Shown here piece by piece: positions 1 to 64,000 of a DNA stretch of 64,000 nt. The DNA lies in assembly GCF_003952665.1 (NCBI RefSeq), contig NZ_CP017947.1, forward strand, positions 124,001 through 188,000, in the 5' to 3' direction. The translations under genes and the position numbers were made by a program. Within the stretch, counting starts at the first letter, position 1. Each line of letters starts with the position of its first letter. The notes below the pieces were generated by a model. That model did not search any database. It was not told the DNA's origin and saw nothing but the letters and a program-made list of their open reading frames with translations. The DNA is from Bosea sp. Tri-49 (GTDB lineage Bacteria; Pseudomonadota; Alphaproteobacteria; Rhizobiales; Beijerinckiaceae).

Positions 1-105
1 CTTGCCATCGGCGGCAGGGGCCGCTGCCGGCGAAAACCCGGCTGCCAAAGCCAGCCCGAACGTAGCGGCGCGCAGCGCCCAGCCGAAATCCCCGTTCACG
101 ATCAT
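1..105 (-). CDS. Secreted protein, N-terminal part only
   Basis: Only the first 35 codons lie in the window and the reading frame runs off the left edge. The visible part is a signal peptide: a short N-region, a hydrophobic Ala/Leu/Gly core and a cleavage area rich in Pro and Ala. The longest frame starts with ATG at 105, but a GTG at 99 sits at better distance from the GGGAG just upstream and may be the true start. It lies downstream of the GntR gene on the same strand, behind an AT-rich leader. A periplasmic substrate-binding protein would suit a catabolic locus, but nothing in the visible part proves that. Confidence 0.6.
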   Translation of the reverse strand, partial: MIVNGDFGWALRAATFGLALAAGFSPAAAPAADGK

Positions 106-278
106 CTCCCGTTTCAGATGCAGCGTTGCCCGCTGCGGACTCACGACCTGCGCTTCACCCGCCCCTCTGGCGGTCGTGCGCGAGCCTGCGGAAATTCCGC
201 CCCTTGCCCGATTCCGGGACTGCAACGCCGACGAGGCGTCTGGGTGAGCTCAAAGGATCATCGAAATCGGGATGTGTC

Positions 279-296
279 AAATAATTTATGAATTTT
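279..296. promoter_or_regulatory. Candidate GntR operator, copy 1
   Basis: An AT-rich near-palindrome, AATTTATGAATT at 283-294, stands in otherwise GC-rich DNA upstream of the secreted-protein gene at 1-105. The same 17-bp block, inverted and with two differences, recurs at 1220-1236 on the other side of the GntR gene. The rest of 106-335 shows no gene. Binding by the GntR protein is inferred. Confidence 0.5.
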
Positions 297-335
297 CCAT
301 TTCACATAAAAATTTGGAAGTGCACAAAAAGACTC

Positions 336-1100
336 TCAGCGACCCCGGCGGCGCTTCGGCGGGCTTGCACCGAGCTGCTCATCGAGCCTGGCGAGCGTTG
401 CCCTCGCACCGCCCTCGATATGCTCGGCGAGCAGCCGGCAGGCCTCTGCCTCGCGGCGGGCGAGGCAGGCTTCGAGAATCGCCTTGTGCTCAGCATGGAT
501 CGAGGGTCGCAGCTCGGGATAACGCACCACGGCGCGGCGATAGCGCTCCGACTGCTCGTAGAGCAGGGCGCAGAAGTGCAGCAGCCAGGGCGAGCCGCAG
601 GCCGCTTCGAGCGCATTGTGGAAGGCGCTGTTGCGCTGCTCCCATTCGTCGGCGTAGCTCGCCGGATCGCCAGTCAGGCTCGTCTCCATGCGCGACATGC
701 GGTGATAGGCGCCGACGATCCCGGCCTCCCACTCATCGTCGCCATTGGCGATCGAGCGGGCCAACGCCATCGTCGAGAAGCGCTGCCTGAGATCGGCGAC
801 ATCGAGCAGTTCCTCGCGCGACACCGGCGCGACCTGGAACCCGCGCTGCCCTTCGCCGCGCACCAGCCCTTCGACGGCAAGGCGCGACAGTGCCTCCCGC
901 ACTGGATTGCGGCCGATATCGTAGCGCTCCTCGAGCTGGTCCGGCCGCAGCCGCTTTCCGGGCTCGAACTCGCCGACGATGATGTCGCGGCGCAGCTTGA
1001 TGAGCGCCTCGTCGGCCTGTGTACGTGGCCCTTCCTGTCTGAGCAGCCAAGCCGAAGGACCCCAGTCGGGTTTCGGCTGTTTGCTGGCACTATCCGCCAT
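336..1100 (-). CDS. GntR-family (FCD) transcriptional regulator
   Basis: A cytoplasmic regulator of 254 residues, normal for the FadR/FCD branch of GntR. Residues 30-95 form the winged helix, with the recognition stretch RNPVREALSRL. The rest is an all-helical FCD ligand domain with spaced histidines (in FHNAL, EHKAI and AEHIE) of the kind that hold a metal ion. I chose the ATG at 1100 because an AAGGGGG ribosome site lies five to six bases ahead; the frame is open further upstream without a good site. It is divergent from the dioxygenase operon at 1288, so it most likely controls that operon and itself, answering to an aromatic or heteroaromatic acid. The ligand is unknown. Confidence 0.93.
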   Translation of the reverse strand: MADSASKQPKPDWGPSAWLLRQEGPRTQADEALIKLRRDIIVGEFEPGKRLRPDQLEERYDIGRNPVREALSRLAVEGLVRGEGQRGFQVAPVSREELLDVADLRQRFSTMALARSIANGDDEWEAGIVGAYHRMSRMETSLTGDPASYADEWEQRNSAFHNALEAACGSPWLLHFCALLYEQSERYRRAVVRYPELRPSIHAEHKAILEACLARREAEACRLLAEHIEGGARATLARLDEQLGASPPKRRRGR

Positions 1101-1219
1101 CCATACCCCCTTGCGGGCGCGAATCGAGGCCGGCCCGCCTACTCGTTTCCACCTGCAATACACGAAATCGGGTGCATATGGGATAATTTCTAAGAAGTTG
1201 GTTTTGCATCAAAAGCACG

Positions 1220-1236
1220 AAATTTATAAATTATTG
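1220..1236. promoter_or_regulatory. Candidate GntR operator, copy 2
   Basis: A perfect 12-bp palindrome, AATTTATAAATT at 1221-1232, sits between the divergent GntR gene and the dioxygenase operon. With its flanks it matches the inverted copy at 279-296 in 15 of 17 positions. The intergenic stretch 1171-1236 is strongly AT-rich and should hold the promoters in both directions. Confidence 0.55.
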
Positions 1237-1287
1237 TTGCACCGGAGAATATCGCCCGCTATGGATCGCCACACAGGAGAGCTTACG

Positions 1288-1626
1288 ATGGCAAACGAAT
1301 TCGACCCCGATCTGCCGTCCAACCGGCTGATCTTCGACATCCGCCGCGACAATGATGTCTGGCCGCACTTCAAGGAGCGGCTCGAAGAGCTGATGGAGGC
1401 CTATGGCCTCAGCCCGGCCGAGCGCGAGGCGTTCCGCGCCGTCGACGTTCGGCGCCTCGGCGAGCTCGGCGTGCACCCATACTTCCTGCCGCAGGTCACG
1501 CGGCTCTTTCACGGCGCAGCCGGCAACACGACCAAGAGTGCGGCAGCCGAAGCTTATCGCCGCTCCTTCGGCGATCAGATCGTCGAGCATCGCGACATTT
1601 CAAGCGAGGAGAAGCCGCATGGCTGA
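1288..1626 (+). CDS. Extradiol dioxygenase small (alpha, LigA-like) subunit
   Basis: A protein of 112 residues that fits the LigA family, the small helical subunit of class III extradiol dioxygenases such as protocatechuate 4,5-dioxygenase. The subunit caps the active site of the large LigB-type subunit and carries no metal itself. The start at 1288 follows an AGGAGA box with seven bases between; an in-frame ATG at 1261 has no such site. Its stop overlaps the start of the large subunit by eight bases, so the two are probably translated together. The true substrate may differ from protocatechuate, as the neighbours (an amidase and a decarboxylase-type amidohydrolase) suggest. Confidence 0.88.
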   Translation: MANEFDPDLPSNRLIFDIRRDNDVWPHFKERLEELMEAYGLSPAEREAFRAVDVRRLGELGVHPYFLPQVTRLFHGAAGNTTKSAAAEAYRRSFGDQIVEHRDISSEEKPHG

Positions 1627-2458
1627 GTTCGTTTCGATCATGGCCATGGCGCACGCGCCGGGCGTCACGGGCTGGCTCGATTCCTGCCCCGTTTCCGACC
1701 AGCAGGCGATTCAGGCGGGCTATGAGGAACTGGGCCAGATCATGCGCGCGGCAAAGCCGGACGTGATCATCGGCGTCGGCAACGACCATCTGCTCAACCT
1801 GCCCCTGAAGAACCCGCCGAACTGGCGCGTCGATTGCGCGCTGGATTGGACCGGCCCGGCCGAGTTCTTCAAGGCCTGGCTGAAGCAGCCCGGCTACCAG
1901 GTCCGCGGCCGGCCGGAGATCGCCGAGATCATCGCCCGCGAAGCCAGGGCGGCCGGCCACAAAATCGATCGTGGCGATGGCCTGCTCTTCGACGACAACT
2001 GGTCGGTGCCGCTCTGGTATCTCGGCTACGACGTGCCGATCCTGCCGATCCATATGAACTGCATCAATCCTCCGGTTCCCGAGCCGGCCGATTGCATCCG
2101 CTTTGGCCGGGAATTGCGGCGGATCGTACGCGACGTCTTGCCGGCAGGCCTGCGCGTCGGGCTGATGGGTACGGGCGGGCTATCGCATGAGCCCGGCGGG
2201 CCGCGCTATTTCACGATGGATTCGAAGTTCGACCGTTGGTTCCTCGAGTTGATGGAAGAAAGCGACGCCGATCGGGTGATCCGCGAAGCGACCGTCGAGC
2301 GGATGAATGATGCCGGCGGCGGCGGCACCACCGAGCTCCTCGCCTGGATGGTGGCAATGGCGGCGGCGGGCGGCACCGGCGCGCGCTCAGTCTTCTACGT
2401 TGCATCGGCGGAGATGCGTTGCGGCATCGGCGCCAGCGTCTGGTCGGATTTCGCCTGA
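1619..2458 (+). CDS. Class III extradiol dioxygenase large (beta, LigB-like) subunit
   Basis: The catalytic subunit, 279 residues, which would open a dihydroxylated aromatic ring with O2 at a non-haem Fe(II). The expected ligands are present: His12 (AHAPG), His57 (GNDH) and Glu239 (GGGTTEL). His190 (GGLSH) matches the catalytic base; in LigB of Sphingobium these are His12, His61, Glu242 and His195. The start overlaps the small-subunit gene and the next gene begins one base after the stop, so this is one operon. The family includes protocatechuate, gallate, catechol-type and dihydroxypyridine-type enzymes, and the sequence alone does not settle which this is. Confidence 0.92.
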   Translation: MAEFVSIMAMAHAPGVTGWLDSCPVSDQQAIQAGYEELGQIMRAAKPDVIIGVGNDHLLNLPLKNPPNWRVDCALDWTGPAEFFKAWLKQPGYQVRGRPEIAEIIAREARAAGHKIDRGDGLLFDDNWSVPLWYLGYDVPILPIHMNCINPPVPEPADCIRFGRELRRIVRDVLPAGLRVGLMGTGGLSHEPGGPRYFTMDSKFDRWFLELMEESDADRVIREATVERMNDAGGGGTTELLAWMVAMAAAGGTGARSVFYVASAEMRCGIGASVWSDFA

Positions 2459-2459
2459 C

Positions 2460-3191
2460 ATGGCCGAGCGCGAGACAACAGAAGCGTTTGCCAGCCGAGG
2501 CGCCCTTACGACTGTCGAGGAGCGGGTCGCGCCACAGCGCACCGCGCTGATCGTGGTCGACATGCAGAACGATTTCTGTGCCCCCGGCGGCTATATCGAC
2601 GGTATCGGCAAGGACGTCTCCGGCCTTGCCGCCATCGTGCCGCCGCTGAACGGCTTGCTGGCGCAGGCACGCCGCGTCGGGGTTCCGGTGGTCTGGCTGA
2701 CGGCCTGCTACGAGGAGCACGAGATCCCGCCCTCGATGATCACGCAACGCCGCCGGATCGGCGCCAGCGCCGTCTGCTGTGAGCGCGGCTCCTGGGGGGC
2801 AGGGTTCTTCGGTGTCTCGCCGGAGCCTGGCGAGGTGGTATTCGAGAAGCACACCTATTCCGGTTTCTCCAATCCCGGCCTGGGGCGGCACCTGCAGGCG
2901 CTGGGGCGCGAAGCCCTCGTCTTCGCCGGCGTGCAGACCAATGTCTGCGTCGAATCGACCCTCCGCGAGGCGCATAGCCGCGGCTTTGACGTCGCCATCG
3001 TGCAGGACGCCGTCGCCTCGCACGCGGCCACGCAGCACCAGGCGACGCTCGCCAATGTCGGTTTCCTGTTCGGTGACGTGATCACGGCCGAAGTCGTCGC
3101 GCGGGCCTGGGCCGCTCCGCCGGCTTCGGTCGTGGCAATGGAGGAGCATTCGCAGGTCTCGGATGCGCTGTTACCCGGTGGGAACCGATGA
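2460..3191 (+). CDS. Isochorismatase-fold cysteine amidase
   Basis: A cytoplasmic cysteine hydrolase of 243 residues. The catalytic triad of the family is complete: Asp34 in VVDMQND, Lys130 in FEKHTYSGF and Cys163 in GVQTNVCVES. Members cleave C-N bonds of small amides, for instance N-carbamoylsarcosine, nicotinamide or maleamate. The gene starts one base after the dioxygenase stop and ends inside the next start codon (ATGA), so it belongs to the same pathway. In an operon with a ring-cleaving dioxygenase and a decarboxylase-type enzyme, a maleamate-amidase-like step in N-heterocycle breakdown is a fair inference but is not shown. Confidence 0.9.
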   Translation: MAERETTEAFASRGALTTVEERVAPQRTALIVVDMQNDFCAPGGYIDGIGKDVSGLAAIVPPLNGLLAQARRVGVPVVWLTACYEEHEIPPSMITQRRRIGASAVCCERGSWGAGFFGVSPEPGEVVFEKHTYSGFSNPGLGRHLQALGREALVFAGVQTNVCVESTLREAHSRGFDVAIVQDAVASHAATQHQATLANVGFLFGDVITAEVVARAWAAPPASVVAMEEHSQVSDALLPGGNR

Positions 3192-4156
3192 CGGGCGCCG
3201 CGCCGATGCGGCGGCGCATCGACATCCATCACCATTTCATACCGCCGCGCTATCGCGAGCTGGTCGGCGCCGATGCGATCGGCCGCACGCTGGTCTCGGG
3301 GCAGGCACCCGCCTGGAGCCCGCAGCAGTCGATCGAGGCGATGGACCGCAACGGCGTTTCGCTCGCGGTCGTCTCGATCTCGGCCCCGGGGTTTCAGTGC
3401 GACGAGGGCGAGCGTGCGGCGCTGTGCCGCCATTGCAACGATTTCGCCGCGCGCATGCGAAGCGACCATCCGGGCCGGTTCGGCAGCTTCGCGTCGCTGC
3501 CGCTGCCGGATATCGAGGCCAGCCTCAAGGAGATCGAACGCGCATTCGACGAACTCGAAGCCGACGGCATCGGCCTGCTCACCAATTATGGCGGCCGCTA
3601 TCTCGGCGACCCCATGCTCGATCCCGTCTTCGAGGAGCTGAACCGTCGAGCCGCGACGGTCTTCGTTCATCCGACCGACACGTCCTGCGGCTGCTGGGTC
3701 GGGCTGCCGGCGGCCTCCCTCGAATTCCCGTTCGACACCACGCGCGCGATCGCCAATCTGCTGTTCTCCGGCACGATCGGCCGGTTTCCGAATATCCGTC
3801 TGATCTTCTCCCATGCCGGCGGCACGATGCCCTTCCTCGCCGGGCGCCTCGCCAGGCTCGAGCGCCGGCCGGACTACAAGCGGATGGTCCCGGAAGGCGT
3901 GAAAGCGCTGCTCCAGAGGCTTTACTTCGATACGGCCCTGTCGGCGGAGTCGCATATGCTGGATGCGGTCATGTCATTGACGACACCGGAGCATGTCCTG
4001 TTCGGCAGCGACTATCCCTACGCGCCCGAGGATGCGATGACCGCGGCCGTGAGGTCGCTCGATGCCATCTCGCTGCCGAACTCGGCAATCGATGCGATCC
4101 TGGCGGGAAATGCGCTGGGGTTGCTGCCGTCCCTGGGAGTTCGAAGCGGGACTTAG
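3188..4156 (+). CDS. Amidohydrolase-2 (ACMSD-type decarboxylase-like) enzyme
   Basis: A TIM-barrel metal enzyme of 322 residues. It shows the amidohydrolase-2 signature: an HxH pair in IDIHHHF near the N-terminus, FVHPTD in the middle, FSHAGG and FGSDYPY near the C-terminus. This branch holds non-oxidative decarboxylases (ACMSD, gamma-resorcylate, 6-methylsalicylate and 3,6-dihydroxypicolinate decarboxylases) as well as lactone hydrolases. Its start overlaps the amidase stop by four bases. As last gene of the operon it could remove CO2 from a ring acid before cleavage or act on the cleavage product. Which one is unknown. Confidence 0.88.
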   Translation: MTGAAPMRRRIDIHHHFIPPRYRELVGADAIGRTLVSGQAPAWSPQQSIEAMDRNGVSLAVVSISAPGFQCDEGERAALCRHCNDFAARMRSDHPGRFGSFASLPLPDIEASLKEIERAFDELEADGIGLLTNYGGRYLGDPMLDPVFEELNRRAATVFVHPTDTSCGCWVGLPAASLEFPFDTTRAIANLLFSGTIGRFPNIRLIFSHAGGTMPFLAGRLARLERRPDYKRMVPEGVKALLQRLYFDTALSAESHMLDAVMSLTTPEHVLFGSDYPYAPEDAMTAAVRSLDAISLPNSAIDAILAGNALGLLPSLGVRSGT

Positions 4157-4225
4157 CCGGCGCGACCATGCATCGCCGTTATTTTTGGCCGGCTGGCCGC
4201 GCGGATTCGACTTTGCCGGTCCGGC

Positions 4226-5131
4226 TCATCGATGTCCTTCGAGATTGGCCGGGCTGAGGCGTCGCGCAAGGTGCTCGGCGAAGAGGCGTGCGGCCGGAAG
4301 CGGAATCTTGGCCGCGGGCGTCACTGCATGGATCGGGACCTTCTGCGTCTCGTACTCGGCCAGCACGATCTCCAGCTCACCCCGTTCGACGAGGTCGCGG
4401 ACCTGCCAGAGCGGTGTGAAGCCGAGACCCAGGCCGAGCGCAGCGGCCGAATAAGTTGCGGCAGTGCTGTCGGTCCGCAGCCTCCCGCTTACGCGGATAG
4501 TGCGGAGTTCGCCGTCGATCTGAAACGGCCATGCCTCCGACATCACATCGAGACGGCGCACCAGGCATTGATGATCGGCAAGCTCGCCGGGATGGCCGGG
4601 ACGACCATGCTTGGCAAAATATGTCGGTGATCCATAGACCACGCGGCGCAAGGCACCCAGCCGCCGCGCCTTCAGCTCGGAATCGGGCAGGTCGCCGATG
4701 CGAACCGCCAGGTCGATGCCGTTCTCGACCAGATCGAGAAAACGATCGCTCAGGCTGAGCTCGACCTCGATCTTCGGATACCGCTCAAGGAACTCGGCGA
4801 GCGCCGGGACGACGTGGACGGGCGCGAACAGCACCGGCGCGCTGATCCGCAGCAGCCCGACAGGCTCGGCGCGCTGGTTGCTGGCCTCCGCACCGGCATC
4901 AGTGATCTCGAGAAGCGCCGGCCGAATGCGCGAGTAGAAGCGGCGTCCCGCTTCGGTCGGATGCGATCGGCGCGTGGTGCGGCGCACGAGCTCGACGCCG
5001 ATGTTCTCCTCAAGGGTGGCGAGCGATCTGCTGACCGATTGCAGGGAGCGCCGTAGAGCCCGCGCCGCGGCGGTGAAGCTTCCCTCGTCCAGGATGGCGA
5101 CGAACGCCTCCAGGTCCTCGAGACGATGCAT
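4226..5131 (-). CDS. LysR-family transcriptional regulator
   Basis: The 301-residue length is typical of LysR regulators. The first 60 residues hold the winged helix (EDLEAFVAILDEGSFTAAAR onward), followed by a periplasmic-binding-type effector domain with LLRISAPV and GLGLGFTPLW. The start at 5131 gives the standard N-terminus; an upstream extension in the same frame looks non-coding. It is divergent from the NmrA-like/MFS pair, and a 23-bp inverted repeat lies 17 bases ahead of this start. It probably represses itself and controls that pair in response to a small molecule that cannot be named from sequence. Confidence 0.92.
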   Translation of the reverse strand: MHRLEDLEAFVAILDEGSFTAAARALRRSLQSVSRSLATLEENIGVELVRRTTRRSHPTEAGRRFYSRIRPALLEITDAGAEASNQRAEPVGLLRISAPVLFAPVHVVPALAEFLERYPKIEVELSLSDRFLDLVENGIDLAVRIGDLPDSELKARRLGALRRVVYGSPTYFAKHGRPGHPGELADHQCLVRRLDVMSEAWPFQIDGELRTIRVSGRLRTDSTAATYSAAALGLGLGFTPLWQVRDLVERGELEIVLAEYETQKVPIHAVTPAAKIPLPAARLFAEHLARRLSPANLEGHR

Positions 5132-5147
5132 GAGTTCGCCCAGCCAG

Positions 5148-5170
5148 ATTATATTGCTGTTCGATATAAT
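5148..5170. promoter_or_regulatory. Inverted repeat, likely LysR box
   Basis: A perfect 7-bp inverted repeat, ATTATAT and ATATAAT, with nine bases between, in the 116-bp gap between divergent LysR and NmrA-like genes. The dyad, AT content and place fit a LysR-type recognition site that overlaps the LysR promoter. Confidence 0.6.
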
Positions 5171-5247
5171 ATCTTCCGAAGCGCCTCGATTATCAACCCA
5201 CGCCACGCGCCTCACATTGATGTGACGATGTTCAATGGAGTTCGCTG

Positions 5248-6162
5248 ATGACTGCCGAGATCGACACCGTCCTCGCTGTCGGGGCCCATGGCAGATTTGC
5301 CGGCTTCGTCCCTCCTGCGCTGCGGGGCAAGGGAATCAAAATTCGGGCGCTTGTGCGCGACGATGCCGCCGCCGCGGCGGCTCTGGGGAATGGCGCTACC
5401 GAGCTGGCTCGCGGCGATCTCCGTAACCCAGACACACTGCTCGCGGCGGTGCGCGGCGTTCAGGGCGTCTTTCATATCGGCCCGGCCTTCGCCCCGGACG
5501 AGGCAGAGATGGGCCTCAACATGGTGCGCGTAGCGCGACAGGAGGGCGTGGCGAAGTTCGTCTATTCCTCGGTGATCCAGCCGACTTATGCCAGGCTCCC
5601 CAACCACGCGAGCAAGATCGTCGTCGAACAGGCGCTGTTCGAATCCGGGCTCGACTACACCATCTTGCGGCCGACAAACGTCTTCCAGAATCTGGTCGCC
5701 GCCTGGCCCGCCATCGTGGAGACCGCGACCTTTGCCGAGCCGTTCCCGGCAACGATGCGCGTCGCCCGGGTCGATTATCGCGACGTCGCCGAAGCTGCCG
5801 CCATCGCGTTCAGCAGCAACCGTCTATCATACGGTGCTTTCGATCTTTGCGCCGACGGATCGCCCAATCGCGACGAGATCGTCGCCTTGATGAGCCATGT
5901 TCTCGGGCGCCCCATCGCCGCTGCCGAGCCGAACTTCGACACATGGGCCGCGAAAGCGAGCCTGCCATACGCCCCCGCGCAGATCGAGGTGCTGCGCCAG
6001 GTCCATGCGCACTACGCGACGCATGGAGCGCCGGGCAACGGCCTCGTCCTACGAGCGATCCTCGGTCGCGAGCCGCGCACGCTGCAGGCCTTCATTCAGG
6101 AGCTGGCGACAGGCCAAAGCCTGACGGGCCCGGACGCGCAACCGATGACGGCTCGGAGCTGA
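5248..6162 (+). CDS. NmrA-like NAD(P)-binding oxidoreductase or sensor
   Basis: An atypical short-chain dehydrogenase of 304 residues from the NmrA/HSCARG branch. The N-terminal strand VLAVGAHGRFAG is a weakened GxxGxxG dinucleotide loop. LRPTNVFQNL and the substrate half follow, as in quinone-reductase-like and isoflavone-reductase-like members. The classical YxxxK catalytic pair is not evident, so it may sense NADPH rather than reduce a substrate. It is divergent from a LysR gene and two bases ahead of an MFS pump, which suggests a shared task in detoxification or export of a reactive compound. Confidence 0.85.
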   Translation: MTAEIDTVLAVGAHGRFAGFVPPALRGKGIKIRALVRDDAAAAAALGNGATELARGDLRNPDTLLAAVRGVQGVFHIGPAFAPDEAEMGLNMVRVARQEGVAKFVYSSVIQPTYARLPNHASKIVVEQALFESGLDYTILRPTNVFQNLVAAWPAIVETATFAEPFPATMRVARVDYRDVAEAAAIAFSSNRLSYGAFDLCADGSPNRDEIVALMSHVLGRPIAAAEPNFDTWAAKASLPYAPAQIEVLRQVHAHYATHGAPGNGLVLRAILGREPRTLQAFIQELATGQSLTGPDAQPMTARS

Positions 6163-6164
6163 CA

Positions 6165-7421
6165 ATGACCGAGGCATCGAATGCAGCGCATCACCGCAGC
6201 GCGGCTGATCACACGGCGGCAATGACGCCAGGCATGACCTTGTTCTTCGCGGCGGCAGTCGCGATCACGGTCCTCAACCTGTTCGCTTCGCAACCCCTGC
6301 TTGGCCTTATCGGCCCGGCTTTCGGAATGATTCCTGCCCAGGCCAGCCTGATCACCACCTTGACGCTGTTGGGCTACGCGCTCGGCCTCATCTTCCTCGT
6401 TCCCCTGGTCGACCTCGTACCCAATCGCCGCCTGATCCTGCTGACGTTGCTTTGTTGTGTCGCATCGCTGGTATCGACGTCGCTCGCCCCGACCACCTCG
6501 CTTCTCCTGGCGAGCGCGGTTGCACTTGGCGTGACGTCGACGGCCGTCCAGATGCTCGTTCCCATCGCGGCGGCGCTGGCAGCGCCTGAGGCGCGAGGCC
6601 GGGTGGTCGGCAATGTGATGAGCGGGCTGATGGTCGGCACGCTGCTCTCGAGACCGCTCGCCAGCCTGGTGGCGGAATTTGCCGGCTGGCGTTCCTTCTA
6701 CGCGCTGAGCGCCGTTCTCATCGCGGTTCTGACCGCAGCAATGGCGAAGACATTGCCCGAACGACGGCCTTCGCCCGGCGCAAGCTATGGCTCGCTGATC
6801 GCCTCGCTGGGGACGTTGATCTGGCAGGAGCCGGTGCTGCGCTGGCGCTCTGCCTATCAGTTCCTGCTGATGGGAGCGTTCAGCCTGTTCTGGACCGCGA
6901 TTGCGTTGCGGCTGACGGCCCCGCCTTACGGGCTCGGGCAGATCGGCATCGCGGTGTTCTCGCTTGCGGCCGTCGGAGCAGTCGTGATCGCACCTGTCGC
7001 CGGGCGATTGGCGGACCGAAACAAGGCGAACATGATGACCCCGCTGTTCCAGGGTGCAGTCGTTCTCGCCTTCCTGCTGGTTGCCCTAGCAGATGGAGCT
7101 GGCGGGATGCTTCCGCTCGAGGCCATGCCGGTCCTGTCGCTTGCATTGCTCGGCATTGCCGCGTTCCTGCTCAGTCTTGGTGTCACCGGCGACCAGATCA
7201 TCGGACGTCATGCGATCAACATGCTTCAGCCCGAGGCGCGTGGGCGCCTGAACGGCCTCTACACCAGCTTCATGTTCACCGGCGGGGCGCTTGGAGCATT
7301 TGCCGCAGGTCCGGCTTGGGACCACGGAGGCTGGCCTCTCGTCTACCTGCTTGCATTTGGAGCCGCTTCGATCGCAGCCCTGCTGACGATCGGCGCCAGC
7401 TTCGCCGTATCGAAGCGCTGA
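6165..7421 (+). CDS. MFS transporter
   Basis: An inner-membrane protein of 418 residues with about twelve hydrophobic segments. It carries a degenerate MFS motif A after the second helix (PLVDLVPNRRL) and a second copy in the C-terminal half (GRLADRNKANM). The first 20 residues are polar. It starts two bases after the NmrA-like gene, so the two are translated from one message under the LysR regulator. Proteins of this shape mostly act as proton-driven drug or metabolite efflux pumps. No substrate can be assigned. Confidence 0.88.
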   Translation: MTEASNAAHHRSAADHTAAMTPGMTLFFAAAVAITVLNLFASQPLLGLIGPAFGMIPAQASLITTLTLLGYALGLIFLVPLVDLVPNRRLILLTLLCCVASLVSTSLAPTTSLLLASAVALGVTSTAVQMLVPIAAALAAPEARGRVVGNVMSGLMVGTLLSRPLASLVAEFAGWRSFYALSAVLIAVLTAAMAKTLPERRPSPGASYGSLIASLGTLIWQEPVLRWRSAYQFLLMGAFSLFWTAIALRLTAPPYGLGQIGIAVFSLAAVGAVVIAPVAGRLADRNKANMMTPLFQGAVVLAFLLVALADGAGGMLPLEAMPVLSLALLGIAAFLLSLGVTGDQIIGRHAINMLQPEARGRLNGLYTSFMFTGGALGAFAAGPAWDHGGWPLVYLLAFGAASIAALLTIGASFAVSKR

Positions 7422-7640
7422 GCGACGAACCGGCTGCGCGACACCGATGGCCGGATCAAGGACATCGCCTTTTCATCCAGTTAACCCGGTCCGGCGCAAT
7501 TCGGCAGGTGTTACCGTGGATGGCGGCGAGCACCGTTACACCAAGCGATATCCGGCGAGCCTTTCGTGAGTTGTCCGCGGACCAAGCCGCCTTGGCCATG
7601 GCCGCCAATTTGGTTAGGGCGCCGAGCTGCGCGCTGCAAG

Positions 7641-7690
7641 TGTCTGCTATTGGGCAGAACACCAACGTCAGTAGTTGGCGCAGAACCCCC
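7641..7690. repeat. Dispersed GTCCGC repeat, copy 1
   Basis: This is the only structure I see in 7422-7733 apart from the terminator that follows. Half A still folds: TGTCTGC and GCAGAACA around a short loop. Half B reads CAACGTCAGTAGTTGGCGC. Similar blocks recur about a dozen times in the intergenic gaps of this window. Confidence 0.55.
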
Positions 7691-7733
7691 CGGCGAGCGG
7701 ATGGAATGTCGTGGTGGCCGGGATACAGAAAAT

Positions 7734-7758
7734 CACTGCCGGGAAACTCCCGGCAGTG
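7734..7758 (-). terminator. Rho-independent terminator of the 15155-7777 operon
   Basis: A perfect 11-bp stem (CACTGCCGGGA and its complement) with a three-base loop is followed, on the minus strand, by ATTTTCT. It lies 18 bases after the stop of the isochorismatase-like gene, the last gene of the long minus-strand operon. Confidence 0.85.
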
Positions 7759-7776
7759 GCCTCGTGAACGCCTGGT

Positions 7777-8460
7777 TCAGATCTGTGCCGGGCGGGGCCC
7801 GACGCGCTCGCCATGGGCGACGCGCTCGGGTGCGTTGTGGACCATGGTGTAGGCGTAGTCGACGCCCATGCCATAGGCGCCGGAATGCTCCTTCACGATC
7901 GCTGTCACGGCGTCATAGGTCTCGCGATGGGCCCAGTCGCGCTGCCATTCGAGCAGGACCTGCTGCCAGGTCACCGGCACGACGCCCGCCTGCACCATGC
8001 GGTCCATGGCGTATTTGTGCGCATCGACAGAGGTGCCGCCGGAGGCGTCCGCGACCATGTAGATCTCGTAGTCGCCTTCCAGCATGGCGCAGAGTGCGAA
8101 GGTGGTGTTGCAGACTTCGGTCCAGAGCCCTGAGACCACGACCTTCTTGCGGCCGTTGGCGGCGAGCGCGTCACGGACGTTCTGGTCGTCCCAGGAGTTC
8201 ATCGAGGTCCGCTCGAGGATCTTGTTTTGCGGGAACACCGCCAGCAGCTCGGGATAGGTGTGGCCTGAGAAGCTCGTGGTCTCGACCGTGGTGATGGTGG
8301 TCGGGACGTTGAAGACCTTCGCTGCCTTGGCCAGGCCGACGACATTGTTCTTCAGGACTTGCCGGTCGATCGACTGCACGCCAAACGCCATCTGCGGCTG
8401 TTGGTCGATGAAGATGAGCTGGCAGTTCTTGGGCGTGAGGACTTGCTGGTACTTCGACAT
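7777..8460 (-). CDS. Isochorismatase-like hydrolase (YcaC type)
   Basis: A cytoplasmic cysteine hydrolase of 227 residues. It shows the family's Asp in LIFIDQQP near residue 19, then TSMNSWDD, and the nucleophile Cys in VSGLWTEVCNTT. The overall pattern is that of YcaC and related hydrolases of unknown substrate found in stress operons. It lies at the 3' end of the minus-strand operon, 142 bases after the porin gene, and is closed by a strong terminator. The gap before it holds a purine-rich leader and could carry its own promoter. Confidence 0.88.
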   Translation of the reverse strand: MSKYQQVLTPKNCQLIFIDQQPQMAFGVQSIDRQVLKNNVVGLAKAAKVFNVPTTITTVETTSFSGHTYPELLAVFPQNKILERTSMNSWDDQNVRDALAANGRKKVVVSGLWTEVCNTTFALCAMLEGDYEIYMVADASGGTSVDAHKYAMDRMVQAGVVPVTWQQVLLEWQRDWAHRETYDAVTAIVKEHSGAYGMGVDYAYTMVHNAPERVAHGERVGPRPAQI

Positions 8461-8602
8461 GATGGTCTCCGGATCGCGATCCGTTGGTCAGCAGCGCCGT
8501 GCCGGCGCCAGGCATCAAGCAGCATTATCGCTGGCAGGATGGTCTTGAGATTGTCGTTCTTCGACGCGGGTTGACGATTCTCGCGGTCATTCCGTCCTCC
8601 CC

Positions 8603-9952
8603 TCAGAAGGCGACCGTTGCCCAGCCGGCGGCATAGGCTCCGGAGACGCCGCCGGCTCTGCGGACGCGCTCGCCGGGCTCATAGGCGACATAGGTTCCCC
8701 CTAGCGTCAGATGCTCGCTCGGATTCCACTCCAGCGTGGTCGAGCGCTGGTGGCCGAGATAGCGGCCGGCGCCGCCTGCCGTGCGCGCCACCGGCGTGAT
8801 CGCCGGGCCGTAATAGGCATCGGCCTTTTCCTGCTTCCAAAGCGGGTTCCAGCCGACCGTTAGCTTGACCTTGGGCAGCAAAGTCAGGGTGAGGTTCGGC
8901 TGGATGTTCATCAGGTTGGCCGGGCCGACAAGATTGGCCTCGGAGAAATAGGGCAGTCGCGGGAAGAGTGGGTTGAAGGTGCCGAGCTTGCCGCCGCTCA
9001 GATCGCGGTCGCCGCTGAAGGCATCGGCGTTGAGGCCGAGGCGCGGCGCGAAAGGCAGCTCCGCAAAGCTGTAGCCGAGCACGGCCGAAACCATCCAGGC
9101 CTGGATGTCGGCGCGCTCGAACCGGCCGAACTGGTAGGCGCCCTCGACATTCCAGTCGAAGCCGCCGGCCTTGCCGAACAACCTTGCGCCGACGGTGTGG
9201 CGATGCTCGTCGGCGGTGCCCTGCGCGAAGCGCGCATTCTCACGGTTCAGGCCGAGATAGTAGAGGTCAGCCTTGAGCGCGGGAACGCCGGGAACGGGGC
9301 TGGTGCCGTAGATGCCCCAGAAGACCTGGGCAGGGTCCGACTTGTCGTCGAACAGCCCCGCCAGCGGCACGACCGGGCGCACCAGGAAAGCGTCGATCCG
9401 GGTGTCGGGCGAGGCGATCCAGGCGGCGCGGACGCCATCGAAGGCGCGCCTGATGTTCGGGCTGTCGCGCACCGAGATCAGCCGCGAGGAGCCGAAGCTC
9501 ATTTCCTGCCGCCCGCCGCGAACCATCAGGCTGCCAGCCGCTGTCGGCAGGTTCAATTCGCCATAGCCTTGCCGCAGGTCGAGCCGGTCGAGCTGCGTTC
9601 CCGGCGGCGTGCCAGCCCAGATCGGCGCCTGTCCGCTGACGATCTCGACGAAGGCGCGCAGGTTAGGGCCGAGCCGCAGATCCGCCGACAGGAAGGAGCG
9701 GACCAACAGGCCGTTATTGTGGTCGGGCGCCGCCAGCCCGAACACGGGATGGCGCGAGAACTCCGGGCGGATGCGGACCTGTCCGCCGAGGCTGAGCGTG
9801 ACGGCGCCGTCAGCCGACAGCGGGATGTCCTTGAGTCGATCGAACGGGTCCTTGTCAGGCGTGTCGCCTGGCTTGTCCGCCTGCGCCGCGGCGATACCCG
9901 CCAGCGCCAGCCAGCACGTTCCGGCCAGCGCTGCCGCGCGCAGCCGCATCAT
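8603..9952 (-). CDS. AlgE-type outer-membrane porin
   Basis: A 449-residue outer-membrane protein with a signal peptide ending at AAAQA. The body is rich in alternating aromatic and polar residues, as in a beta barrel, and the chain ends in Phe (WATVAF), the usual signal for barrel assembly. Motifs such as FGSSRLISVRDSPNIRRAFDG fit the alginate-export (AlgE) porin family, whose members carry anionic sugars or small organic acids. Its start overlaps the MFS stop (ATGA), so uptake or export through both membranes may be linked. Confidence 0.85.
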   Translation of the reverse strand: MMRLRAAALAGTCWLALAGIAAAQADKPGDTPDKDPFDRLKDIPLSADGAVTLSLGGQVRIRPEFSRHPVFGLAAPDHNNGLLVRSFLSADLRLGPNLRAFVEIVSGQAPIWAGTPPGTQLDRLDLRQGYGELNLPTAAGSLMVRGGRQEMSFGSSRLISVRDSPNIRRAFDGVRAAWIASPDTRIDAFLVRPVVPLAGLFDDKSDPAQVFWGIYGTSPVPGVPALKADLYYLGLNRENARFAQGTADEHRHTVGARLFGKAGGFDWNVEGAYQFGRFERADIQAWMVSAVLGYSFAELPFAPRLGLNADAFSGDRDLSGGKLGTFNPLFPRLPYFSEANLVGPANLMNIQPNLTLTLLPKVKLTVGWNPLWKQEKADAYYGPAITPVARTAGGAGRYLGHQRSTTLEWNPSEHLTLGGTYVAYEPGERVRRAGGVSGAYAAGWATVAF

Positions 9953-11583
9953 GGCTTGGCCCCGTCGCCGGACGGAACCGGATGAGGATGCAGCGGATCG
10001 ACATGGAGGAAGTGCCTGACCACCGGCCCTTCTTCCCCGACATGGAAGCGCCTGACCTCGCTCTGCAGGTCAGCATCGGCCTTGGAGACGCGGCGATGCT
10101 GGCGCAGATGCTCGGCCCAGGACGAGACCATGAACCATTCGACCAGCTTGCCGGGATCGGTGGTGTCCTCGGTGACGCCCCAGCCATAGGCGCCGTCACG
10201 GCGGCGCTCGACCGAGAGCGCGTTGATCGCGCGCAGGAAGGCCTCGCGATCGGCCTCCCGGACGTTGTACTCGATCAGGATGAGGACGGGGCCGCGATCA
10301 TTATGGACGGCCGGGCTGGTCAGCGGCTCTGGCCAGTGATTCGAGGGAGCAAGGTCCGCCTCGCCGGCCGGCAGCCTGATCCTATGCATGACGAGGCCGG
10401 CGACCAGCAGCGCGCTCGCGCCGATCAGCAAAGTGCCGCGGATGCCGGCGGCCTCCGCCACCGCGCCCCAGCCGAGGCTGCCGGCGGTCATCGCGCCGTT
10501 GAACACGGTGAGATAAACGGCAAGCGCCCGCCCGCGCACCCAGTTCGGCAGGATCGCCTGGGCGACGCCGTTCAGGGTCGTCAGCGCCACGATCCAGGCC
10601 GCGCCGAGCAGCAGCAGGATGACGAGCGCCAGCCCTTGCGGCGGGCCGAGCGTCAGCGCCGCCATCACCGCGGCGGTGACGACCGCCGAGAGCAGCAGCA
10701 GCCCGTCGGCATCGAGATGGGCGCGCAGGCGCGGCAGCAATACGGCGCCGCCGATCGCGCCGGCGCCGACCGCCCCTAACAGGACGCCGTAGAAGCTGGC
10801 GCCGCCGCCGAGCAGATTGCGTGCAACCAGCGGTAGCAGCGCCCAGACGGCACTGGCGCAGGCGAAGAAGATCGCGGCGCGCAGCAGCACGACATGCAGT
10901 TCGCGGCTGGCCTTGGCGTAGCGCAGGCCGGCCCGGAAGGCGCCAGCGAAGCGCTCGCTGAGCGCATCGTCAGCGCCCTGCGGCCGCCGCCACCAGAGCA
11001 GCGCGCCGATGACGATGACATAGCTCAAGACGTCGGCGCCATAGGTGAAACCGGCACCGAAGGCGGCGAGGATCAACCCGCCCAGCGCCGGGCCGATGGC
11101 GCGCGAAATGTTGATGCCGAGCGAGTTGAGCGCGACGGCGTTCTTCAGATCAGCCTTGCCCACCAGCTCGGGCACGATCGCCTGCCAGGTCGGCGCCATC
11201 AACGCGGCGCCGACGCCGCCGAGGAAGGTGAGGCCGACGAGCGCCGGGACGCTGAGCTGGCCGAGGCTCGCCAGCGCCATCAGCGCGAGGCTGACGCAGG
11301 CGAGCAGGAGCTGGATGGCGATCAGGAATTTGCGGCGGTCGAGAATGTCCGAGAGCACGCCGGCAGGGATCGCCAGCAGGAAGATCGGCAGCGTCGCGGC
11401 CGCCTGGACCAACGCCACCGCGGCGGGCGCGCCCGAGAGGTCCGTCACCAGCCAGGCGCTGGCGACGTCGCGCATGAAGGAGCCGATATTGCCGGTGATC
11501 GTCGCCGCCCAGAGCACGGCGAAGACCTTTTGGCGCAGCGGCGCGAAACTCGAACTGGGCGGGTGCGACGCAGCCTCGCTCAT
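9949..11583 (-). CDS. MFS_3-family transporter with C-terminal monooxygenase-like domain
   Basis: A 544-residue inner-membrane protein. Residues 1 to about 410 form a 12-helix MFS transporter of the EntS/MFS_3 type. A hydrophilic tail (about 430-544) resembles the ferredoxin-like antibiotic biosynthesis monooxygenase fold (VLILIEYNVREADREAFLRA, then EWFMVSSWAEHLRQH). I know this architecture from other proteobacteria. The tail could bind or modify the exported compound or simply dimerise the pump. The gene overlaps DoxX at the 5' end and the porin at the 3' end by four bases each, which points to tight co-expression. Confidence 0.9.
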   Translation of the reverse strand: MSEAASHPPSSSFAPLRQKVFAVLWAATITGNIGSFMRDVASAWLVTDLSGAPAAVALVQAAATLPIFLLAIPAGVLSDILDRRKFLIAIQLLLACVSLALMALASLGQLSVPALVGLTFLGGVGAALMAPTWQAIVPELVGKADLKNAVALNSLGINISRAIGPALGGLILAAFGAGFTYGADVLSYVIVIGALLWWRRPQGADDALSERFAGAFRAGLRYAKASRELHVVLLRAAIFFACASAVWALLPLVARNLLGGGASFYGVLLGAVGAGAIGGAVLLPRLRAHLDADGLLLLSAVVTAAVMAALTLGPPQGLALVILLLLGAAWIVALTTLNGVAQAILPNWVRGRALAVYLTVFNGAMTAGSLGWGAVAEAAGIRGTLLIGASALLVAGLVMHRIRLPAGEADLAPSNHWPEPLTSPAVHNDRGPVLILIEYNVREADREAFLRAINALSVERRRDGAYGWGVTEDTTDPGKLVEWFMVSSWAEHLRQHRRVSKADADLQSEVRRFHVGEEGPVVRHFLHVDPLHPHPVPSGDGAKP

Positions 11584-11999
11584 CGTTCCGTCTCCTTCGT
11601 TCGGGCGAGATCGTCGAGCGCGACCAAGATGAACCCGCCGATCAGGCCGAGATGCTCGAAGAAGCCGTTCATCGCCATCATCCGCCCTTGCCCGACCGGC
11701 AGCTCCCAGAAGCGGACGGCGATGAAGGTCGCGACCAAAGTGAAGCCGGCGAGCGCAAGCGCGGCGAGCCAGCGCCAGCGGCCGGTCAGGATCATGGCGG
11801 TCGCCACGAGCTCGAAACCGATCACCCCGACCGCGAAGAGCGGCGCCGGTGTCAGGCCGAAATGACTCATCTCGGCGAGCGCGCCCTGAAAATCGAGGAT
11901 CTTGGTCACCGGCCCCTGGATATAGGCGGCGCAGAGCAGGAGCAGCGCGAACCAGCGCAATGCACCGACGATCGGTCCGGATGAATTGTTCCCGGCCAT
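11580..11999 (-). CDS. DoxX-family membrane protein
   Basis: A four-helix membrane protein of 139 residues. It begins with a helix carrying ALRWFALLLLCAAYIQGPVTKI and has the late GFFEHLGLIGGFILVAL helix typical of DoxX/DoxD-like proteins. I placed the start at 11999, one base after the stop of the amidohydrolase; the frame is open further upstream but only inside that gene. DoxX proteins are linked to quinone or thiol redox chemistry at the membrane. Here it sits between a Tat-exported amidohydrolase and an MFS pump. The function is not known. Confidence 0.88.
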   Translation of the reverse strand: MAGNNSSGPIVGALRWFALLLLCAAYIQGPVTKILDFQGALAEMSHFGLTPAPLFAVGVIGFELVATAMILTGRWRWLAALALAGFTLVATFIAVRFWELPVGQGRMMAMNGFFEHLGLIGGFILVALDDLARTKETER

Positions 12000-12000
12000 G

Positions 12001-13977
12001 TCACACCGCCCAGCAGGCGCAGCCGAGCGCGCCCCAGAAGCTCCTGAGGTCGGCGACCGGCAATTTGCTCGACCAGGCTCCGGCATGGTCGTGGCCGTGG
12101 ACGCCGCAGGAGCTGGCGCAACCACAATTGGTCAGCGCGGCGCGGCGCAGCGAATTCTTGCCGGCTCTATCAGGCTCGCCCCAGGCGCCATAGCCCTTGA
12201 AGGTCCGCACCGGCGACCAGTCGGGCATCGCCGGTGGCGGGGCGCTCTCGTCGACGCTGGCGAAGTCCCTGGCACCATAGACGATCCTGCCGCCGACGAC
12301 GGTGAGGTCGGCAGTGATGAACGAGATCTCGTCCTCCGGACAGGCGAAGAAGTCGCGATCGGGCACGATCAGGTCGGCAAACTGGCCGACCGCGATCTGG
12401 CCCTTCTTGCCCTCCTCGTTGGAGAACCAGGTGACCTTCTCGGTCAGCATGCGCAGCGCCGTCTCGCGGTCGAGGCAGTTGCGCTGCGGTGTGAGGCGCA
12501 GGCCTCCGACCGTCTTGCCGGTGACCATCCAGGCGAGCGAGACCCAGGGGTTGTAGGAGGCGACGCGGGTGGCGTCGGTGCCGGCCGAGGTCTTGACGCC
12601 CTTTTCCAGCAGTCGCGCCACCGGCGGCGTCGCCTCGGCAGCCGCCGCGCCATAGCGCTCGACGAAATACTCGCCCTGATAGGCCATGCGGTGTTGCACC
12701 GCGACGCCGCCGCCGAGCGCGGCGATGCGGTCGATCGAGCGCTCCGAAATCGTCTCGGCATGGTCGAAGAACCAGTTCAGGCCCTTCAGGGGCACGTCCT
12801 TGTCGACCTTCTCGAAGACGTCCAGCGCCCGCGAGATCGTCTCGTCATAGGTTGCGTGCATCCGCCAGGGCCAGCGGTTCTCGGCGAGGACGCGCACGAC
12901 CCCCTCGAGATCGCCCTCCATCTCCGGGGGCATGTCGGGCCGCGGCTCGCGGAAATCCTCGAAATCGGCGGCGGAGAAGACCAGCATCTCGCCGGCGCCG
13001 TTATGGCGGAAATAATCGCTGCCCTGCTTGTACTTGGAGGTCTTCGTCCAGTTGAGGAAGTCGTCCTTCTCCTGCTTCGGCTTCTGCGTGAACAGGTTGT
13101 AGGCGAGGCGGATGGTCATCTGCCCGTCATCGGCGAGCTTCTGGATGACGGCGTAATCATCAGGATAGTTCTGGTAGCCGCCGCCGGCATCGATCGCGCC
13201 GGTGACGCCGAGCCGGTTGAGCTCGCGCATGAAATGGCGGGTCGAATTGATCTGATAGTCGAGCGGGAGCTTCGGCCCCTTCGCCAATGTCGCATAGAGG
13301 ATGTTGGCGTTCGGCCTGGCGAGCAGCAGCCCGGTCGGGTTGCCGTTGGCGTCACGGGTGATCTCGCCGCCCGGCGGCTGCGGCGTGTCCTTGGTATAGC
13401 CCACCGCCCGCAGCGCAGCGCCGTTGAGCAAGGCGCGATCATAGAGATGCAGGATGAAGACCGGCGTGTCGGGAGCGACCGCGTTGAGCTCCGCGATCGT
13501 CGGCAGGCGCTTCTCGGCGAACTGATGCTCGGTGAAGCCGCCGACGACGCGCACCCATTGTGGCGGCGGCGTCACCGCGACCTGGCGCTTGAGCATGGTC
13601 ATCGCATCGGCGAGCGAGCGCACCCCGTCCCAGCGCAGCTCCATGTTGAAGTTGAGGCCGCCGCGGATGATGTGCAGGTGGTTGTCGATCAGGCCGGGCA
13701 GCGCGCTGCGGCCCTTGAGGTCGATCACCTTCGTGTTCGGCCCGGCATGGGCCATCACCTCGGCCTCGCTGCCGACGGCGAGGAAGGTGCCGTCCTTGAC
13801 CGCGACCGCGCTGGCGCCCGGGTTGCTGCGGTCGAGCGTCGTGAAACGACCGTTGCTGAAAATCAGATCCGCGATCATCGCTGGTGTTCCGCTTGGCTGG
13901 GGCTGCCCCTGGGCCAGGGCTGAGGAGGCAAGGCCGGGCAAGGCCAGGCCGCCTAGGATCGTACGCCGTGTCGGCAT
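12001..13977 (-). CDS. YtcJ-type (Amidohydro_3) amidohydrolase, exported, with Cys/His-rich tail
   Basis: A 658-residue metal-dependent hydrolase. The N-terminus MPTRRTILGGLALPG looks like a Tat signal. GLIDNHLHIIRGG supplies the first metal-binding HxH, HATYDE and FFDHAE follow in the barrel, and AGTDATR supplies the late Asp. After the barrel, about 70 residues carry CGCASSCGVHGHDHAG and end in GALGCACWAV, a Cys/His-rich tail that could bind a metal or cofactor. The start codon overlaps the XapX stop (TGATG). YtcJ relatives act on amide or carbamate bonds; the substrate here is unknown. Confidence 0.88.
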   Translation of the reverse strand: MPTRRTILGGLALPGLASSALAQGQPQPSGTPAMIADLIFSNGRFTTLDRSNPGASAVAVKDGTFLAVGSEAEVMAHAGPNTKVIDLKGRSALPGLIDNHLHIIRGGLNFNMELRWDGVRSLADAMTMLKRQVAVTPPPQWVRVVGGFTEHQFAEKRLPTIAELNAVAPDTPVFILHLYDRALLNGAALRAVGYTKDTPQPPGGEITRDANGNPTGLLLARPNANILYATLAKGPKLPLDYQINSTRHFMRELNRLGVTGAIDAGGGYQNYPDDYAVIQKLADDGQMTIRLAYNLFTQKPKQEKDDFLNWTKTSKYKQGSDYFRHNGAGEMLVFSAADFEDFREPRPDMPPEMEGDLEGVVRVLAENRWPWRMHATYDETISRALDVFEKVDKDVPLKGLNWFFDHAETISERSIDRIAALGGGVAVQHRMAYQGEYFVERYGAAAAEATPPVARLLEKGVKTSAGTDATRVASYNPWVSLAWMVTGKTVGGLRLTPQRNCLDRETALRMLTEKVTWFSNEEGKKGQIAVGQFADLIVPDRDFFACPEDEISFITADLTVVGGRIVYGARDFASVDESAPPPAMPDWSPVRTFKGYGAWGEPDRAGKNSLRRAALTNCGCASSCGVHGHDHAGAWSSKLPVADLRSFWGALGCACWAV

Positions 13978-14258
13978 CAGCTGCGCTCCCTTTCCGTATC
14001 CGTGTTCGCCTCGACCAGCGGCTTGCCGCCGCGGGGCAGATGGCCGAAGACATGCGGCTTGACGTGGTGTTCCCAGGACTGCTTCGTCGGCTCCTTCGCC
14101 CAGATGGCGCGCAGGAGCGGCGGCAACTGTTCACCGATCAGGATACCGAGCAGCCCGATCAGCGCTACGATCGGCGGCGCCGGCGAGCGCACGCTGATCA
14201 GGCTGTAGATGATGCCGACCAGGAGGCCGGCGCCGAGCGACATCAGGTAGAGTTTCAT
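13977..14258 (-). CDS. XapX-domain small membrane protein
   Basis: A 93-residue protein with two hydrophobic helices. The hairpin SLGAGLLVGIIYSLISVRSPAPP and the following IVALIGLLGILIGEQ match the XapX domain, a short membrane domain of unknown role. A polar C-terminal stretch follows. I chose the ATG at 14258 over one at 14279 because a GGAAC box lies just ahead. XapX genes often sit beside YtcJ-type amidohydrolases, as here, so the two may form one functional unit. Confidence 0.85.
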   Translation of the reverse strand: MKLYLMSLGAGLLVGIIYSLISVRSPAPPIVALIGLLGILIGEQLPPLLRAIWAKEPTKQSWEHHVKPHVFGHLPRGGKPLVEANTDTERERS

Positions 14259-14318
14259 CGTTGTTCCGCTGCTCCCCATAGGGGGCGGCAGTCCGCCGGG
14301 CCGCCGCCGCAGGATTCG

Positions 14319-15155
14319 TCAGCCGCGCACGAAGGCGAGCAGATCGGCGTTGAGGACCTCAGCGTTCACAGTTAGCATGCCGTGGCCGTAGCCGGGATAG
14401 GTCTTCAGCGTGCCGTTGCGCAGCAGCTTGATTGCCGCATGGGCCGATGTGCCGATCGGCACTATTTGATCGTCCTCGCCATGAAGCACCAGCGTCGGGA
14501 TGCCGATGGCCTTGAGATCCTCGGTCTGGTCAGTCTCGGAAAAGGCCTTGATGCCATCGTAATGGGCCTTGGCGCTGCCCATCATGCCCTGCCGCCACCA
14601 GTTCTGAACAACGCCGGGAAGGAGCGTCGCGCCGTCGCGGTTGAAACCGTAGAATGGCCCCGCGGGAACATCGAGGAAAAACTGCGCCCGGTTCCCGGCC
14701 GTCGCCTTGCGGAAGCCGTCGAAAACCTCGAGCGGCAGACCGTCGGGATTGGCCGCGGTCTTCAGCATCAGCGGCGGCACTGCGCTCACCAGGACGGCCT
14801 TGGCGACCCGTCCGGCCGGCTCGCCGTGCCGGGCGACATAGCGCGCGACCTCGCCGCCCCCCGTCGAATGGCCGATATGCACGGCGTTGCGCAGGTCGAG
14901 GGCCTCGACCACGGCGAAGGCATCCGCCGCGTAGTGATCCATGTCATGGCCGTCCCCGACCTGGGCCGAGCGTCCATGTCCGCGCCGGTCATGGGCGACG
15001 ACGCGATAGCCGTGAGCGAGGAAAAACAGGATTTGCGCATCCCAATCGTCCGACGACAGCGGCCAGCCATGATGGAAAACGATCGGCTGGGCCTGCTTCG
15101 GTCCGAGGTCCTTGTAGAAGATATCGACCCCGTCCAGCGTGGTGACGAATGCCAT
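14319..15155 (-). CDS. Alpha/beta hydrolase (non-haem chloroperoxidase/arylesterase-like)
   Basis: A soluble enzyme of 278 residues. It has the oxyanion segment FHHGWPLSSDDW, the nucleophile elbow GHSTGGG (Ser), the acid Asp in LVLHGEDDQIVP and the His in GYGHGM near the C-terminus. This set is typical of cofactor-free haloperoxidases and arylesterases with perhydrolase side activity. It is the first gene of the minus-strand operon and faces an HxlR-type regulator across 226 bases, which should control it. The physiological substrate is unknown. Confidence 0.9.
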   Translation of the reverse strand: MAFVTTLDGVDIFYKDLGPKQAQPIVFHHGWPLSSDDWDAQILFFLAHGYRVVAHDRRGHGRSAQVGDGHDMDHYAADAFAVVEALDLRNAVHIGHSTGGGEVARYVARHGEPAGRVAKAVLVSAVPPLMLKTAANPDGLPLEVFDGFRKATAGNRAQFFLDVPAGPFYGFNRDGATLLPGVVQNWWRQGMMGSAKAHYDGIKAFSETDQTEDLKAIGIPTLVLHGEDDQIVPIGTSAHAAIKLLRNGTLKTYPGYGHGMLTVNAEVLNADLLAFVRG

Positions 15156-15381
15156 TTGAGTGATCCTTTGCTTTTAATGACGAGCGGCGCACGATTGAGG
15201 CCGCACCCGACAGGGATTTTGCGGGTTCTGGAAAGGCCTGGAGGCTGCTACGAACTGCCAGACGTCCGACAGATCGCATGGCTCCAGCATCGATCGAATG
15301 CCCTCGGCAATCTCGCTCATCGCCAGTGTCAATAGGACGAGAGCAAGACGAAGGCCATTAGTTACCTGAAGGATACCAGTC

Positions 15382-15726
15382 ATGAGTGCTCATGCTGATG
15401 AAGAGGCGCTTCATATCGACAGCGGACACTGCGCTGCCGACGGTTTCCTCAAGTTCTTCTCACAGGAGTGGATGAGCCATATCGTGTTTTCACTGGCACG
15501 CCAGGGCCCTTTGCGCTTCGGGGCCCTGCGGCGGCAGCTTCCACCCAAGATCTCGGCCCGCGTTCTGTCCGCCCGCTTGAAGTCCCTGGAGGCGGCCGGC
15601 TATGTCGAACGCCGCGATCTCAGCGGACGCGTGCTGCATGTCGAATACTCTCTCACCGCCTCGGGGCGCGCGGTCGACGCAGCACTTTCGGGCAGTGAAA
15701 ACCTGCTGGCCCGCGACGCGCGCTGA
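15382..15726 (+). CDS. HxlR-family transcriptional regulator
   Basis: A 114-residue winged-helix protein. The span FFSQEWMSHIVFSLARQGPLRF and ISARVLSARLKSLEAAGYVERR are the HxlR helices and wing. A cysteine near residue 17 (GHCAAD) could be a redox switch, as in HypR and YodB of this family. It is divergent from the seven-gene minus-strand operon. The short dyad TTACC-TGAA-GGATA directly ahead of its start codon overlaps the ribosome site and may be its operator. It likely senses electrophiles or oxidants. Confidence 0.9.
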   Translation: MSAHADEEALHIDSGHCAADGFLKFFSQEWMSHIVFSLARQGPLRFGALRRQLPPKISARVLSARLKSLEAAGYVERRDLSGRVLHVEYSLTASGRAVDAALSGSENLLARDAR

Positions 15727-15756
15727 AACTGCGCACCGGCGAGCCTGCCGTCTTGA

Positions 15757-16008
15757 TCAATCGTCTCAGACCCTTGGCATGTCTTCACGGCGGATTATGC
15801 CACGGCCGAGGTCGCGAGGCTCGAACTGTTCAGCGACGGGTATTTCGCAGAGCCGGAGGCCTTTGGCGTGGCGGCGTGGGAGGCCAGTTTCGCCGAGGTG
15901 GAGCGGCTCGACCCTGACAAGATCGGCCCCTATGCCAGTGTGAAGGGCTCGGGTCCCTACGGTTGGACCGACGACCGCACCTATCTCGGAATCGCGTTCG
16001 ATCGCTGA
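15757..16008 (+). pseudogene. Coding-like remnant without start codon
   Basis: Between a TGA at 15754 and a TGA at 16006 lies an open frame of 83 codons with strong third-position G/C and a protein-like composition (FTADYATAEVARLELFSDGY in the first part, GPYGWTDDRTYLGIAFDR at the end), but no usable start codon. It looks like the 3' part of a gene that lost its beginning. I do not recognise the family. A dispersed repeat follows at 16065. Confidence 0.4.
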
Positions 16009-16064
16009 GTGATTTCGAGGCCACCCGGACCGTAGGCATGCGGCGCCAAGCTGAGCTACACGCC

Positions 16065-16110
16065 AGGTCCGCTTCTGGGCGGACCACCCGCGTCCGCAAC
16101 TGGCGCTACG
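16065..16110. repeat. Dispersed GTCCGC repeat, copy 2
   Basis: The best-kept copy of half A: GGTCCGC and GCGGACC pair perfectly around a six-base loop. Half B follows as GCGTCCGCAACTGGCGC. The copy lies between the coding remnant and the ABC transporter promoter region. Confidence 0.6.
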
Positions 16111-16301
16111 CCGCCGCGGACTTTGGCTGAAGGCACCTCCGGCTTCGTGAGGCTCCTGATCTCGGTGTCCGCGAAACCGGCAGCAGGCCGAGCCCGCGAG
16201 CTGTTCGGACAAGCCGAGCCAAGCTCTATCTGGAAATGTCAGTTTAACCTGAACGTCACCAGCACTGCCGCATAGCACCCCAGTATGATGGGAGCGGTCG
16301 A

Positions 16302-17051
16302 ATGAGTGACCATGATGCGCTGGTTGTCCGCGGCCTGGTGAAGCGCTTCGGCGGCTTCACGGCTGTCAACGGCCTTGATCTCTGTGTACGGCGCGGCGAG
16401 CTCTACGCATTGCTGGGGCCGAACGGGGCGGGCAAGACCACTTCGCTCAGGATCGTCGCGGGGCTGCTCTCTCCGGACGTGGGCGAGATCAGCATTTGCG
16501 GAATCAACCGCCTGCGCGATCCGGTTGCGGCAAAACGTGTGGTGGCGTGGCTCCCAGACGAACCGATGGTTTATGACAAGCTCACGCCTGTCGAGTATCT
16601 CGATTTTGTCGCCGGCCTTTGGCAAGTCGAGCCAACGGTCGCAAAGCGGCGCCGCAACGCCCTGCTTGAGACCCTCGACCTTACCCGCGTGGCAGACCAA
16701 CGCTGCGAGGGCTTTTCCAAGGGTATGCGCCAAAAGGTTGCCCTTGCTGGCGCGTTGATTCACGAACCAAAGTTGCTGATCCTTGACGAGCCGCTGACCG
16801 GCCTCGATGCGTCGATGGCGCGCCACGTGAAGGAACTGCTTCAGCAACGTGTCGCAACCGGCGTGGCGGTGATCCTCACCACGCATATCCTCGAAGTCGC
16901 TGAACGACTCAGTGACCGCATCGGCATCATCCGCAGTGGCAAGCTGGTCCGCGAAGGCACGATGGCCGAGCTGCGCAATGGTGGCGCCTCCCAGGATTCT
17001 ACGCTCGAAGATGTTTTCCTCGATGTCGTCGCGCGCGAAGAGGCAGCCTGA
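16302..17051 (+). CDS. ABC transporter ATP-binding protein
   Basis: A 249-residue ATPase subunit of an ABC-2 exporter. It has Walker A GPNGAGKT (39-46), the signature FSKGMRQK, Walker B LLILDEP, the D-loop GLDA and the switch His in LTTHILE. The FSKGMRQK form of the signature is usual for the CcmA/NatA-like exporter branch. Its stop lies one base before the start of the membrane subunit. Together they should export a lipid, drug or peptide; the sequence does not tell which. Confidence 0.95.
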   Translation: MSDHDALVVRGLVKRFGGFTAVNGLDLCVRRGELYALLGPNGAGKTTSLRIVAGLLSPDVGEISICGINRLRDPVAAKRVVAWLPDEPMVYDKLTPVEYLDFVAGLWQVEPTVAKRRRNALLETLDLTRVADQRCEGFSKGMRQKVALAGALIHEPKLLILDEPLTGLDASMARHVKELLQQRVATGVAVILTTHILEVAERLSDRIGIIRSGKLVREGTMAELRNGGASQDSTLEDVFLDVVAREEAA

Positions 17052-17052
17052 G

Positions 17053-18585
17053 ATGCAGGCCCTTATGTCCGGTGCAACCCGCGCCGTGCTGGCCCTCGAA
17101 GCCCGCCTGGCATTGCGCGGCATTGCCGACATGGCAGGCCCGAAAACGGCAATGCGTCCCTGGCGGATTGCGGGCGCGTTGGCTGTGGTCTGCACGATCA
17201 TTTTCGGCGTATCGCAACTTCTGCTGATGACGGCTGGCGAACTGGATCCTGCCGATCCGCGCTTTCAGATCACATTGACGATCAATCTTGCCTTCCTGTT
17301 CGTCCTCATGATCTCAGCCGCGCTCGATTCCGCCGCCTATGCGCTTTACGCGCGCAGCGACTATGATTTGATGTTCTCCGCGCCCCTGCCTCCGCAAACG
17401 GTGCTGCTGGTCAGGGCTCTCAACGTTTTTGGCTTCACGCTGACAAAAGCCGGTCTTTATGGCGCGCCGATGCTGATCCTGCTGGCGGTGCAGCGCGGAC
17501 CTCATTGGTTGGCTGGCCTGCCCATGATCCTGGCCCTTGCGCTCAGCGCAACGGCCATCGCGATCGGACTGGCAATGGGCCTGGTTCGCATTATCGGTAT
17601 CCGGAGCACGCGCGTCGCGGCGCAGATTGCGGCAGCGCTGGCCGGTCTGCTGGTGCTTGTGATGGTGCAGTGGGACGCGATTTTTGGGCCAGGTCCAAAG
17701 GACGCCCTTGTCGCGGACTATCTGGCCAACCCTCGGTCTCTTGTTTGGCAATTGGCGATGCTGCCTGCCCGCGCCATGACGGGCGATGTTGTGGCCCTCT
17801 TAGCCGTGGTTGCCTGCGCGGCGCTGATGGCCGTACTGATGTTCACCGGCCTTGCCGAGAGCTTTGTGCGCAATGCGGTCCTCGCAGCAGGATCCGCGTC
17901 TGCAGTTCGACCCCGCGCCAGGCGTAGTCGTGCATCCTTCGGAGCGTCCCCATTGGGGGTGCTGATGCTCAAGGAACGGCGCATCATTCTACGTGATCCG
18001 TGGCTGTTATCGCAGATCCTGATGCAATGCATTTTTCTGATCCCGATCGCCATCGTGACAGTCTATCGGGTCGCAAGCGGGGCTAACGGCGCCTCGGCGC
18101 TCGTGCCGGTCCTGATCGTTCTGTGTGGCCAGATTGCCGGTGGTCTGACCTGGATTGCGATGTCGGCAGACGAAGCAGCCGAACTTGCCTTGACCGCCCC
18201 CCTGGACCCCAGCTTACGCGAGCGCGCCCGTTTTGGCGCCATATCCTGGCTTGCAGTCACGATCGCCGCACCGCCGTTGATGCTCTTACTGATGTTCGAT
18301 GCCTGGGCCGGTCTGGTCAGTTTGCTCGGTGTTGCATGCGCCATCGCCTGCGGCATCCTCGTTAACATCTGGCATCAACCGAGACTGGCGAGGACCGGCA
18401 TGATCAGGCGGCGCATGAAGAGTCCCATCTCCGTGACGCTCATAGAGCTTCTGGCCTTGACGATGGTTGCGGTCGGACTCTGGCCATTGCTGGCTGGCGA
18501 CTACCTGGCGACGATGCTGGGCGCGCTCCTGGCCGTGGCAACGATGGGCGTGCTGTATGCGGCGCGCCCACGCGCAGTAGCCTAA
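17053..18585 (+). CDS. ABC transporter permease (large ABC-2 type)
   Basis: A 510-residue integral membrane protein with about a dozen hydrophobic segments in two groups, separated near residues 280-310 by a basic loop (RPRARRSRASFGAS). It starts one base after the ATPase stop with MQALMSG. Its size suggests two fused ABC-2 membrane halves, as in some bacterial exporters. No extracytoplasmic domain or substrate motif is visible. Confidence 0.88.
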   Translation: MQALMSGATRAVLALEARLALRGIADMAGPKTAMRPWRIAGALAVVCTIIFGVSQLLLMTAGELDPADPRFQITLTINLAFLFVLMISAALDSAAYALYARSDYDLMFSAPLPPQTVLLVRALNVFGFTLTKAGLYGAPMLILLAVQRGPHWLAGLPMILALALSATAIAIGLAMGLVRIIGIRSTRVAAQIAAALAGLLVLVMVQWDAIFGPGPKDALVADYLANPRSLVWQLAMLPARAMTGDVVALLAVVACAALMAVLMFTGLAESFVRNAVLAAGSASAVRPRARRSRASFGASPLGVLMLKERRIILRDPWLLSQILMQCIFLIPIAIVTVYRVASGANGASALVPVLIVLCGQIAGGLTWIAMSADEAAELALTAPLDPSLRERARFGAISWLAVTIAAPPLMLLLMFDAWAGLVSLLGVACAIACGILVNIWHQPRLARTGMIRRRMKSPISVTLIELLALTMVAVGLWPLLAGDYLATMLGALLAVATMGVLYAARPRAVA

Positions 18586-18590
18586 GCGCG

Positions 18591-18633
18591 AATGTCCGAT
18601 TCCGGGCAGAGTCCTAACGTCTGCAAGTGGCGC
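18591..18633. repeat. Dispersed GTCCGC repeat, copy 3
   Basis: Six bases after the permease stop: half A AATGTCCGATTCCGGGCAG, half B TAACGTCTGCAAGTGGCGC. Its place directly at a gene end is typical of this repeat family in the window. Confidence 0.6.
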
Positions 18634-18697
18634 TGCGCGGCCCTAACCTACAAGGTCGACGAATTCCTTGAACTCTCCGGACTTCAAGGGCGTTTGG

Positions 18698-19021
18698 CTA
18701 AGGCGAATGAGGAGTATCGCGCCCTTGTCGTGGAATGCTATCGGTCGCGGCAATGAAGAAGGTCTGGCCTCCACCATCCAACCGTGGCGGTGCTGCTTCT
18801 AGGCGACGAACGTCCTCGACATCTGCGCCGCGGGGGCCCTGCCGCGCCTCAAGAACTAATCGCTCGACACTTTCGGCAGGACCGGAAAGCGCTGCTTCCA
18901 CGGTGCCGTCTACGCAGTTGCGCACCCAACCGCTTACGCCAGCTGTGAGGGCGCGGCCGCGGAACCATTGCCGGTAGCCAACTCCCTGGACCCGTCCGGA
19001 AATACTGATGTGCAGCTCCAT
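18698..19021 (-). CDS. acyP: Acylphosphatase
   Basis: A small cytoplasmic enzyme that hydrolyses acyl phosphates. The 107-residue form starting at 19021 carries the family core: ISGRVQGVGYRQWF with the phosphate-binding Arg, then GVSGWVRNCVDGTVE with the catalytic Asn. It is slightly longer than the usual 90-95 residues because of a polar C-terminal tail. An in-frame upstream start adds 16 residues without homology. It is a stand-alone gene between two dispersed repeats. Confidence 0.93.
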   Translation of the reverse strand: MELHISISGRVQGVGYRQWFRGRALTAGVSGWVRNCVDGTVEAALSGPAESVERLVLEARQGPRGADVEDVRRLEAAPPRLDGGGQTFFIAATDSIPRQGRDTPHSP

Positions 19022-19102
19022 TCGACCCCGCGCTTTTCCGTCGAGAAATCGCTCCACGAATTCTAACACCCAGTCTTGACCACTCTCAAAGCGCGCTCGT
19101 TT

Positions 19103-19146
19103 GAATGTCCGCTTCAGGCTGGCGGGCCAATATATGGAAGTGGCGC
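19103..19146. repeat. Dispersed GTCCGC repeat, copy 4
   Basis: Half A GAATGTCCGCTTCAGGCTGG, half B shortened and eroded to ATATATGGAAGTGGCGC. It lies between the start of acyP and the end of the small gene at 19196-19357. Confidence 0.5.
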
Positions 19147-19195
19147 AACCCGAGCTTCAAATTTGCCGAGGTTGAGTGACCGACTCGGGTGTAGA

Positions 19196-19357
19196 TCAGC
19201 CGAAATTGGTGAACCTGATCTTGCCTTTGTCGGTGCTGTCCTTTTCGTGCAGCCAACGTCCGAAAGCCGAGGTTCCGGACTTCTCACGCTTGTCCGTGAG
19301 CTCCATTATCGCCCGGGCGCTGCCATGTTCGATCATGATCTTATGCGCCCTCAGCAT
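19196..19357 (-). CDS. Small hypothetical protein (53 aa)
   Basis: A short gene supported mainly by a very good ribosome site, CAGGAGAG with seven bases before the ATG at 19357. The product begins MLRAHKIMIEHGSARAIMEL and has a basic, polar second half without membrane segments. I do not recognise the family. It lies alone between acyP and the methyltransferase gene. Confidence 0.55.
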   Translation of the reverse strand: MLRAHKIMIEHGSARAIMELTDKREKSGTSAFGRWLHEKDSTDKGKIRFTNFG

Positions 19358-19497
19358 GACGGACTCTCCTGAGTGAGTTCGGGAAGGCGACGACAAACAT
19401 CGGCATGGCGAGCGTCACTCGCCCTGGCACAACCACAAACATTGTCGGATTGCTGCGAGGAATGAGAAAGCCCGGGGGCGGCGTCCATCCGCGCCGT

Positions 19498-20547
19498 TCA
19501 GGTCGCTTCGAGTACCATGTTGAGCGGCGTCTCCGCGGCGCGGCGCACCCGCCTGAACCCGCCGGAGCGGATCACCTCGGCGATCCGCTTCTCGCCCGCC
19601 TGAGCGCCCAGCGCGAGGCCGGTCTCCTGCGCCAGCGAGGTCGGAACGCAGATCATCGTCGACGCGGAGTAATAGATCCGTCCGATCAGATTGAGGTTGT
19701 CGTCGAGCGCATCGCCCGCCATCGGCTCGACCACCATCCAGGTGCCGCCGGCTTTCAGCGCCTTGCGGATATGCGACGCGGCGGCTTGCGGATCGCCCAT
19801 GTCGTGAAGGCAGTCGAAGCAGGTGATCAGGTCGAAGTCGCGGCCGCCGAAGTCCTGGGCTCGACCGACTTCGAATGTCAGATTCGTCAGCCCGTGCGAT
19901 CGCGCATGCGCGGTGGCGGCCGCGATCGACGCGGGGTGGAAGTCGTATCCGGTGAAGTGTGATTTCGGGAACGCCTGCGCCATCAGGATGGTCGAGAGCC
20001 CGTGGCCGCAGCCGACATCGGCGACTGTCGCACCGGCCTTCAGCCTGTCGACGACGCCGTCGAGCGCCGGCAGCCAGTCCTGCACGAGGGCGTTGACGTA
20101 ACCCGGACGGAACAGCCGCGCCACCGCGCAGAACATGCAGCCCGCCTGCTCGCCCCAGGCGACGCCGCGTCCGGTCTTGAACGCCGCCTGCACCTTCGGC
20201 TGGTTCTCGACCATCGCCGCCGCCGTGTCGAACGCACCGATCAGGTGGACCGGGCTGTCGGGCTCCGCGAAGATGAAGGACTGCTCCGGCGTCAGCGAGA
20301 ATGTCCCGCCTTCGTGGCGCACATAGCCGGAGGCCGCCTGCGCCGACAGCCACTCGCGCACATAGCGGCTGGCGCATCCGGCTGCGCTGGCAAGCTCGTC
20401 GGCGGTCGCCGGGCCGATCTCCTTCAGCGTCCTGTAGAGGCCGAGCGCGTCACCGATCCGGACCAGGGGCACGCTGACCGCTCCGCCGATGTCACCGAGC
20501 ACGCGGCCGACGAGTTCGTTGAGAGTCGCTTCGTTGAGCTGGGTCAT
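19498..20547 (-). CDS. SAM-dependent methyltransferase with N-terminal winged helix
   Basis: A 349-residue protein of the type represented by Rv2258c. Residues 1-100 form a helical and winged-helix dimerisation part (LGLYRTLKEIGPATADELA, CASRYVREWL). The Rossmann domain begins near 170, with the SAM loop DVGCGHG at 177-183 and the acidic end of strand 2 in FTGYDFHP. FDCLHDMGDP is the post-strand-4 motif. Such proteins methylate small molecules, often phenols or natural products. It follows the hydrolase/LuxR gene on the same strand after a gap of 138 bases and may be regulated by it. Confidence 0.9.
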   Translation of the reverse strand: MTQLNEATLNELVGRVLGDIGGAVSVPLVRIGDALGLYRTLKEIGPATADELASAAGCASRYVREWLSAQAASGYVRHEGGTFSLTPEQSFIFAEPDSPVHLIGAFDTAAAMVENQPKVQAAFKTGRGVAWGEQAGCMFCAVARLFRPGYVNALVQDWLPALDGVVDRLKAGATVADVGCGHGLSTILMAQAFPKSHFTGYDFHPASIAAATAHARSHGLTNLTFEVGRAQDFGGRDFDLITCFDCLHDMGDPQAAASHIRKALKAGGTWMVVEPMAGDALDDNLNLIGRIYYSASTMICVPTSLAQETGLALGAQAGEKRIAEVIRSGGFRRVRRAAETPLNMVLEAT

Positions 20548-20685
20548 GGCGGGTCCTCCTACCCTTTGGACGGGTCTGGCAGGCTTGGAGGATGAGACCC
20601 ATCTTGGTCGCTGTGCATGAGGCGGCAGTCCCGTGCGGGCGGGGAAATGCGACCAATCGGAAGGACAGATGTCCCAAGCTCGGCG

Positions 20686-21762
20686 TCAATCGGCCGGGGG
20701 CTGCTCGCCGCCGAGTGCCAGGACGATGGCCTGGGACCGGCTGTGCACGCCGAGCTTGCTGAAGATCACCGACAACTGGTTGCGCACCGTCTTGGCACTC
20801 TTGCCGAGCCTCTGCGCGATCGCCCGGTTGTCGAGCCCCTCTGCGATGAGCTTCAGGATAGCCGTTTCGGCGGCCGTCAGGCCGGCCTGAGCGATGGCGC
20901 GCGGCTGTGCGGGCTGGTCCCAGCCGAGGAAGGCGGCAAGCTCGGCATGAAACACCGCCCAGGCCGGCTCTTCCGGCAACAGCACATGGTTCTTGCTCTC
21001 GAGTGGCACGAAGCGCGCGCCAGGGATCGCGGCCGCGAGCTTGCAGCCCTCGCTGAACGGCACGCGCATGTCGCCGCGGCTGTGGAGTATCAGGGTCGGG
21101 ACGCTGATTTTCCTGGAAAGTTCGGCCACATCGATCCCCTGCATATTGCTAAGCAGTTGAGCAGCGACGTCCGCGCTCGCGGTAACGCGCTCGAGATCGC
21201 CCCACCAGCGATGCTGTTCGGGCGTTCCATCGGGGATGAAGAGATTGGTGAAGAACTGGCAGAATGCCGGATTGTCGCGGCCCCACCCGATGCGGATGAA
21301 ATTCACCAGCGTCTCGGCCTCCAGTCGTTCGGCCTCCGTCTGCGCGCGAACCCTTCCGCCTTGGCCATACGCGTTGAGCAGAACCAGATGCGATACGCGT
21401 TCGGGATGACGGAGTGCATAGGCGACCGCGAGCGCGCCGCCCTGCGAGAGACCGAGAAGCACGAAGCGCGGTTCCTCGATGGACTCGGCTACGGCATCGA
21501 GGTCTGCGTTCCATGCCTCGATCGAAAGATCGGCGACATAACGCTCGGACAGGCCGCAGCCGCGCGGATCGTACCTCACGAAACGGTTTTGCGCTGAAAG
21601 CGTCTGAAGCCAGGGGCGCCAGACTGGGCTTTCGAGGTCGTAGTCGACGTGGCTCAGCCAATGCGCCGCGCGCAGGATCACCGGTCCTTCCCCGCACGAT
21701 GCGACTGCGATGCGAGTGCCATCGGCAGATGTGCAGAACCGTATGCTCTGGCTAAGCTTCAT
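20686..21762 (-). CDS. Alpha/beta hydrolase fused to LuxR-type HTH
   Basis: A 358-residue two-domain protein. Residues 1-275 are an alpha/beta hydrolase with YDPRGCGLS, nucleophile elbow GLSQG (Ser106), Asp in LILHSRGDMRVPF and His in ESKNHVLLP. Residues 290-350 are a LuxR/GerE helix-turn-helix (LTAAETAILKLIAEGLDNRA, then KTVRNQLSVIFSKLG). The hydrolase part probably binds or splits a small ligand and thereby sets DNA binding. I chose the ATG at 21762, where homology begins; no strong ribosome site is visible. The methyltransferase gene downstream is a likely target. Confidence 0.88.
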   Translation of the reverse strand: MKLSQSIRFCTSADGTRIAVASCGEGPVILRAAHWLSHVDYDLESPVWRPWLQTLSAQNRFVRYDPRGCGLSERYVADLSIEAWNADLDAVAESIEEPRFVLLGLSQGGALAVAYALRHPERVSHLVLLNAYGQGGRVRAQTEAERLEAETLVNFIRIGWGRDNPAFCQFFTNLFIPDGTPEQHRWWGDLERVTASADVAAQLLSNMQGIDVAELSRKISVPTLILHSRGDMRVPFSEGCKLAAAIPGARFVPLESKNHVLLPEEPAWAVFHAELAAFLGWDQPAQPRAIAQAGLTAAETAILKLIAEGLDNRAIAQRLGKSAKTVRNQLSVIFSKLGVHSRSQAIVLALGGEQPPAD

Positions 21763-21872
21763 AGTCGGAGGATATCGCAGTCGGATGGGAGGCGACAGGA
21801 TGGTCCGGTGGCTGTTCAGTCGGCTTACGCTGCAATACGGAAAACCGGATCGTGGCTTTTCGGCCCGCGGAC

Positions 21873-21916
21873 AAGGTTCCGCTTCCTGGCATCGTCTCAA
21901 CGTCCGCAAATGGCGC
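21873..21916. repeat. Dispersed GTCCGC repeat, copy 5
   Basis: Half A is eroded (AAGGTTCCGCTTCCTGGCA), half B well kept (CAACGTCCGCAAATGGCGC). It lies in the 255-bp gap between the hydrolase/LuxR gene and the 3' end of paoC. Nothing else is seen in that gap. Confidence 0.55.
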
Positions 21917-22017
21917 TAGCCGTATCTTCGATCGATCGCGGCGGACCCGAGTTCGGCCCCAGGGGGCCGACCGGACATGCTCGACCGGCTCCTTAGAGGG
22001 AAGCTATGAGCGCCGCC

Positions 22018-24225
22018 TCAAGCGGCGTCCGGCATTCGTTCGAGCATCTTATCGAGCGTGATAGGATAATCGCGAACCCGGATGCCTGTCGCATTGTAGA
22101 TCGCGTTGGCGACAGCCGCTGCGACGCCGCAAATGCCGAGCTCACCAACGCCCTTCGCTTTCATCGGCGAGGACATCGGGTCGGTCTCGTCGAGGAAGAT
22201 CACCTCCTGGTGCGGGATGTCGGCATGGACCGGAACCTCGTAGCTGGCGAGGTCATGGTTGACGAAGAAACCGCGGCGGGTGTCCACCGCGAGTTCCTCC
22301 ATCAGCGCCGCGCCCACCCCCATCGTCATCGCGCCGATCACCTGGCTCCGCGCGGTCTTGGGATTGAGGATGCGGCCAGCCGAGCAGACGGCGAGCATGC
22401 GCCTGATCCTCGTCTCGGCCGTCGCTGCATCGACACCAACCTCGACGAAATGCGCGCCGAAGGTCGACTGCTGATGCGTCTTGTCGAGATCGCCATATTC
22501 CATCAGGTCTTCCCCGGTGAGCGGTCCTGCCTCTGCAGCGCGGCCCAGCGGCACGCTGCGATTGCCGGCCCTGACCTCGCCATCGGCAAAGACGGCCTCG
22601 CTCGAATTGATGCCGAGCCTCTGCGACACGGCCTCGCGCAGCTTGATGCAGGCGGCATAGACGCCCGCCGTCGCACTATTGCCGCCCCATTGCCCGCCAG
22701 AGCCGGAGGAGACCGGGAAGCGGGAATCGCCGAGACGCACCTCGACCCTGTCGAGCGAAACGCCCAGCATCTCGGCCGCGGTCTGGCCGATGATGGTGTA
22801 GCTGCCGGTGCCGATATCGGTCATGTCGGTCTCGACGATGACGCGGCCGTCGCTCTCGAGGCGCACCCGAGCGCCCGACTTCATCACCAGATTGTTGCGG
22901 AACGCCGCCGCGACGCCGATGCCGACGAGCCAGCGCCCCTCGCGCATCTGCGCCGGCCGTGCGAATCTACGCTCCCAACCGAAACGCTCGGCGCCCAGCT
23001 TGAGGCAGTCCTGGAGCCGGCGCATCGAGAACGGCCGCTCCGGCTTCTCCGGATCAACCTGCGTGTCGTTGAGGATACGGAACGCGATCGGGTCCATTCC
23101 CAGCTTCGCGGCCATCTCGTCCATGGCGACTTCGAGGGCCATCAGCCCCGGCGCCTCACCCGGCGCGCGCATCGCATTGCCCTCGGGCAGGTCAAGCACG
23201 GCAAGGCGCATAGCCGTCAGCCGGTTGGCGCCGGCATAGAGCAGCCGCGTCTGCTGGACGGCGACCTCGGGACCGCCGCCAGGAAGATCGCCCGACCAGC
23301 TCTCATGGCCGATGGCGGTGATCCTGCCGTCGCGGCCTGCGCCGATACGGATACGCTGGATCGTCGCCGGGCGATGCGTGGTGTTGTTGAACATCAGCGG
23401 GCGCGGCAGCGCCAGCTTGACCGGGCGCCGCGCCGCCCTCGCGCCGAGCGCCGCCATCAGTATATCGGACCGCAGGAAGAGCTTGCCGCCGAAGCCGCCG
23501 CCGATGAAGGGCGAGACGATGCGGATGTTGTCCTTGGGGATGCCGAGCGTCTGGGCGAGATCGCCGACGCCCCAGGCGACCATCTGGTTCGATGTCCAGA
23601 GCGTCAGCCTGTCGCCCTCCCAGGCAGCGAGCGTCGCATGCGGCTCCATCATCGCATGGCTCTCGTCGGGGGTCGTATAGGTCTCGTCGAGCTTGACCTC
23701 AGCCTGCGCGAAGGCGCCAGCGAAATCGCCGGTCTTGGTATCGGCGAGGCTCGGATCATCGCCTTTGGGTTCGCTCGCGCCGGCCTTGGCGGCTGTGAGA
23801 TCGAAAGCGCCCTTGCTCGGCGCGTATTCTATCTTGACGAGGCTCGCCGCGGCGCGCGCCTGTTCCAAGCTATCGGCCACCACGACGGCCACAGCCTGAT
23901 GGTAGTGCTCGATTTCGGGGCCGGCGAGCAAGCGTGCGGTGTTGCGCTTGCCTTTTTCGAGCGTGCCGGCCTCTTCCGCCGTGACGACCGCGAGAACGCC
24001 AGGCGCATTACGCGCCGCCTCGGTGTCGATTGCTGCGATGCGCCCCTTGGCGATGCCGGCGCCGACTAGGTAGCCATAGGCCTGGTTCGAGACGACATCG
24101 TGCTGCTCATATGCGTAGCGCGCCGCGCCGGTGACCTTCAGCGGCCCGTCCAGGCGGTCATGCGGCCGGCCGACGACCTTCTGCTGGTCGATCGGATTCT
24201 CGCTTGCGGGCTTGTCGAATTTCAT
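22018..24225 (-). CDS. paoC: Aldehyde oxidoreductase molybdenum-binding subunit PaoC
   Basis: The large catalytic subunit (735 residues) of a xanthine-oxidase-family enzyme like E. coli PaoABC, which oxidises aromatic and other aldehydes to acids in the periplasm. It has the aldehyde-oxidase first domain (VTGAARYAYE), molybdopterin-cofactor loops such as SPFIGGGFGGK, MRAPGEAPG and GSGSGGQWGGNSA, and the catalytic Glu in KGVGELGICG near the C-terminus. It is the last gene of the paoABC order on the minus strand, three bases after paoB. No PaoD-type maturation gene is seen in the window. Confidence 0.94.
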   Translation of the reverse strand: MKFDKPASENPIDQQKVVGRPHDRLDGPLKVTGAARYAYEQHDVVSNQAYGYLVGAGIAKGRIAAIDTEAARNAPGVLAVVTAEEAGTLEKGKRNTARLLAGPEIEHYHQAVAVVVADSLEQARAAASLVKIEYAPSKGAFDLTAAKAGASEPKGDDPSLADTKTGDFAGAFAQAEVKLDETYTTPDESHAMMEPHATLAAWEGDRLTLWTSNQMVAWGVGDLAQTLGIPKDNIRIVSPFIGGGFGGKLFLRSDILMAALGARAARRPVKLALPRPLMFNNTTHRPATIQRIRIGAGRDGRITAIGHESWSGDLPGGGPEVAVQQTRLLYAGANRLTAMRLAVLDLPEGNAMRAPGEAPGLMALEVAMDEMAAKLGMDPIAFRILNDTQVDPEKPERPFSMRRLQDCLKLGAERFGWERRFARPAQMREGRWLVGIGVAAAFRNNLVMKSGARVRLESDGRVIVETDMTDIGTGSYTIIGQTAAEMLGVSLDRVEVRLGDSRFPVSSGSGGQWGGNSATAGVYAACIKLREAVSQRLGINSSEAVFADGEVRAGNRSVPLGRAAEAGPLTGEDLMEYGDLDKTHQQSTFGAHFVEVGVDAATAETRIRRMLAVCSAGRILNPKTARSQVIGAMTMGVGAALMEELAVDTRRGFFVNHDLASYEVPVHADIPHQEVIFLDETDPMSSPMKAKGVGELGICGVAAAVANAIYNATGIRVRDYPITLDKMLERMPDAA

Positions 24226-24228
24226 GGC

Positions 24229-25179
24229 TCAGCCCCTTGCTTCGGACAGGACGGCGCCCAGCGTGCGCTCGACCAAAGGCAGCTTGAATGCGTTGTGATG
24301 GGTCGGCCTTGCGCCTTCGAGCAGCGCTTGCGCCGTCGCCTTCGCCCCGCGCGGCAGCTCGCGCTCGGCGCTTTCGCTGCGCCAGGGCTTGTGTGCGACG
24401 CCGCCCAGCGCAACTCGGCCAGAGCCGTCGCGCTGGATCACGGCTGCGACGGAGATCAGCGCGAAGGCATAGGAGGCCCGGTCGCGAACCTTGCGGTAGA
24501 TCTGGGCTCCGCCCGCCGGCTTCGGCAGGGTGACTGACGTGATCAGCTCGCCGGGTTCGAGCACCGTCTCGATATGCGGCGTGTCGCCAGGGAGGCGATG
24601 GAAGTCGGCGATCGGGATCGCCCGCGTCGCACCGTCGGGCTTGACGGTCTCGACCTTGGCGTCGAGCGCTCGCATGGCGACGGCCATGTCGGAGGGATGC
24701 GTCGCGATGCAGGTCTCGCTGCCGCCGATCACGGCAAGCTGCCGCGAGAAGCCGCGGACCGCCGAGCAGCCGCTGCCGGGCTGGCGCTTGTTGCAGGGCT
24801 GGGCGGTGTCGTAGAAATAGGGGCAGCGCGTCCGCTGCAGCAAATTGCCGGCCGTGGTCGCGCGATTGCGCAGCTGCCCCGACGCGCCGGCGAGCAGCGC
24901 CCGCGAGAGCACGCCATAGTCGCGGCGCACGCGCCCATCGGCGGCGAGCGCCGTGTTGCGGACCAAAGCGCCGATGCGCAGGCCGCCTTCGGCGGTCGCT
25001 TCGATCTGGTCGAGCTTCAGCCCGTTGACGTCGATGAGATGGGTCGGCGTCTCGATCTGCAGCTTCATCAGGTCGAGCAGATTGGTGCCGCCCGCGATGA
25101 ATTTCGCCTCCGGACGGCCAGCGGCGGCAGCCGCTGCCGACGCTGGGGTTTCGGCGCGTTCGTAGCTGAAAGCTCTCAT
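24229..25179 (-). CDS. paoB: Aldehyde oxidoreductase FAD subunit PaoB
   Basis: A 316-residue FAD-binding subunit. The flavin loops are [14 protein letters not shown] and [17 protein letters not shown]. Unlike plain xanthine dehydrogenases it carries the PaoB-type insert with four cysteines (119, 129, 138 and 157; [22 protein letters not shown]), which in E. coli PaoB hold an extra [4Fe-4S] cluster. Electrons would pass from molybdenum through the Fe-S centres to FAD. It overlaps paoA by four bases. Confidence 0.94.
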
Positions 25180-25811
25180 CCCCGCCTCCCCGCGACCTCG
25201 GTCACCGCTTCGACGATGTTGGAATAGGCCCCGCAGCGGCAGATATTGCCACTCATGCGCTCGCGGATTTCTGCTTCCGTGACCTGCGTCGCCGCGCCCA
25301 GATCAGCCGTGACATGGCTCGGAATACCGGCCTTGATCTCCTCGAGCATGGCGACGCTCGAGCAGATCTGACCCGGCGTGCAGTAGCCACACTGGAATCC
25401 GTCATGCTTGACAAAGGCGGCCTGCATGGGATGCAGCCGCTCGGTGCTGCCGAGCCCCTCGATCGTCGTGACGCTCGCATTCGGGTGCATGATCGCCAGC
25501 GTCAGGCATGAGTTGATGCGCTGGCCGTCGACGATCACCGTGCAGGCCCCGCACTGGCCGTGGTCGCAACCCTTCTTGGTGCCGGTCAGGTGCAGGTGCT
25601 CGCGCAAGGCATCGAGCAAGGTCGTACGAGTATCGAGGTCGAGGGTCCGGGCTGCACCGTTGACGCTGAACGACACTTGCGCCTTCACCGGCTCCCCGAC
25701 CGGAGCAGGCTGGGAGCGCGCCCCGCCCGACATGACCGGCAAGGCGGCACAGGCGCCGGCGACGACGATCAGATCGCGCCGGTTCAGGCTCAGCTGTTCG
25801 GATGTTGGCAT
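25176..25811 (-). CDS. paoA: Aldehyde oxidoreductase [2Fe-2S] subunit PaoA
   Basis: A 211-residue iron-sulfur subunit. The N-terminus has a Tat-type signal ([17 protein letters not shown]), which would export the folded trimer. The plant-ferredoxin-like cluster is held by [12 protein letters not shown] and NSC, the second cluster by QCGYCTPGQ and NICRCGAY. It is the first gene of the operon. The 154 bases ahead of it lie against the broken SRAP gene and should contain the promoter, though I see no clear box. Confidence 0.94.
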
Positions 25812-25965
25812 TTCGCGCCTCCGGTTCGCAGAAGGACATGCAGCGACGATCCGCGATCGGAAGGGTCGCGCTGTTGCGAAGGAGAACGGTTAAGCCCGCC
25901 GCTAGTTCATCCTTGTTCCAAACAAAGCCGCGCACGAAATCGTCAGAGGCGCTTCTTCGGCACCC

Positions 25966-26454
25966 TCACCGGCTCTCAAGTTCTCGCTCGGCCTGCCGAT
26001 CGGCAGTTGAATTCTCCGCTCCGCGGTAGCGCTCGCAAGCGCTCTCGACTTTCCTTTGTAGAATGTCCACTCCCGGGGCAGCGTACCAACGTCCGCTCCT
26101 GGCGCCTAGCCAGCGCTGCCAATGTTTGCTGTCAGTTCGCCGGATATTCGTCGTCCCCCGGTCCGGTTCCAGACGCACCAGCTCCTCAAAATCCACCGGC
26201 TTGCCCTTCGCGCGCAGCTGCTCGGCGCGCTCGCTCGCTGCGTCATACAGAGCCTTGCGGGAGGACGGCATACCCCAGCGGACCATGGCCAGCTCTGGTC
26301 CCGCTTCAGCGTTCCGAATGATCGGAGCAGGCCGGTCGGGATTAATGTTGGGCTGTGGCGGCAGGTTGGCGAAGTTAGCGCCGCCGTCGTTAAACGGCGC
26401 AAACAGCTTGCGCATCGCCTCTACGTTGCGGGTGTGGCTGTAGAGGTTGCACAT
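25966..26454 (-). pseudogene. SRAP (YedK/HMCES) protein gene, 3'-truncated
   Basis: SRAP proteins form covalent links to abasic sites in single-stranded DNA through Cys2. The N-terminus MCNLYSHTRNVEAMRKLF, with Cys2 present, and the segments LAMVRWGMPSS and GTTNIRRTDSKHWQRWLG are clear family features. After RWLG, about residue 117, the homology stops. The remaining reading frame runs into the dispersed repeat at 26061-26105 and random sequence, so the second half, with the active-site Glu and His, is missing. It is therefore a broken gene; 162 codons remain open against a usual 220-250. Confidence 0.8.
26061..26105. repeat. Dispersed GTCCGC repeat, copy 6 (at SRAP break)
   Basis: Half A GAATGTCCACTCCCGGGGCA, half B CAACGTCCGCTCCTGGCGC. 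The end of half B touches the point where SRAP homology is lost, so the repeat marks the junction of a deletion or insertion. Confidence 0.65.
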
Positions 26455-26693
26455 GCCTCGCGTCTCCGGCTCCGACGGATGAAGCTCGCCTTGACCGGCT
26501 CCCCGCCATAGAGGCAGTCGCCGACCTCCTGATTAGTCAGAAGCGAGCCGCCATGTGCGGCGACAAATGCCTCCGCCAGGGAGCGATTCTTAATGCTCGC
26601 TTGAACGAAGCCGAATTCCGGCAGGCTGTCTATTCTGAACGTCGCGCTGCGCGCGTCGAGCCACGCGAAATATTCCCGCTCGGCCGACACCAC
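26421..26693 (-). CDS. Hypothetical protein, uncertain start
   Basis: A frame with protein-like sequence (EYFAWLDARSATFRIDSLPE, then KNRSLAEAFVAAHGGSLL and VGDCLYGGEPVKASF) that ends 34 bases inside the SRAP start. The frame is open to 26783, but that part faces the ribosome site of a plus-strand gene and looks non-coding, so I take one of the GTG codons at 26690-26693 as the likely start. It is a short globular protein without membrane segments, and I do not recognise the family. Confidence 0.45.
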   Translation of the reverse strand: MVSAEREYFAWLDARSATFRIDSLPEFGFVQASIKNRSLAEAFVAAHGGSLLTNQEVGDCLYGGEPVKASFIRRSRRREACATSTATPAT

Positions 26694-26735
26694 AACCCCA
26701 GCGTGCTTGACTCCCGATGGGGACGGGAGGGGCTG

Positions 26736-26918
26736 ATGTATGAGGGGGTCGACGTTACGGGCGCTGCCGTATTGGCGACGCACGCCCAGCTCAATGCGCT
26801 GATCGCCATCTTGATCGAGAAGAACGCGCTGTCCGAGTTTGAGATGGAGCGCATGATGAAATCAGCAATCAGTGCGCTCAGCTCTGCTCCGGTCGTTCGC
26901 ACAAACGACCCCGAATGA
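26736..26918 (+). CDS. Small hypothetical protein (60 aa)
   Basis: A short gene with a strong ribosome site (GGGAGG five bases before the ATG). The product is mostly helical (THAQLNALIAILIEKNALSE, then FEMERMMKSAISAL) and soluble. It is divergent from the hypothetical gene at 26421-26693. The family is not recognised. The next 200 bases to 27120 show no gene. Confidence 0.5.
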   Translation: MYEGVDVTGAAVLATHAQLNALIAILIEKNALSEFEMERMMKSAISALSSAPVVRTNDPE

Positions 26919-27120
26919 TTAAAAAACGCGCGGAGGCTACTCGAACACGCTCGCTCGGCCATGAGGGAAACGTGAAGTCTGCGCCCATCAAGATTTAGCG
27001 CCAAAGCGGCCATATAGGACGCCGGCCTCGGTTCGCCGGCCCACAACAGGCGGCAATAATGCCTAGCGGAATTCGCCGGAACGAAGAGCTACTAAGGCGC
27101 CACGTGCCAGCTTTTCTCTG

Positions 27121-27381
27121 TTAGTCTGTAATCACCGGGAGCGCCAGCACGCGGCCTGTTACCGCCAGATGCTTGTCACCGCGGTTCAAAACCGCGACCA
27201 CGACGGACGAGCCGTCATCGCAATCGACGATCAGCCGACGACAAAACGAGATGTCATCGAATGCGGCTGTGTCGAAGTGCAGATAACCGGCTCGGTGGCC
27301 GTCGTAATCGGCGGCGAACTGGTAGGAGACCTCAGTCTTGTGCCCATCGCGCAGGTTTAGGTAGCCTTTCCCGGTAAGCAT
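27121..27381 (-). CDS. Hypothetical protein (86 aa)
   Basis: Start at 27381 with GGGAG seven bases ahead. The product, beginning MLTGKGYLNLRDGHKTEVSY, alternates polar and hydrophobic residues as in a beta-rich fold and has the stretch LIVDCDDGSSVVVAVLNRG. There is no signal peptide or membrane helix. I see no partner in operon and cannot assign a function. Confidence 0.6.
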   Translation of the reverse strand: MLTGKGYLNLRDGHKTEVSYQFAADYDGHRAGYLHFDTAAFDDISFCRRLIVDCDDGSSVVVAVLNRGDKHLAVTGRVLALPVITD

Positions 27382-27515
27382 AGCCTGTCTCCCGCCTGGC
27401 GGCGTCAACACGCGCCGCACGCGGTTATTTCCAAAAGCGGTATGGAGACAACGGCCAGCCAATGGAGCGCCGTTTCCGGCTCCTTGTCTACGTATCAGGA
27501 CGCGCCGCGTGGAGG

Positions 27516-27680
27516 TCAGGACAGCCGGAAGACGGTGACCTTGTCCGCTCCGTCGCGCGGGCCTTTGAACGACGCATGGCGCAGCTTCTCGTCATGCGTC
27601 CAACCGCGATAGGCAATCTCGGCCGCTAGCTCCGGCTTCACCCAGATCACGCCCTTACCGGCGATGCCGCGAACAAAATT
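27516..27680 (-). pseudogene. C-terminal fragment of ATP-dependent DNA ligase (LigD type)
   Basis: On the minus strand, ending at a TGA at 27516-27518, about 50 codons read RGIAGKGVIWVKPELAA, IAYRGWTHDEKLRHASFKG and KVTVFRLS. This is the oligonucleotide-binding end of the ligase domain of LigD-type DNA ligases, which seal breaks with Ku. The upstream part is absent: the frame loses homology near 27680, next to the start of the SbcD-like gene. It is a remnant, not a gene. Confidence 0.75.
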
Positions 27681-27757
27681 GCAGCGGACAATTCGCCGCC
27701 GTTCCTACCGACGGGATTCGCCTTCGCGTATGCTCGGTCAGCAAAAATTCTGACGGG

Positions 27758-29053
27758 ATGGGAGCCCGAACCGCCATTTCCAGCTTTCGCTTCGTTCACT
27801 GCGCGGACCTGCATATCGATGCGCCGCTCAAGTCCTTGGCGCTGCGAAACCCCGAGCTCGCGGATTTGGTCGCGAACGCCACCCGGAAAGCTTTTGTCGC
27901 AACCGTTGATCTCTGCCTGGACGAAAAGGTCGACGCACTCCTGATTTCGGGAGACCTCTACGACGGCGACCAGACCTCCATGAAGACGGCAGGCTTTATC
28001 GCCGCTCAGCTTCGCCGGCTCCATGATGCCGGCATCCTCACCTTCGGCATCCGCGGCAACCACGATGCGGAGTCCCGGATCACCAAAGAGCTCGTCTTTC
28101 CCGAGAGCGTGACCTTCTTCAAAGGCTCGGCTGGCGCCGTTCTCCTGCCCAGCCAACCGGGCCGTCGGGACATCGTCGTCCACGGGATCAGCTTCCCGCG
28201 GCCGCACGCTCCCGAGAGCCTGCTGCCGAAGTTCAAGCCGCCGGTCGACGGCGCGATCAATATCGGGCTGCTGCACACCAGCCTCGCCGGCGCCGAAGGC
28301 CATGATCGCTATGCGCCGTGCAGCGTCACGGAACTCGCCGCCGCCGGCTTCGAGTATTGGGCGCTCGGACACGTTCATAAGCGACAGGTTTACCTCGACA
28401 AACCTGCCATCGTGATGCCCGGCATCCCTCAGGGGCGAGACATCAACGAGAGCGGCCCCAAATCCGTCAGTCTCGTCACGATCAGCGACGACGGCGCTAT
28501 ACAGATCCAGGAGCACCGCACCAGCACGGCTCAATTCGAGCGCGTCTCGATCGATTTGTCTGGCGTCGACGACTGGTCGGACGCGATCCGAGCGGTCGGC
28601 CGCAAGTTGGCGACCGAACGGGACGCTACCGTTTCCGATCACCTGATCGCCCGCGTCATGCTCACCGGCGCAACGCCCCTGACCTGGCGACTGCGCCGAG
28701 ACACCGAGCTGCTGCTCGCCGAAGCCGAGCAGCAGGCTGCCATTGTAGGCAACACCTGGATCGAGAAGGTCAGCTCTGACTGCGCCGCATCTCACGGGGC
28801 AGCGCTCAACGCCGCCGGCGCCGTGGCGGAGTTGTCGCAGCTCATCACTGAAGACGTCCTGAAATCAGACTCCTACCGGCTTCAGGCCAGCGAGATCGTC
28901 TCGGAGCTGAGAGGAGCACTCCCCCGAGAGCTTCACAGGATGTTTGGAGAGGATAAGGCCAGCTTCGAAAAGCTTGTCGGGCAGCTGAGCAACGATGGCG
29001 CGCTCGACGTCATCGCCCATCTGCATGGAGCCGATCAGGAGCCGCGGGTCTGA
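27758..29053 (+). CDS. SbcD/Mre11-like DNA repair exonuclease
   Basis: A 431-residue metallophosphoesterase. All di-metal motifs are there: ADLHIDAP (Asp17, His19), ISGDLYDGD, RGNHDAES, LLHTS and LGHVHKRQ. A C-terminal part of about 150 residues follows and would contact its partner. It begins with MGARTAISSFRFVHCADLH; a start a few codons on is possible. The next gene (YhaN-like ATPase) begins on the last base of its stop codon. The pair corresponds to YhaO/YhaN or SbcD/SbcC, which process DNA ends. Confidence 0.92.
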   Translation: MGARTAISSFRFVHCADLHIDAPLKSLALRNPELADLVANATRKAFVATVDLCLDEKVDALLISGDLYDGDQTSMKTAGFIAAQLRRLHDAGILTFGIRGNHDAESRITKELVFPESVTFFKGSAGAVLLPSQPGRRDIVVHGISFPRPHAPESLLPKFKPPVDGAINIGLLHTSLAGAEGHDRYAPCSVTELAAAGFEYWALGHVHKRQVYLDKPAIVMPGIPQGRDINESGPKSVSLVTISDDGAIQIQEHRTSTAQFERVSIDLSGVDDWSDAIRAVGRKLATERDATVSDHLIARVMLTGATPLTWRLRRDTELLLAEAEQQAAIVGNTWIEKVSSDCAASHGAALNAAGAVAELSQLITEDVLKSDSYRLQASEIVSELRGALPRELHRMFGEDKASFEKLVGQLSNDGALDVIAHLHGADQEPRV

Positions 29054-32000
29054 TGCGGATCAGGCGTCTCGACCTCACCCGCTTCGGTCGCTTCACCGAC
29101 CATTCGCTCGACTTCGGCAGCCTTGAGGATGGCCAACCTGATTTCCACCTGATCGTCGGCGCCAATGAAGCTGGCAAGTCCACGCTTACGACCGCCATCG
29201 TCGACCTGTTCTTTGGCATCGCCCAGCGCTCGCCTTACGATTTCCTGCACGGCTACGACACCATGCAGATCGGGGCAGCGCTCGACTTGCCAAGCGGTAC
29301 GCGCGAGGTGGTGCGCGTCAAACGCGGCGCGCGACTCCGTGATGCGGCCGGCCAAGCAATCGACGAAGGCGTGCTGACGGCCGGCCTGTCTGGCATCACT
29401 CGCGAAGCCTATCGAATGATGTTCTGCCTCGATGAGGAGACGCTGCGTCTCGGCGGCGAAAGCATCCTCGCCAGCCAGGGCGAACTCGGACAACTGCTCT
29501 TCTCCGCAAGCGCCGGCCTTTCCGCCTTCGGATCGATGCTCATCGAGCTGCAGGAGACCGCCGACACCTTTCACAGGACCCGTGCGCGGTCGACCGAACT
29601 CTCGACCTTCAAAGCCAAGCTCGATGCGCTGAAAGCCAGGAAGGACGAGATCAACGTTCTCGCTTCGACCTATGCTCAGCTCGTCCAGGATCGGGACGAC
29701 GCGGCGGCAAAATACGAGACGGCGTTGACCGAGCGCAGCACGTCGAAGCTCCGTCTCGACGAGATCAATCGCCATCTCTCCGCCTTGCCGGATCTCGCAT
29801 CCATCAGAGCCATTCGCCTGGATTTATCGAGCTTGGCTGATGTGCCGCAACCGCCTGCCGCCTGGGGTGAGCGTCTGCCGGAACTCATCGCCGCAGATGG
29901 CCGCCTCAAAGCCGCATCCGAAATCGCCGCGGCGAGCGTCGAGCGGATCCGGCAGGAGCGGGACAGCATTCAGGCGGAGCAATCCATCATCGACGCGGGC
30001 TCGTCGATCGACGCCCTGCACTCCGGAGAGGCGCGCTATGTCGCTGCACTCGATATCGCGAAGCGGCAATCCGAGCTCGCCGTCATCTCCGGCAGTCTCA
30101 AAAAGGTCGCGGAGCGGCTCGACCGTCCGGAGGCGGACCCCTCGCAACTGGTTCTGCCTGCATCGCTTGTCGGAAAGCTTCGTGGCCTCATCGATCGACG
30201 ATCCGGCATCCATGAACGGCTCCAGTCCGCCACCAAAGAACACACCCGTGCCAGCGAGACGCTCGCCGCGGCAAAACAGGTCCTCGAAGGGTTCGGGTCG
30301 ACCAAGCCCGATCCGGAGTCGGCGGCGCGGCTTCAGTTCATTCTCGATCAGACCCGGGTAAGCGATCACGTCGCCCGCGAAAAAGCAGCTCGCCGTCTTG
30401 TCGCCGACCTCCAGGAGAAGCTCGCGAACCAGCTCTCACAGCTCAGCCCGTGGTCCGGTGATATCGATCAGCTCGGATTGATCCGAGTGCCCACGTCAGA
30501 GCAGATCGAAGACTGGCGCGGTCGGGCTGAAACCATCCGGCAATCCCTGGCTACGCGCCGCTCCGAAATCGAGGGCCTGACCAATGCCGCCGTCGAGCTC
30601 GCCGCGAAAATCGACTCAATCAAGACCGCGACCGGACTTGTCGATGATGCGGCCGCCCATGCCTCCCGGGCCAGGCGTGATGACGCCTGGCGCACCCATC
30701 GCCAAGCCATGGATCAGATCACGGCCGAAGCCTTCGAAAGTTCGCTGCGGCACGACGACGGGATCATCGATGCCCGGCTCAGCCAGACAAGCCAGGCTGC
30801 CGACCTCCGCCAAGCTGTCCAGGCAAGTGCGACCACCTCCGCAAAACTGAAGCGGGCCGACGAGCTCCACAGCGAGGCGCTCGATTTGAAGAGGGTGCTG
30901 CAGGGCGAGATCGGAGGTGCTCTGACCGTCATCGGATTGCCGTCAGACATGCACCTAGCCGAACTCGACCGTTGGCTGCCACGCCGCGTCTCGGCGCTCG
31001 AACTCGCCGCCGGCCTCAAGGGGGCCTCAAACGAACTCCAATCTGTCCAGGACGACGCTAAAGCCCAGATCGAGCGGCTCGCATCGGCCCTGAAGACAGC
31101 TGGGATCATGGCGGTCGACACCGCCTTCGACACCCTTCTCCTCAGCCTGCAGACGGTTGTCGATCAGCAAAAGAAGCGCCTGACGGAGTTCGCTAATGCT
31201 GAGAAGGCAGTGGACAGTCTTACGGCCGAGCTTGGCGCGCGCAAGCGCGATTTCGGCGACGCGCAGTCCATTGATGACGAATGGCAACGGGATTGGGATG
31301 CTGCCGTCGGATCCTGCTGGCTGGGTGAGGTCTCCTCCCGACCCGGACCCGACGAGATCAGCCAAATCCTTTCCCACCTTGCAGAGATCCCGCCGTTGGA
31401 GGTCGAGCGCGAAAGCCTCAGCCACCGCATCGAGGCGATGAGGCGGGATCAGGACCAGTTCGTCCAGGCGGTACAATCCATCGCCAGCACGCTCGGCCTC
31501 GCCGCAGATGACGATCCTCTCAAACTCGCCGCAAGCCTGCGCCGGCAACTCGAGCTCGCGCGCTTGAACGACGAAAAGCGTCGCGGCAAGCGGGCCGACC
31601 TCGAACAGGCCGAGACAGCGCATCGGCAAGCCATGGAGGCTGTCGCGCTTCATGAGGCTGAAGCATCCACCTTCACCTCTTTCTTCGACGTCGATTCGCT
31701 GGTCGAAGTCAGTGGCAAGATCGAGCAGGCCAATCGCCGCTCGGAGCTCGAGCGCCAGCTAAGGCTACTTGACCAGCGCGTTACCGCTGCGTGTCGGTCC
31801 GAGACGGTAGACGCCGCTGAAGCGATCCTCACCGATCTTGATCGATCACAGCTTGAAGCCGAGGCGGCCACACTCGCAGCGCGGATCGAAGGCCAGGATC
31901 GCGAAGCTCACGACCTTCATGCTCGACATATCCAGGCAGATCGCGCGCTCGCGGCGATCGGTGGCGATGATGCGGTCGCACGTCTCGACGAGGAGCGCCG

Positions 32001-32511
32001 GACATTGCTGGTCGAGCTTGAAGACAAGGCCATCCGCTTCGCTCGTCTGAAATTAGGTATCGCGGCCGCTCACCAGGCGCTTCAGATCTATCGGGATACG
32101 CACCGCACCTCGATGCTGCAGCGCGCCTCGGAAGCCTTTCGGACGATCACCAAGGGCACCTATTCGCGCCTCGCCACCCAGCCCAGTGACGACAAAGAAC
32201 TCCTGGTGGGCGTCCCGGCTGCAGGCCGATCGAAACTCGCCACGGATATGTCGACCGGCGCCCGCGCCCAGCTCTATCTCGCCCTGCGCATCGCGGGCTA
32301 TCACGAGTTCGCCAAGACCCGTCCCTCGCTGCCGTTCATCGCCGATGACATCCTCGAGACCTTCGACGATTTCCGCTCAGAGGAGGCGTGCCGTCTTCTC
32401 GCCGAGATGGCTAAGACTGGGCAGGTGATCGTGGCTACTCATCACCGCCACCTGATCGACATTGCTCGCGGGATGTGCCCCGCCATTACCGTGCACAACC
32501 TGCCCATGTGA
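29053..32511 (+). CDS. YhaN/SbcC-like AAA ATPase with long coiled coil
   Basis: A 1152-residue ATPase. Residues 1-60 carry Walker A GANEAGKS (36-43) in an Rad50-like N-lobe (LDLTRFGRFTDHSLDFG). About 150-1000 is a long helical coiled-coil region. The C-lobe has an ABC-like signature (DMSTGARAQLYLALR), Walker B LPFIADDILETFDD and the switch His in VIVATHHRHLID. It overlaps the nuclease gene by one base, so the products should form one complex acting on DNA. No zinc-hook CxxC is evident, which favours the YhaN type over true SbcC. Confidence 0.92.
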   Translation: MRIRRLDLTRFGRFTDHSLDFGSLEDGQPDFHLIVGANEAGKSTLTTAIVDLFFGIAQRSPYDFLHGYDTMQIGAALDLPSGTREVVRVKRGARLRDAAGQAIDEGVLTAGLSGITREAYRMMFCLDEETLRLGGESILASQGELGQLLFSASAGLSAFGSMLIELQETADTFHRTRARSTELSTFKAKLDALKARKDEINVLASTYAQLVQDRDDAAAKYETALTERSTSKLRLDEINRHLSALPDLASIRAIRLDLSSLADVPQPPAAWGERLPELIAADGRLKAASEIAAASVERIRQERDSIQAEQSIIDAGSSIDALHSGEARYVAALDIAKRQSELAVISGSLKKVAERLDRPEADPSQLVLPASLVGKLRGLIDRRSGIHERLQSATKEHTRASETLAAAKQVLEGFGSTKPDPESAARLQFILDQTRVSDHVAREKAARRLVADLQEKLANQLSQLSPWSGDIDQLGLIRVPTSEQIEDWRGRAETIRQSLATRRSEIEGLTNAAVELAAKIDSIKTATGLVDDAAAHASRARRDDAWRTHRQAMDQITAEAFESSLRHDDGIIDARLSQTSQAADLRQAVQASATTSAKLKRADELHSEALDLKRVLQGEIGGALTVIGLPSDMHLAELDRWLPRRVSALELAAGLKGASNELQSVQDDAKAQIERLASALKTAGIMAVDTAFDTLLLSLQTVVDQQKKRLTEFANAEKAVDSLTAELGARKRDFGDAQSIDDEWQRDWDAAVGSCWLGEVSSRPGPDEISQILSHLAEIPPLEVERESLSHRIEAMRRDQDQFVQAVQSIASTLGLAADDDPLKLAASLRRQLELARLNDEKRRGKRADLEQAETAHRQAMEAVALHEAEASTFTSFFDVDSLVEVSGKIEQANRRSELERQLRLLDQRVTAACRSETVDAAEAILTDLDRSQLEAEAATLAARIEGQDREAHDLHARHIQADRALAAIGGDDAVARLDEERRTLLVELEDKAIRFARLKLGIAAAHQALQIYRDTHRTSMLQRASEAFRTITKGTYSRLATQPSDDKELLVGVPAAGRSKLATDMSTGARAQLYLALRIAGYHEFAKTRPSLPFIADDILETFDDFRSEEACRLLAEMAKTGQVIVATHHRHLIDIARGMCPAITVHNLPM

Positions 32512-32540
32512 GACGGAGCGAACAGGAGGCGCTTCCGTAA

Positions 32541-32581
32541 ATGGCCCATTGCTGACATCGAGGGAGTCTGCTTTCGGGCAG
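32541..32581. repeat. Dispersed repeat, extended form, copy 7
   Basis: Directly after the ATPase gene: TGGCCCATTGCTGACATCG followed by GTCTGCTTTCGGGCAG. The TGGCCCATT lead recurs at 32614 and 52790, which indicates that the full element is longer than the two GTCCGC halves. Confidence 0.55.
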
Positions 32582-32610
32582 TATCCTGAGGCCCGCAACC
32601 GGGCAGCCGG

Positions 32611-32650
32611 AGTTGGCCCATTCCCGATATCCAGAATGTCCGCTTGTGGG
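32611..32650. repeat. Dispersed repeat, extended form, copy 8
   Basis: Second copy 30 bases on: TTGGCCCATTCCCGATATCC then AATGTCCGCTTGTGGG. The stretch 32512-32756 holds only these two copies. Confidence 0.55.
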
Positions 32651-32756
32651 TAGGTCAACCAGTGAAGAGCCCTGCGAGGCAGAGCCCCAAAGACGGGCTA
32701 TTCGCTCCGCACCCGGACGACGTCAACCAGCTGCGGTCCAAACGCTGTCGCTTGGC

Positions 32757-32930
32757 TCAAAAGCTGACCCTGAGCTGTGCAGTTCCCCCGATGCGGCGGG
32801 TGTTCCCGGAGAGTTCCGAATCGACGCGCATGCCGAAGCTGACGGTCTGGCTGAGCCTGGTGTCGGCGCCGGCGGCGAGCAGAGCGGCATTTCGGTCGAG
32901 CCGCGCGCCAGTCGCTCCGGCGCGGCGGCT
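32757..32930 (-). pseudogene. 3' remnant of autotransporter gene
   Basis: On the minus strand about 55 codons, from ARLDRNAALLAAGADTR to IGGTAQLRVSF and stop, repeat the last beta strands of the autotransporter that ends at 39309 (there ARADRNTALLAAGADIR and IGGTAQLRVRF). The DNA match is long and near-perfect in the middle, including an uninterrupted run of more than 40 bases. The rest of the gene is missing. The fragment lies between the repeats and the RTX gene and marks one edge of a duplicated unit. Confidence 0.85.
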
Positions 32931-32991
32931 AGAAGGGAAAAAGCCCGCCGCCACCTCAAAGGCTGGCGGCGGCCCATGTCCAGTTTGCCGC

Positions 32992-34332
32992 TCAGGCGAA
33001 GATCAGCTGATCGCCGAGCTGGGCCGCGGTGAAGTTGGTGACGATGATGCCGCCAGAGCCGCCGAGCGCGGTCGTGCTGATGACGACGCTGCTGCCGCTA
33101 TTGGTGAAGGTGAGCTGCCCGGCTCCGATGCCCTCGAAACGCAGATAGTCGAAATTGTTGGCGCTCTCGCCGAAGCCGTCGACGACGTCGAAGATCCCGG
33201 CCTCGAAATCCGCAGCGAGCGTCCAATACTGGTCATTGCCGGCGCCACCAGCGGAATAATCCTTGCCGGCCCCGGCGATGAGCTGGTCGGAGCCTTCGCC
33301 GCCGAAAAGCTGGTCGGCCCCGCCCTGGCCATAGAGCCAGTCATTACCGAGCTGGCCGTACAGGTGATTGATGTTGCCGTCGCCGATCAGGTAGTCCTGC
33401 TCGACCGACCCCGTCAGGGCCTCGACGCCTAGCAGCGTATCGCCCTGGGCATCGCCGCCGACGCCCATGCCGACATCGAGCCGCACCACGACACCATTGA
33501 GCGAGCCGTCATAGCGCGCGAAGTCGAAGCCGGACCCGCCGACAAGCCAGTCGGCGCCAGCGCCGCCGTCGAGCTGGTCGCTATCGGCTGCGCCATCGAG
33601 ATAATCCGTGCCTGCTCCGCCGAGCAGCGTGTCGATGCCGGAGCCGCCCAGGAGCGCGTCATTATCCGCACCGCCATCGAGCGTGTCGCTGCCGCGCCCG
33701 CCATCGAGATAGTCGTTGCCGGCATTGCCGACGATGGTGTCGTCGCCATCGCCGCCATCAAGCACATCCGCGCCGGTGTCGGCATCGCCGATTTCCCCGA
33801 AAGTGCTGGCCTTGCTGCTCACTTCCGGCAGGTCCGAGATGCCGTTGTTGGTGTAGTTGACCGTCTTGGCGTAGCCAGCCGGCACGGAAAACGTTCCGCC
33901 GCCGTAGATCGTGTCGTTGCCGGCGCCGCCGAAAATAGTGTCCGCCCCGGTCCCGCCTTGTAGAAAATCGTCTCCCAGCCCCCCGAAAATGGTATCATCA
34001 CCACCTTCGCCATTCACGTAGTCGAAGCCCGATTGACCAAATATCAGGTCGTTTCCAATCCCGCCGAGAATGACATCTGCCTCAACAGTCAAGCTTCCAA
34101 CGATATCACCGTCACGTCCACTTGCAGAATTATCGCCGTAGACAACATCATTGCCGCCGAAAGCAATAATATAATCCTCTTGTGACCCGCCTTCGATATA
34201 GTCAATTTTTGCACTTGCAAAAATATAGTCATCGCCATCAAAGGAAAAGATATCCGTTGCTAAGTTAGGTACGTCAAAAATTTCAGACCGACCTGCAACG
34301 CCTTGATAGATTCTCTTGTTTGAAAACGACAT
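32992..34332 (-). CDS. RTX-type calcium-binding secreted protein
   Basis: A 446-residue protein built mainly from glycine/aspartate nonapeptides (GGxGxDxhx; for instance GGIGNDLIFG, GGLGDDFLQG, GGAGNDTIYG), which fold into calcium-bound beta rolls outside the cell. Type I secretion would be expected; no HlyB/TolC genes are in the window except the HlyD-type gene near 46 kb, whose link is unproven. No enzymatic domain is visible. It begins 14 bases after the P450 stop with an AAGGATGG ribosome site, so both share a message. The first 300 bases of the gene are AT-rich (about 44% G+C), unlike the rest. Confidence 0.88.
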   Translation of the reverse strand: MSFSNKRIYQGVAGRSEIFDVPNLATDIFSFDGDDYIFASAKIDYIEGGSQEDYIIAFGGNDVVYGDNSASGRDGDIVGSLTVEADVILGGIGNDLIFGQSGFDYVNGEGGDDTIFGGLGDDFLQGGTGADTIFGGAGNDTIYGGGTFSVPAGYAKTVNYTNNGISDLPEVSSKASTFGEIGDADTGADVLDGGDGDDTIVGNAGNDYLDGGRGSDTLDGGADNDALLGGSGIDTLLGGAGTDYLDGAADSDQLDGGAGADWLVGGSGFDFARYDGSLNGVVVRLDVGMGVGGDAQGDTLLGVEALTGSVEQDYLIGDGNINHLYGQLGNDWLYGQGGADQLFGGEGSDQLIAGAGKDYSAGGAGNDQYWTLAADFEAGIFDVVDGFGESANNFDYLRFEGIGAGQLTFTNSGSSVVISTTALGGSGGIIVTNFTAAQLGDQLIFA

Positions 34333-34346
34333 TAAACCATCCTTAT

Positions 34347-36002
34347 TTAGAATTTAAGCGCTGTCGCGACATTACAACTTTCCGTTACGGGATCGCCTCG
34401 GTTCGCTAGGACTTTTGATCGGCCAGTAGTGGCCGCTTTGGGTGGGATATCAGGGGACGTTGACAGCGGAACCAATTGTACCGGCACGGATGATGGCGTC
34501 ACCGAAACCGTCGCAGAGAAGGTCACGGCGACGTCGTGCAGTGGCACCAGTTCAAACTCCTGGATCAGGGTGCTCAGGAAGCGCGTTAACAGGTATTCGG
34601 CCTGATGGCGCCCAATGCAGTGTCGCGCTCCCGCGCCGAACGGCATGGCGCTTGCGATTGACGCGGCGGGTCGCTCACCGCCTGGTCCCGCAGCGAATCG
34701 GCAGGGGCTGAATAGCCGCGCGTCCGCGAAGAGTGCTTCGTTCAGGCCTACGGCGGTCTTCATCCACATCACATTCGTCTTGGCCGGGATGCTGATCCCC
34801 TCCACCTCCATCGAACGCGTCTCGGATATCTTCGAGCTAAACGGAACCGGCGGAAATAGGCGCATCGTTTCGTGGACGATGTTCAGCACGAAGGGATCCC
34901 CTGCGATCTTGCCTGCATCTCCTGCCTCGAGCACGCGGGCTCGGGCCTCGTCCTGTACATGCGGATTGCGGGAAAGCAGGTAGAGCGCCTGGGCCATGGT
35001 GTAGCTCATGGCGTCGGTTCCTCCGGCAACGAGCGAGATCAACTCCTCGACGCATTCGTGGTGACTCCAGGTCACCGTGGCGCCTGGATCAAGCTTCAGC
35101 CTGACAAGCCTTTCCAGCACATCCCACGGCTCGTTCCCTCCACCGCCCAAACCGCGTTGCAGCCGTCGCTCCAGAACGGCCTCAAGATGTGTGAAGAGGT
35201 AGCGATATGCGGCTCTTGCCCGCCTCGCTCTGATCGGGAACAGCCATCGCACGAAGAAGGGATGAAACGCCCGGAAGCTGATCGCCTCCTCAAGCTCTCC
35301 AATGGCAGCCAGATATGCGCCGAGGTCCGACCGGTGCTCCCACTCGTCGCCGCAGAGGAATGAACCCAGGCTAGTCGCGCTCCAGTAATGGAGGTCGGCC
35401 TTCAAGCTGCCATGCCGGGTCTGCCCGGATCGCCAGCTTCGGAGATAAAGCGCCGAGACTTCCTCCAGACGACCAGCACCTTGCTGCACGGCTTTTGGTG
35501 TAAACTGCGGATTCATCTGTTGCCGATGGGCGGTATGCCTCTCGCCCCTCCTCAAGCCCATCAAGCTTCGAGGCAGCACGGTGCTATCGGCAACCCGGTT
35601 TGAATCCATGTCCTTATGGCCAAGGTCCTTCGGCGCGACCGAAAGCGATACAAACGGCGTGTTGCCCCACGCCATGTGGATCTTCACGACCGGGCCGTAC
35701 ACCCGATGCAACTCCACCAGCGCCCGATCACGAGCGCCATGATTGTGGAGGAGGAGAAACTTAAGGCTCCCGACGAAGAACGACGGCTTCGGGCCGGGAA
35801 TGTGGGCATATCGTCGAAGCTCGAGGCATCGGAACGCCACACCCAGCGCCAAGACGCCGACCGGGGCGAGCGCCACGAGAAGCCATGCTTCGGGGGAAGA
35901 CAGCATCCGGGCAAAGGCCAAGATTGCCACGACAAGCACAATTGTGATGACGAAACCATAGAGGCATTCGTACAGTTTCAGGAGTGCCGCGGCGCTCTTC
36001 AT
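34347..36002 (-). CDS. Cytochrome P450 with N-terminal membrane anchor
   Basis: A 551-residue haem monooxygenase. The haem loop FGAGARHCIG matches FxxGxRxCxG with the thiolate Cys. HETMR is the ExxR of helix K, and AGGTDAMS is the oxygen-activating helix I. Residues 1-60 hold two hydrophobic segments followed by the hinge HIPGPKP, the plan of eukaryotic microsomal P450s; most bacterial P450s are soluble and near 400 residues. The first ten residues (MKSAAALLKL) copy the signal-peptide start of the secreted protein at 42640-42966. The start at 36002 follows GGAGA. The redox partner is not in the window. Substrate unknown, perhaps a lipid. Confidence 0.9.
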   Translation of the reverse strand: MKSAAALLKLYECLYGFVITIVLVVAILAFARMLSSPEAWLLVALAPVGVLALGVAFRCLELRRYAHIPGPKPSFFVGSLKFLLLHNHGARDRALVELHRVYGPVVKIHMAWGNTPFVSLSVAPKDLGHKDMDSNRVADSTVLPRSLMGLRRGERHTAHRQQMNPQFTPKAVQQGAGRLEEVSALYLRSWRSGQTRHGSLKADLHYWSATSLGSFLCGDEWEHRSDLGAYLAAIGELEEAISFRAFHPFFVRWLFPIRARRARAAYRYLFTHLEAVLERRLQRGLGGGGNEPWDVLERLVRLKLDPGATVTWSHHECVEELISLVAGGTDAMSYTMAQALYLLSRNPHVQDEARARVLEAGDAGKIAGDPFVLNIVHETMRLFPPVPFSSKISETRSMEVEGISIPAKTNVMWMKTAVGLNEALFADARLFSPCRFAAGPGGERPAASIASAMPFGAGARHCIGRHQAEYLLTRFLSTLIQEFELVPLHDVAVTFSATVSVTPSSVPVQLVPLSTSPDIPPKAATTGRSKVLANRGDPVTESCNVATALKF

Positions 36003-36118
36003 AACGGGTCTCCGGCAGGGCGACACAACCCTTGCGCGGAACTAGGCAGAACGTGACGGCACCCGTCCTGAAACCCGAACGAAAAACATCCGAAATTTAC
36101 CCGAAATTCAACGGGATC
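35972..36118 (-). repeat. Duplicated promoter/leader block, copy A
   Basis: About 145 bases, covering the first ten codons of the P450 gene, its ribosome site and its upstream control region, recur with few changes at 42936-43085 in front of the small secreted-protein gene in the same orientation. Identity ends sharply within the coding sequence after CTGAAACTGT and upstream near CAACGG. The remaining gap up to 36345 shows no gene. Confidence 0.85.
36070..36106 (-). promoter_or_regulatory. Four 11-bp-phased TTTC boxes
   Basis: Read on the minus strand, TTTC occurs at 36106, 36095, 36084 and 36073 (GAAA on the plus strand at 36070, 36081, 36092 and 36103), exactly 11 bases apart, within AATTTCGGGTA, AATTTCGGATG, TTTTTCGTTCG and GGTTTCAGGAC. 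OmpR/PhoB-type winged helices bind such one-turn direct repeats. A protein of this type is encoded next door at 36346-37701. Confidence 0.65.
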
Positions 36119-36345
36119 AGGCTTGTCCTTGATCGTGTCTGTCTCGCTGCCGCCACCGTCCGGTGGCTCGATGCCCGCTTCTGCAGGCGCCCATGACATA
36201 TGGATCGCGGCACCGCGATAGCGACGCCCGAAGGAGAAGACGGCCTGACATGATCCTGCAGGGCGCGAGGTCTCGATGATGCGGCGCTGGTATCGGGCCG
36301 AGGCCCGGGCGCTAGCTGAAGACCGCCGCCCTGACAAAGACTGCC

Positions 36346-37701
36346 TTAACGGCCGACCTTGACCCAGCCCATCCGGTGCAACGGGGCCAGCACCGCCGTC
36401 TCGAAACGGGCGCGATAGGCAGCCTCGTCCGACATACTAAGCGCCCGCAGCGGACGCGCCAAGAGCGCCAGATCCCGCTGCCGCAGATGGGTATCGAGCG
36501 CCTGCGCCTCGGCCAGGCGACCGGCGCCATGCAGTGCAACCAGGCGATAAAAAAGCCGTTCCTCAGTTGGGAAATTGAGCCCGGTAGACGTCAGAAAATC
36601 ATCGGCTGCCTCGCCCGGCTGCCCCGTCATCAGCTTCGCCAAGCCCAGTAAAACCCTCCAGCCTGCTGAGTACTGGTGAAGAGGGCTTTCCAGTAATGCG
36701 GCCCGCAGCGGCGGCTGGGCGGATTCGGCATCGCCCAGCATCAGACGCATGATACCGACATTGGCACGGTCCACGACTCGGACGGGATCTGCGCCGGCGC
36801 GCTCGTAGAAAACCATCGCTTCGGCGAAGCGGCGGTGTTGCCGCAGGACGGCCGCCTGGGCCGCTAGCGAAAGGGTCGCCTCAGGCTTTGCCGCCATCGC
36901 CTGGGCGGCAAAGCGCTCCGCCTCGCGCAAGTCCCGCTCCGGGTCCCGACTGGCACCGGTGGTCCGCAGATTCGCATGGACGAAGGCCGCCTCGGCGGCC
37001 GCTTCCGCCAGGCGCGGTTCGAGCGCGAGCGCACGGAGGAACAGCGGCAGGCTCGCACGCAGGCGTTCCTCATAAGTCCCGCCGCCCTGCTGGGTGATGC
37101 GCCCATCCGCCAGCAGTCGCCGCGCCTCGTCCCGAGAGGAGGGCGCAGCAGATGCCACAACGGACGGCGCTGCCGGAGGAGGCGGGCGGTATGCGCCGAT
37201 CCAGGCGGCAGCCGAAAATACGAGACCGAAGCCTCCCACGACAAGGGCGGCCCAGGCCACGCGGCCGCGCGGTCGACTGCCAGAGGGCATCGGTGCTTCC
37301 GAGCCGGGCGGCGTTGCGGCATCGGGGCCTGCACCCGGTGTGAGCAGCGCTGAGGGATCGGCGGCTGGCACAACCGGGCGCAACCGCGTCGCCATCACAT
37401 AGCCCCGCCGTGCGTGGGTCTGCAGCATGCCCGCCTGGGTGGTTCCCAGCGCGCGCCGGATTTCCGAAACACATTGCGTTAGGCTGTCGTCCGAGACCGC
37501 AACATCACCCCAGACGACGGTGAGCAAGGCGTCACGCGACACGATCTGGCCGGCATGGGCGAGCAGATGCGCGAGCACCGCCGTGGTCTTGGGGCGCAGC
37601 ACCACCTCCCGCGCCTCAGCAGTCAAAACCCCGCGCGTGAGGTCGAGGACGAAGCCATCGAAGGCGAGGAGGGGGCGCGGCGATTCCAGTTGGTCAGTCA
37701 T
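36346..37701 (-). CDS. ToxR/CadC-like membrane regulator with TPR domain
   Basis: A 451-residue one-component regulator. Residues 1-105 form an OmpR/PhoB-type winged helix (LLAFDGFVLDLTRGVL, VSRDALLTVVWGDVAVSDDS, and LTQCVSEIRRAL before the wing). A Pro/Ala linker leads to one membrane helix (WAALVVGGFGLVFSAAAWIG, near 150-170), and the periplasmic rest is made of TPR-like helical hairpins. It would sense an envelope signal and bind DNA at the membrane. The gene lies directly upstream of the P450/RTX pair on the same strand, whose promoter carries 11-bp direct repeats of the expected kind. ATG at 37701 is preferred over an upstream TTG. Confidence 0.85.
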   Translation of the reverse strand: MTDQLESPRPLLAFDGFVLDLTRGVLTAEAREVVLRPKTTAVLAHLLAHAGQIVSRDALLTVVWGDVAVSDDSLTQCVSEIRRALGTTQAGMLQTHARRGYVMATRLRPVVPAADPSALLTPGAGPDAATPPGSEAPMPSGSRPRGRVAWAALVVGGFGLVFSAAAWIGAYRPPPPAAPSVVASAAPSSRDEARRLLADGRITQQGGGTYEERLRASLPLFLRALALEPRLAEAAAEAAFVHANLRTTGASRDPERDLREAERFAAQAMAAKPEATLSLAAQAAVLRQHRRFAEAMVFYERAGADPVRVVDRANVGIMRLMLGDAESAQPPLRAALLESPLHQYSAGWRVLLGLAKLMTGQPGEAADDFLTSTGLNFPTEERLFYRLVALHGAGRLAEAQALDTHLRQRDLALLARPLRALSMSDEAAYRARFETAVLAPLHRMGWVKVGR

Positions 37702-37782
37702 GCCCACCAAAGCAATCTAGGCCTGCCCGTTTTCGAGCGAAGTGGATGCCGGTTCGCGTGAAGAGAGCGAGTCAAACAAGGG

Positions 37783-37825
37783 CTAGGGCAATTGAACGAT
37801 CCAGTTGGATCGAAAATTGCTCTAG
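37783..37825. repeat. Palindromic intergenic element
   Basis: A long dyad: CTAGGGCAATT and CGATCCA on the left, TGGATCG and AATTGCTCTAG on the right, around a two-base centre. Such CTAG-bounded, AATTGC-containing palindromes are scattered through Rhizobiales genomes. Half of a related unit seems to remain near 51998 (GGAATCGAAAATTGTTC). Confidence 0.6.
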
Positions 37826-37885
37826 AGATTCCTCCACGCGCGCCGCGTTTTACAACGCCTTCAAGACCCAAGCCCATCGGATCCG

Positions 37886-37934
37886 CCGCCCCACCTCCGT
37901 CCGTTCCGAGCCGAAGCCCATCGGAGGTGGGCGG
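37886..37934. other. Strong GC hairpin in the intergenic region
   Basis: CCGCCCCACCTCCG (37886-37899) pairs with CGGAGGTGGGCGG (37922-37934) with one bulge and a 22-base loop. An 11-bp direct repeat AGCCCATCGGA flanks and overlaps it (37871 and 37915). There is no T-run, so it is not a standard terminator; it may be an RNA structure or an element remnant. Confidence 0.4.
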
Positions 37935-38080
37935 TGGCCACCGCGGCCGCCTGACGAATGCGGCCGGGCAGGGGTCTTGCGGTCACCATGTGCGAACCTG
38001 ACAACACCCGCTTGCGATCGGATCAGCCTGTCACATTACGGAGGCGTCGGATGCCAATTCTGACCGTTCTTGCGTTTTGG

Positions 38081-38120
38081 TCGCCAAATCTGTCCACGCA
38101 TCGCGAAATCTGTCTATGCT
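38081..38120 (+). promoter_or_regulatory. 20-bp direct repeat, candidate AraC operator 1
   Basis: TCGCCAAATCTGTCCACGCA and TCGCGAAATCTGTCTATGCT follow each other exactly, 43 bases ahead of the AraC start codon. A closely similar pair lies upstream of the autotransporter at 42393-42432. AraC-type proteins bind direct repeats spaced by about two helical turns. Confidence 0.6.
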
Positions 38121-38162
38121 GCGGATGCGAACGGCTGACGCGGCCGGGATGGAGGCATATCG

Positions 38163-39206
38163 ATGGTCGTGCCTGTGATCGAGCCTGCTCTGCCGGCGAT
38201 GTTCGATATTGTCCGGGCAAGGCACCCGGGGGACTTGGACGGCCGGTTGCGCGTAACCGAACGCGTCGCCAAATCGGACCGCATCTACACCTATCAACTT
38301 CAGAACCGCGCGCTTTGGAGCGCGAAGTTTGACAAGCCGATTTTTACACTCGCGACCCGTACCGCTGGTTCGATCCTGGCAAGCTACGCCGACAGCAGCT
38401 TCGCAACGGATGTCTCCGTTGAAGGCGACGAAGGCGATCTTTTTTGCTTCACGACGATGCTCCTCGGACACATGACATTGGTCCAAAAGGGCAATTCAAC
38501 GACGGCCAGCGACGGTCGCGGCCTCGCCTGGAGACCAGGCCCTGGGGGCCGGCTCTTGATCAGCGATGACAGCGCACGCACGAATGTCTTCTTCAAGGTC
38601 GCCGATGTCGAGGATGCGCTGGAGCACATGCTCGACGAGCGCCTCCGACGGCCACTCGAATTCGAGCCCAATCTCGATTGGGGCATAGGGCTTGCGGCCA
38701 GCCTGAAGCGCCAGGTTGATTTTGTTATGCATGAGTTTCAGCGACAGGACGGTGTGGCCAGCAACCCCGTCGCACTGGCGTCTTTGACGGACCTGCTGAT
38801 CTCGCTGGTGCTTCGCGGCGTGCCACACAACTACGTCGATCAGTTGAACGAGGGAGCTTCCAGTGTAGTCCCGGCCTATATTAGGCGCGCGGAGGACTTC
38901 ATGCGCGCAAATGGCGCGGAGCCGATCCGCATGCCGCAGGTCGCCGCCGCCGCTGGGTGCAGTGTGCGAACGTTGGGGCATGTGTTCAAGCACTTCCGCG
39001 GCAATACGCCCCTTGGCGTGCTGCACTCCATCCGACTTGAGTTAGCGCGTGACGATCTGACTCTTGGCGCATCGGGAACCTCTGTGGCCACGGTCGCGCG
39101 CCGCTACGGTTTTACCAATTCATCCCGCTTCGCCACCGCCTTTCGCCGCCGTTTCGGCGAGACGCCATCTGAGGCCGCGCTACGCTCATCGCGCTCCTCC
39201 AGTTGA
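38163..39206 (+). CDS. AraC-family transcriptional regulator
   Basis: A 347-residue regulator. The first 220 residues form an AraC-binding-2-like sensing domain without clear ligand motif. The last 110 hold the two helix-turn-helix units: MPQVAAAAGCSVRTLGHVFK and SVATVARRYGFTNSSRFATA, followed by FRRRFGETPSEA. A GGAGG box lies ahead of the ATG. A direct repeat in its own promoter recurs in front of the autotransporter, so autoregulation and control of that gene are likely. It converges on the autotransporter gene, 102 bases apart. Confidence 0.9.
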   Translation: MVVPVIEPALPAMFDIVRARHPGDLDGRLRVTERVAKSDRIYTYQLQNRALWSAKFDKPIFTLATRTAGSILASYADSSFATDVSVEGDEGDLFCFTTMLLGHMTLVQKGNSTTASDGRGLAWRPGPGGRLLISDDSARTNVFFKVADVEDALEHMLDERLRRPLEFEPNLDWGIGLAASLKRQVDFVMHEFQRQDGVASNPVALASLTDLLISLVLRGVPHNYVDQLNEGASSVVPAYIRRAEDFMRANGAEPIRMPQVAAAAGCSVRTLGHVFKHFRGNTPLGVLHSIRLELARDDLTLGASGTSVATVARRYGFTNSSRFATAFRRRFGETPSEAALRSSRSSS

Positions 39207-39308
39207 GTGCTGCAAAGTCACGTTTAGGTCCAAAGCCCACTCGGCCAATGCGGCTGACCTCTTGCCACCGTCGCTGAAATACCTCTGAGCGTCTGCCGAT
39301 GGCCCGTC

Positions 39309-42281
39309 TCAGAACCTGACCCTCAATTGCGCGGTTCCGCCGATGCGGCGGGTGTTCCCGGAGAGTTCCGAATCGACGCGCATGCCGAGGCTGACGCTCT
39401 GGCTGAGCCTGATGTCGGCGCCGGCGGCGAGAAGCGCCGTATTCCGGTCCGCCCTGGCACCGATGGCCGCGAAGCTCGCGCCGGGCAGGCCGTTGAGCGA
39501 AGCAGCGAGGTCGGCGTCGCGCTGGTAATAATGCGCCCAGGCGGCGCGCACGAAGCCGGTGACGGGAGTAGCGCCGGCCAGCAGGTTGGCGTCGAGCTGT
39601 AGCCCGAGCTCGCTGCGGCTGGTCATGTCGGAACGCCCCGCCAGCGTCAGCGCGCCGGCGGCGGCACCGGTTCCGTCACCCTCAATTGCGACGGGGCTGC
39701 TCGCGCGCACCGCCTGAAAGGCGGCGAGTGGCGAAAGAGTGAGGCCGCCCCAGTTTGCCACCGGCAGGCTCGCTTCGACCCGGCCGCTCCAGGCCTGCGT
39801 CGCGTAGGAGGCGGTGACGCCCGTGCGACCGAGCGCGGGAATGGCACGGGTGGTGTCGGTGTCGAGCCTGGCATAACCGAGTGCGGCGGCAAGGTTGACG
39901 GTGCCCAGCGTGGTGCGGCCATGGAGGCCAGCCTGGAAGACATCGGCCTCGGCCTTGCCGAGACTGCCCGAAAGCGAGGCGCGCGATTGGCCGCCCGCGA
40001 CCGCGATGCCCGCGACCGTGTTGGAGCCGAGCCGGATGTCGACGCCGACCGCGAGATGAGCATCGGAGAGGTTGCGGTTCGCCGAGCCCACCGCCCGGTC
40101 GCCGTCATTGCGTCCAGTCGAGCTGAAGGTTGCGCCCCAAAGCGAGAAACGCGTCGGATCCAAGGTCGAACGACCTGGGCCGCCCTGCCTTGAGGGCAAG
40201 TCGGCGGTGAAGCCGGCAGCGCCGCCGGGGCCGTTCTGGGAACCGGCGAGGCGGCCTGTCTCCGAGCCGTCGAGCATGGTGCCGAGGAACTGGCCAGCCG
40301 CGCTGTTGGCCACGGCTGGCGCTGCGGTATGGACCTCGCCCGAGAGCTGGTTCACGGCGGCGGGGATCGCGGTAGCCGGCAGGTTGTAGATTCCAAAAAG
40401 ACCCGAGGGGTCTGCGCCATTGGCAACCGCGGCATCGATGGCCGAGGCGACCGCATAAGCATTAGCCGGGCGGCCGACGCCAAGTCGTGGCGATGGAGCG
40501 GACGGGACGAAAGGCGGGACGACGGGGTCGATGATCGGCGCAAGCGGCTTCGGCGTCAGCGTCAACTGCACGTCGTTGCTGGTGTAGCTCACCGCGCTAG
40601 TGACGCCGTCGCCGAAGGAGCCGGTCGTGTCGACCGTGCCGAAGGTGCCACTGCGCCCGCCCGCTGCCGCGAGCAGCGTATAAGGCGTCGAGAACAGATA
40701 GGCGCCGCCCAGCGGCACGATCCGCAGCGTGCCGCCCAGCGCGGCCGTGCCGCTGACGTTGATCCGGTCGGAGACGGCGCCCTGCACTTCGGCGAGGTAA
40801 AGCGAGCCCGCCCCCAGCACCAGGTTGCCGTTGACCGTCAGCGTGCCCGGCGAGTTGCCCGGCGCCAGCGTGCCGTTGACCGTCAGCGACGGCAGTTGCC
40901 CCGAGCCGCCCAACGTCGCGCCGGCGGCGACCGTCACCCCGGAAGACGATGCGATCGAGCCGTTCACGATCAGGACGCCGCCGGTGACCATGGTCGCGCC
41001 GGTATAGGTGTTGGCGCCCGCGAGCGTGAAGGCGCCTGTACCGACCTTGGTCAGCGAACCTGTGCCCGAGAGCACGCCCGCGAACGTCGTGCCACCATTG
41101 TCCGAGCCCGTGCTTAGCGTCGCTGCGCCCAGGGTCACCGCGCCTGCGCCCGCAATCGAGCCGATCGCCTGGTTGAAGCCATTGAGATCGAGCGAGGCAC
41201 CGGTCGCAAGGGTGAGGGCCGAGCTCGGTGCGAGGCTGCCCGCAGCCCCAGCCAGCAGGGTGCCGGCATTGACCAAGGTCGCGCCGGTGTAGCTGTTGAC
41301 GCCCGAGAGTGTGAACGTGCCCGTTCCGCTCTTGGTGACAGTGCCCGAGCCCGAGATGGCGCCGCTGATGGTGCCGTTTCCGGAGCCTTCGAGGCTGAGC
41401 GCATGGCCGCCCGTAGCGATCGCGCCGCTGAAGGTCGCGGTCGTGTCCAGCACACGGATCGCGCTGGAGCTGGTCAGGGAGATGTTGTTGCCGATGGTGC
41501 GCGCACCCGTGGTCGACAGCGTGCCGCCATTCAGCGTGACCAAACCGGTGCCAAAGGCCGCGTCATTGGCCGCGACGATCGAGCCGGCACCGATCGTCGT
41601 ACCGCCGGCATGGACATTGGCGCCTGACAGGGTCAACGCGCCGGTACCGACCTTGGTGAGGATCACCCCAATATCGATCCTGCCGGCATAGGTGGTGTCC
41701 GAATTCAGGCTGCCAACCGACAGCGCACCGAAGTCTATGGAGCCATTGCCTTCAATCGAACCGATCGACAGCGTGTTTGCGGATAAACTCCCGCCCTGGC
41801 CGATGAACCGCGAGCCCGCAGCCGAGACGCTGGGACCGCTGAAAATGACGAAGCTACCTACTGTTGCAATGAGCGTCGTCGCGCCGGTAACCGTGCCGCC
41901 GATCGCAATCGCCCCACCCGCTGCCGCGATCAGCGTCTGCTCGACGCTCGAATTATTGGTGATGGCCTGTACAACCAAAGAATGGTTCGGGGTCATCGAC
42001 AGTGTGTAGGCGAGCGCGTTGCTGTTGTATTGGATTGACGTGATCAAATTGTCGGTTGTGACAGTGACATTTCGCACCGCCGTGGGGCTGTTGGTGAAGG
42101 TCGCTGTGCCGTTTGTCGGCACCGCTCCGCCAGTCCAGTTCGAATTGAGGTTGAAGTCGCCCGTGGCGCCCAGCCATTCGGCAGCCTGGGTGAGAGCCGG
42201 AGAGCCGGCGGCAAAAGCCGTGACACTGACCCCGAGCAGCAGCGCGAGACGCAAAGAGATAGTCGTATTGCGATGGAGCAT
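39309..42281 (-). CDS. Autotransporter (type Va) with PATR passenger repeats
   Basis: A 990-residue surface protein. A signal peptide (ALLLGVSVTAFAAGSPALTQA) is followed by a passenger with several copies of the autotransporter-associated repeat (GTGALTLSGAN, GTGTFTLSGVNSYTGAT, GTGAFTLAGANTYTGAT and so on), which form a beta helix. PGNSPGTLTVNGNLV is the usual late passenger motif. The last 280 residues form the 12-strand barrel ending in LRVRF. No protease triad or adhesion motif is evident. An upstream TTG would add 12 residues. A 3' fragment of a sister gene lies at 32757-32930. Confidence 0.92.
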   Translation of the reverse strand: MLHRNTTISLRLALLLGVSVTAFAAGSPALTQAAEWLGATGDFNLNSNWTGGAVPTNGTATFTNSPTAVRNVTVTTDNLITSIQYNSNALAYTLSMTPNHSLVVQAITNNSSVEQTLIAAAGGAIAIGGTVTGATTLIATVGSFVIFSGPSVSAAGSRFIGQGGSLSANTLSIGSIEGNGSIDFGALSVGSLNSDTTYAGRIDIGVILTKVGTGALTLSGANVHAGGTTIGAGSIVAANDAAFGTGLVTLNGGTLSTTGARTIGNNISLTSSSAIRVLDTTATFSGAIATGGHALSLEGSGNGTISGAISGSGTVTKSGTGTFTLSGVNSYTGATLVNAGTLLAGAAGSLAPSSALTLATGASLDLNGFNQAIGSIAGAGAVTLGAATLSTGSDNGGTTFAGVLSGTGSLTKVGTGAFTLAGANTYTGATMVTGGVLIVNGSIASSSGVTVAAGATLGGSGQLPSLTVNGTLAPGNSPGTLTVNGNLVLGAGSLYLAEVQGAVSDRINVSGTAALGGTLRIVPLGGAYLFSTPYTLLAAAGGRSGTFGTVDTTGSFGDGVTSAVSYTSNDVQLTLTPKPLAPIIDPVVPPFVPSAPSPRLGVGRPANAYAVASAIDAAVANGADPSGLFGIYNLPATAIPAAVNQLSGEVHTAAPAVANSAAGQFLGTMLDGSETGRLAGSQNGPGGAAGFTADLPSRQGGPGRSTLDPTRFSLWGATFSSTGRNDGDRAVGSANRNLSDAHLAVGVDIRLGSNTVAGIAVAGGQSRASLSGSLGKAEADVFQAGLHGRTTLGTVNLAAALGYARLDTDTTRAIPALGRTGVTASYATQAWSGRVEASLPVANWGGLTLSPLAAFQAVRASSPVAIEGDGTGAAAGALTLAGRSDMTSRSELGLQLDANLLAGATPVTGFVRAAWAHYYQRDADLAASLNGLPGASFAAIGARADRNTALLAAGADIRLSQSVSLGMRVDSELSGNTRRIGGTAQLRVRF

Positions 42282-42392
42282 GCTCGGCGAAGGCCTTCGT
42301 CTTCTGAATGGGATCAAAGGATCGTTGTCGCGGCTGCAGTTTGCAGGTCGACCGATGGGGACGAAGACAAATCCAGAAGGGCCCCGGTTTTG

Positions 42393-42432
42393 TCGCCGAA
42401 TATGTCTAGCTGCGGCCGAATGTGTCTAACGT
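42393..42432 (-). promoter_or_regulatory. 20-bp direct repeat, candidate AraC operator 2
   Basis: TCGCCGAATATGTCTAGCTG and CGGCCGAATGTGTCTAACGT, spaced 20 bases, lie 110-150 bases upstream of the autotransporter start. They match the pair at 38081-38120 in most positions and share a preceding GTTTTG. The remainder of 42282-42639 has no convincing gene. Confidence 0.6.
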
Positions 42433-42639
42433 AGCGGAAGATCGGGTAATCAAGCGCGGAGCGACCCACCACTGTTTGAAATAGGGAGCGCGGCCAATGA
42501 CCACGATTGAAGCAGTCCGCCGCGGTCTGTTGCTACGATTACGGGGGTGGACTGGCAGCGCCGAGGTTCCACCGCATCGTCCGGAGGCGACATCATGCTC
42601 GGAGACGGTGGTTCAACCACGGTGCACAATTTCCAGCGA

Positions 42640-42966
42640 TCAGTCGAAACTCTCCACGTCGTCGGCTTCATCATCGTGCAGCATCTTGCTAAGCAGGACG
42701 TAACGGTTGATCGTTGTAGGCGTAACGTCGAGAGTGCATCTCTCGCGCAATTTGGCCGCCTCCTGATGCACGACCAGTCGCATCTCCTGGGGGTGGATCG
42801 CGTACGCCGCGCTCCAGATTAACATGCGCTGAAGATTGAGATCCCAGCTCAGGCACGCGGTTTGGATCCGTGTCAGTGGCTGTTTCGACTGACTGGGCTC
42901 GGCGGCTGCGACCGCCATCGCGGCGAGTAACATCAACAGTTTCAGGAGTGCCGCGGTGCTCTTCAT
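42640..42966 (-). CDS. Small secreted protein
   Basis: A 108-residue protein with a signal peptide (MKSTAALLKLLMLLAAMAVAAAEP). The mature part has two cysteines (TACLSW and RERCTLD) that could form a disulfide, a helical centre and an acidic end (DDEADDVESFD). I do not recognise the family. Promoter, ribosome site (GGAGA) and first ten codons are a copy of those of the P450 gene, so both are probably controlled together. It lies upstream of the autotransporter on the same strand, more than 300 bases away. Confidence 0.7.
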   Translation of the reverse strand: MKSTAALLKLLMLLAAMAVAAAEPSQSKQPLTRIQTACLSWDLNLQRMLIWSAAYAIHPQEMRLVVHQEAAKLRERCTLDVTPTTINRYVLLSKMLHDDEADDVESFD

Positions 42967-43085
42967 GACGGGGTCTCCGGCAGGGCGACAACATGGCCCT
43001 TGCGCGGAACTAGGCAGAACGTGACGGCACCCGTCCTGAAGCCCGAACGAAAAAAATCCGAAATTTACCCGAAACTCAACGGATC
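42936..43085 (-). repeat. Duplicated promoter/leader block, copy B
   Basis: Counterpart of 35972-36118. The whole block, from the signal-peptide codons through the ribosome site to the A/T-rich control boxes, is kept with a few substitutions and short indels. Confidence 0.85.
43038..43074 (-). promoter_or_regulatory. 11-bp-phased TTTC boxes, second array
   Basis: GAA(A/G) on the plus strand at 43038, 43049, 43060 and 43071, again 11 bases apart; the one nearest the gene has changed to GAAG. The array sits 72 bases ahead of the start codon, against 68 in the P450 copy. Confidence 0.6.
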
Positions 43086-43237
43086 GGTCTAAAACATCCC
43101 GAGCTGGTCGACCGCAACCGGGTCGGCACTCCCGCATTCATGCCGCTGAAGATCGAAGCGCTTGTCCAACGGGCAGTATTAGAGCGAGGTTGATGTTCGC
43201 AACGGGTCGCGAGCGGGCCTCGAACGCCCCAGCGGGG

Positions 43238-43280
43238 AACGTCCGGTTTGGGGCAGTAAGCCAATGTCCGCAGTTGGCGC
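43238..43280. repeat. Dispersed GTCCGC repeat, copy 9
   Basis: Half A AACGTCCGGTTTGGGGCAG, half B CCAATGTCCGCAGTTGGCGC, 37 bases after the MscS gene end. Nothing else is seen in 43086-43316. Confidence 0.6.
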
Positions 43281-43316
43281 GAAGCGCCATGCGGAGCTAG
43301 TGGTTCATGACGGCCT

Positions 43317-45599
43317 TTAGGAAGACGGATTGGGAAGCAAATCAGCTTCCGGTCGCGAGCGGGCATGCGCCGCCGAGGCGGCCGCGGCTGCGGTCGAGGC
43401 GTCGGCGCCTGCCAGGGTCTGAACGGCCACCATGGAATCGGCGAACGCGATGCCGACTGTGGGGAATGTCGCGACCATCTTCTTCACCGCCATGCGCTGG
43501 ACATAGCTGGGCTGAACCGGGCGAACCGTGAATTTGAAGCGGACGAGGAGCGCATTGTCGAGGATGTCGGCGACGCCCTGCATGCGCAGGGGAGCGAAGA
43601 ACTCGTCCTTGAATTCCGGGTCCTGCTGCATCTCGTCGCCGATCTTCTTCACCGTTTTGCGCAGCTTTTCGAGATCGGTGTCGCGCTTGAAGCGCAGGTT
43701 GAATTTCACAGTCGCCCAGTCGCGGCTGAAATTGGTGATCTGGCCGAGCTGCCCGAAGGGGATGGTGTGGATCTGCCCATTCTGATGGCGCAGGCGGATC
43801 GAGCGCAGGGTGAAACCCTCGACCGATCCCTTGGCTTTGCCGCAATCAATGTATTCGCCGACCCGGAAGGCGTCGTCGCTGAGATAGAAGACACCCGAAA
43901 CGATATCGCGCACGAGCGCCTGGCTTCCGAACGAGATGGCTAGCCCGAAAACCGAGGCGCCGGCCAGTAGCGGGCCGATGTTCACGCCCAGCTCCGATAG
44001 CACGATCAGCAGCGCAATCACGCTGATCGTGACTGCAAGGACGACGCGCAGCAAGGGGAGTAGGGTGGCGAGCCGCGAACTCCCCATGTTGGCTTCTTCC
44101 CCCGCGTGGGGGCCCGCGCTCGTCGCGACCGGAGTATGGCGGCGGGTGACGAAATCGATGAGCTCCCAGGCCACAAAGGCCAAGAACAGAGTGATCCCGG
44201 TCGCTAGTGAAGAGCGCGTCAGTGCCCGCCAACCCTGAGCATCAACCAACCCGAAAACGTCCACGATCCAACTCTGTGCCACGATCGCGATGACGCCGAT
44301 CAGGATCGCGACGCGCAGGCAGCGCAGCACAACGTCGAGCACCCGCCGCGGCTGCGGCGCCGATGAAGGCAGAGAGTCCGTTGCGGTAGGCGCCTCGCCG
44401 TCCGGACGCGTGAGATACCGCACGAGGGTCTGCAGGCTGATCAGAACGATGAGCGCGTTCAGTGTCAGCAGGACCGCATTGGGCACGGTGTAACGGATGC
44501 TGACGGCGCCGTAGATCTGGGTCAACCCCAAGAAAACGAACAGTGGAATCGCTACATAAAGCCAGTTCAGGCCAAGGCGGCGCCCGAAGCTCCGCTGCTC
44601 CTGGCTCTGCGACAGGGTGGCGAACCAGCGCGCCATCGGCGCGCGCGATGCCGCCGCCGTCGCGATGGCGAGGCTCACGCCGATCGTCGTTGCCAGAAGC
44701 TGGCCGGCGGCGACGGCTTCCGGCGGGGCCTGCGTCGCGATCAGCAGACGGATCACAATGCGCAGCGAGCCGATCACAAGGATCAGCAACGAAATTCGGC
44801 GGCAGACCGTTGCCGCATTCTCGTCGTCCATATCGGCAAGGCGGGCACCGGGAAGCCCGGGACGCAGGACAAGACGGAACAGCAACACATAAAGGCGCCA
44901 GGCGAAGATGCCGGCGAGAATCCCGACAGCCAATTTGTCCTGCCCGCTCGCGTGGGAGAACCAGATTCCGATGGCGCCGTAGCTGACGAGCCAGACCGCG
45001 CCGATCGCCAGGACATCGATCGCTAGAAGACTGATCAGGGGGATCATCGCCGCAAGGCCGCGTCGCCCCGCCGCATTTGCGTTCAGCCGCTGTCGAAGCG
45101 TTCCGAAGACGGCCCAGATGCCGCGTTCGGCGCCGAGCGCAGCCAGCGCGGATGCGAGCAGCAAGGCCAGGAAGGCGGGGAGGCTGCGCCCGCCGCCCGA
45201 CTCGCTGATTAGCGCGGGTAGCGCGATCAGGCGCTCCGCAAGCTCGGGAAAGGCGGCGAGCGCCTGTCGGCTGTGTGCGACGAATTCGCCGACGCGGCCC
45301 TCGACATCAGCATCCGGAACAGTGGCCGGAGCAGCGCGCGGGGCTGGGGCGCCTTTCTCGGTCTGACGGGCGTCTAGTTTGCGAACGACGGCATCGCTGA
45401 TCGCATCGACCAGAGCGTCGAACTGCTCCTTGCCGATGCCGGCCGGAGGTTGAGGTGCCTGGGCGAAAGCGGGAGGCACGAAGCCCGCGACCGTGCACAG
45501 CAGGAAGCAGCTATAGAGCCACGCAGCCAAGCCCGCCATGCCCCCTCGCGCCGGCTGGCGACGGAGGTGCCCAGGCGACGCGAGTCGATCACTGCCCAT
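43317..45599 (-). CDS. Large MscS-family mechanosensitive channel
   Basis: A 760-residue inner-membrane channel. A signal peptide (LYSCFLLCTVAGFVPPAFAQA) and a periplasmic helical part are followed by about ten membrane helices. The conserved pore helix and beta domain of MscS are clear: LGVNIGPLLAGASVFGLAIS, FGSQALVRDIVSGVFYLSDD and SVEGFTLRSIRLRHQNGQIH. Members open under membrane tension and release solutes on osmotic downshock. The start at 45599 has a G-rich ribosome site; ATG at 45539 would give a tighter signal peptide and is possible. It follows the HlyD-type gene after 52 bases. Confidence 0.9.
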   Translation of the reverse strand: MGSDRLASPGHLRRQPARGGMAGLAAWLYSCFLLCTVAGFVPPAFAQAPQPPAGIGKEQFDALVDAISDAVVRKLDARQTEKGAPAPRAAPATVPDADVEGRVGEFVAHSRQALAAFPELAERLIALPALISESGGGRSLPAFLALLLASALAALGAERGIWAVFGTLRQRLNANAAGRRGLAAMIPLISLLAIDVLAIGAVWLVSYGAIGIWFSHASGQDKLAVGILAGIFAWRLYVLLFRLVLRPGLPGARLADMDDENAATVCRRISLLILVIGSLRIVIRLLIATQAPPEAVAAGQLLATTIGVSLAIATAAASRAPMARWFATLSQSQEQRSFGRRLGLNWLYVAIPLFVFLGLTQIYGAVSIRYTVPNAVLLTLNALIVLISLQTLVRYLTRPDGEAPTATDSLPSSAPQPRRVLDVVLRCLRVAILIGVIAIVAQSWIVDVFGLVDAQGWRALTRSSLATGITLFLAFVAWELIDFVTRRHTPVATSAGPHAGEEANMGSSRLATLLPLLRVVLAVTISVIALLIVLSELGVNIGPLLAGASVFGLAISFGSQALVRDIVSGVFYLSDDAFRVGEYIDCGKAKGSVEGFTLRSIRLRHQNGQIHTIPFGQLGQITNFSRDWATVKFNLRFKRDTDLEKLRKTVKKIGDEMQQDPEFKDEFFAPLRMQGVADILDNALLVRFKFTVRPVQPSYVQRMAVKKMVATFPTVGIAFADSMVAVQTLAGADASTAAAAASAAHARSRPEADLLPNPSS

Positions 45600-45651
45600 C
45601 TGCCCCCCCAGTTGAGACTCTTTCGTCACCAGCGGCTTCGGCCGCTCGCCT

Positions 45652-46884
45652 TTAGTGGCCGCTGAGGACGAGGGTCCTGATCGGCAGCACTTGCGCCTGA
45701 ATGCGCAGGAGCAGGGCATGCACCAGCCCGACCGCGTCCACCGCATGCAGGACGATGCGCCGGAAGGTGCTGGTATCCTTTGCTGCGATCACATCGTGAT
45801 TGCTGGTGTAGGCATTGGCGATGCAGCTCGAACCCGGCGTCACTCCGTCCAGCCCGCCCGGGTGGAGCGGCTCGAGATAGGCCAAGATCGTGCCCGGGCG
45901 TACTACCTGCTGTGCGTCGATCAGTTGTTCGCCGCTGCGGACCTGGCCGGCGGCGATGAAGTCCTGCACACCTGTCACCACCATCGGGATCACCGTCCAC
46001 GGCTTCGAGACGCACGTGGCCTCGGCGACCATGCCGACCTTGATCACCTGCGCCTCGATCTGGTTGAAGCCGGCCTGTAATCCGACCCGGCCGGCCTCTG
46101 CCGGAATGATGGTCCCGGCCGGACGCATGAAGGGGTTGACGATATCGCCGGCCCGCAACGTGAATTGCTCGACATGCCCGGTAAAGCCGGCCCGCACCAC
46201 GGTCTTGCCCAACTCCACCTCGGCCTGCGCCAACGCCGCCTCAGCGCTGGCGCGCTCGGCCGGCAGCAGCGTCACGATCTTTGTCTGGGCCGCCGCCTGC
46301 GAGGCCGTCGCGGACGCAACCGCGGCCTCGCGGCCGGCCACGATGTTCTCCAGCCGCTCGATTTCGCGGGTCGCGACGATGTCGTCGTTGCGCCGCTTCA
46401 ACTCGCGCTTGGTCTGCAGTTCGTCGAGTGCCTGCTGCAGCGCGCTCCTCGCCTCCTGGATCTTGCCGTCAAAAGCGAGGATATCGGCCTTCGCGACAAC
46501 CAGCGTCGCCTCGACCTCGGCGATCTTGCGCCGAGCGGCCTCGACGGCCGCCTCCTGGCTCTTGCTGTCGAGCGTGAAGATCGGCGCGCCCTTTTCGACC
46601 TTCGCGCTGTAACCGACATGGACCTGCGCGACGCGGCCATTGATCTCCGGCACGATCGGCACGCTCCGGAAGAACACCGTGGCGCTGCTCGTCGACGGAT
46701 GGTTGTAGAAGATCACCGTGATCAGGCCGACCGTCAGCATGACGCAGGTGACGATGCCCCAGCGCAGTTCGAACCAGACCGAATAGAACGTGATCTCCTT
46801 GCCCAGCCGCTTGCCCTGGCCGTATCGGCGGTAGAGGTAATCCGGAACGATGGTGAAGAGCGCGCAGACGAGAAGCTCAAGCAT
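45652..46884 (-). CDS. HlyD-family periplasmic adaptor protein
   Basis: A 410-residue membrane-fusion protein. It begins with a membrane part (LELLVCALFTIVPDYLYRRY, then WGIVTCVMLTVGLITVIFY), then a lipoyl half (VPEINGRVAQVHVGYSAKVE), a long coiled-coil hairpin (residues about 120-250) and the second lipoyl half (VRAGFTGHVEQFTLRAGDIV). Such proteins join an inner-membrane pump to an outer-membrane channel. No pump or TolC gene is adjacent; partners here are a small membrane protein (overlap of eight bases) and an MscS channel. AGGAGA ahead of 46884 fixes the start. Confidence 0.9.
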   Translation of the reverse strand: MLELLVCALFTIVPDYLYRRYGQGKRLGKEITFYSVWFELRWGIVTCVMLTVGLITVIFYNHPSTSSATVFFRSVPIVPEINGRVAQVHVGYSAKVEKGAPIFTLDSKSQEAAVEAARRKIAEVEATLVVAKADILAFDGKIQEARSALQQALDELQTKRELKRRNDDIVATREIERLENIVAGREAAVASATASQAAAQTKIVTLLPAERASAEAALAQAEVELGKTVVRAGFTGHVEQFTLRAGDIVNPFMRPAGTIIPAEAGRVGLQAGFNQIEAQVIKVGMVAEATCVSKPWTVIPMVVTGVQDFIAAGQVRSGEQLIDAQQVVRPGTILAYLEPLHPGGLDGVTPGSSCIANAYTSNHDVIAAKDTSTFRRIVLHAVDAVGLVHALLLRIQAQVLPIRTLVLSGH

Positions 46885-47317
46885 GGTTCTTCTCCTCGAT
46901 GCCGGCGCTCGCGTCCCGCGCGTTCCCCTCCGGCCCGCGCAGGGCGGCCTCCGCGTCCGATGCAGCGTCGCCACCCCGGCCCGGCGCGATATCGGCGATT
47001 TTCTCAAGGGAGCCGGCCATTCGGCCGAACATCCCCGGAATGTCGGGCAGGTCGATCAGCGCGAGCAGCAGCCCGGCGACCCAGAAGGCATGGACATGTG
47101 TGAAGAGCGCAAGCAACCCGAGAACGGCGACGATCTCGAACTGGATCTTGTGCGTCTTGTGCGCCATCCGCTCGGGCAAGGTGTGCAGGCGTAGGAAGAG
47201 CAGGCCGATGCCTAGTACGGCGCCGATCAGGATGACCGCCGCGGCGACCATCAGGTAGTCCGTTCCCCCGGGTGCGGTGATGAAGCTCGGCAGGTGGTGA
47301 GGGGCGGCGGCGTTCAT
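46877..47317 (-). CDS. Small inner-membrane protein of the HlyD operon
   Basis: A 146-residue protein with two membrane helices (YLMVAAAVILIGAVLGIGLL and FEIVAVLGLLALFTHVHAFW) and a polar, partly acidic C-terminal tail. The stretch HTLPERMAHKTHKIQFE between the helices is basic and His-rich. Proteins of this plan accompany stand-alone HlyD genes in proteobacteria and probably form the membrane part of that unit. The function is not established. Confidence 0.75.
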   Translation of the reverse strand: MNAAAPHHLPSFITAPGGTDYLMVAAAVILIGAVLGIGLLFLRLHTLPERMAHKTHKIQFEIVAVLGLLALFTHVHAFWVAGLLLALIDLPDIPGMFGRMAGSLEKIADIAPGRGGDAASDAEAALRGPEGNARDASAGIEEKNHA

Positions 47318-47353
47318 GGCGATATCCCTGGTTTCGGGAAGCTACGGGCAGAC

Positions 47354-47797
47354 CTACTGCTTGAACCCGATCAGGACTCCGTCAGCTCCCAGTGAAAGCT
47401 GCAAGCCTCTCCTTTGCGTCGCGAGGCGCATCATCACGCCCTTGGCATTGCGCAGCCAGAGCGTGCCGCGGCCCTGGCCGCCGATCGCCCAGCCCTCGCG
47501 GATCTGGACATAGGCGCCCGCGATATCCTCGACCTGGTTCAGGCCATAGACTGAACCGGTTGCCGTAAGCCGCGAGGCGCCGATGCCGCCGATGCCGAGT
47601 CCGCCGACGGTGAGGTCATAGCTGCGGTTGCGGAAGCGGAGCGTACCGCCGCCGATCGCCCCCGAGCCAATGAAGGCGACCTGGAGCTGCTTGATGCGAA
47701 CGGTGGCGCTGGGCGGGCCGCTGGGGCGGGCTTGTGCGTAGGCGCCCCCGCCAGCCAGCAGGAGGCTCAGAACGAGGGCGGCGATCCTGACAATCAT
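47354..47797 (-). CDS. Periplasmic protein of unknown function
   Basis: A 147-residue protein with signal peptide (IAALVLSLLLAGGGAYAQA) and a glycine-rich, beta-type mature part (VGGLGIGGIGASRLTATGSV, then AGAYVQIREGWAIGGQGRGT and LWLRNAKGVMMRL). The repeats of small glycines recall DUF1134/EipA-like envelope proteins, but I am not certain. GGAGA stands six bases before the ATG at 47797. It is the first gene of the minus-strand group ending with the MscS channel. Confidence 0.7.
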   Translation of the reverse strand: MIVRIAALVLSLLLAGGGAYAQARPSGPPSATVRIKQLQVAFIGSGAIGGGTLRFRNRSYDLTVGGLGIGGIGASRLTATGSVYGLNQVEDIAGAYVQIREGWAIGGQGRGTLWLRNAKGVMMRLATQRRGLQLSLGADGVLIGFKQ

Positions 47798-47964
47798 GAT
47801 GTTCTCCGGATGGTTATTCTTTGCGCGTCTCGGGGCTGCGGAATCCAAACTTGGTTCGGGAGGTCGGATAGTCGCCTTTTTGGATCCGCCGCCGGTTCGG
47901 GTTTGAAGCGTGGTGTGTCCAGGTCATAGAAGGCAATGCACGACCGAACTTTCGTTGGCAGGCC

Positions 47965-48207
47965 CTATCGATAGTGATCCAGTGTCGCCTCGACTTCGGC
48001 CGCGAGTTCGTTCATCAGGCCGCGATATTCGGCGATGCGAGCCTCCTTCACGGGGGACGACGATTGCTCCCAGTGCAGAAGTGCCGCTTTGGCTTCGGCG
48101 AGATCGGCGCAAAGCGAACAGAATTCCTCGTTCGTCCTGGCGAGTTCCTCAATGGCATGTCCCCGATCCGGAAAATGGGCGACGGCGACCAGCAGGTTTC
48201 GATCCAT
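47965..48207 (-). CDS. Small helical hypothetical protein (80 aa)
   Basis: Begins MDRNLLVAVAHFPDRGHAIE and continues as a charged amphipathic helix hairpin (LARTNEEFCSLCADLAEAKA, then EYRGLMNELAAEVEATLDHY) with a CSLC pair. It is soluble, with no known domain. Start at 48207 chosen for the sequence character; the ribosome site is weak. It lies alone, divergent from the TPR regulator at 48345. Confidence 0.6.
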   Translation of the reverse strand: MDRNLLVAVAHFPDRGHAIEELARTNEEFCSLCADLAEAKAALLHWEQSSSPVKEARIAEYRGLMNELAAEVEATLDHYR

Positions 48208-48344
48208 GATGCAAACCGGACGGCTGCTTGAGGCGATGCGGATGCACCGCCTCACGATCGGGAGCATCGCGCTGTAGCCGGCAACCCGGGAGTAGTTTAC
48301 GGTAGGATACGCTGGCTCAATGTCGGAACGGATCTGGGGGTCCT

Positions 48345-50150
48345 ATGCTCGACGGCCGCAGCATCGCCGATGGAACGGATCAGGCGCGGGGGTTGCCTTC
48401 GGCAGACGACGTGCGGGCGGAGCTTGACCGGCTCATCGCGAGTCCCGAGTTCAACATCCCGGGCCGGGCCAAGAAATTCCTGCGCTATATTGTCGAGGAA
48501 ACGCTGGCGGGACGCGCTGCCCGCATCAAGGCTTATACCGTCGGAACGGAGGTCTTCGACCGCGATGCCGCTTTCGATGCCCAGAACGACCCGGTGGTGC
48601 GGATCGAGGCCGGGCGACTGCGGCGCGCGCTGGAGCGCTACTATTTGATCGCCGGGTCGGCGGATTCCGTCACCATCTCCATTCCAAAGGGCGGTTACGT
48701 GCCGCTTTTCGAGCTGCGTGCCGCCCGCCAGGCCGCACCGTTAGCCCCAGTGTCACCCGCGCCCGACACGGCTTCTATGCCGCCGCAGCGACGTATGGCC
48801 TGGCTCGGAGCCGGCGTCGTCCTATCCTCCATTCTGTTCATCGGTAGCGCCCTGTTGAGTGGCTCACGCGACGGTCCCAAGCCGACTATCGAAGCCCCGG
48901 CAGTATCGACGCTTGCCATCACGCCGTTCGCCAATCTCGGCGATATCCCGGAGGCGAAGATCTATGCCGAAGGGCTGACCGAGGAGGTCATGAGCCAGGT
49001 CGCGCGCTTCAAGGAACTGTCGGTCCTCGGGCGCGAAACCTCTCGGAACATCCCGCCCGGCGCCGATGCCGCGCAGATCTATCGTACGCTTGGTGCCAGA
49101 TATGTGCTGGAGGGAAGCGTTCGCGCCGCGACTAGTCAGCTGCGCGTTACTGGCCGGCTGCTCGATGCCAGGACTGGGGCAGTGTTGTGGTCGCAGAGCT
49201 ATGACAACGACCTGCGCGCACGCGATCTCCTCACGATCCAGAACGATGTGGCGCAGAAAGTCGCCACTGCCATTGCGCAACCCTACGGCATCATCTTCCA
49301 GGCCGACGAACTACGGACCGGCGCGAAGGCGCCGGACAATCTCGAGGCCTATGCCTGCTCTCTGAGGTTCTACGGCTACCGAACCACACTCTCTGCCCAG
49401 AGCCATGGCGCCATCCGCGGCTGCCTTGAACAGGCCGTCGCCGCCAATCCCGGATATGCAACCGGCTGGGCCATGCTATCGATTTTATATCTCGACGAAG
49501 ACCGCTTCGGCTTTAACCCAAAACCGGGCTCGTCAGCAGCCATTCAGCGCGCGACAGACGCAGCACGCCGCGCGATCCGTCTCGATCCCGCCAATGTGCG
49601 TGCGCTTCAGGCGCTCATGATGGCTCTGTTCTTCACCCAGCAACCGGCCGAAGCATTCGAGATTGGCGAGCGGGCTGTGGCCTTGAATCCGAACGACACT
49701 GAGTTGCTTGCCGAGCTCGGAACGCGCGTGGGGCAAATCGGCGCCTGGGCCCGCGGCACGGCGCTGCTGGAGCAGGCCCTTGCCCGCAATCCCGCGCATT
49801 CGGACTATTATCATGGGGTCCTAGCCCATCACGCCTATATGCAGCGCGATTATCGGCGCGCCGAAGCGATGATCCGGCAAGCAAGCTTGGACAAGTTCCC
49901 GCTCTACCATTTCGTCGCCGCCATCATCTACGCCCAGCTCGATATGAAGCCGCAGGCGGCGGCGGCGAAAGGCGAGTTCCTCCGCCTGCTGCCGAAATTC
50001 TTCGAGGATTGGGAGCATGAGATGGCCAAGCGCAACTACCGACCGGAAGATGCCATCCACCTGGCCGAAGGCGCGCGGAAAGCCGGCTTTCCGTTGCCGA
50101 ACAGGACGGCGGCGGAGACCGCTTTCGGGGTGGCTTCTCCGCAGCACTGA
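48345..50150 (+). CDS. Membrane TPR protein of the adenylate-cyclase-like regulator type
   Basis: A 601-residue protein. Residues 20-105 (FNIPGRAKKFLRYIVEETLA, then YTVGTEVFDRDAAFDAQNDP) form the N-terminal domain known from Rhizobiales adenylate-cyclase-like regulators, with a likely winged-helix role. One membrane helix follows (WLGAGVVLSSILFIGSALLS), then a FlgO/TolB-like beta-alpha domain (TLAITPFANLGD, GARYVLEGSVR), then TPR repeats. No cyclase domain is present. GGGGG precedes the ATG. It probably senses an envelope state; targets unknown. Confidence 0.85.
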   Translation: MLDGRSIADGTDQARGLPSADDVRAELDRLIASPEFNIPGRAKKFLRYIVEETLAGRAARIKAYTVGTEVFDRDAAFDAQNDPVVRIEAGRLRRALERYYLIAGSADSVTISIPKGGYVPLFELRAARQAAPLAPVSPAPDTASMPPQRRMAWLGAGVVLSSILFIGSALLSGSRDGPKPTIEAPAVSTLAITPFANLGDIPEAKIYAEGLTEEVMSQVARFKELSVLGRETSRNIPPGADAAQIYRTLGARYVLEGSVRAATSQLRVTGRLLDARTGAVLWSQSYDNDLRARDLLTIQNDVAQKVATAIAQPYGIIFQADELRTGAKAPDNLEAYACSLRFYGYRTTLSAQSHGAIRGCLEQAVAANPGYATGWAMLSILYLDEDRFGFNPKPGSSAAIQRATDAARRAIRLDPANVRALQALMMALFFTQQPAEAFEIGERAVALNPNDTELLAELGTRVGQIGAWARGTALLEQALARNPAHSDYYHGVLAHHAYMQRDYRRAEAMIRQASLDKFPLYHFVAAIIYAQLDMKPQAAAAKGEFLRLLPKFFEDWEHEMAKRNYRPEDAIHLAEGARKAGFPLPNRTAAETAFGVASPQH

Positions 50151-50317
50151 GGGCCGCAGCCATCCCGAACATACAGGATGCTACATGCCATGTAGCCGCG
50201 CCGCTGCTAAACGGGAACAATGCGATCCGGTATTTCGAGGCGGCCAAGAGCAAACTTCCGACAGGCCAGCTGCCTCCGGCGCGATGGGGTCTTTTCGGGT
50301 AGAGCGGGGCGACGGCA

Positions 50318-51472
50318 GTGTGCAGGGCCACAGCGGCGTACGTCAGAATTCGAACCTGGCTCATCGCAGCGCTTGCCGTGGCGGTGCTCGGAGCAGGTTG
50401 CGGCACCCGGCCGGAGACTGGCTTCCTCACCCCGGTCGCAGCTATTGACGCAGAGGGGACGGCCCACACGATCCTGGTTGCGACGACCCGCAAGCGGGAT
50501 GAGCGGCCGGGCACCTTCTTCGGCGGCGAGCGCGCAACGCCCCTCGATTTCGCCAGGATCGAGGTATCAGTGCCCCGCGGGCACCAGTCGGGCGAAATCG
50601 AATGGGCCTCGACGGCGCCGGGGAACGCACAGACCGATTTCGTCGTTCGCCGCGCCGGCTATCTCGACGGGGAGAAGGCGTTCGTCCGATCGCTCAATGC
50701 GCAGCTCGCCGCGCGTCCGCGCGGCAACCGCAAGGTGATGCTGTTCATCCACGGCTACAACACGATGTTCGCCGAGGGGCTCTACCGTTTCGCCCAGGTC
50801 GTTCACGACGCCAAATCGCCCGCCGTGCCGGTGCTGTTTACCTGGGCGTCGCGCGGTGAGCTGACGCAGTACGTCTATGACAACAACAGTGCGACGACGG
50901 CGCGCGACGATCTCGAACGGACCATCCGCCTGATCTTCGCGAGCGACGCCGAAGAGGTGAATATCCTGGCCCATTCGATGGGCAACTGGGTCACCGTTGA
51001 GGCCCTTCGGCAGATCAAGATCTCCGGCGGGCTGGCGCAGATCAGCAAGCTCGGTAACCTCGTGCTCGCGGCGCCGGATATCGACGTCGATGTCTTCAAG
51101 TCGCAGATGCGGCGCTTCGGCAAGCCCAGGAAGCCTTTCTTCATCGTCCTGTCGAAAGACGATAAGGCGCTCAGCGCCTCGCGCTTCATCGCTGGAGGCC
51201 AGGAGCGTCTCGGTGCCGGGAGCAACGCGGCGGAGCTCGCCGCACTCGGCGCCGTCGTCATCGATCTGTCGGACGTTGCGGCAACGGACTCGTCTAATCA
51301 CGGAAAGTTCGCTCAGCTCGCAGCAATCGCACCGCAATTGGAGCGCGCATTGGCACAGGGCGTCGATAGGAAGCCCGGCGCCGCTCAGGAGGCAGTGGGA
51401 GACTCCCTGAGCGCGGTCGTTTCGCTACCGATCAAGATCCTCGGTCTCCCACTGAGGATCATCGCGCAATAG
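50318..51472 (+). CDS. Alpha/beta hydrolase of the DUF900 type, membrane-attached
   Basis: A 384-residue protein with a hydrophobic N-terminus and a cysteine in VLGAGCGTRP, perhaps a lipoprotein site. The hydrolase core has LFIHGYNTMF (oxyanion region), the nucleophile elbow AHSMGN (Ser), LSKDDKAL (acid) and a late His near SSNHGKF. DUF900 proteins are esterase-like enzymes of unknown substrate at the cell envelope. Translation would begin at GTG 50318. The 167 bases before it show no gene. Confidence 0.85.
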   Translation: MCRATAAYVRIRTWLIAALAVAVLGAGCGTRPETGFLTPVAAIDAEGTAHTILVATTRKRDERPGTFFGGERATPLDFARIEVSVPRGHQSGEIEWASTAPGNAQTDFVVRRAGYLDGEKAFVRSLNAQLAARPRGNRKVMLFIHGYNTMFAEGLYRFAQVVHDAKSPAVPVLFTWASRGELTQYVYDNNSATTARDDLERTIRLIFASDAEEVNILAHSMGNWVTVEALRQIKISGGLAQISKLGNLVLAAPDIDVDVFKSQMRRFGKPRKPFFIVLSKDDKALSASRFIAGGQERLGAGSNAAELAALGAVVIDLSDVAATDSSNHGKFAQLAAIAPQLERALAQGVDRKPGAAQEAVGDSLSAVVSLPIKILGLPLRIIAQ

Positions 51473-51545
51473 CCCACACGAGCCGACGCAGAGCGACCGG
51501 AGAGCTATTCGATACCCTCACTCAAAACCAGCGGAGGAGACACTC

Positions 51546-51800
51546 ATGACGATGACGTTTTCTGGTCTTGCGGCCTCGGCACTGCTGGGCGTGCTCATGA
51601 GCCTAGCCCAGGTCCAACCTGCGGAGGCTGTTGTGTACTGCAAGACGGTTGGCATCCCGAAAGGCTGCGTCGCGCGGGTTGGAGCTCCCGTCGCTCGCCG
51701 CGCCGTCGTGACCCCCGGTTTAGGTGCGGCCGGCGTTGGAATACGACCCGGCACGCCGATGAATCGAGGCGGACCGGTAAACCGAGCCGGTAGGCGCTAA
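51546..51800 (+). CDS. Small secreted protein, Rhizobiales type
   Basis: An 84-residue protein with signal peptide (SALLGVLMSLAQVQPAEA) and a short mature part: VVYCKTVGIPKGCVAR with two cysteines, then a Pro/Gly/Arg-rich basic tail. An ideal ribosome site (GGAGGAG) precedes the ATG. Similar short proteins with a YCKxxGxPxGC pair are, to my memory, common in Rhizobiales and have no known role. Confidence 0.75.
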   Translation: MTMTFSGLAASALLGVLMSLAQVQPAEAVVYCKTVGIPKGCVARVGAPVARRAVVTPGLGAAGVGIRPGTPMNRGGPVNRAGRR

Positions 51801-52041
51801 CCACCGGCTTTGATCTCGCTTCTTCCGGGGCGATTGACAGTGTTCAACCGCCCATATGCCAACTCGCAACTGGCTCCGAGCAGCTAGCGGCGCACCTAGA
51901 TTTTGGAAGTGCCGCCGATGCTGGCATGCAAGCCGATAGCGATGAGGCGGTGGAATGACGAATGACGTTCATCGCCGCGCTACCGTTCGACCACGATGGA
52001 ATCGAAAATTGTTCGTAAAATCTGCAAAATGGAGACATCCG

Positions 52042-52623
52042 ATGTTGAAGAATATGAGCATGATCATGGCAGTTTCGCTCGCGCTGGGGGTTGCGGGTTG
52101 CGCGACCAATCCGACGGTCACCAGCCAGACGGTCATCGTTGCCGGTATCGGGCCGGTGGAAGTCGAGCGACTTGATGTCGAGGTCGCCGCCGTAGATCCC
52201 GCCGAGCGCATCGTGGTTATTCGGCAGGGCCGCCAAACATGGCCGGTTGCGGTGCCGGAAGTGTTCGGCAACCTGCAAAACATCGGCCCCGGTGACAGGG
52301 TCGAGGTCCAGCGCGTCGAAGGCGTGATCCTTGGCGCCAAGCGCGCTCGCAAGGGTGCCAAGCCTGCGATCATCTATTCGGAGGCGGCCAGCGACCCCTC
52401 CTTCCAGAACCTGCCGGAAAAGTTCGTCGTGCGGTCGCTGACGGTGACGGCGAGGTTCGAGAATTTCGATCCGACAACCAACGTTGTGAACTATGTTGGA
52501 CCGGCCGGAGCGCGGACCCATACCGTGTCGGACCCGGTCATCCTGAACGATCTCAGGCGCCTGAGGCGTGGCGACATGGTCGAATTGACCTTCGCGCAAG
52601 CCTTCCACTTCCGGAAGTACTGA
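52042..52623 (+). CDS. Lipoprotein of unknown function
   Basis: A 193-residue protein with a lipoprotein signal (IMAVSLALGVAGC). The mature part repeats a motif with DVEVAAVDPAERIVVIRQGR and LTVTARFENFDPTTNVVNY: two related beta modules that look like an internal duplication. GGAGA lies ahead of the ATG at 52042. It has no close neighbour in operon. It would sit on the inner face of the outer membrane or in the inner membrane. Confidence 0.75.
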   Translation: MLKNMSMIMAVSLALGVAGCATNPTVTSQTVIVAGIGPVEVERLDVEVAAVDPAERIVVIRQGRQTWPVAVPEVFGNLQNIGPGDRVEVQRVEGVILGAKRARKGAKPAIIYSEAASDPSFQNLPEKFVVRSLTVTARFENFDPTTNVVNYVGPAGARTHTVSDPVILNDLRRLRRGDMVELTFAQAFHFRKY

Positions 52624-52787
52624 GCCCTCGGCTCACCGAGGTGTATGGATGCCGGGGTCGGGCGCGAGCTCAAATCCAGAAGGAGGCGAGCATCGCATCC
52701 AGCTCCGGCAAGAGCGCCGGAGAACACATCTCCAGCAATATGCTGAGGCGGAGGTTGGCGCATTGAATCAGCGCCGGATGTTCGATG

Positions 52788-52828
52788 AGTGGCCCATTCC
52801 GGACGCAGGGAACGCCCGCTTTCCGGCG
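52788..52828. repeat. Dispersed repeat, extended form, copy 10
   Basis: GTGGCCCATTCCGGACGCAG then AACGCCCGCTTTCCGGCG. A further partial copy (GATGTCCGCCTATGTGGC) stands at 52882. Together they mark the left edge of the low-GC trio. Confidence 0.55.
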
Positions 52829-52990
52829 ATCTAGTGCAGCTCTAGACCGGAAGACAAAACTGTCCAATCGTGGACGCTAAAGATGTCCGCCTATGTGGCT
52901 TTCCATTGACCAGCTGCGTGTTTCCAGCGGAAATGCCCGGAGCGCCCCACAACCGGCACGCGGTCAGTTCCCCCATGGGCGGATAGTGAT

Positions 52991-53031
52991 GGGATTTTCC
53001 ATTCATAGACAATAATCCGTGGGAAAAGCCC
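52991..53031. promoter_or_regulatory. Inverted repeat upstream of the three-gene module
   Basis: GGGATTTTCC (52991-53000) and GGGAAAAGCCC (53021-53031) face each other with one mismatch and 20 bases between, of which ATTCATAGACAATAAT is promoter-like. It lies 34 bases ahead of the first possible start of the trio. It could be an operator or an RNA hairpin. Confidence 0.4.
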
Positions 53032-53064
53032 TAGGTTGCGTCCTATTTCCCTTGCGACTTCAGC

Positions 53065-54387
53065 GTGAAATCTAGATCGATCTTGAGAGAACTCAAAGAC
53101 GACAGCGACAAAAGAATGCTGCCAAGGCTGCGGGTAATACAGGTAGGAGACATCCATCTCGTCCGAACGGCGAAGACGGAGCGCCATCTGGACGATAAGG
53201 ATCCACGCTTTCCGAGCGGGGTTCGCAACCTCATGGCAGGCTCCCCAATCAAGACAGTGTTTCGCACGCTCCATCGACTCATTGAGCAAGAACCCATCGC
53301 TTCGCTGTTGTTTATGGGCGATTTCGCCGAAAAGGGAGATCTTCCTGGTTTTGAAGCCTGCGTGCGCTACCTTGCTGAAGCGCTCCAAATCGGATCTGGC
53401 CGGCGCCTAAGTGCACTTCAAGTCGGATTCATATCTGGCAATCATGACATTAGCCGCGACCTCGCGGCGAAACCTGGCCTACGTACGAAATTTCTGCCGC
53501 TGCAAAAAGCCATGGCGGAGCTGGGCCTGCCAAGCCTTCCGATTGAGCAGCCCATCTGGCTCAACACTACCGAAGGAAACAGTCGAATAGACATTGCTCT
53601 TCTTAACAGTTGCTGGGGGTGCGGCGCCAAGGAGTTTATACCAGAAGAGTTCCGCACAGAGATTTCCAACGCTATCAATACTGCAATTAGCCAAGGTCTC
53701 GATGAGCGTGCGACCACCGCCTATTACGATCGCCAACTCGATACGCCGGCTTTCAGCAACAACACTGTGCAGTACCTGATCGATGCCGTGCCCAAATTGC
53801 CCGGTAGTTCCCTGATATTGGCCTGCGCTCATCACAATCTTCTGCCGCAGCATATGCCACGGCTCGCGCCCTATACCGAGCTAGTCAACTCTGGCGTAGT
53901 ACGCCGCGCACTTCTCGCCTTGGAAAGACCGGTTCTCTATCTCCATGGTCATATTCATGACGATCCAGTCGAGATAATTCAGACGCCCACGGGAGGGCCT
54001 CTTGTCTGCATTTCTGCACCTGAGGCGTCCGAAGGCTTCAACGTTCTAGAGCTCGTCTTCACTCAATCAGGATTGCCGCTAACCTGCTACCTTCGACCCT
54101 GGCGCTTCGATGGGGGCGTATTCCACGAACGGACCAGGCGAGTGATTCCGATTAGCGGCAGCCGCCGCAAGCCCTCGGATCCCTCCTTGTCGGCCATTTA
54201 CCAAAAGATCGTTGCCGAGCGAGACTGCTACTGGCACGCGCTCGTAGGTTGCGCAAAGACAGTTGGAGCACCTGAACCTGATGGGGCCACCGAGGAAGCC
54301 CTCGAAACGCTAGTCTCCGACCAGCTCATTACGATCGAGAACTATGATCTCGACCGAGAGCATTGGATCATAAGGTCTAGACTATGA
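53065..54387 (+). CDS. Calcineurin-like metallophosphoesterase of a three-gene module
   Basis: A 440-residue protein with every di-metal motif of the fold: VGDIHL (Asp29, His31), GDFAEKGD (85-92), SGNHD (124-128), CAHH (254-257) and HGHIHD (294-299). It should therefore be an active phosphodiesterase, nuclease or nucleotide hydrolase. After residue 320 comes a domain I do not recognise. The start is uncertain: GTG at 53065 or ATG at 53116, neither with a good ribosome site. The stop overlaps the ATPase start (ATGA). G+C content and codon use are clearly lower than in the flanks, which suggests transfer. Confidence 0.82.
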   Translation: MKSRSILRELKDDSDKRMLPRLRVIQVGDIHLVRTAKTERHLDDKDPRFPSGVRNLMAGSPIKTVFRTLHRLIEQEPIASLLFMGDFAEKGDLPGFEACVRYLAEALQIGSGRRLSALQVGFISGNHDISRDLAAKPGLRTKFLPLQKAMAELGLPSLPIEQPIWLNTTEGNSRIDIALLNSCWGCGAKEFIPEEFRTEISNAINTAISQGLDERATTAYYDRQLDTPAFSNNTVQYLIDAVPKLPGSSLILACAHHNLLPQHMPRLAPYTELVNSGVVRRALLALERPVLYLHGHIHDDPVEIIQTPTGGPLVCISAPEASEGFNVLELVFTQSGLPLTCYLRPWRFDGGVFHERTRRVIPISGSRRKPSDPSLSAIYQKIVAERDCYWHALVGCAKTVGAPEPDGATEEALETLVSDQLITIENYDLDREHWIIRSRL

Positions 54388-56513
54388 ATCTGCGCGATCT
54401 CAATCCATTCCGGCCCACGCGCTGGGAACATCAACGCACCGGCCATCATCTAATCTGGTTCGCCAAGACCGCCGAAGAGCTGACTGGGGACAAATCAGTA
54501 TATATTCGAGGGAGCCGCGGCAGCGGTAAAACTACCCTTTTGAAAAGCATCTGTTGGGAGGATCTCACTCGGAATCCATCGCTTATTAGGCAGCGGAGCT
54601 TGACTGATTTTGCATACATTGGCGTTTATATTAAGTTCCCCGATCACGTCAGCATGTCTCTTTCTTACTCGGATTGGGGTAAGATCTATCCCCAATCTCC
54701 CAATCCCGAGCTCGAAATGCACCGCTTCTTCTCACTTGCGGTTGAGCTTGTCTGTCTCGATCGGTGCCTGACCGCATGCCACGAGCTTCGCGTCGACGGT
54801 GCGGTCAGCCTGATGCCTAGCGAGGAGCACGCAATCGTCAGCGCAGCACTCAATGAATTTCCGGCCCTCGGCGCCTTTTCTGATCAGCTTAGCAGTTTCC
54901 ACGGCCTCGCGCGGGTGGCGCGCACGATTGTGCGCGAAATGAACCAAGCTTGCGGACGAGGTAATATCGCGGCGCTTAATCACCGTTTACCGGCCCGCGA
55001 GCCTGGTGAGCTACTCAAGTTCGTGACTGAACGACTAGCCGAGGCCATATCTCTCACGAACGACCCTCATGGGGGGGCAATTGGATTTAAGTTCTGTCTC
55101 GATGATTGCGAAGTTCTGAGTTCAGGTCAGCAAAAAAGCCTCAACACGCTGGTCCGTATAAGCAAGCACCCAGTATCCTGGGTCGTAAGCTCGGTTGGCT
55201 CGTTCTTCGACACATCTGATACATTCATCGACCAACAGCCGCTTACCGATCATGATCGCCGCATAGTGCCACTCGATTCTCGGAGCTCCGACGAATTCCG
55301 GGCTCTCTGTCAGGCCGTTTTGTCTCTGCGCCTCTATTTCGCCGTGAGTCAGGAGGCGCAAACAGCCTATACAGGACAAATTCAGGAGTACTTCCCGCTT
55401 GATACGCGGCTTGGCAAGCGCAATGTCAATGATCTCTTTGCATCCCTCATCGATGAGTCAAAGAGTGTATACGCCACGCGCGTCGAGCACGCAGCCAAAC
55501 GCCTTCGTGAAGCACTAGTACAGCGATTTGATCGCTATCGCGACAAATACCCAGCTGAATCTACCGGCTACCCCTATTACGAAGCCTATGTTTTGCTGCT
55601 TTGGAATGGGCGAGAAGATGCTTTCAAGGTCGATTTTGATCGTGGCGATGAAGAGCGGATGCTGTCGCTTGTCGATCGCTTCGATAACGGCTCGTTCGAG
55701 GCTTGGCTGCGGCGCAAGCAAGCGGCGGCGCTTCTGCATTTTGCGGCCAAGCTTGGATCGCGCCGATTACCGCTTGGCGGAACTCCTATCATAATTTCAC
55801 TTGCTGACGGCTCGGTGCGAGATTTCTTGGAGATCATCGGTGAAATTTTCGAGTCTTACTGCCGACGCCAACGCATTGACCGGGGTGATACTGCGGCACT
55901 CGACTATTTCGCTTCGTCACGCACGCGCATTGGCTGGCCCATCCAGACCCGCGGCATCTATAGCGCAAGTGCCTCATACCTGAGCGGTATCAGCAATCGG
56001 TCCGAACTCGACGCAAGCGTCGTCACTCGCTTCATCGATGGCCTGGGGTTGTATACGGCGGCGCTTCAGTCGAATCCCAATGATCCCTCGGTCCTAGGCC
56101 GCGCGGAAAGGGGCATCTTCAGCGTCCGAATCCCGCATATCGCCGGCGATGATGCTAAGCAGCAATTGGACGAAGAGCTTGTTTGGAATGTCATTCGTCA
56201 AGCTGAGCTCGCCGGCTATATTCGCACTCAATCCGTGAGGTTCGGGGCTGGCGCAGCTAAATATGTGCTCGACAACGATGCGCGGATCATAAATTTCCGC
56301 CTTCACCGGCGATTTGCCCCACATTTTCGCTTTTCTTATAGGGGCGCATATGAACCAGTTTCACTGGCATTCGAAGATGTCGCACTGCTGCTCGACAGAG
56401 TGAATCAGATCGATTCGAAGAGCTGGGTGCAGCGCATGCTAAACCGCCCTGCGCGGCCCGATTTTGGCGAACAACTGAAATTCGATCTCATCCTGGCCCC
56501 CGAAGATGACTGA
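54384..56513 (+). CDS. P-loop ATPase of the three-gene module
   Basis: A 709-residue protein. The N-terminus carries Walker A GSRGSGKT (43-50) in the setting YIRGSRGSGKTTLLKSICWE. A Walker-B-like strand FKFCLDDCEVL (235-245) is followed by SSGQQKSLNTLVR, and then PVSWVVSS as sensor-like strand. This is the plan of the ORC/STAND-like ATPases common in defence systems. The C-terminal 350 residues match no domain I know and contain winged-helix-like stretches. It overlaps both neighbours (four and eight bases), so the three products should be made in fixed ratio and may form one complex. Confidence 0.8.
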   Translation: MNLRDLNPFRPTRWEHQRTGHHLIWFAKTAEELTGDKSVYIRGSRGSGKTTLLKSICWEDLTRNPSLIRQRSLTDFAYIGVYIKFPDHVSMSLSYSDWGKIYPQSPNPELEMHRFFSLAVELVCLDRCLTACHELRVDGAVSLMPSEEHAIVSAALNEFPALGAFSDQLSSFHGLARVARTIVREMNQACGRGNIAALNHRLPAREPGELLKFVTERLAEAISLTNDPHGGAIGFKFCLDDCEVLSSGQQKSLNTLVRISKHPVSWVVSSVGSFFDTSDTFIDQQPLTDHDRRIVPLDSRSSDEFRALCQAVLSLRLYFAVSQEAQTAYTGQIQEYFPLDTRLGKRNVNDLFASLIDESKSVYATRVEHAAKRLREALVQRFDRYRDKYPAESTGYPYYEAYVLLLWNGREDAFKVDFDRGDEERMLSLVDRFDNGSFEAWLRRKQAAALLHFAAKLGSRRLPLGGTPIIISLADGSVRDFLEIIGEIFESYCRRQRIDRGDTAALDYFASSRTRIGWPIQTRGIYSASASYLSGISNRSELDASVVTRFIDGLGLYTAALQSNPNDPSVLGRAERGIFSVRIPHIAGDDAKQQLDEELVWNVIRQAELAGYIRTQSVRFGAGAAKYVLDNDARIINFRLHRRFAPHFRFSYRGAYEPVSLAFEDVALLLDRVNQIDSKSWVQRMLNRPARPDFGEQLKFDLILAPEDD

Positions 56514-57555
56514 CACGCTTGCTATCGGTCGGCTCTCACTTCGCCAGCGGCAGCTTGTCGCGGGCGAAATCCTCGTGGGCCCTTATGACCTCGTTATTGT
56601 CGCGGTGAGTTGGGAGGCCCGTAACGCTACCGCACTTCAAGCAATTGGCGGGACGACAATTGAGACTCTGATGATCCGCTTCGAGTCTCCCAAACCCACG
56701 GTTGACGCCAAGAAGGATGCCAGCCAAGCGGCTCTCGAGGCGTTGTGCCCGAATAACAAAATACTTCGGCTAAGTCGATCTATAGCGTTTGATAAGAATA
56801 GTACCGATCTAGAAAACGAATTGCGCGATCGCTTTCTGGCCAAAGGAAGGCCTCTGCGTATCCTAGTCGACATCAGCTGCATGCCCCGATCCTATTTGAG
56901 CTTCCTGTGTGGGCTCGGATTCGCCAACGATTATATCTGCCGCTTCGACTGCCTCTATTCGGAAGGCCAGTATGATATGAGGGGTTCGCCTAGCCCTGGG
57001 GGACCGCTGTCGATCATTTCTGAAGGAGAATGGACGTCGCTCCAGATACCATACCTTGAAGCAAGCGAGACATTTCCTGTTGAGCGTGACCTTATTGTAA
57101 TACTTGGTGGAGAGATCGGATATTCTCTGCCGTTTATCGAGCGCTACGAGCCTAACCGACTCAGCATCGTTTTTATTCGTGATGGCCTTGACCCGGAAGC
57201 TCTCACAGGCAGCGAGAGAGCGGCGTATAGCGAACTCACCTCTGAGCCAAACTTAATGCGGGAAGACTTCGCCATTAACGACATGATTGGTGTAGTCGCA
57301 CACGTGTGGCGCTTCTGCACGACAGATTGCGGGCGTCCCGTTATTGGCCTTGCGATCGGTTCCAAAGCGCAGTCGCTCGCGCTCGCTCTTGCCGCGCTGG
57401 ACCTCGACAATCTTGAGGTCGTATGCAGGATACCCAGCGCCTATTCTGACCGTGATGTCGAGCCGAGCGGCCGTATTTTTTTCTACGGTATTGAAGACCG
57501 TTTTGAGCCCATGTCTTACCTCCCAGAGGAGCCTGCTAAGCTGGCCAAAGCGTAA
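56506..57555 (+). CDS. Unknown Rossmann-like protein of the three-gene module
   Basis: A 349-residue protein that I cannot assign. It seems to have two alpha/beta halves. The first has YDLVIVAVSWEARN (27-40) and RILVDISCMPRSYLSFL (118-134), a D-x-S-x-M-P-R motif at a strand end that could bind a nucleotide or form an active site. The second has RDLIVILGGEIGYSLPFI and PVIGLAIGSKAQSLALALAA. There are no membrane helices. The coding sequence is AT-rich for this genome. Its start overlaps the ATPase by eight bases. It might sense a nucleotide signal or act as effector; both are guesses. Confidence 0.7.
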   Translation: MTDTLAIGRLSLRQRQLVAGEILVGPYDLVIVAVSWEARNATALQAIGGTTIETLMIRFESPKPTVDAKKDASQAALEALCPNNKILRLSRSIAFDKNSTDLENELRDRFLAKGRPLRILVDISCMPRSYLSFLCGLGFANDYICRFDCLYSEGQYDMRGSPSPGGPLSIISEGEWTSLQIPYLEASETFPVERDLIVILGGEIGYSLPFIERYEPNRLSIVFIRDGLDPEALTGSERAAYSELTSEPNLMREDFAINDMIGVVAHVWRFCTTDCGRPVIGLAIGSKAQSLALALAALDLDNLEVVCRIPSAYSDRDVEPSGRIFFYGIEDRFEPMSYLPEEPAKLAKA

Positions 57556-57642
57556 AAGGGCGGGCCGCTGCAAAATTAGATGATTTTGTTAGCCCTTAAG
57601 ATGCGCTGGATTGCATCAATTCCGGCCCTCGATGTCGAAAAT

Positions 57643-57686
57643 CGGATGTCCGCTTTCTCGACGCATTCTAAGTCCGGCTTTTGGCG
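57643..57686. repeat. Dispersed GTCCGC repeat, copy 11
   Basis: Half A CGGATGTCCGCTTTCTCGAC, half B TAAGTCCGGCTTTTGGCGC. It marks the right edge of the low-GC trio, 87 bases after the last stop. The rest of 57556-57745 shows no gene. Confidence 0.6.
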
Positions 57687-57745
57687 CTCGGGCGACCTGA
57701 AGATGGTCACTGCCGCCTTGTTGTTGAGGCCGGCAGCGGCTTCCA

Positions 57746-58162
57746 TCATCGATCCTCGCGCTCAACCCGCACGGAAACCGACCCCGCGCGATCGAAGATT
57801 GACGCACCGCCCTTCACCTCTCCGAGGATGACGATGCCGGGTTGAGGGACCTGACCATCGCGATAGTAGACGACGAAGTGGTCCGGCCCCCACAGACCGA
57901 TCGTGCCGTTCTTGAAGGCCCGCTGGCGCGCCGCCGCTGGCAAGCCGGCAGGCAGGCTTCCCGTCTTCTCTTGTCGCAGATGATCCGTCATGGGGATGGT
58001 CAGCGGCAGCATGCCTAGCAACGTCTTGGTGGTGGCGTTGTCGATGAGGTCAGCCGTGACCGAACCCCACTCCGACGAGATCTTGATGCGTTCCTGAGCC
58101 ATGGTTGCTCCCATTGTTCCAAGGAATATCGCGCCGGCGATCCGAATGGTCCTCAGCGGCAT
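57746..58162 (-). CDS. Cyclophilin-like fold protein, secreted
   Basis: A 138-residue protein with a signal peptide (AGAIFLGTMGATMAQE) and the bacterial cyclophilin-like domain: TADLIDNATTKTLLGMLPLT, then FKNGTIGLWGPDHFVVYYRD, and ILGEVKGGASIFDRAGSVSV. The fold resembles peptidyl-prolyl isomerases, but the small bacterial form has no proven activity. It is followed upstream, on the same strand, by a Tat-exported hydrolase and an MFS pump, so a shared operon is likely. Confidence 0.82.
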   Translation of the reverse strand: MPLRTIRIAGAIFLGTMGATMAQERIKISSEWGSVTADLIDNATTKTLLGMLPLTIPMTDHLRQEKTGSLPAGLPAAARQRAFKNGTIGLWGPDHFVVYYRDGQVPQPGIVILGEVKGGASIFDRAGSVSVRVEREDR

Positions 58163-58239
58163 TGTCCGGTCCTCCTGATTAGCTGTCGTTTCAAGCCCCG
58201 CCGGTCGAGCTGCGAGGCATGGCTCCGCGTGCTTCGCGA

Positions 58240-59337
58240 TCAGGCGACGAGATGCCGGTCGAAGAAGCTCGCCAGCTTGTCGAAGGGGATCACGTCGGTC
58301 TTGTCGTAGAGATCGACATGGCTGGCGCCGGGGATGATCATCAGCTCCTTCGGCTCTGCCGCGGCCGCATAGGCGGTCTCGGCGAAGTACCTGGAATGCG
58401 CCTTCTCGCCGTGGACGAACAGGACGGGCCGGGGTGCGATTTCCTTGATGTAGGTGAGGATCGGCATGTTCATGAAGGAGAGCGGCGTGGTCTGCGTCCA
58501 GGAATTGCCGGAGTTCACCGCGCGCGGGTGATAGCCACGCGGGGTGCGGTAATAGTTGTGGTAGTCGACCATGAACTGGGCCTCGCCGCCCTTGAGATCG
58601 TTGTACGGCGGCTGGTAGGCCGGCGTGCCTTTGGCCGCGTCCTCCCAGCGCTGCCGGCTGAGCTGTTCCAGCGTCTTTGTCCGCTGTTCGAGCGTCACGC
58701 TGTCATTGTACCCTTTCGACATGACGCGGGTCATGTCGTACATCGTGCTCGCGACCACGGCCTTGACCCGCTTGTCGACTGCGACGGCATTCAGCGCCAT
58801 TCCGCCCCAGCCGCAGATGCCGATGACGCCGATGCGCTCGCGGTCCACCATCGGCTGCAGGCCGAGGAAGTCCACGGCTGCACTGAAGTCCTCGGTGTTG
58901 ATGTCCGGCGATGCGACGTTGCGGGGCTCGCCGGTGCTCTCGCCCGTGAACGACCCATCAAAGGCCAGCGTCGCGAAGCCGCGCTCGGCCAGGGTGTGGG
59001 CATAGAGACCGGACGACTGCTCCTTCACCGCGCCGAACGGGCCGCCGACCGCAATCGCGGCAAGCCGGCCATCGTCGCGTGTCCTGGGCAGGTAGAGGTC
59101 GCCCGAGAGGGTCAGGCCGTAGCGGTTCTTGAAGGTCACCTTGCGGTGGTCGACCTTCTCGCTGCGAGGAAAGGTCTTGTCCCAGCTGGCCGAGGGGGCC
59201 TGGGTCTGCGCTTCGGCGTTCCGGCCGAGCGAAGCGGCGGCGGCGATCGCCACGCCCACGCCCGTCAGCTTCATGAGGCCGCGACGGTCCAGCCGAGCGG
59301 ATCGATCATTCCGGGATGCTGTGTGTTCGTGGGTCAT
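58240..59337 (-). CDS. Tat-exported alpha/beta hydrolase (dienelactone-hydrolase-like)
   Basis: A 365-residue protein. DRRGLMKLTGVGVAIAAAAS is a twin-arginine-type signal. The hydrolase core shows GPFGAVKEQSSGLYA, the elbow GICGWGG with Cys in the nucleophile place (as in dienelactone hydrolase rather than the usual Ser), VLFVHGEKAHSRYF and a final GASHVDLYD with the His. A cysteine nucleophile would suit lactones or thioesters. It starts 24 bases after the MFS stop in transcription order, which supports co-expression. Confidence 0.87.
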   Translation of the reverse strand: MTHEHTASRNDRSARLDRRGLMKLTGVGVAIAAAASLGRNAEAQTQAPSASWDKTFPRSEKVDHRKVTFKNRYGLTLSGDLYLPRTRDDGRLAAIAVGGPFGAVKEQSSGLYAHTLAERGFATLAFDGSFTGESTGEPRNVASPDINTEDFSAAVDFLGLQPMVDRERIGVIGICGWGGMALNAVAVDKRVKAVVASTMYDMTRVMSKGYNDSVTLEQRTKTLEQLSRQRWEDAAKGTPAYQPPYNDLKGGEAQFMVDYHNYYRTPRGYHPRAVNSGNSWTQTTPLSFMNMPILTYIKEIAPRPVLFVHGEKAHSRYFAETAYAAAAEPKELMIIPGASHVDLYDKTDVIPFDKLASFFDRHLVA

Positions 59338-59360
59338 GGCATGCTCCTTTGCGGTTGAGG

Positions 59361-60545
59361 TCAGTTCGGCTTGAGAAGGGATCGGCCGCCGCCGATCAGC
59401 AGGACGGCCACGGCGGCGAGTGCGACGCTTCCTGCGAAGGTTGCGGCGATCGAAAGAGTGTCGAGCAGGATGCCGCCGAGGACTGCGCCCAGCAGGATCG
59501 AGGCCTGGATCGCGGCCACCATCAGGCTGCCGGCGGCCTCAGGCTCATCGTCGACGGTCCGCGACATCCAGGTCATCCAGATCACCGACATCGCGGTGTT
59601 CGTCGCACCCCAGATCGCCAGGAACATGCCCGCAGCGACGACCGAGCTGCCCAACAGCAGTAGGCCGAGCGTGCATCCGCCCATCACGAGGGCGGGAAGC
59701 CTGAGCCAGGGCGCGACGCTGCCGTTCACGAACCGACCGGCCGCCCAGGTACCGGCGAATCCGGCGCAGCCCAGCAGGAGCAGGAGCATCGAGAGGACGG
59801 CGACGTCGGCGCCGGTAACCTGCTCCAGGAAAGGGCGCAGATAGGTGAACATGGTGAAAGCCGAGCTCCAGGACAGCATCGCCGCGACGAGGCCGCGCCG
59901 GAAATGTGGACGCGCAAGCAAGCCGATCATGCCGCGGAAGTCCTGTCTGCCGCGGGCGGGGAGAGCCGGCAGCGAGATCAGGTGCCAGGCGAGATTGACG
60001 GCGACGATCGGGACCAGCATCCAGAAGACGGCGCGCCAGCCGAGCAGGTCACCGAAATAGCTGCCGATCGGGGCGGCGAAGGCGGCCGCGATCGCTTGGC
60101 CGCCGTACATGAGAGCCAGCGCCCGCGGCATGTGGGCGGCGGGGACCAGCCGCATGAGGACGGCCGTGGCCAGCGCCCAGAAGCCACCGATGCAGATGCC
60201 CAGCAGCGCGCGGCCCAGCATCAGCATGGCGAAGTTCGGAGAGGCCGCCACCAGAACGAGCGACAGCAGCATGAGCGCCGTCATCGCAACCAGCACCCAT
60301 TTGCGATCAAGCCGACCCGCCACGGTCGTGACGAGCATGCTCGCAGCAATCGCGAAAAGCCCGCTGACCGAGATCGCCTGCCCGGTCTGGCCCTCGGTCG
60401 CGTTCAGCCCGGCCGCCATCGGCGTGAGCAGGCTGACCGGCATAAACTCCGAGGCGATGAGCATCGCGACGCTAAGCGCCATCGACAGGACGGCGCCCCA
60501 GGCGGCGGCGGGCCTCCCCTCGTTCATGGTCGTAACGGCTGCCAT
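59361..60545 (-). CDS. MFS efflux transporter
   Basis: A 394-residue inner-membrane protein with twelve helices. It carries the MFS loop (TVAGRLDRKWVLV) after helix 2 and the drug-proton antiporter pattern (GRALLGICIGGFWALATAVL, GGQAIAAAFAAPIG) in helices 4-5, close to NepI/AraJ-type exporters. It is divergent from a LysR gene 122 bases away, its likely regulator, and is first in a group with the hydrolase and the cyclophilin-like gene. Confidence 0.9.
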   Translation of the reverse strand: MAAVTTMNEGRPAAAWGAVLSMALSVAMLIASEFMPVSLLTPMAAGLNATEGQTGQAISVSGLFAIAASMLVTTVAGRLDRKWVLVAMTALMLLSLVLVAASPNFAMLMLGRALLGICIGGFWALATAVLMRLVPAAHMPRALALMYGGQAIAAAFAAPIGSYFGDLLGWRAVFWMLVPIVAVNLAWHLISLPALPARGRQDFRGMIGLLARPHFRRGLVAAMLSWSSAFTMFTYLRPFLEQVTGADVAVLSMLLLLLGCAGFAGTWAAGRFVNGSVAPWLRLPALVMGGCTLGLLLLGSSVVAAGMFLAIWGATNTAMSVIWMTWMSRTVDDEPEAAGSLMVAAIQASILLGAVLGGILLDTLSIAATFAGSVALAAVAVLLIGGGRSLLKPN

Positions 60546-60667
60546 CGCAAGCGCCTCCCTTATCGATGGAGACGATCTAACAGTTCAGGCATCCTTCTAA
60601 TAGTCGTCGCAAACGGATTGAACTGATCGAACAGGTCGAATAATAGATCTGTGCGTGAGGGACCCAT

Positions 60668-61561
60668 ATGCCGATCGGCGACCTGAACAGGCTTCGATGG
60701 TTCCAGCTCGTGGCGGAGGAGCGCAGCTTTACGCGCGCTGCTGCCCGGCTCGGCGTGGCCCAGTCAACGCTCAGCCACTCCATCAAGCAGCTCGAAGCAC
60801 AGATGGGCATCCGGCTATTGACGCGGACAACGCGCAACGTTGCGTTGACCGAGGCGGGCGAGCGGCTCTTGCAGACGATCGCGCCGCGCCTGACGGAGAT
60901 CGACGAGGAGATCGCCGCGCTGTCCGCGTTTCGCGACAAGCCCTCCGGCTCGATCAGGCTGACGCTATCGGATCACGCCCTGGACCGCGTCGTCTGGCCG
61001 AAGCTCAAGCCCGTCCTGAAGGACTATCCAGACGTCACCGTCGAGCTGATCCTCGACAGCACCTTCCGCAACATCGTCGAGGAAGGCTTCGACGCCGGCG
61101 TTCGTTTGGGCGAGAGCGTCGAGAAGGATATGATAGCCGTCCGGATCGGGCCTGACTGGCGCCTGGTCGCGGTCGCCTCGCCGGCCTATCTCGCCGCCCG
61201 TGGCACACCGCGCCATCCGAAGGATCTCGTCGGGCACGCCTGCATCAACATGCGCCACGAGAGCGCGGGCGGACTATATGCTTGGGAGTTCGAGAAGGAC
61301 GGGCAGGACCTCCGAGTGCGGGTGAGTGGTCAACTCACCTTCAACAACTCCTACGCGATGATCGACGCGGCCGTGAGCGGCTTCGGCATCGCCTACGTCC
61401 CGAACGACATCGTCGAGCGAGAGATGGAATCCGGGGCTCTGGTACAGGTGCTCGACGACTGGTCGCCCCTCTTCGACGGCTACTTCCTCTATTACCCGAG
61501 CCGCCGGCAGAACCTCCCGGCTTTCAAGGTAGTCGTCGCGGCGCTGAGGCACCGGGAGTGA
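60668..61561 (+). CDS. LysR-family transcriptional regulator
   Basis: A 297-residue regulator. The winged helix covers residues 1-65 (LVAEERSFTRAAARLGVAQS, then TLSHSIKQLEAQMGIRLLTR), and the effector domain follows with SGFGIAYVPNDIVE. The sequence belongs to the CrgA-like branch (DAGVRLGESVEKDMIAVRIG). It is divergent from the MFS/hydrolase group and should control it. The 122-bp gap contains several TCGA-centred imperfect repeats but no dyad strong enough to list. Confidence 0.93.
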   Translation: MPIGDLNRLRWFQLVAEERSFTRAAARLGVAQSTLSHSIKQLEAQMGIRLLTRTTRNVALTEAGERLLQTIAPRLTEIDEEIAALSAFRDKPSGSIRLTLSDHALDRVVWPKLKPVLKDYPDVTVELILDSTFRNIVEEGFDAGVRLGESVEKDMIAVRIGPDWRLVAVASPAYLAARGTPRHPKDLVGHACINMRHESAGGLYAWEFEKDGQDLRVRVSGQLTFNNSYAMIDAAVSGFGIAYVPNDIVEREMESGALVQVLDDWSPLFDGYFLYYPSRRQNLPAFKVVVAALRHRE

Positions 61562-61598
61562 AAGCGCTCCAAGTCGACATCGCTGAGCGGCCATGTGC

Positions 61599-61642
61599 GG
61601 ATGTCCGCTTTGCGACGTGTCTCCAATGTCGGGAAGTGGCGC
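61599..61642. repeat. Dispersed GTCCGC repeat, copy 12
   Basis: Half A GGATGTCCGCTTTGCGACG, half B CCAATGTCGGGAAGTGGCGC, 38 bases after the LysR stop. Between it and the lipoprotein gene at 61961 about 300 bases show no gene. Confidence 0.6.
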
Positions 61643-61960
61643 AGAACCGCCTATGAGCCCTCCCTGATTGAATCGGCGGCACTGTGAGCGGCCCCTCTTG
61701 GTTAGCTTTCGCGACGGTCGTACATGGCTACCTCGCCATTCTGGAGCGGCTTGCTGGAGGCCAACTACTCAGGGCCAGTCAGTCCCCGCCAGTCCACACC
61801 CTGGGGCTCGTCGCAGCAGATCGAGCACTTATCCGGCGCAACGCTGCCGCCGCACGGCGGCCGTTTCGCGGCTGCGATGCGGAACGCTGTCCTAAGGCCA
61901 GGCGGAACATCCCGGTACGGGGGAGCGTTGTCCGGCTACTCAACAGAAGGGGACAGTGTC

Positions 61961-62170
61961 GTGAAAATCTCGACAATAAGCCTTATCGGCGCCGCCGCTC
62001 TAACCCTCAGTGCGTGCGGCAATACAACGGAGCAGCGCATTGGCGGCGCCGCTGTCGGGGCAGGAACCGGGGCGGTGGTCGCCGGCCCGGTCGGAGCGGT
62101 CGTCGGCGGAGCGGCTGGGGCTGTCACAGCACCGTCAGTCGTGCGTAGCACCCGGCGTGCGACCCGCTAG
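61961..62170 (+). CDS. Glycine-zipper lipoprotein
   Basis: A 69-residue lipoprotein. GTG at 61961 follows AAGGGG. The signal ISLIGAAALTLSACG has the lipobox LSAC. The mature part is a glycine zipper (RIGGAAVGAGTGAVVAGPVG, then AVVGGAAGAV) that can insert into or pack along a membrane, and a basic end. Small proteins of this kind are common envelope components in Rhizobiales. A terminator follows 19 bases after the stop. Confidence 0.8.
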   Translation: MKISTISLIGAAALTLSACGNTTEQRIGGAAVGAGTGAVVAGPVGAVVGGAAGAVTAPSVVRSTRRATR

Positions 62171-62189
62171 AGCAAAACCATACCGAACA

Positions 62190-62217
62190 AAAAGGGCCGT
62201 CCTTTCGGGCGGCCTTT
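62190..62217 (+). terminator. Rho-independent terminator after the lipoprotein gene
   Basis: AAAGGGCCGTCC and GGGCGGCCTTT pair around TTTC to give a GC-rich stem that ends in CTTTC. It closes the gene at 61961-62170. Confidence 0.7.
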
Positions 62218-62346
62218 CGCTTGCCGAAGACGAGGCAGATCACTGCCTACCAGAAAGCCCGCTGAGACGGCCACCGCATCCATGCCGGTGCAAAGCATCA
62301 AAAGCTGCCCCCTGGTGCCGGGCGGCGATAAGCAGCGAGACGACGC

Positions 62347-62538
62347 TTGCAGCGCCGATTGTTGAGATGCTGGCGCTCCCGCCGTCTGTTGGGCTGGAGC
62401 TTTTCCTGCGTCCTGCGTTTCAGTGTCGCGGGGTCCGAATGCGCGGACATCGACCCCAATATCTGCTCCCCGTCCGACGGCTACGACCCCAACGAAGCGC
62501 ATCCTTTCAGCCAACTTCAAATGCAACCAGAGCCTTGA
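62347..62538 (+). CDS. Doubtful small secreted ORF
   Basis: The 3' half of this frame is coding-like and reads SECADIDPNICSPSDGYDP before a short polar end; the 5' half could be a poor signal peptide but starts with TTG and has no ribosome site. It may be a short real gene with a different start or the remnant of one. Otherwise 62218-62547 is empty. Confidence 0.25.
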   Translation: MQRRLLRCWRSRRLLGWSFSCVLRFSVAGSECADIDPNICSPSDGYDPNEAHPFSQLQMQPEP

Positions 62539-62547
62539 GCCGCGTTT

Positions 62548-62766
62548 CTAACTTGCTTCGTGCAAGCGAATGCCATTGTTCGGAAGTATCTCGATGCCAC
62601 CCCGTTCGAGCGCCCTCGTAATGCTGATCAAATTGTTTGCGATTGGGATACGCGCCCCGCGTTCGAAGTCCGCAATTGTCTGACGAGCAACATTTGCTTC
62701 GCGAGCTAACTCGTCTTGGCTCCAACCGAGCATCGCGCGCGCCCCGCGGCATTGAGCAATGCTCAA
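62548..62766 (-). CDS. XRE-family HTH regulator (small)
   Basis: A 72-residue protein that is almost only a Cro/C1-type helix-turn-helix: IAQCRGARAMLGWSQDELAR, EANVARQTIADFERGARIP and the fifth helix LISITRALERGGIEIL. The family typically starts a few residues before AQCRxARAxLGWSQ. Here that would be TTG at 62766, since no ATG is available, and longer frames upstream look non-coding. A perfect 16-bp palindrome lies 26 bases ahead of this start, a likely self-operator that would also affect the divergent gene at 62902. Confidence 0.85.
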   Translation of the reverse strand: MSIAQCRGARAMLGWSQDELAREANVARQTIADFERGARIPIANNLISITRALERGGIEILPNNGIRLHEAS

Positions 62767-62791
62767 ATTCGGGTGGGAGTTCGCAACTCTC

Positions 62792-62807
62792 TGATTGACG
62801 TCAATCA
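62792..62807. promoter_or_regulatory. Perfect 16-bp palindrome, likely XRE operator
   Basis: TGATTGACGTCAATCA is fully self-complementary. It overlaps a TTGACG that could be the -35 box of a plus-strand promoter, with TATTAT following at 62815. It lies between the XRE gene and the divergent gene at 62902. Confidence 0.65.
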
Positions 62808-62901
62808 ATTTGTCTATTATCCCATCTAGGTACAAACGGCCGGAAGGGCGCGGCAACGCCCTTCCGGCCTGACCACGCCTAAGCTGTCTGGAGCTCGGAT
62901 C

Positions 62902-63507
62902 ATGGCTGATTCCGACAATAGCACGACTGTGCCTTTCGTCACGACTGGACGGCAGCGTTGGACGGCACCCATAGCCCGCTCTGCGGATCGCGAGGCTGCT
63001 CACACAACAACATTAGCGGATCCGGCTTTGGCATTGTCACAGGCCTGGACCGAGGCTCATGCCGCGACGGCGGCGCAGTGCCTGAAGCAACAGCAGCTCG
63101 AGACCGCGTTGCTGGAGCGGGGGAGCTCTGTGGAGCTCGTTGGCGGACAACCTGCCAGCAGGGCAGGGGGCCGCGGCGGCATGAGGCGGGCCTACGCCGA
63201 AGCAAAGGCGGCCGAGGCACTGGCCGGTGCGCGCGAACAAGAGCTGCTGGAGCGCTTGGCCCGCACGCCCGCAACCTCGCTGGCAGGGATCGCCGCGAAG
63301 CTCTCCGTCATCGCGATCGAAGCGGAGGACAATACCGACCTGGCTGATTTTCCCGTGTCGCATGTCCGCTCCGCTCTTGAGGACCTTCGGCGTTTGATGG
63401 GCGGCGAAACCGTCGATTTACGCCCGGCATCGTCGGACGGCTGCGCAGAGGTCGGCGAACCCGACCTTTGCGGTGCGCAACGCCAACTCATTCAGCGGGA
63501 GAGGTGA
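62902..63507 (+). CDS. Hypothetical protein (201 aa)
   Basis: A soluble, mostly helical protein with Ala/Glu-rich heptad-like stretches (LSQAWTEAHAATAAQCLKQQ, then AYAEAKAAEALAGAREQELL) in the middle and a short acidic-to-basic end. GGAG stands eight bases before the ATG. It is divergent from the XRE regulator and ends one base before the binding-protein gene, so it could be co-transcribed with that gene. I do not recognise the family; similar helical proteins sit on Rhizobiales plasmids and prophages. Confidence 0.65.
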   Translation: MADSDNSTTVPFVTTGRQRWTAPIARSADREAAHTTTLADPALALSQAWTEAHAATAAQCLKQQQLETALLERGSSVELVGGQPASRAGGRGGMRRAYAEAKAAEALAGAREQELLERLARTPATSLAGIAAKLSVIAIEAEDNTDLADFPVSHVRSALEDLRRLMGGETVDLRPASSDGCAEVGEPDLCGAQRQLIQRER

Positions 63508-63508
63508 A

Positions 63509-64000
63509 ATGGCCGCACAGGCTGCGACAAGGATGGCACTGTTTGGGATCGCTGCGCTGCTGCTCATCTCGGACTGGACCGGCGCATCTGCCGAAACGAC
63601 CAAGGACCGGATCCTGCGCGAAGGCAGGATCGTCGTCGGCATCCACAACCGCTCGCCCTGGGGTTTTCGCGACGAGAAGACAGGCGAGCCCACCGGATGG
63701 CATCCCGACATTCTCAAGGCCGCCTTCGCCGAGCTCGGCGTCAAGAACCTGGAATTCCAGGTGACCGAGTTCGGGGCGCTCATCCCGGGCCTTCTCGCAG
63801 GCCGGTTCGACGCTGTCGCGTCGGGTCTGTCGATCACCCCTGAGCGTTGCAAACAGGTGGCCTTCGGCGCGCCGGACCTGCAGGCGCCGGACGCGGCCAT
63901 TGTCCGGGCTGGCAACCCCAGGAAGATCCACGGCTATGCCGACATCGCCGCCCAGGACGACATCGTCATGGGGGCCGGCCGCGGCAGCGTCGTCACCACC
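63509..64000 (+). CDS. ABC transporter substrate-binding protein, EhuB-like (partial)
   Basis: The first 164 codons of a family-3 solute-binding protein; the frame leaves the window at 64000. A signal peptide (LFGIAALLLISDWTGASAE) is followed by GRIVVGIHNRSPWGFRDE, then TEFGALIPGLLAGRFDAVAS and GLSITPERCKQVAF, a pattern close to EhuB of the ectoine/hydroxyectoine importer. GAGRGSVV is the start of the second lobe. The ribosome site GGGAGAGG fixes the start. The permease and ATPase genes should lie to the right; related amino-acid binders cannot be excluded. Confidence 0.85.
   Translation, partial: MAAQAATRMALFGIAALLLISDWTGASAETTKDRILREGRIVVGIHNRSPWGFRDEKTGEPTGWHPDILKAAFAELGVKNLEFQVTEFGALIPGLLAGRFDAVASGLSITPERCKQVAFGAPDLQAPDAAIVRAGNPRKIHGYADIAAQDDIVMGAGRGSVVTT

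Follow-up and report, generated by a model that had tools for sequence, protein, structure and literature searches.

The question raised by this locus is whether three tightly packed genes of Bosea sp. Tri-49 constitute a mobile, defence-type unit and, if so, how such a unit might work. The 6.45 Mb genome lies on two contigs, and the window, by which is meant the whole stretch of 64,000 nucleotides that was analysed, corresponds to C2:124001-188000. The coordinates of the open reading frames (Table 1) bear out the overlaps of four and eight bases ascribed to the three genes in the preliminary description. Its remark that the block is poorer in G+C than its flanks also holds, since 1-kb windows gave 53.6-55.5% G+C across the operon as against about 60-68% on both sides, and GC3 was 0.577-0.583 in the three operon genes as against 0.726-0.874 in seven flanking genes. 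Another low-G+C stretch of the window lies at 33501-35000 (G+C 0.546-0.561). The first gene was confirmed as a plus-strand reading frame, but the GTG start given for it at 53065 is doubtful; because the homologues begin at about the residue encoded by the ATG at 53116, translation probably starts there and would yield 423 amino acids.

Table 1. Features of the three-gene operon, in window coordinates.
Feature	Position	Strand	Open reading frame (length)	Basis
Calcineurin-like metallophosphoesterase, probable effector	53116..54387	+	53065-54387 (440 aa, from the alternative upstream GTG)	PF00149; metal-site residues; start from homologues
ORC-CDC6-like P-loop ATPase, probable signalling hub	54384..56513	+	54384-56513 (709 aa)	PF24389 match; Walker A and B
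Tandem-CARF protein (CARF6), probable nucleotide sensor	56506..57555	+	56506-57555 (349 aa)	CARF6 profiles; CARF fold
D-x-S-x-M-P-R motif codons (residues 122-128)	56869..56889	+		End of CARF-A strand 117-122 (DSSP of model)

The operon edges had also been described as copies of a dispersed repeat, and three repeat scans spoke against this. Among 20 of the 39 repeat families none joined both edges, the scan of 51.5-59.5 kb revealed only two-copy near-matches of 14-25 nt, and a 9-mer common to both edges has four copies in the window (1.46 expected), a number reached in 5 of 100 shuffles; a dispersed repeat was accordingly rejected as the operon boundary. Two repeat pairs with their copies some 7 kb apart were observed at 35972-36114 and 42936-43082 (near-identical, 95-97%) and at 32756-32897 and 39308-39449 (89% identity). 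No empty site was demonstrable among the Bosea relatives compared: flanking-gene homology without the trio ends at 57789 in G021 and at 51676 in G008, while in G020 both flanks were matched on a single contig with about 20 kb between them.

The first gene product matches PF00149 (2.5e-6, residues 22-298, 28.5 bits against a cut-off of 21.5), a generic family and its sole match in Pfam; PHROGs likewise returned a generic metallophosphoesterase. The metal-site residues D29, H31 and D86 are present in 23 of 24 alignment rows, the remaining row having a gap, and N126, H127, H256, H257, H294 and H296 in all 24. The score and the full set of metal-site motifs both place the protein in PF00149, and its metal site is intact, in agreement with the earlier claim of an intact enzyme. 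At a threshold of 0.01 the only solved structure matched by the phosphoesterase profile was LMO2642 (2xmo; 1.8e-4 over 67 profile positions).

That the second gene specifies an ORC-like P-loop ATPase was equally borne out by Pfam, PF24389 being matched with 279.1 bits against a cut-off of 27 and the Walker A and B motifs being present in 25 of 25 rows. The fold is ORC/BrxC/RdrA-like, the P-loop reads GSRGSGKT, and a C-terminal R-L-H-x-R region is highly conserved. PHROGs gave weak matches only, and PDB profile searches with the ATPase and CARF alignments returned nothing useful.

The third protein, which had been thought unassignable, proved to be a tandem CARF protein both by profile search and in the structure model, and an unfamiliar fold was thus rejected. 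It matches the PADLOC model PDLC01919 over its full length (4.6e-18) as well as six other CARF6 models, a group which reportedly stems from the classification of Makarova et al. 2020. The CARF (Rossmann-like) fold was confirmed and marks the protein as a CARF/SAVED-type sensor; CARF-A spans approximately residues 27-156 and CARF-B 192-316, which leaves little space for an effector domain. The D-x-S-x-M-P-R motif already noticed is present as DISCMPR, and D-x-[ST] is retained by most CARF6 proteins. R39, D122 and K287 are conserved in the two domains, R39 and K287 being the sole invariant residues across a divergent CARF6 set, and on the strength of these three residues the protein is probably a sensor of a (cyclic) nucleotide. 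The role of nucleotide-driven sensor, previously given to the ATPase, therefore falls more likely to the CARF protein. At about 3e-219 PDLC01919 also matches places in two other genomes, G510 and G654; that in G510, the one of the two inspected by itself, belongs to a phosphoesterase-type trio (L092), so that the model was evidently built on the phosphoesterase-type clade. No match to the third protein was found in PHROGs or in the phage collection.

A scan of genome contigs with the ATPase alignment revealed 20 loci, all in Alphaproteobacteria except for one record named 'bacterium'. The order phosphoesterase-ATPase-CARF6 is kept in 19 of these, in three of which (L035, L039 and L050) the phosphoesterase gene is truncated by the contig end; the sole exception is L045, in which the ATPase is shortened and CARF6 is missing. 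The junctions range from +1 to -4 bases between the first two genes and from -4 to -19 between the second and third. A comparison of distance matrices over 22 loci, from which the partial L035, L039, L045 and L050 were left out, gave correlations between the three proteins of r = 0.966, 0.979 and 0.986, values as high being reached in none of 2000 permutations, and this co-divergence is partly an effect of two deep clades. In the loci found the homologues are thus not mostly solitary, and given their order, overlap and co-divergence the idea of solitary or housekeeping genes was rejected.

Among 101 genomes of relatives the third protein was matched in only two, Bosea sp. Tri-49 included. A tree built from 48 ATPases unites those of the phosphoesterase type in one clade (27 rows, support 100/98) within which the ATPase of the window groups with that of Sphingobium psychrophilum, a member of a different order, the program issuing a long-branch warning at the deep joins. 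Horizontal transfer fits both this relationship and the contrast in GC3.

The family extends beyond the phosphoesterase type. In the class, PF24389 exceeded its cut-off in 8 of 289 genomes, among them that of Bosea sp. Tri-49; two of the seven others (G191 and G193) were inspected and yielded L030 and L031, and in the remaining five the match was confined to the N-terminal P-loop part. In both L030 and L031 CARF6 directly follows the ATPase, the partner being a fused kinase or PRTase-CE. Their CARF6 proteins matched 19 PLSDB records, of which 11 were inspected, and a broad CARF6 profile recovered 4 of 337 genomes of the class and 11 of 398 of the phylum (Bosea sp. Tri-49 in both), all hits but one being inspected. 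CARF6 follows the ATPase in all 21 further cassettes inspected, and the third gene specifies PRTase-CE in 17 (L031, L068 twice, L069-L072, L091, L093, L095, L096 and L099-L104), HD-CE in two (L097 and L098) and a protein kinase in two (L030, where it is fused to the ATPase, and L073, where it is separate). Every inspected CARF6 gene with enough flank lies immediately 3' of an ATPase, no judgement being made for G125 and G568, in which the contig ends at or near CARF6, or for the second CARF6 of L101, which lies at the locus edge. This rule was tested from the CARF6 side, and ATPases without CARF6 may exist.

The PRTase-CE cassettes usually include HAD and PfkB genes and often NADAR; one of them is on a plasmid of Actinomycetota and another on one of Betaproteobacteria, and in L101 the PRTase matches are split over two frames. 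The ATPases of this type lack the P-loop arginine. A plasmid of Rhizobium tumorigenes (L068) carries its two PRTase-ATPase-CARF6 cassettes at 5031-9227 and 11525-15685, with a gene for a patatin-like phospholipase between them. Both HD-CE cassettes have a C5 DNA methylase gene nearby, and L097 also DUF6339.

The ATPase and the tandem-CARF protein are probably a fixed core to which an exchangeable effector is added. The explanation that we favour, and hold with moderate confidence, is that the Bosea genes form an anti-phage operon of this modular family in which the effector is the calcineurin-like phosphoesterase. Observed directly were the arrangement and overlap of the genes, the domains of their products, the parallel divergence of the three proteins and the replacement of the third gene; the catalytic and ATP-binding motifs are intact and the CARF motif residues conserved. 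Upon infection the CARF protein would bind a (cyclic) nucleotide in the pocket between its two CARF domains and hand its state to the ATPase, which would oligomerise or remodel in an ATP-dependent manner, like RdrA, BrxC or ORC, and so free or activate the phosphoesterase; this enzyme would then cut nucleotides or nucleic acid and bring the phage, perhaps also the cell, to a stop.

It is mainly the exchange of the third gene that casts the phosphoesterase as the effector and the ATPase-CARF6 pair as the switch. Calcineurin-like enzymes include cyclic-nucleotide phosphodiesterases, and a means of clearing the ligand frequently accompanies CARF proteins. Together with LMO2642 as the only solved-structure match, these points favour a defensive operon of another design, in which the phosphoesterase would be an off-switch, hydrolysing the nucleotide sensed by the CARF protein in the manner of ring nucleases, with the ATPase as the working part. 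We regard this arrangement as unlikely, for the same slot is also held by PRTase-CE, HD-CE and protein kinase, and a kinase or PRTase is no obvious ring nuclease. Position and exchange are the grounds on which the phosphoesterase is probably to be seen as an effector that can be swapped, not as an off-switch.

The switch would need a signal. A profile search for the Cas10 palm gave no match in the Bosea sp. Tri-49 genome, which sets the operon apart from the ancillary modules of type III CRISPR, and a Cas10-driven accessory was rejected for that reason. Of the 20 other trio genomes nine matched the palm at 0.001 and four passed the cut-off (best 2.3e-7); since E. coli also passes the cut-off, these matches are read as probable GGDEF proteins. 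Nor did profile searches reveal a CD-NTase, as expected of CBASS, among the three operon genes. SMODS exceeded its cut-off in 3 of 21 trio genomes and was clear only in the genome of L032 (4.9e-46), the only match in Bosea sp. Tri-49 being on the other contig, C1, with 24.3 bits against a cut-off of 26.5. The C1 region around 1262012 (L055, 1411-2984) contains a SMODS-like nucleotidyltransferase of 321 residues followed by a protein of 202 residues with N-terminal hydrophobic helices, a pair which by eye we take to resemble, perhaps, a small CBASS locus. Because the operon holds neither Cas10 nor CD-NTase, its ligand would have to be supplied by another part of the cell, by the phage or by nucleotide metabolism.

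The want of a dedicated nucleotide synthase in the operon, the ORC/BrxC/RdrA-like fold of the ATPase and the conservation of its R-L-H-x-R region would also suit a defence module in which the ATPase itself senses the phage, recognising DNA or a phage protein in ORC-like fashion, while the CARF pair tunes the response with an ordinary cell nucleotide. This, too, is improbable in our estimation, as R39 and K287, alone invariant in the divergent CARF6 set, point to the importance of a specific ligand.

The best-known task of CARF domains is to receive the cyclic oligoadenylate that Cas10 makes. With a CARF protein as the probable receiver in the modular operon, there is the tentative possibility of a class of bacterial immune systems whose fixed switch consists of an ORC-CDC6-like ATPase and a tandem-CARF protein that stands by itself, and can be coupled to effectors as unrelated as a phosphoesterase, a phosphoribosyltransferase set, an HD hydrolase and a protein kinase. 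Such a switch would read a nucleotide that stems from neither Cas10 nor a known CD-NTase of the cell; the signal could be a nucleotide derived from the phage, something that the ATPase produces or the disappearance of a nucleotide that is normally present. The family is sparse, with a stand-alone CARF sensor that follows an ORC-type ATPase wherever its surroundings are readable, swappable enzymes and, in Bosea sp. Tri-49, a genome of its own without a Cas10 match. If defensive, it implies another infection-signalling nucleotide and a modular ATPase relay.

Carriage on mobile elements and the company kept by the operon bear on its purpose. Searched against PLSDB, the third protein matched 30 records, all from rhizobial or Agrobacterium genera; 27 of them were typed as conjugative and many are near-identical pAt plasmids. 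Six of the seven plasmid loci inspected carry the trio; in the exception (L008) the phosphoesterase went unmatched, the ATPase is shortened and an IS630 gene lies on that side. A scan of viral contigs with the phosphoesterase alignment found an entire trio on one contig (L129; at least one in 600 stretches). When the ATPase and CARF alignments were used in its place there was no match, so that scans of this kind, L129 having been found, evidently miss distant copies. In G046 the gene adjoining the trio on the opposite strand specifies a P22-type portal protein.

Judged by annotated names, the neighbours of the plasmid copies include AbiE, a restriction endonuclease and TrlF (L004), an anti-phage dGTPase and a restriction endonuclease (L007), a Mov34/ThiF pair (L003) and toxin-antitoxin genes (L006 and L008), with no defence gene among the neighbours of L005 and L052. 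In this small set defence genes thus adjoin three of seven loci on a strict count and five of seven with toxin-antitoxin genes included, as against one of seven control stretches taken half a record away. The control stretch concerned (L126, NZ_CP121643.1, 3757-9505) contains a defence-like group of a P-loop NTPase, a SIR2 protein and a nucleoside deoxyribosyltransferase.

Around the 20 genome loci 182 neighbours were predicted, and 159 remained once 23 further away had been dropped; L048, on the same contig as L029, was dropped from the set, and L035 had no predicted neighbour. These 159 were compared with PADLOC in two sets and without a matched control, some of the models (ATPases, methyltransferases) also catching unrelated proteins. 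Among the matches listed (25 of 58 and 25 of 221 matched families), the first set was the poorer, with PDC-M01A (9.2e-88), PDC-M34B and PDC-S12, and the second contained GajA (1.5e-235), a type I methyltransferase (1.1e-215), BovA (6.8e-197) and LmuB (3.4e-111). Twenty of the 159 were scanned singly at 1e-15, and seven matched while 13 did not. The matches lay in five of the 20 loci (L032, L040 with two, L041, L047 and L050) and included Lamassu LmuB, PDC-M01/PtuA, type IIG and type I restriction; the single scan also identified a TnsB-like transposase beside L044. Reading by eye of the genes between 48 and 64 kb of the window revealed no defence gene. The gene thyX, for FAD-dependent thymidylate synthase, recurs after CARF6, downstream of the trio in L004, L040, L041 and L046, in pieces in L003, more than 5 kb away in L042 and downstream of the kinase type in L073; it may replace a nucleotide consumed by the effector or be a chance hitch-hiker.

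The plasmid copies, the viral copy and the copy beside the portal gene could be taken to indicate a counter-defence or plasmid/phage-fitness cassette, its CARF protein sequestering and its phosphoesterase destroying the signals of host CBASS or type III CRISPR, but this is very unlikely given that some copies adjoin other defence genes, that the PRTase, HD and kinase variants are better suited to effectors, that a sponge needs no ATPase hub and that most trio genomes have no clear Cas10 or SMODS target. An anti-phage role, as in the modular operon that we favour, is likely. The preliminary description's notion of a conserved, horizontally moving unit of defence type is supported by the arrangement of the genes, with their overlaps, in 19 of 20 genome loci, by the co-divergence, by carriage on plasmids and a phage, by the defence neighbours of some copies and by the nearest relative, which belongs to a different order.

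The same source called the system undescribed, and this stands in part. No description of the trio was found among the literature matches listed, which were mostly titles and starts of abstracts and did not cover Makarova 2020, Burroughs 2015 or Burroughs and Aravind 2020, and the word 'CARF6' was met there only in an unrelated context. On the other side, CARF6, the ORC-CDC6-like ATPase and two of the effectors have library entries. The third protein falls wholly under the PADLOC entry 'CARF6--CARF_CARF_CARF', which covers the CARF protein only and does not name the ATPase or the phosphoesterase. In Pfam, the consecutive accessions PF24389, PF24390 and PF24391 (ORC-CDC6-like, PRTase-CE and HD-CE) cover the ATPase and two alternative effectors, whereas the Bosea phosphoesterase has the generic PF00149 alone. 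Their being consecutive makes it probable that the sister systems were catalogued together, reportedly perhaps by Burroughs and Aravind 2020.

Several known systems share parts with the operon. The phosphoesterase shows a weak local match (1.8e-4, residues 64-132) to the anti-phage phosphoesterase DS9_1 (NF053862), with which it has the metallophosphoesterase core in common, but its 20.5 bits fall far short of the cut-off of 420 and it is not a member. RADAR combines RdrA with RdrB; the Bosea ATPase gave an insignificant match to the NCBIfam RdrA model (0.29), and no RdrB adenosine deaminase lies beside it, its partners being the phosphoesterase and, as an addition, the CARF protein. A CARF/SAVED-type sensor is shared with the effectors of CBASS and the ancillary effectors of type III CRISPR (Can1, Csm6, Cap4/Cap5), but here sensor and effector are separate proteins with an ATPase standing between them. 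A further likeness, which also weakens the claim of novelty, is to the fused kinase-ATPase-CARF proteins described in 2014 (PMC4012209; PADLOC 'CARF6--CARF_STK_AAA'), likewise with an AAA+ ATPase that has the P-loop arginine and is joined to CARF; the kinase-ATPase of L030 matches the model PDLC01925 at 5.1e-70. Compared with that form, the Bosea operon has three separate genes and a phosphoesterase instead of the kinase. CARF6 and PF24389-24391 are thus already catalogued, and what appears to be new, judging from the literature matches listed, is the trio with a phosphoesterase.
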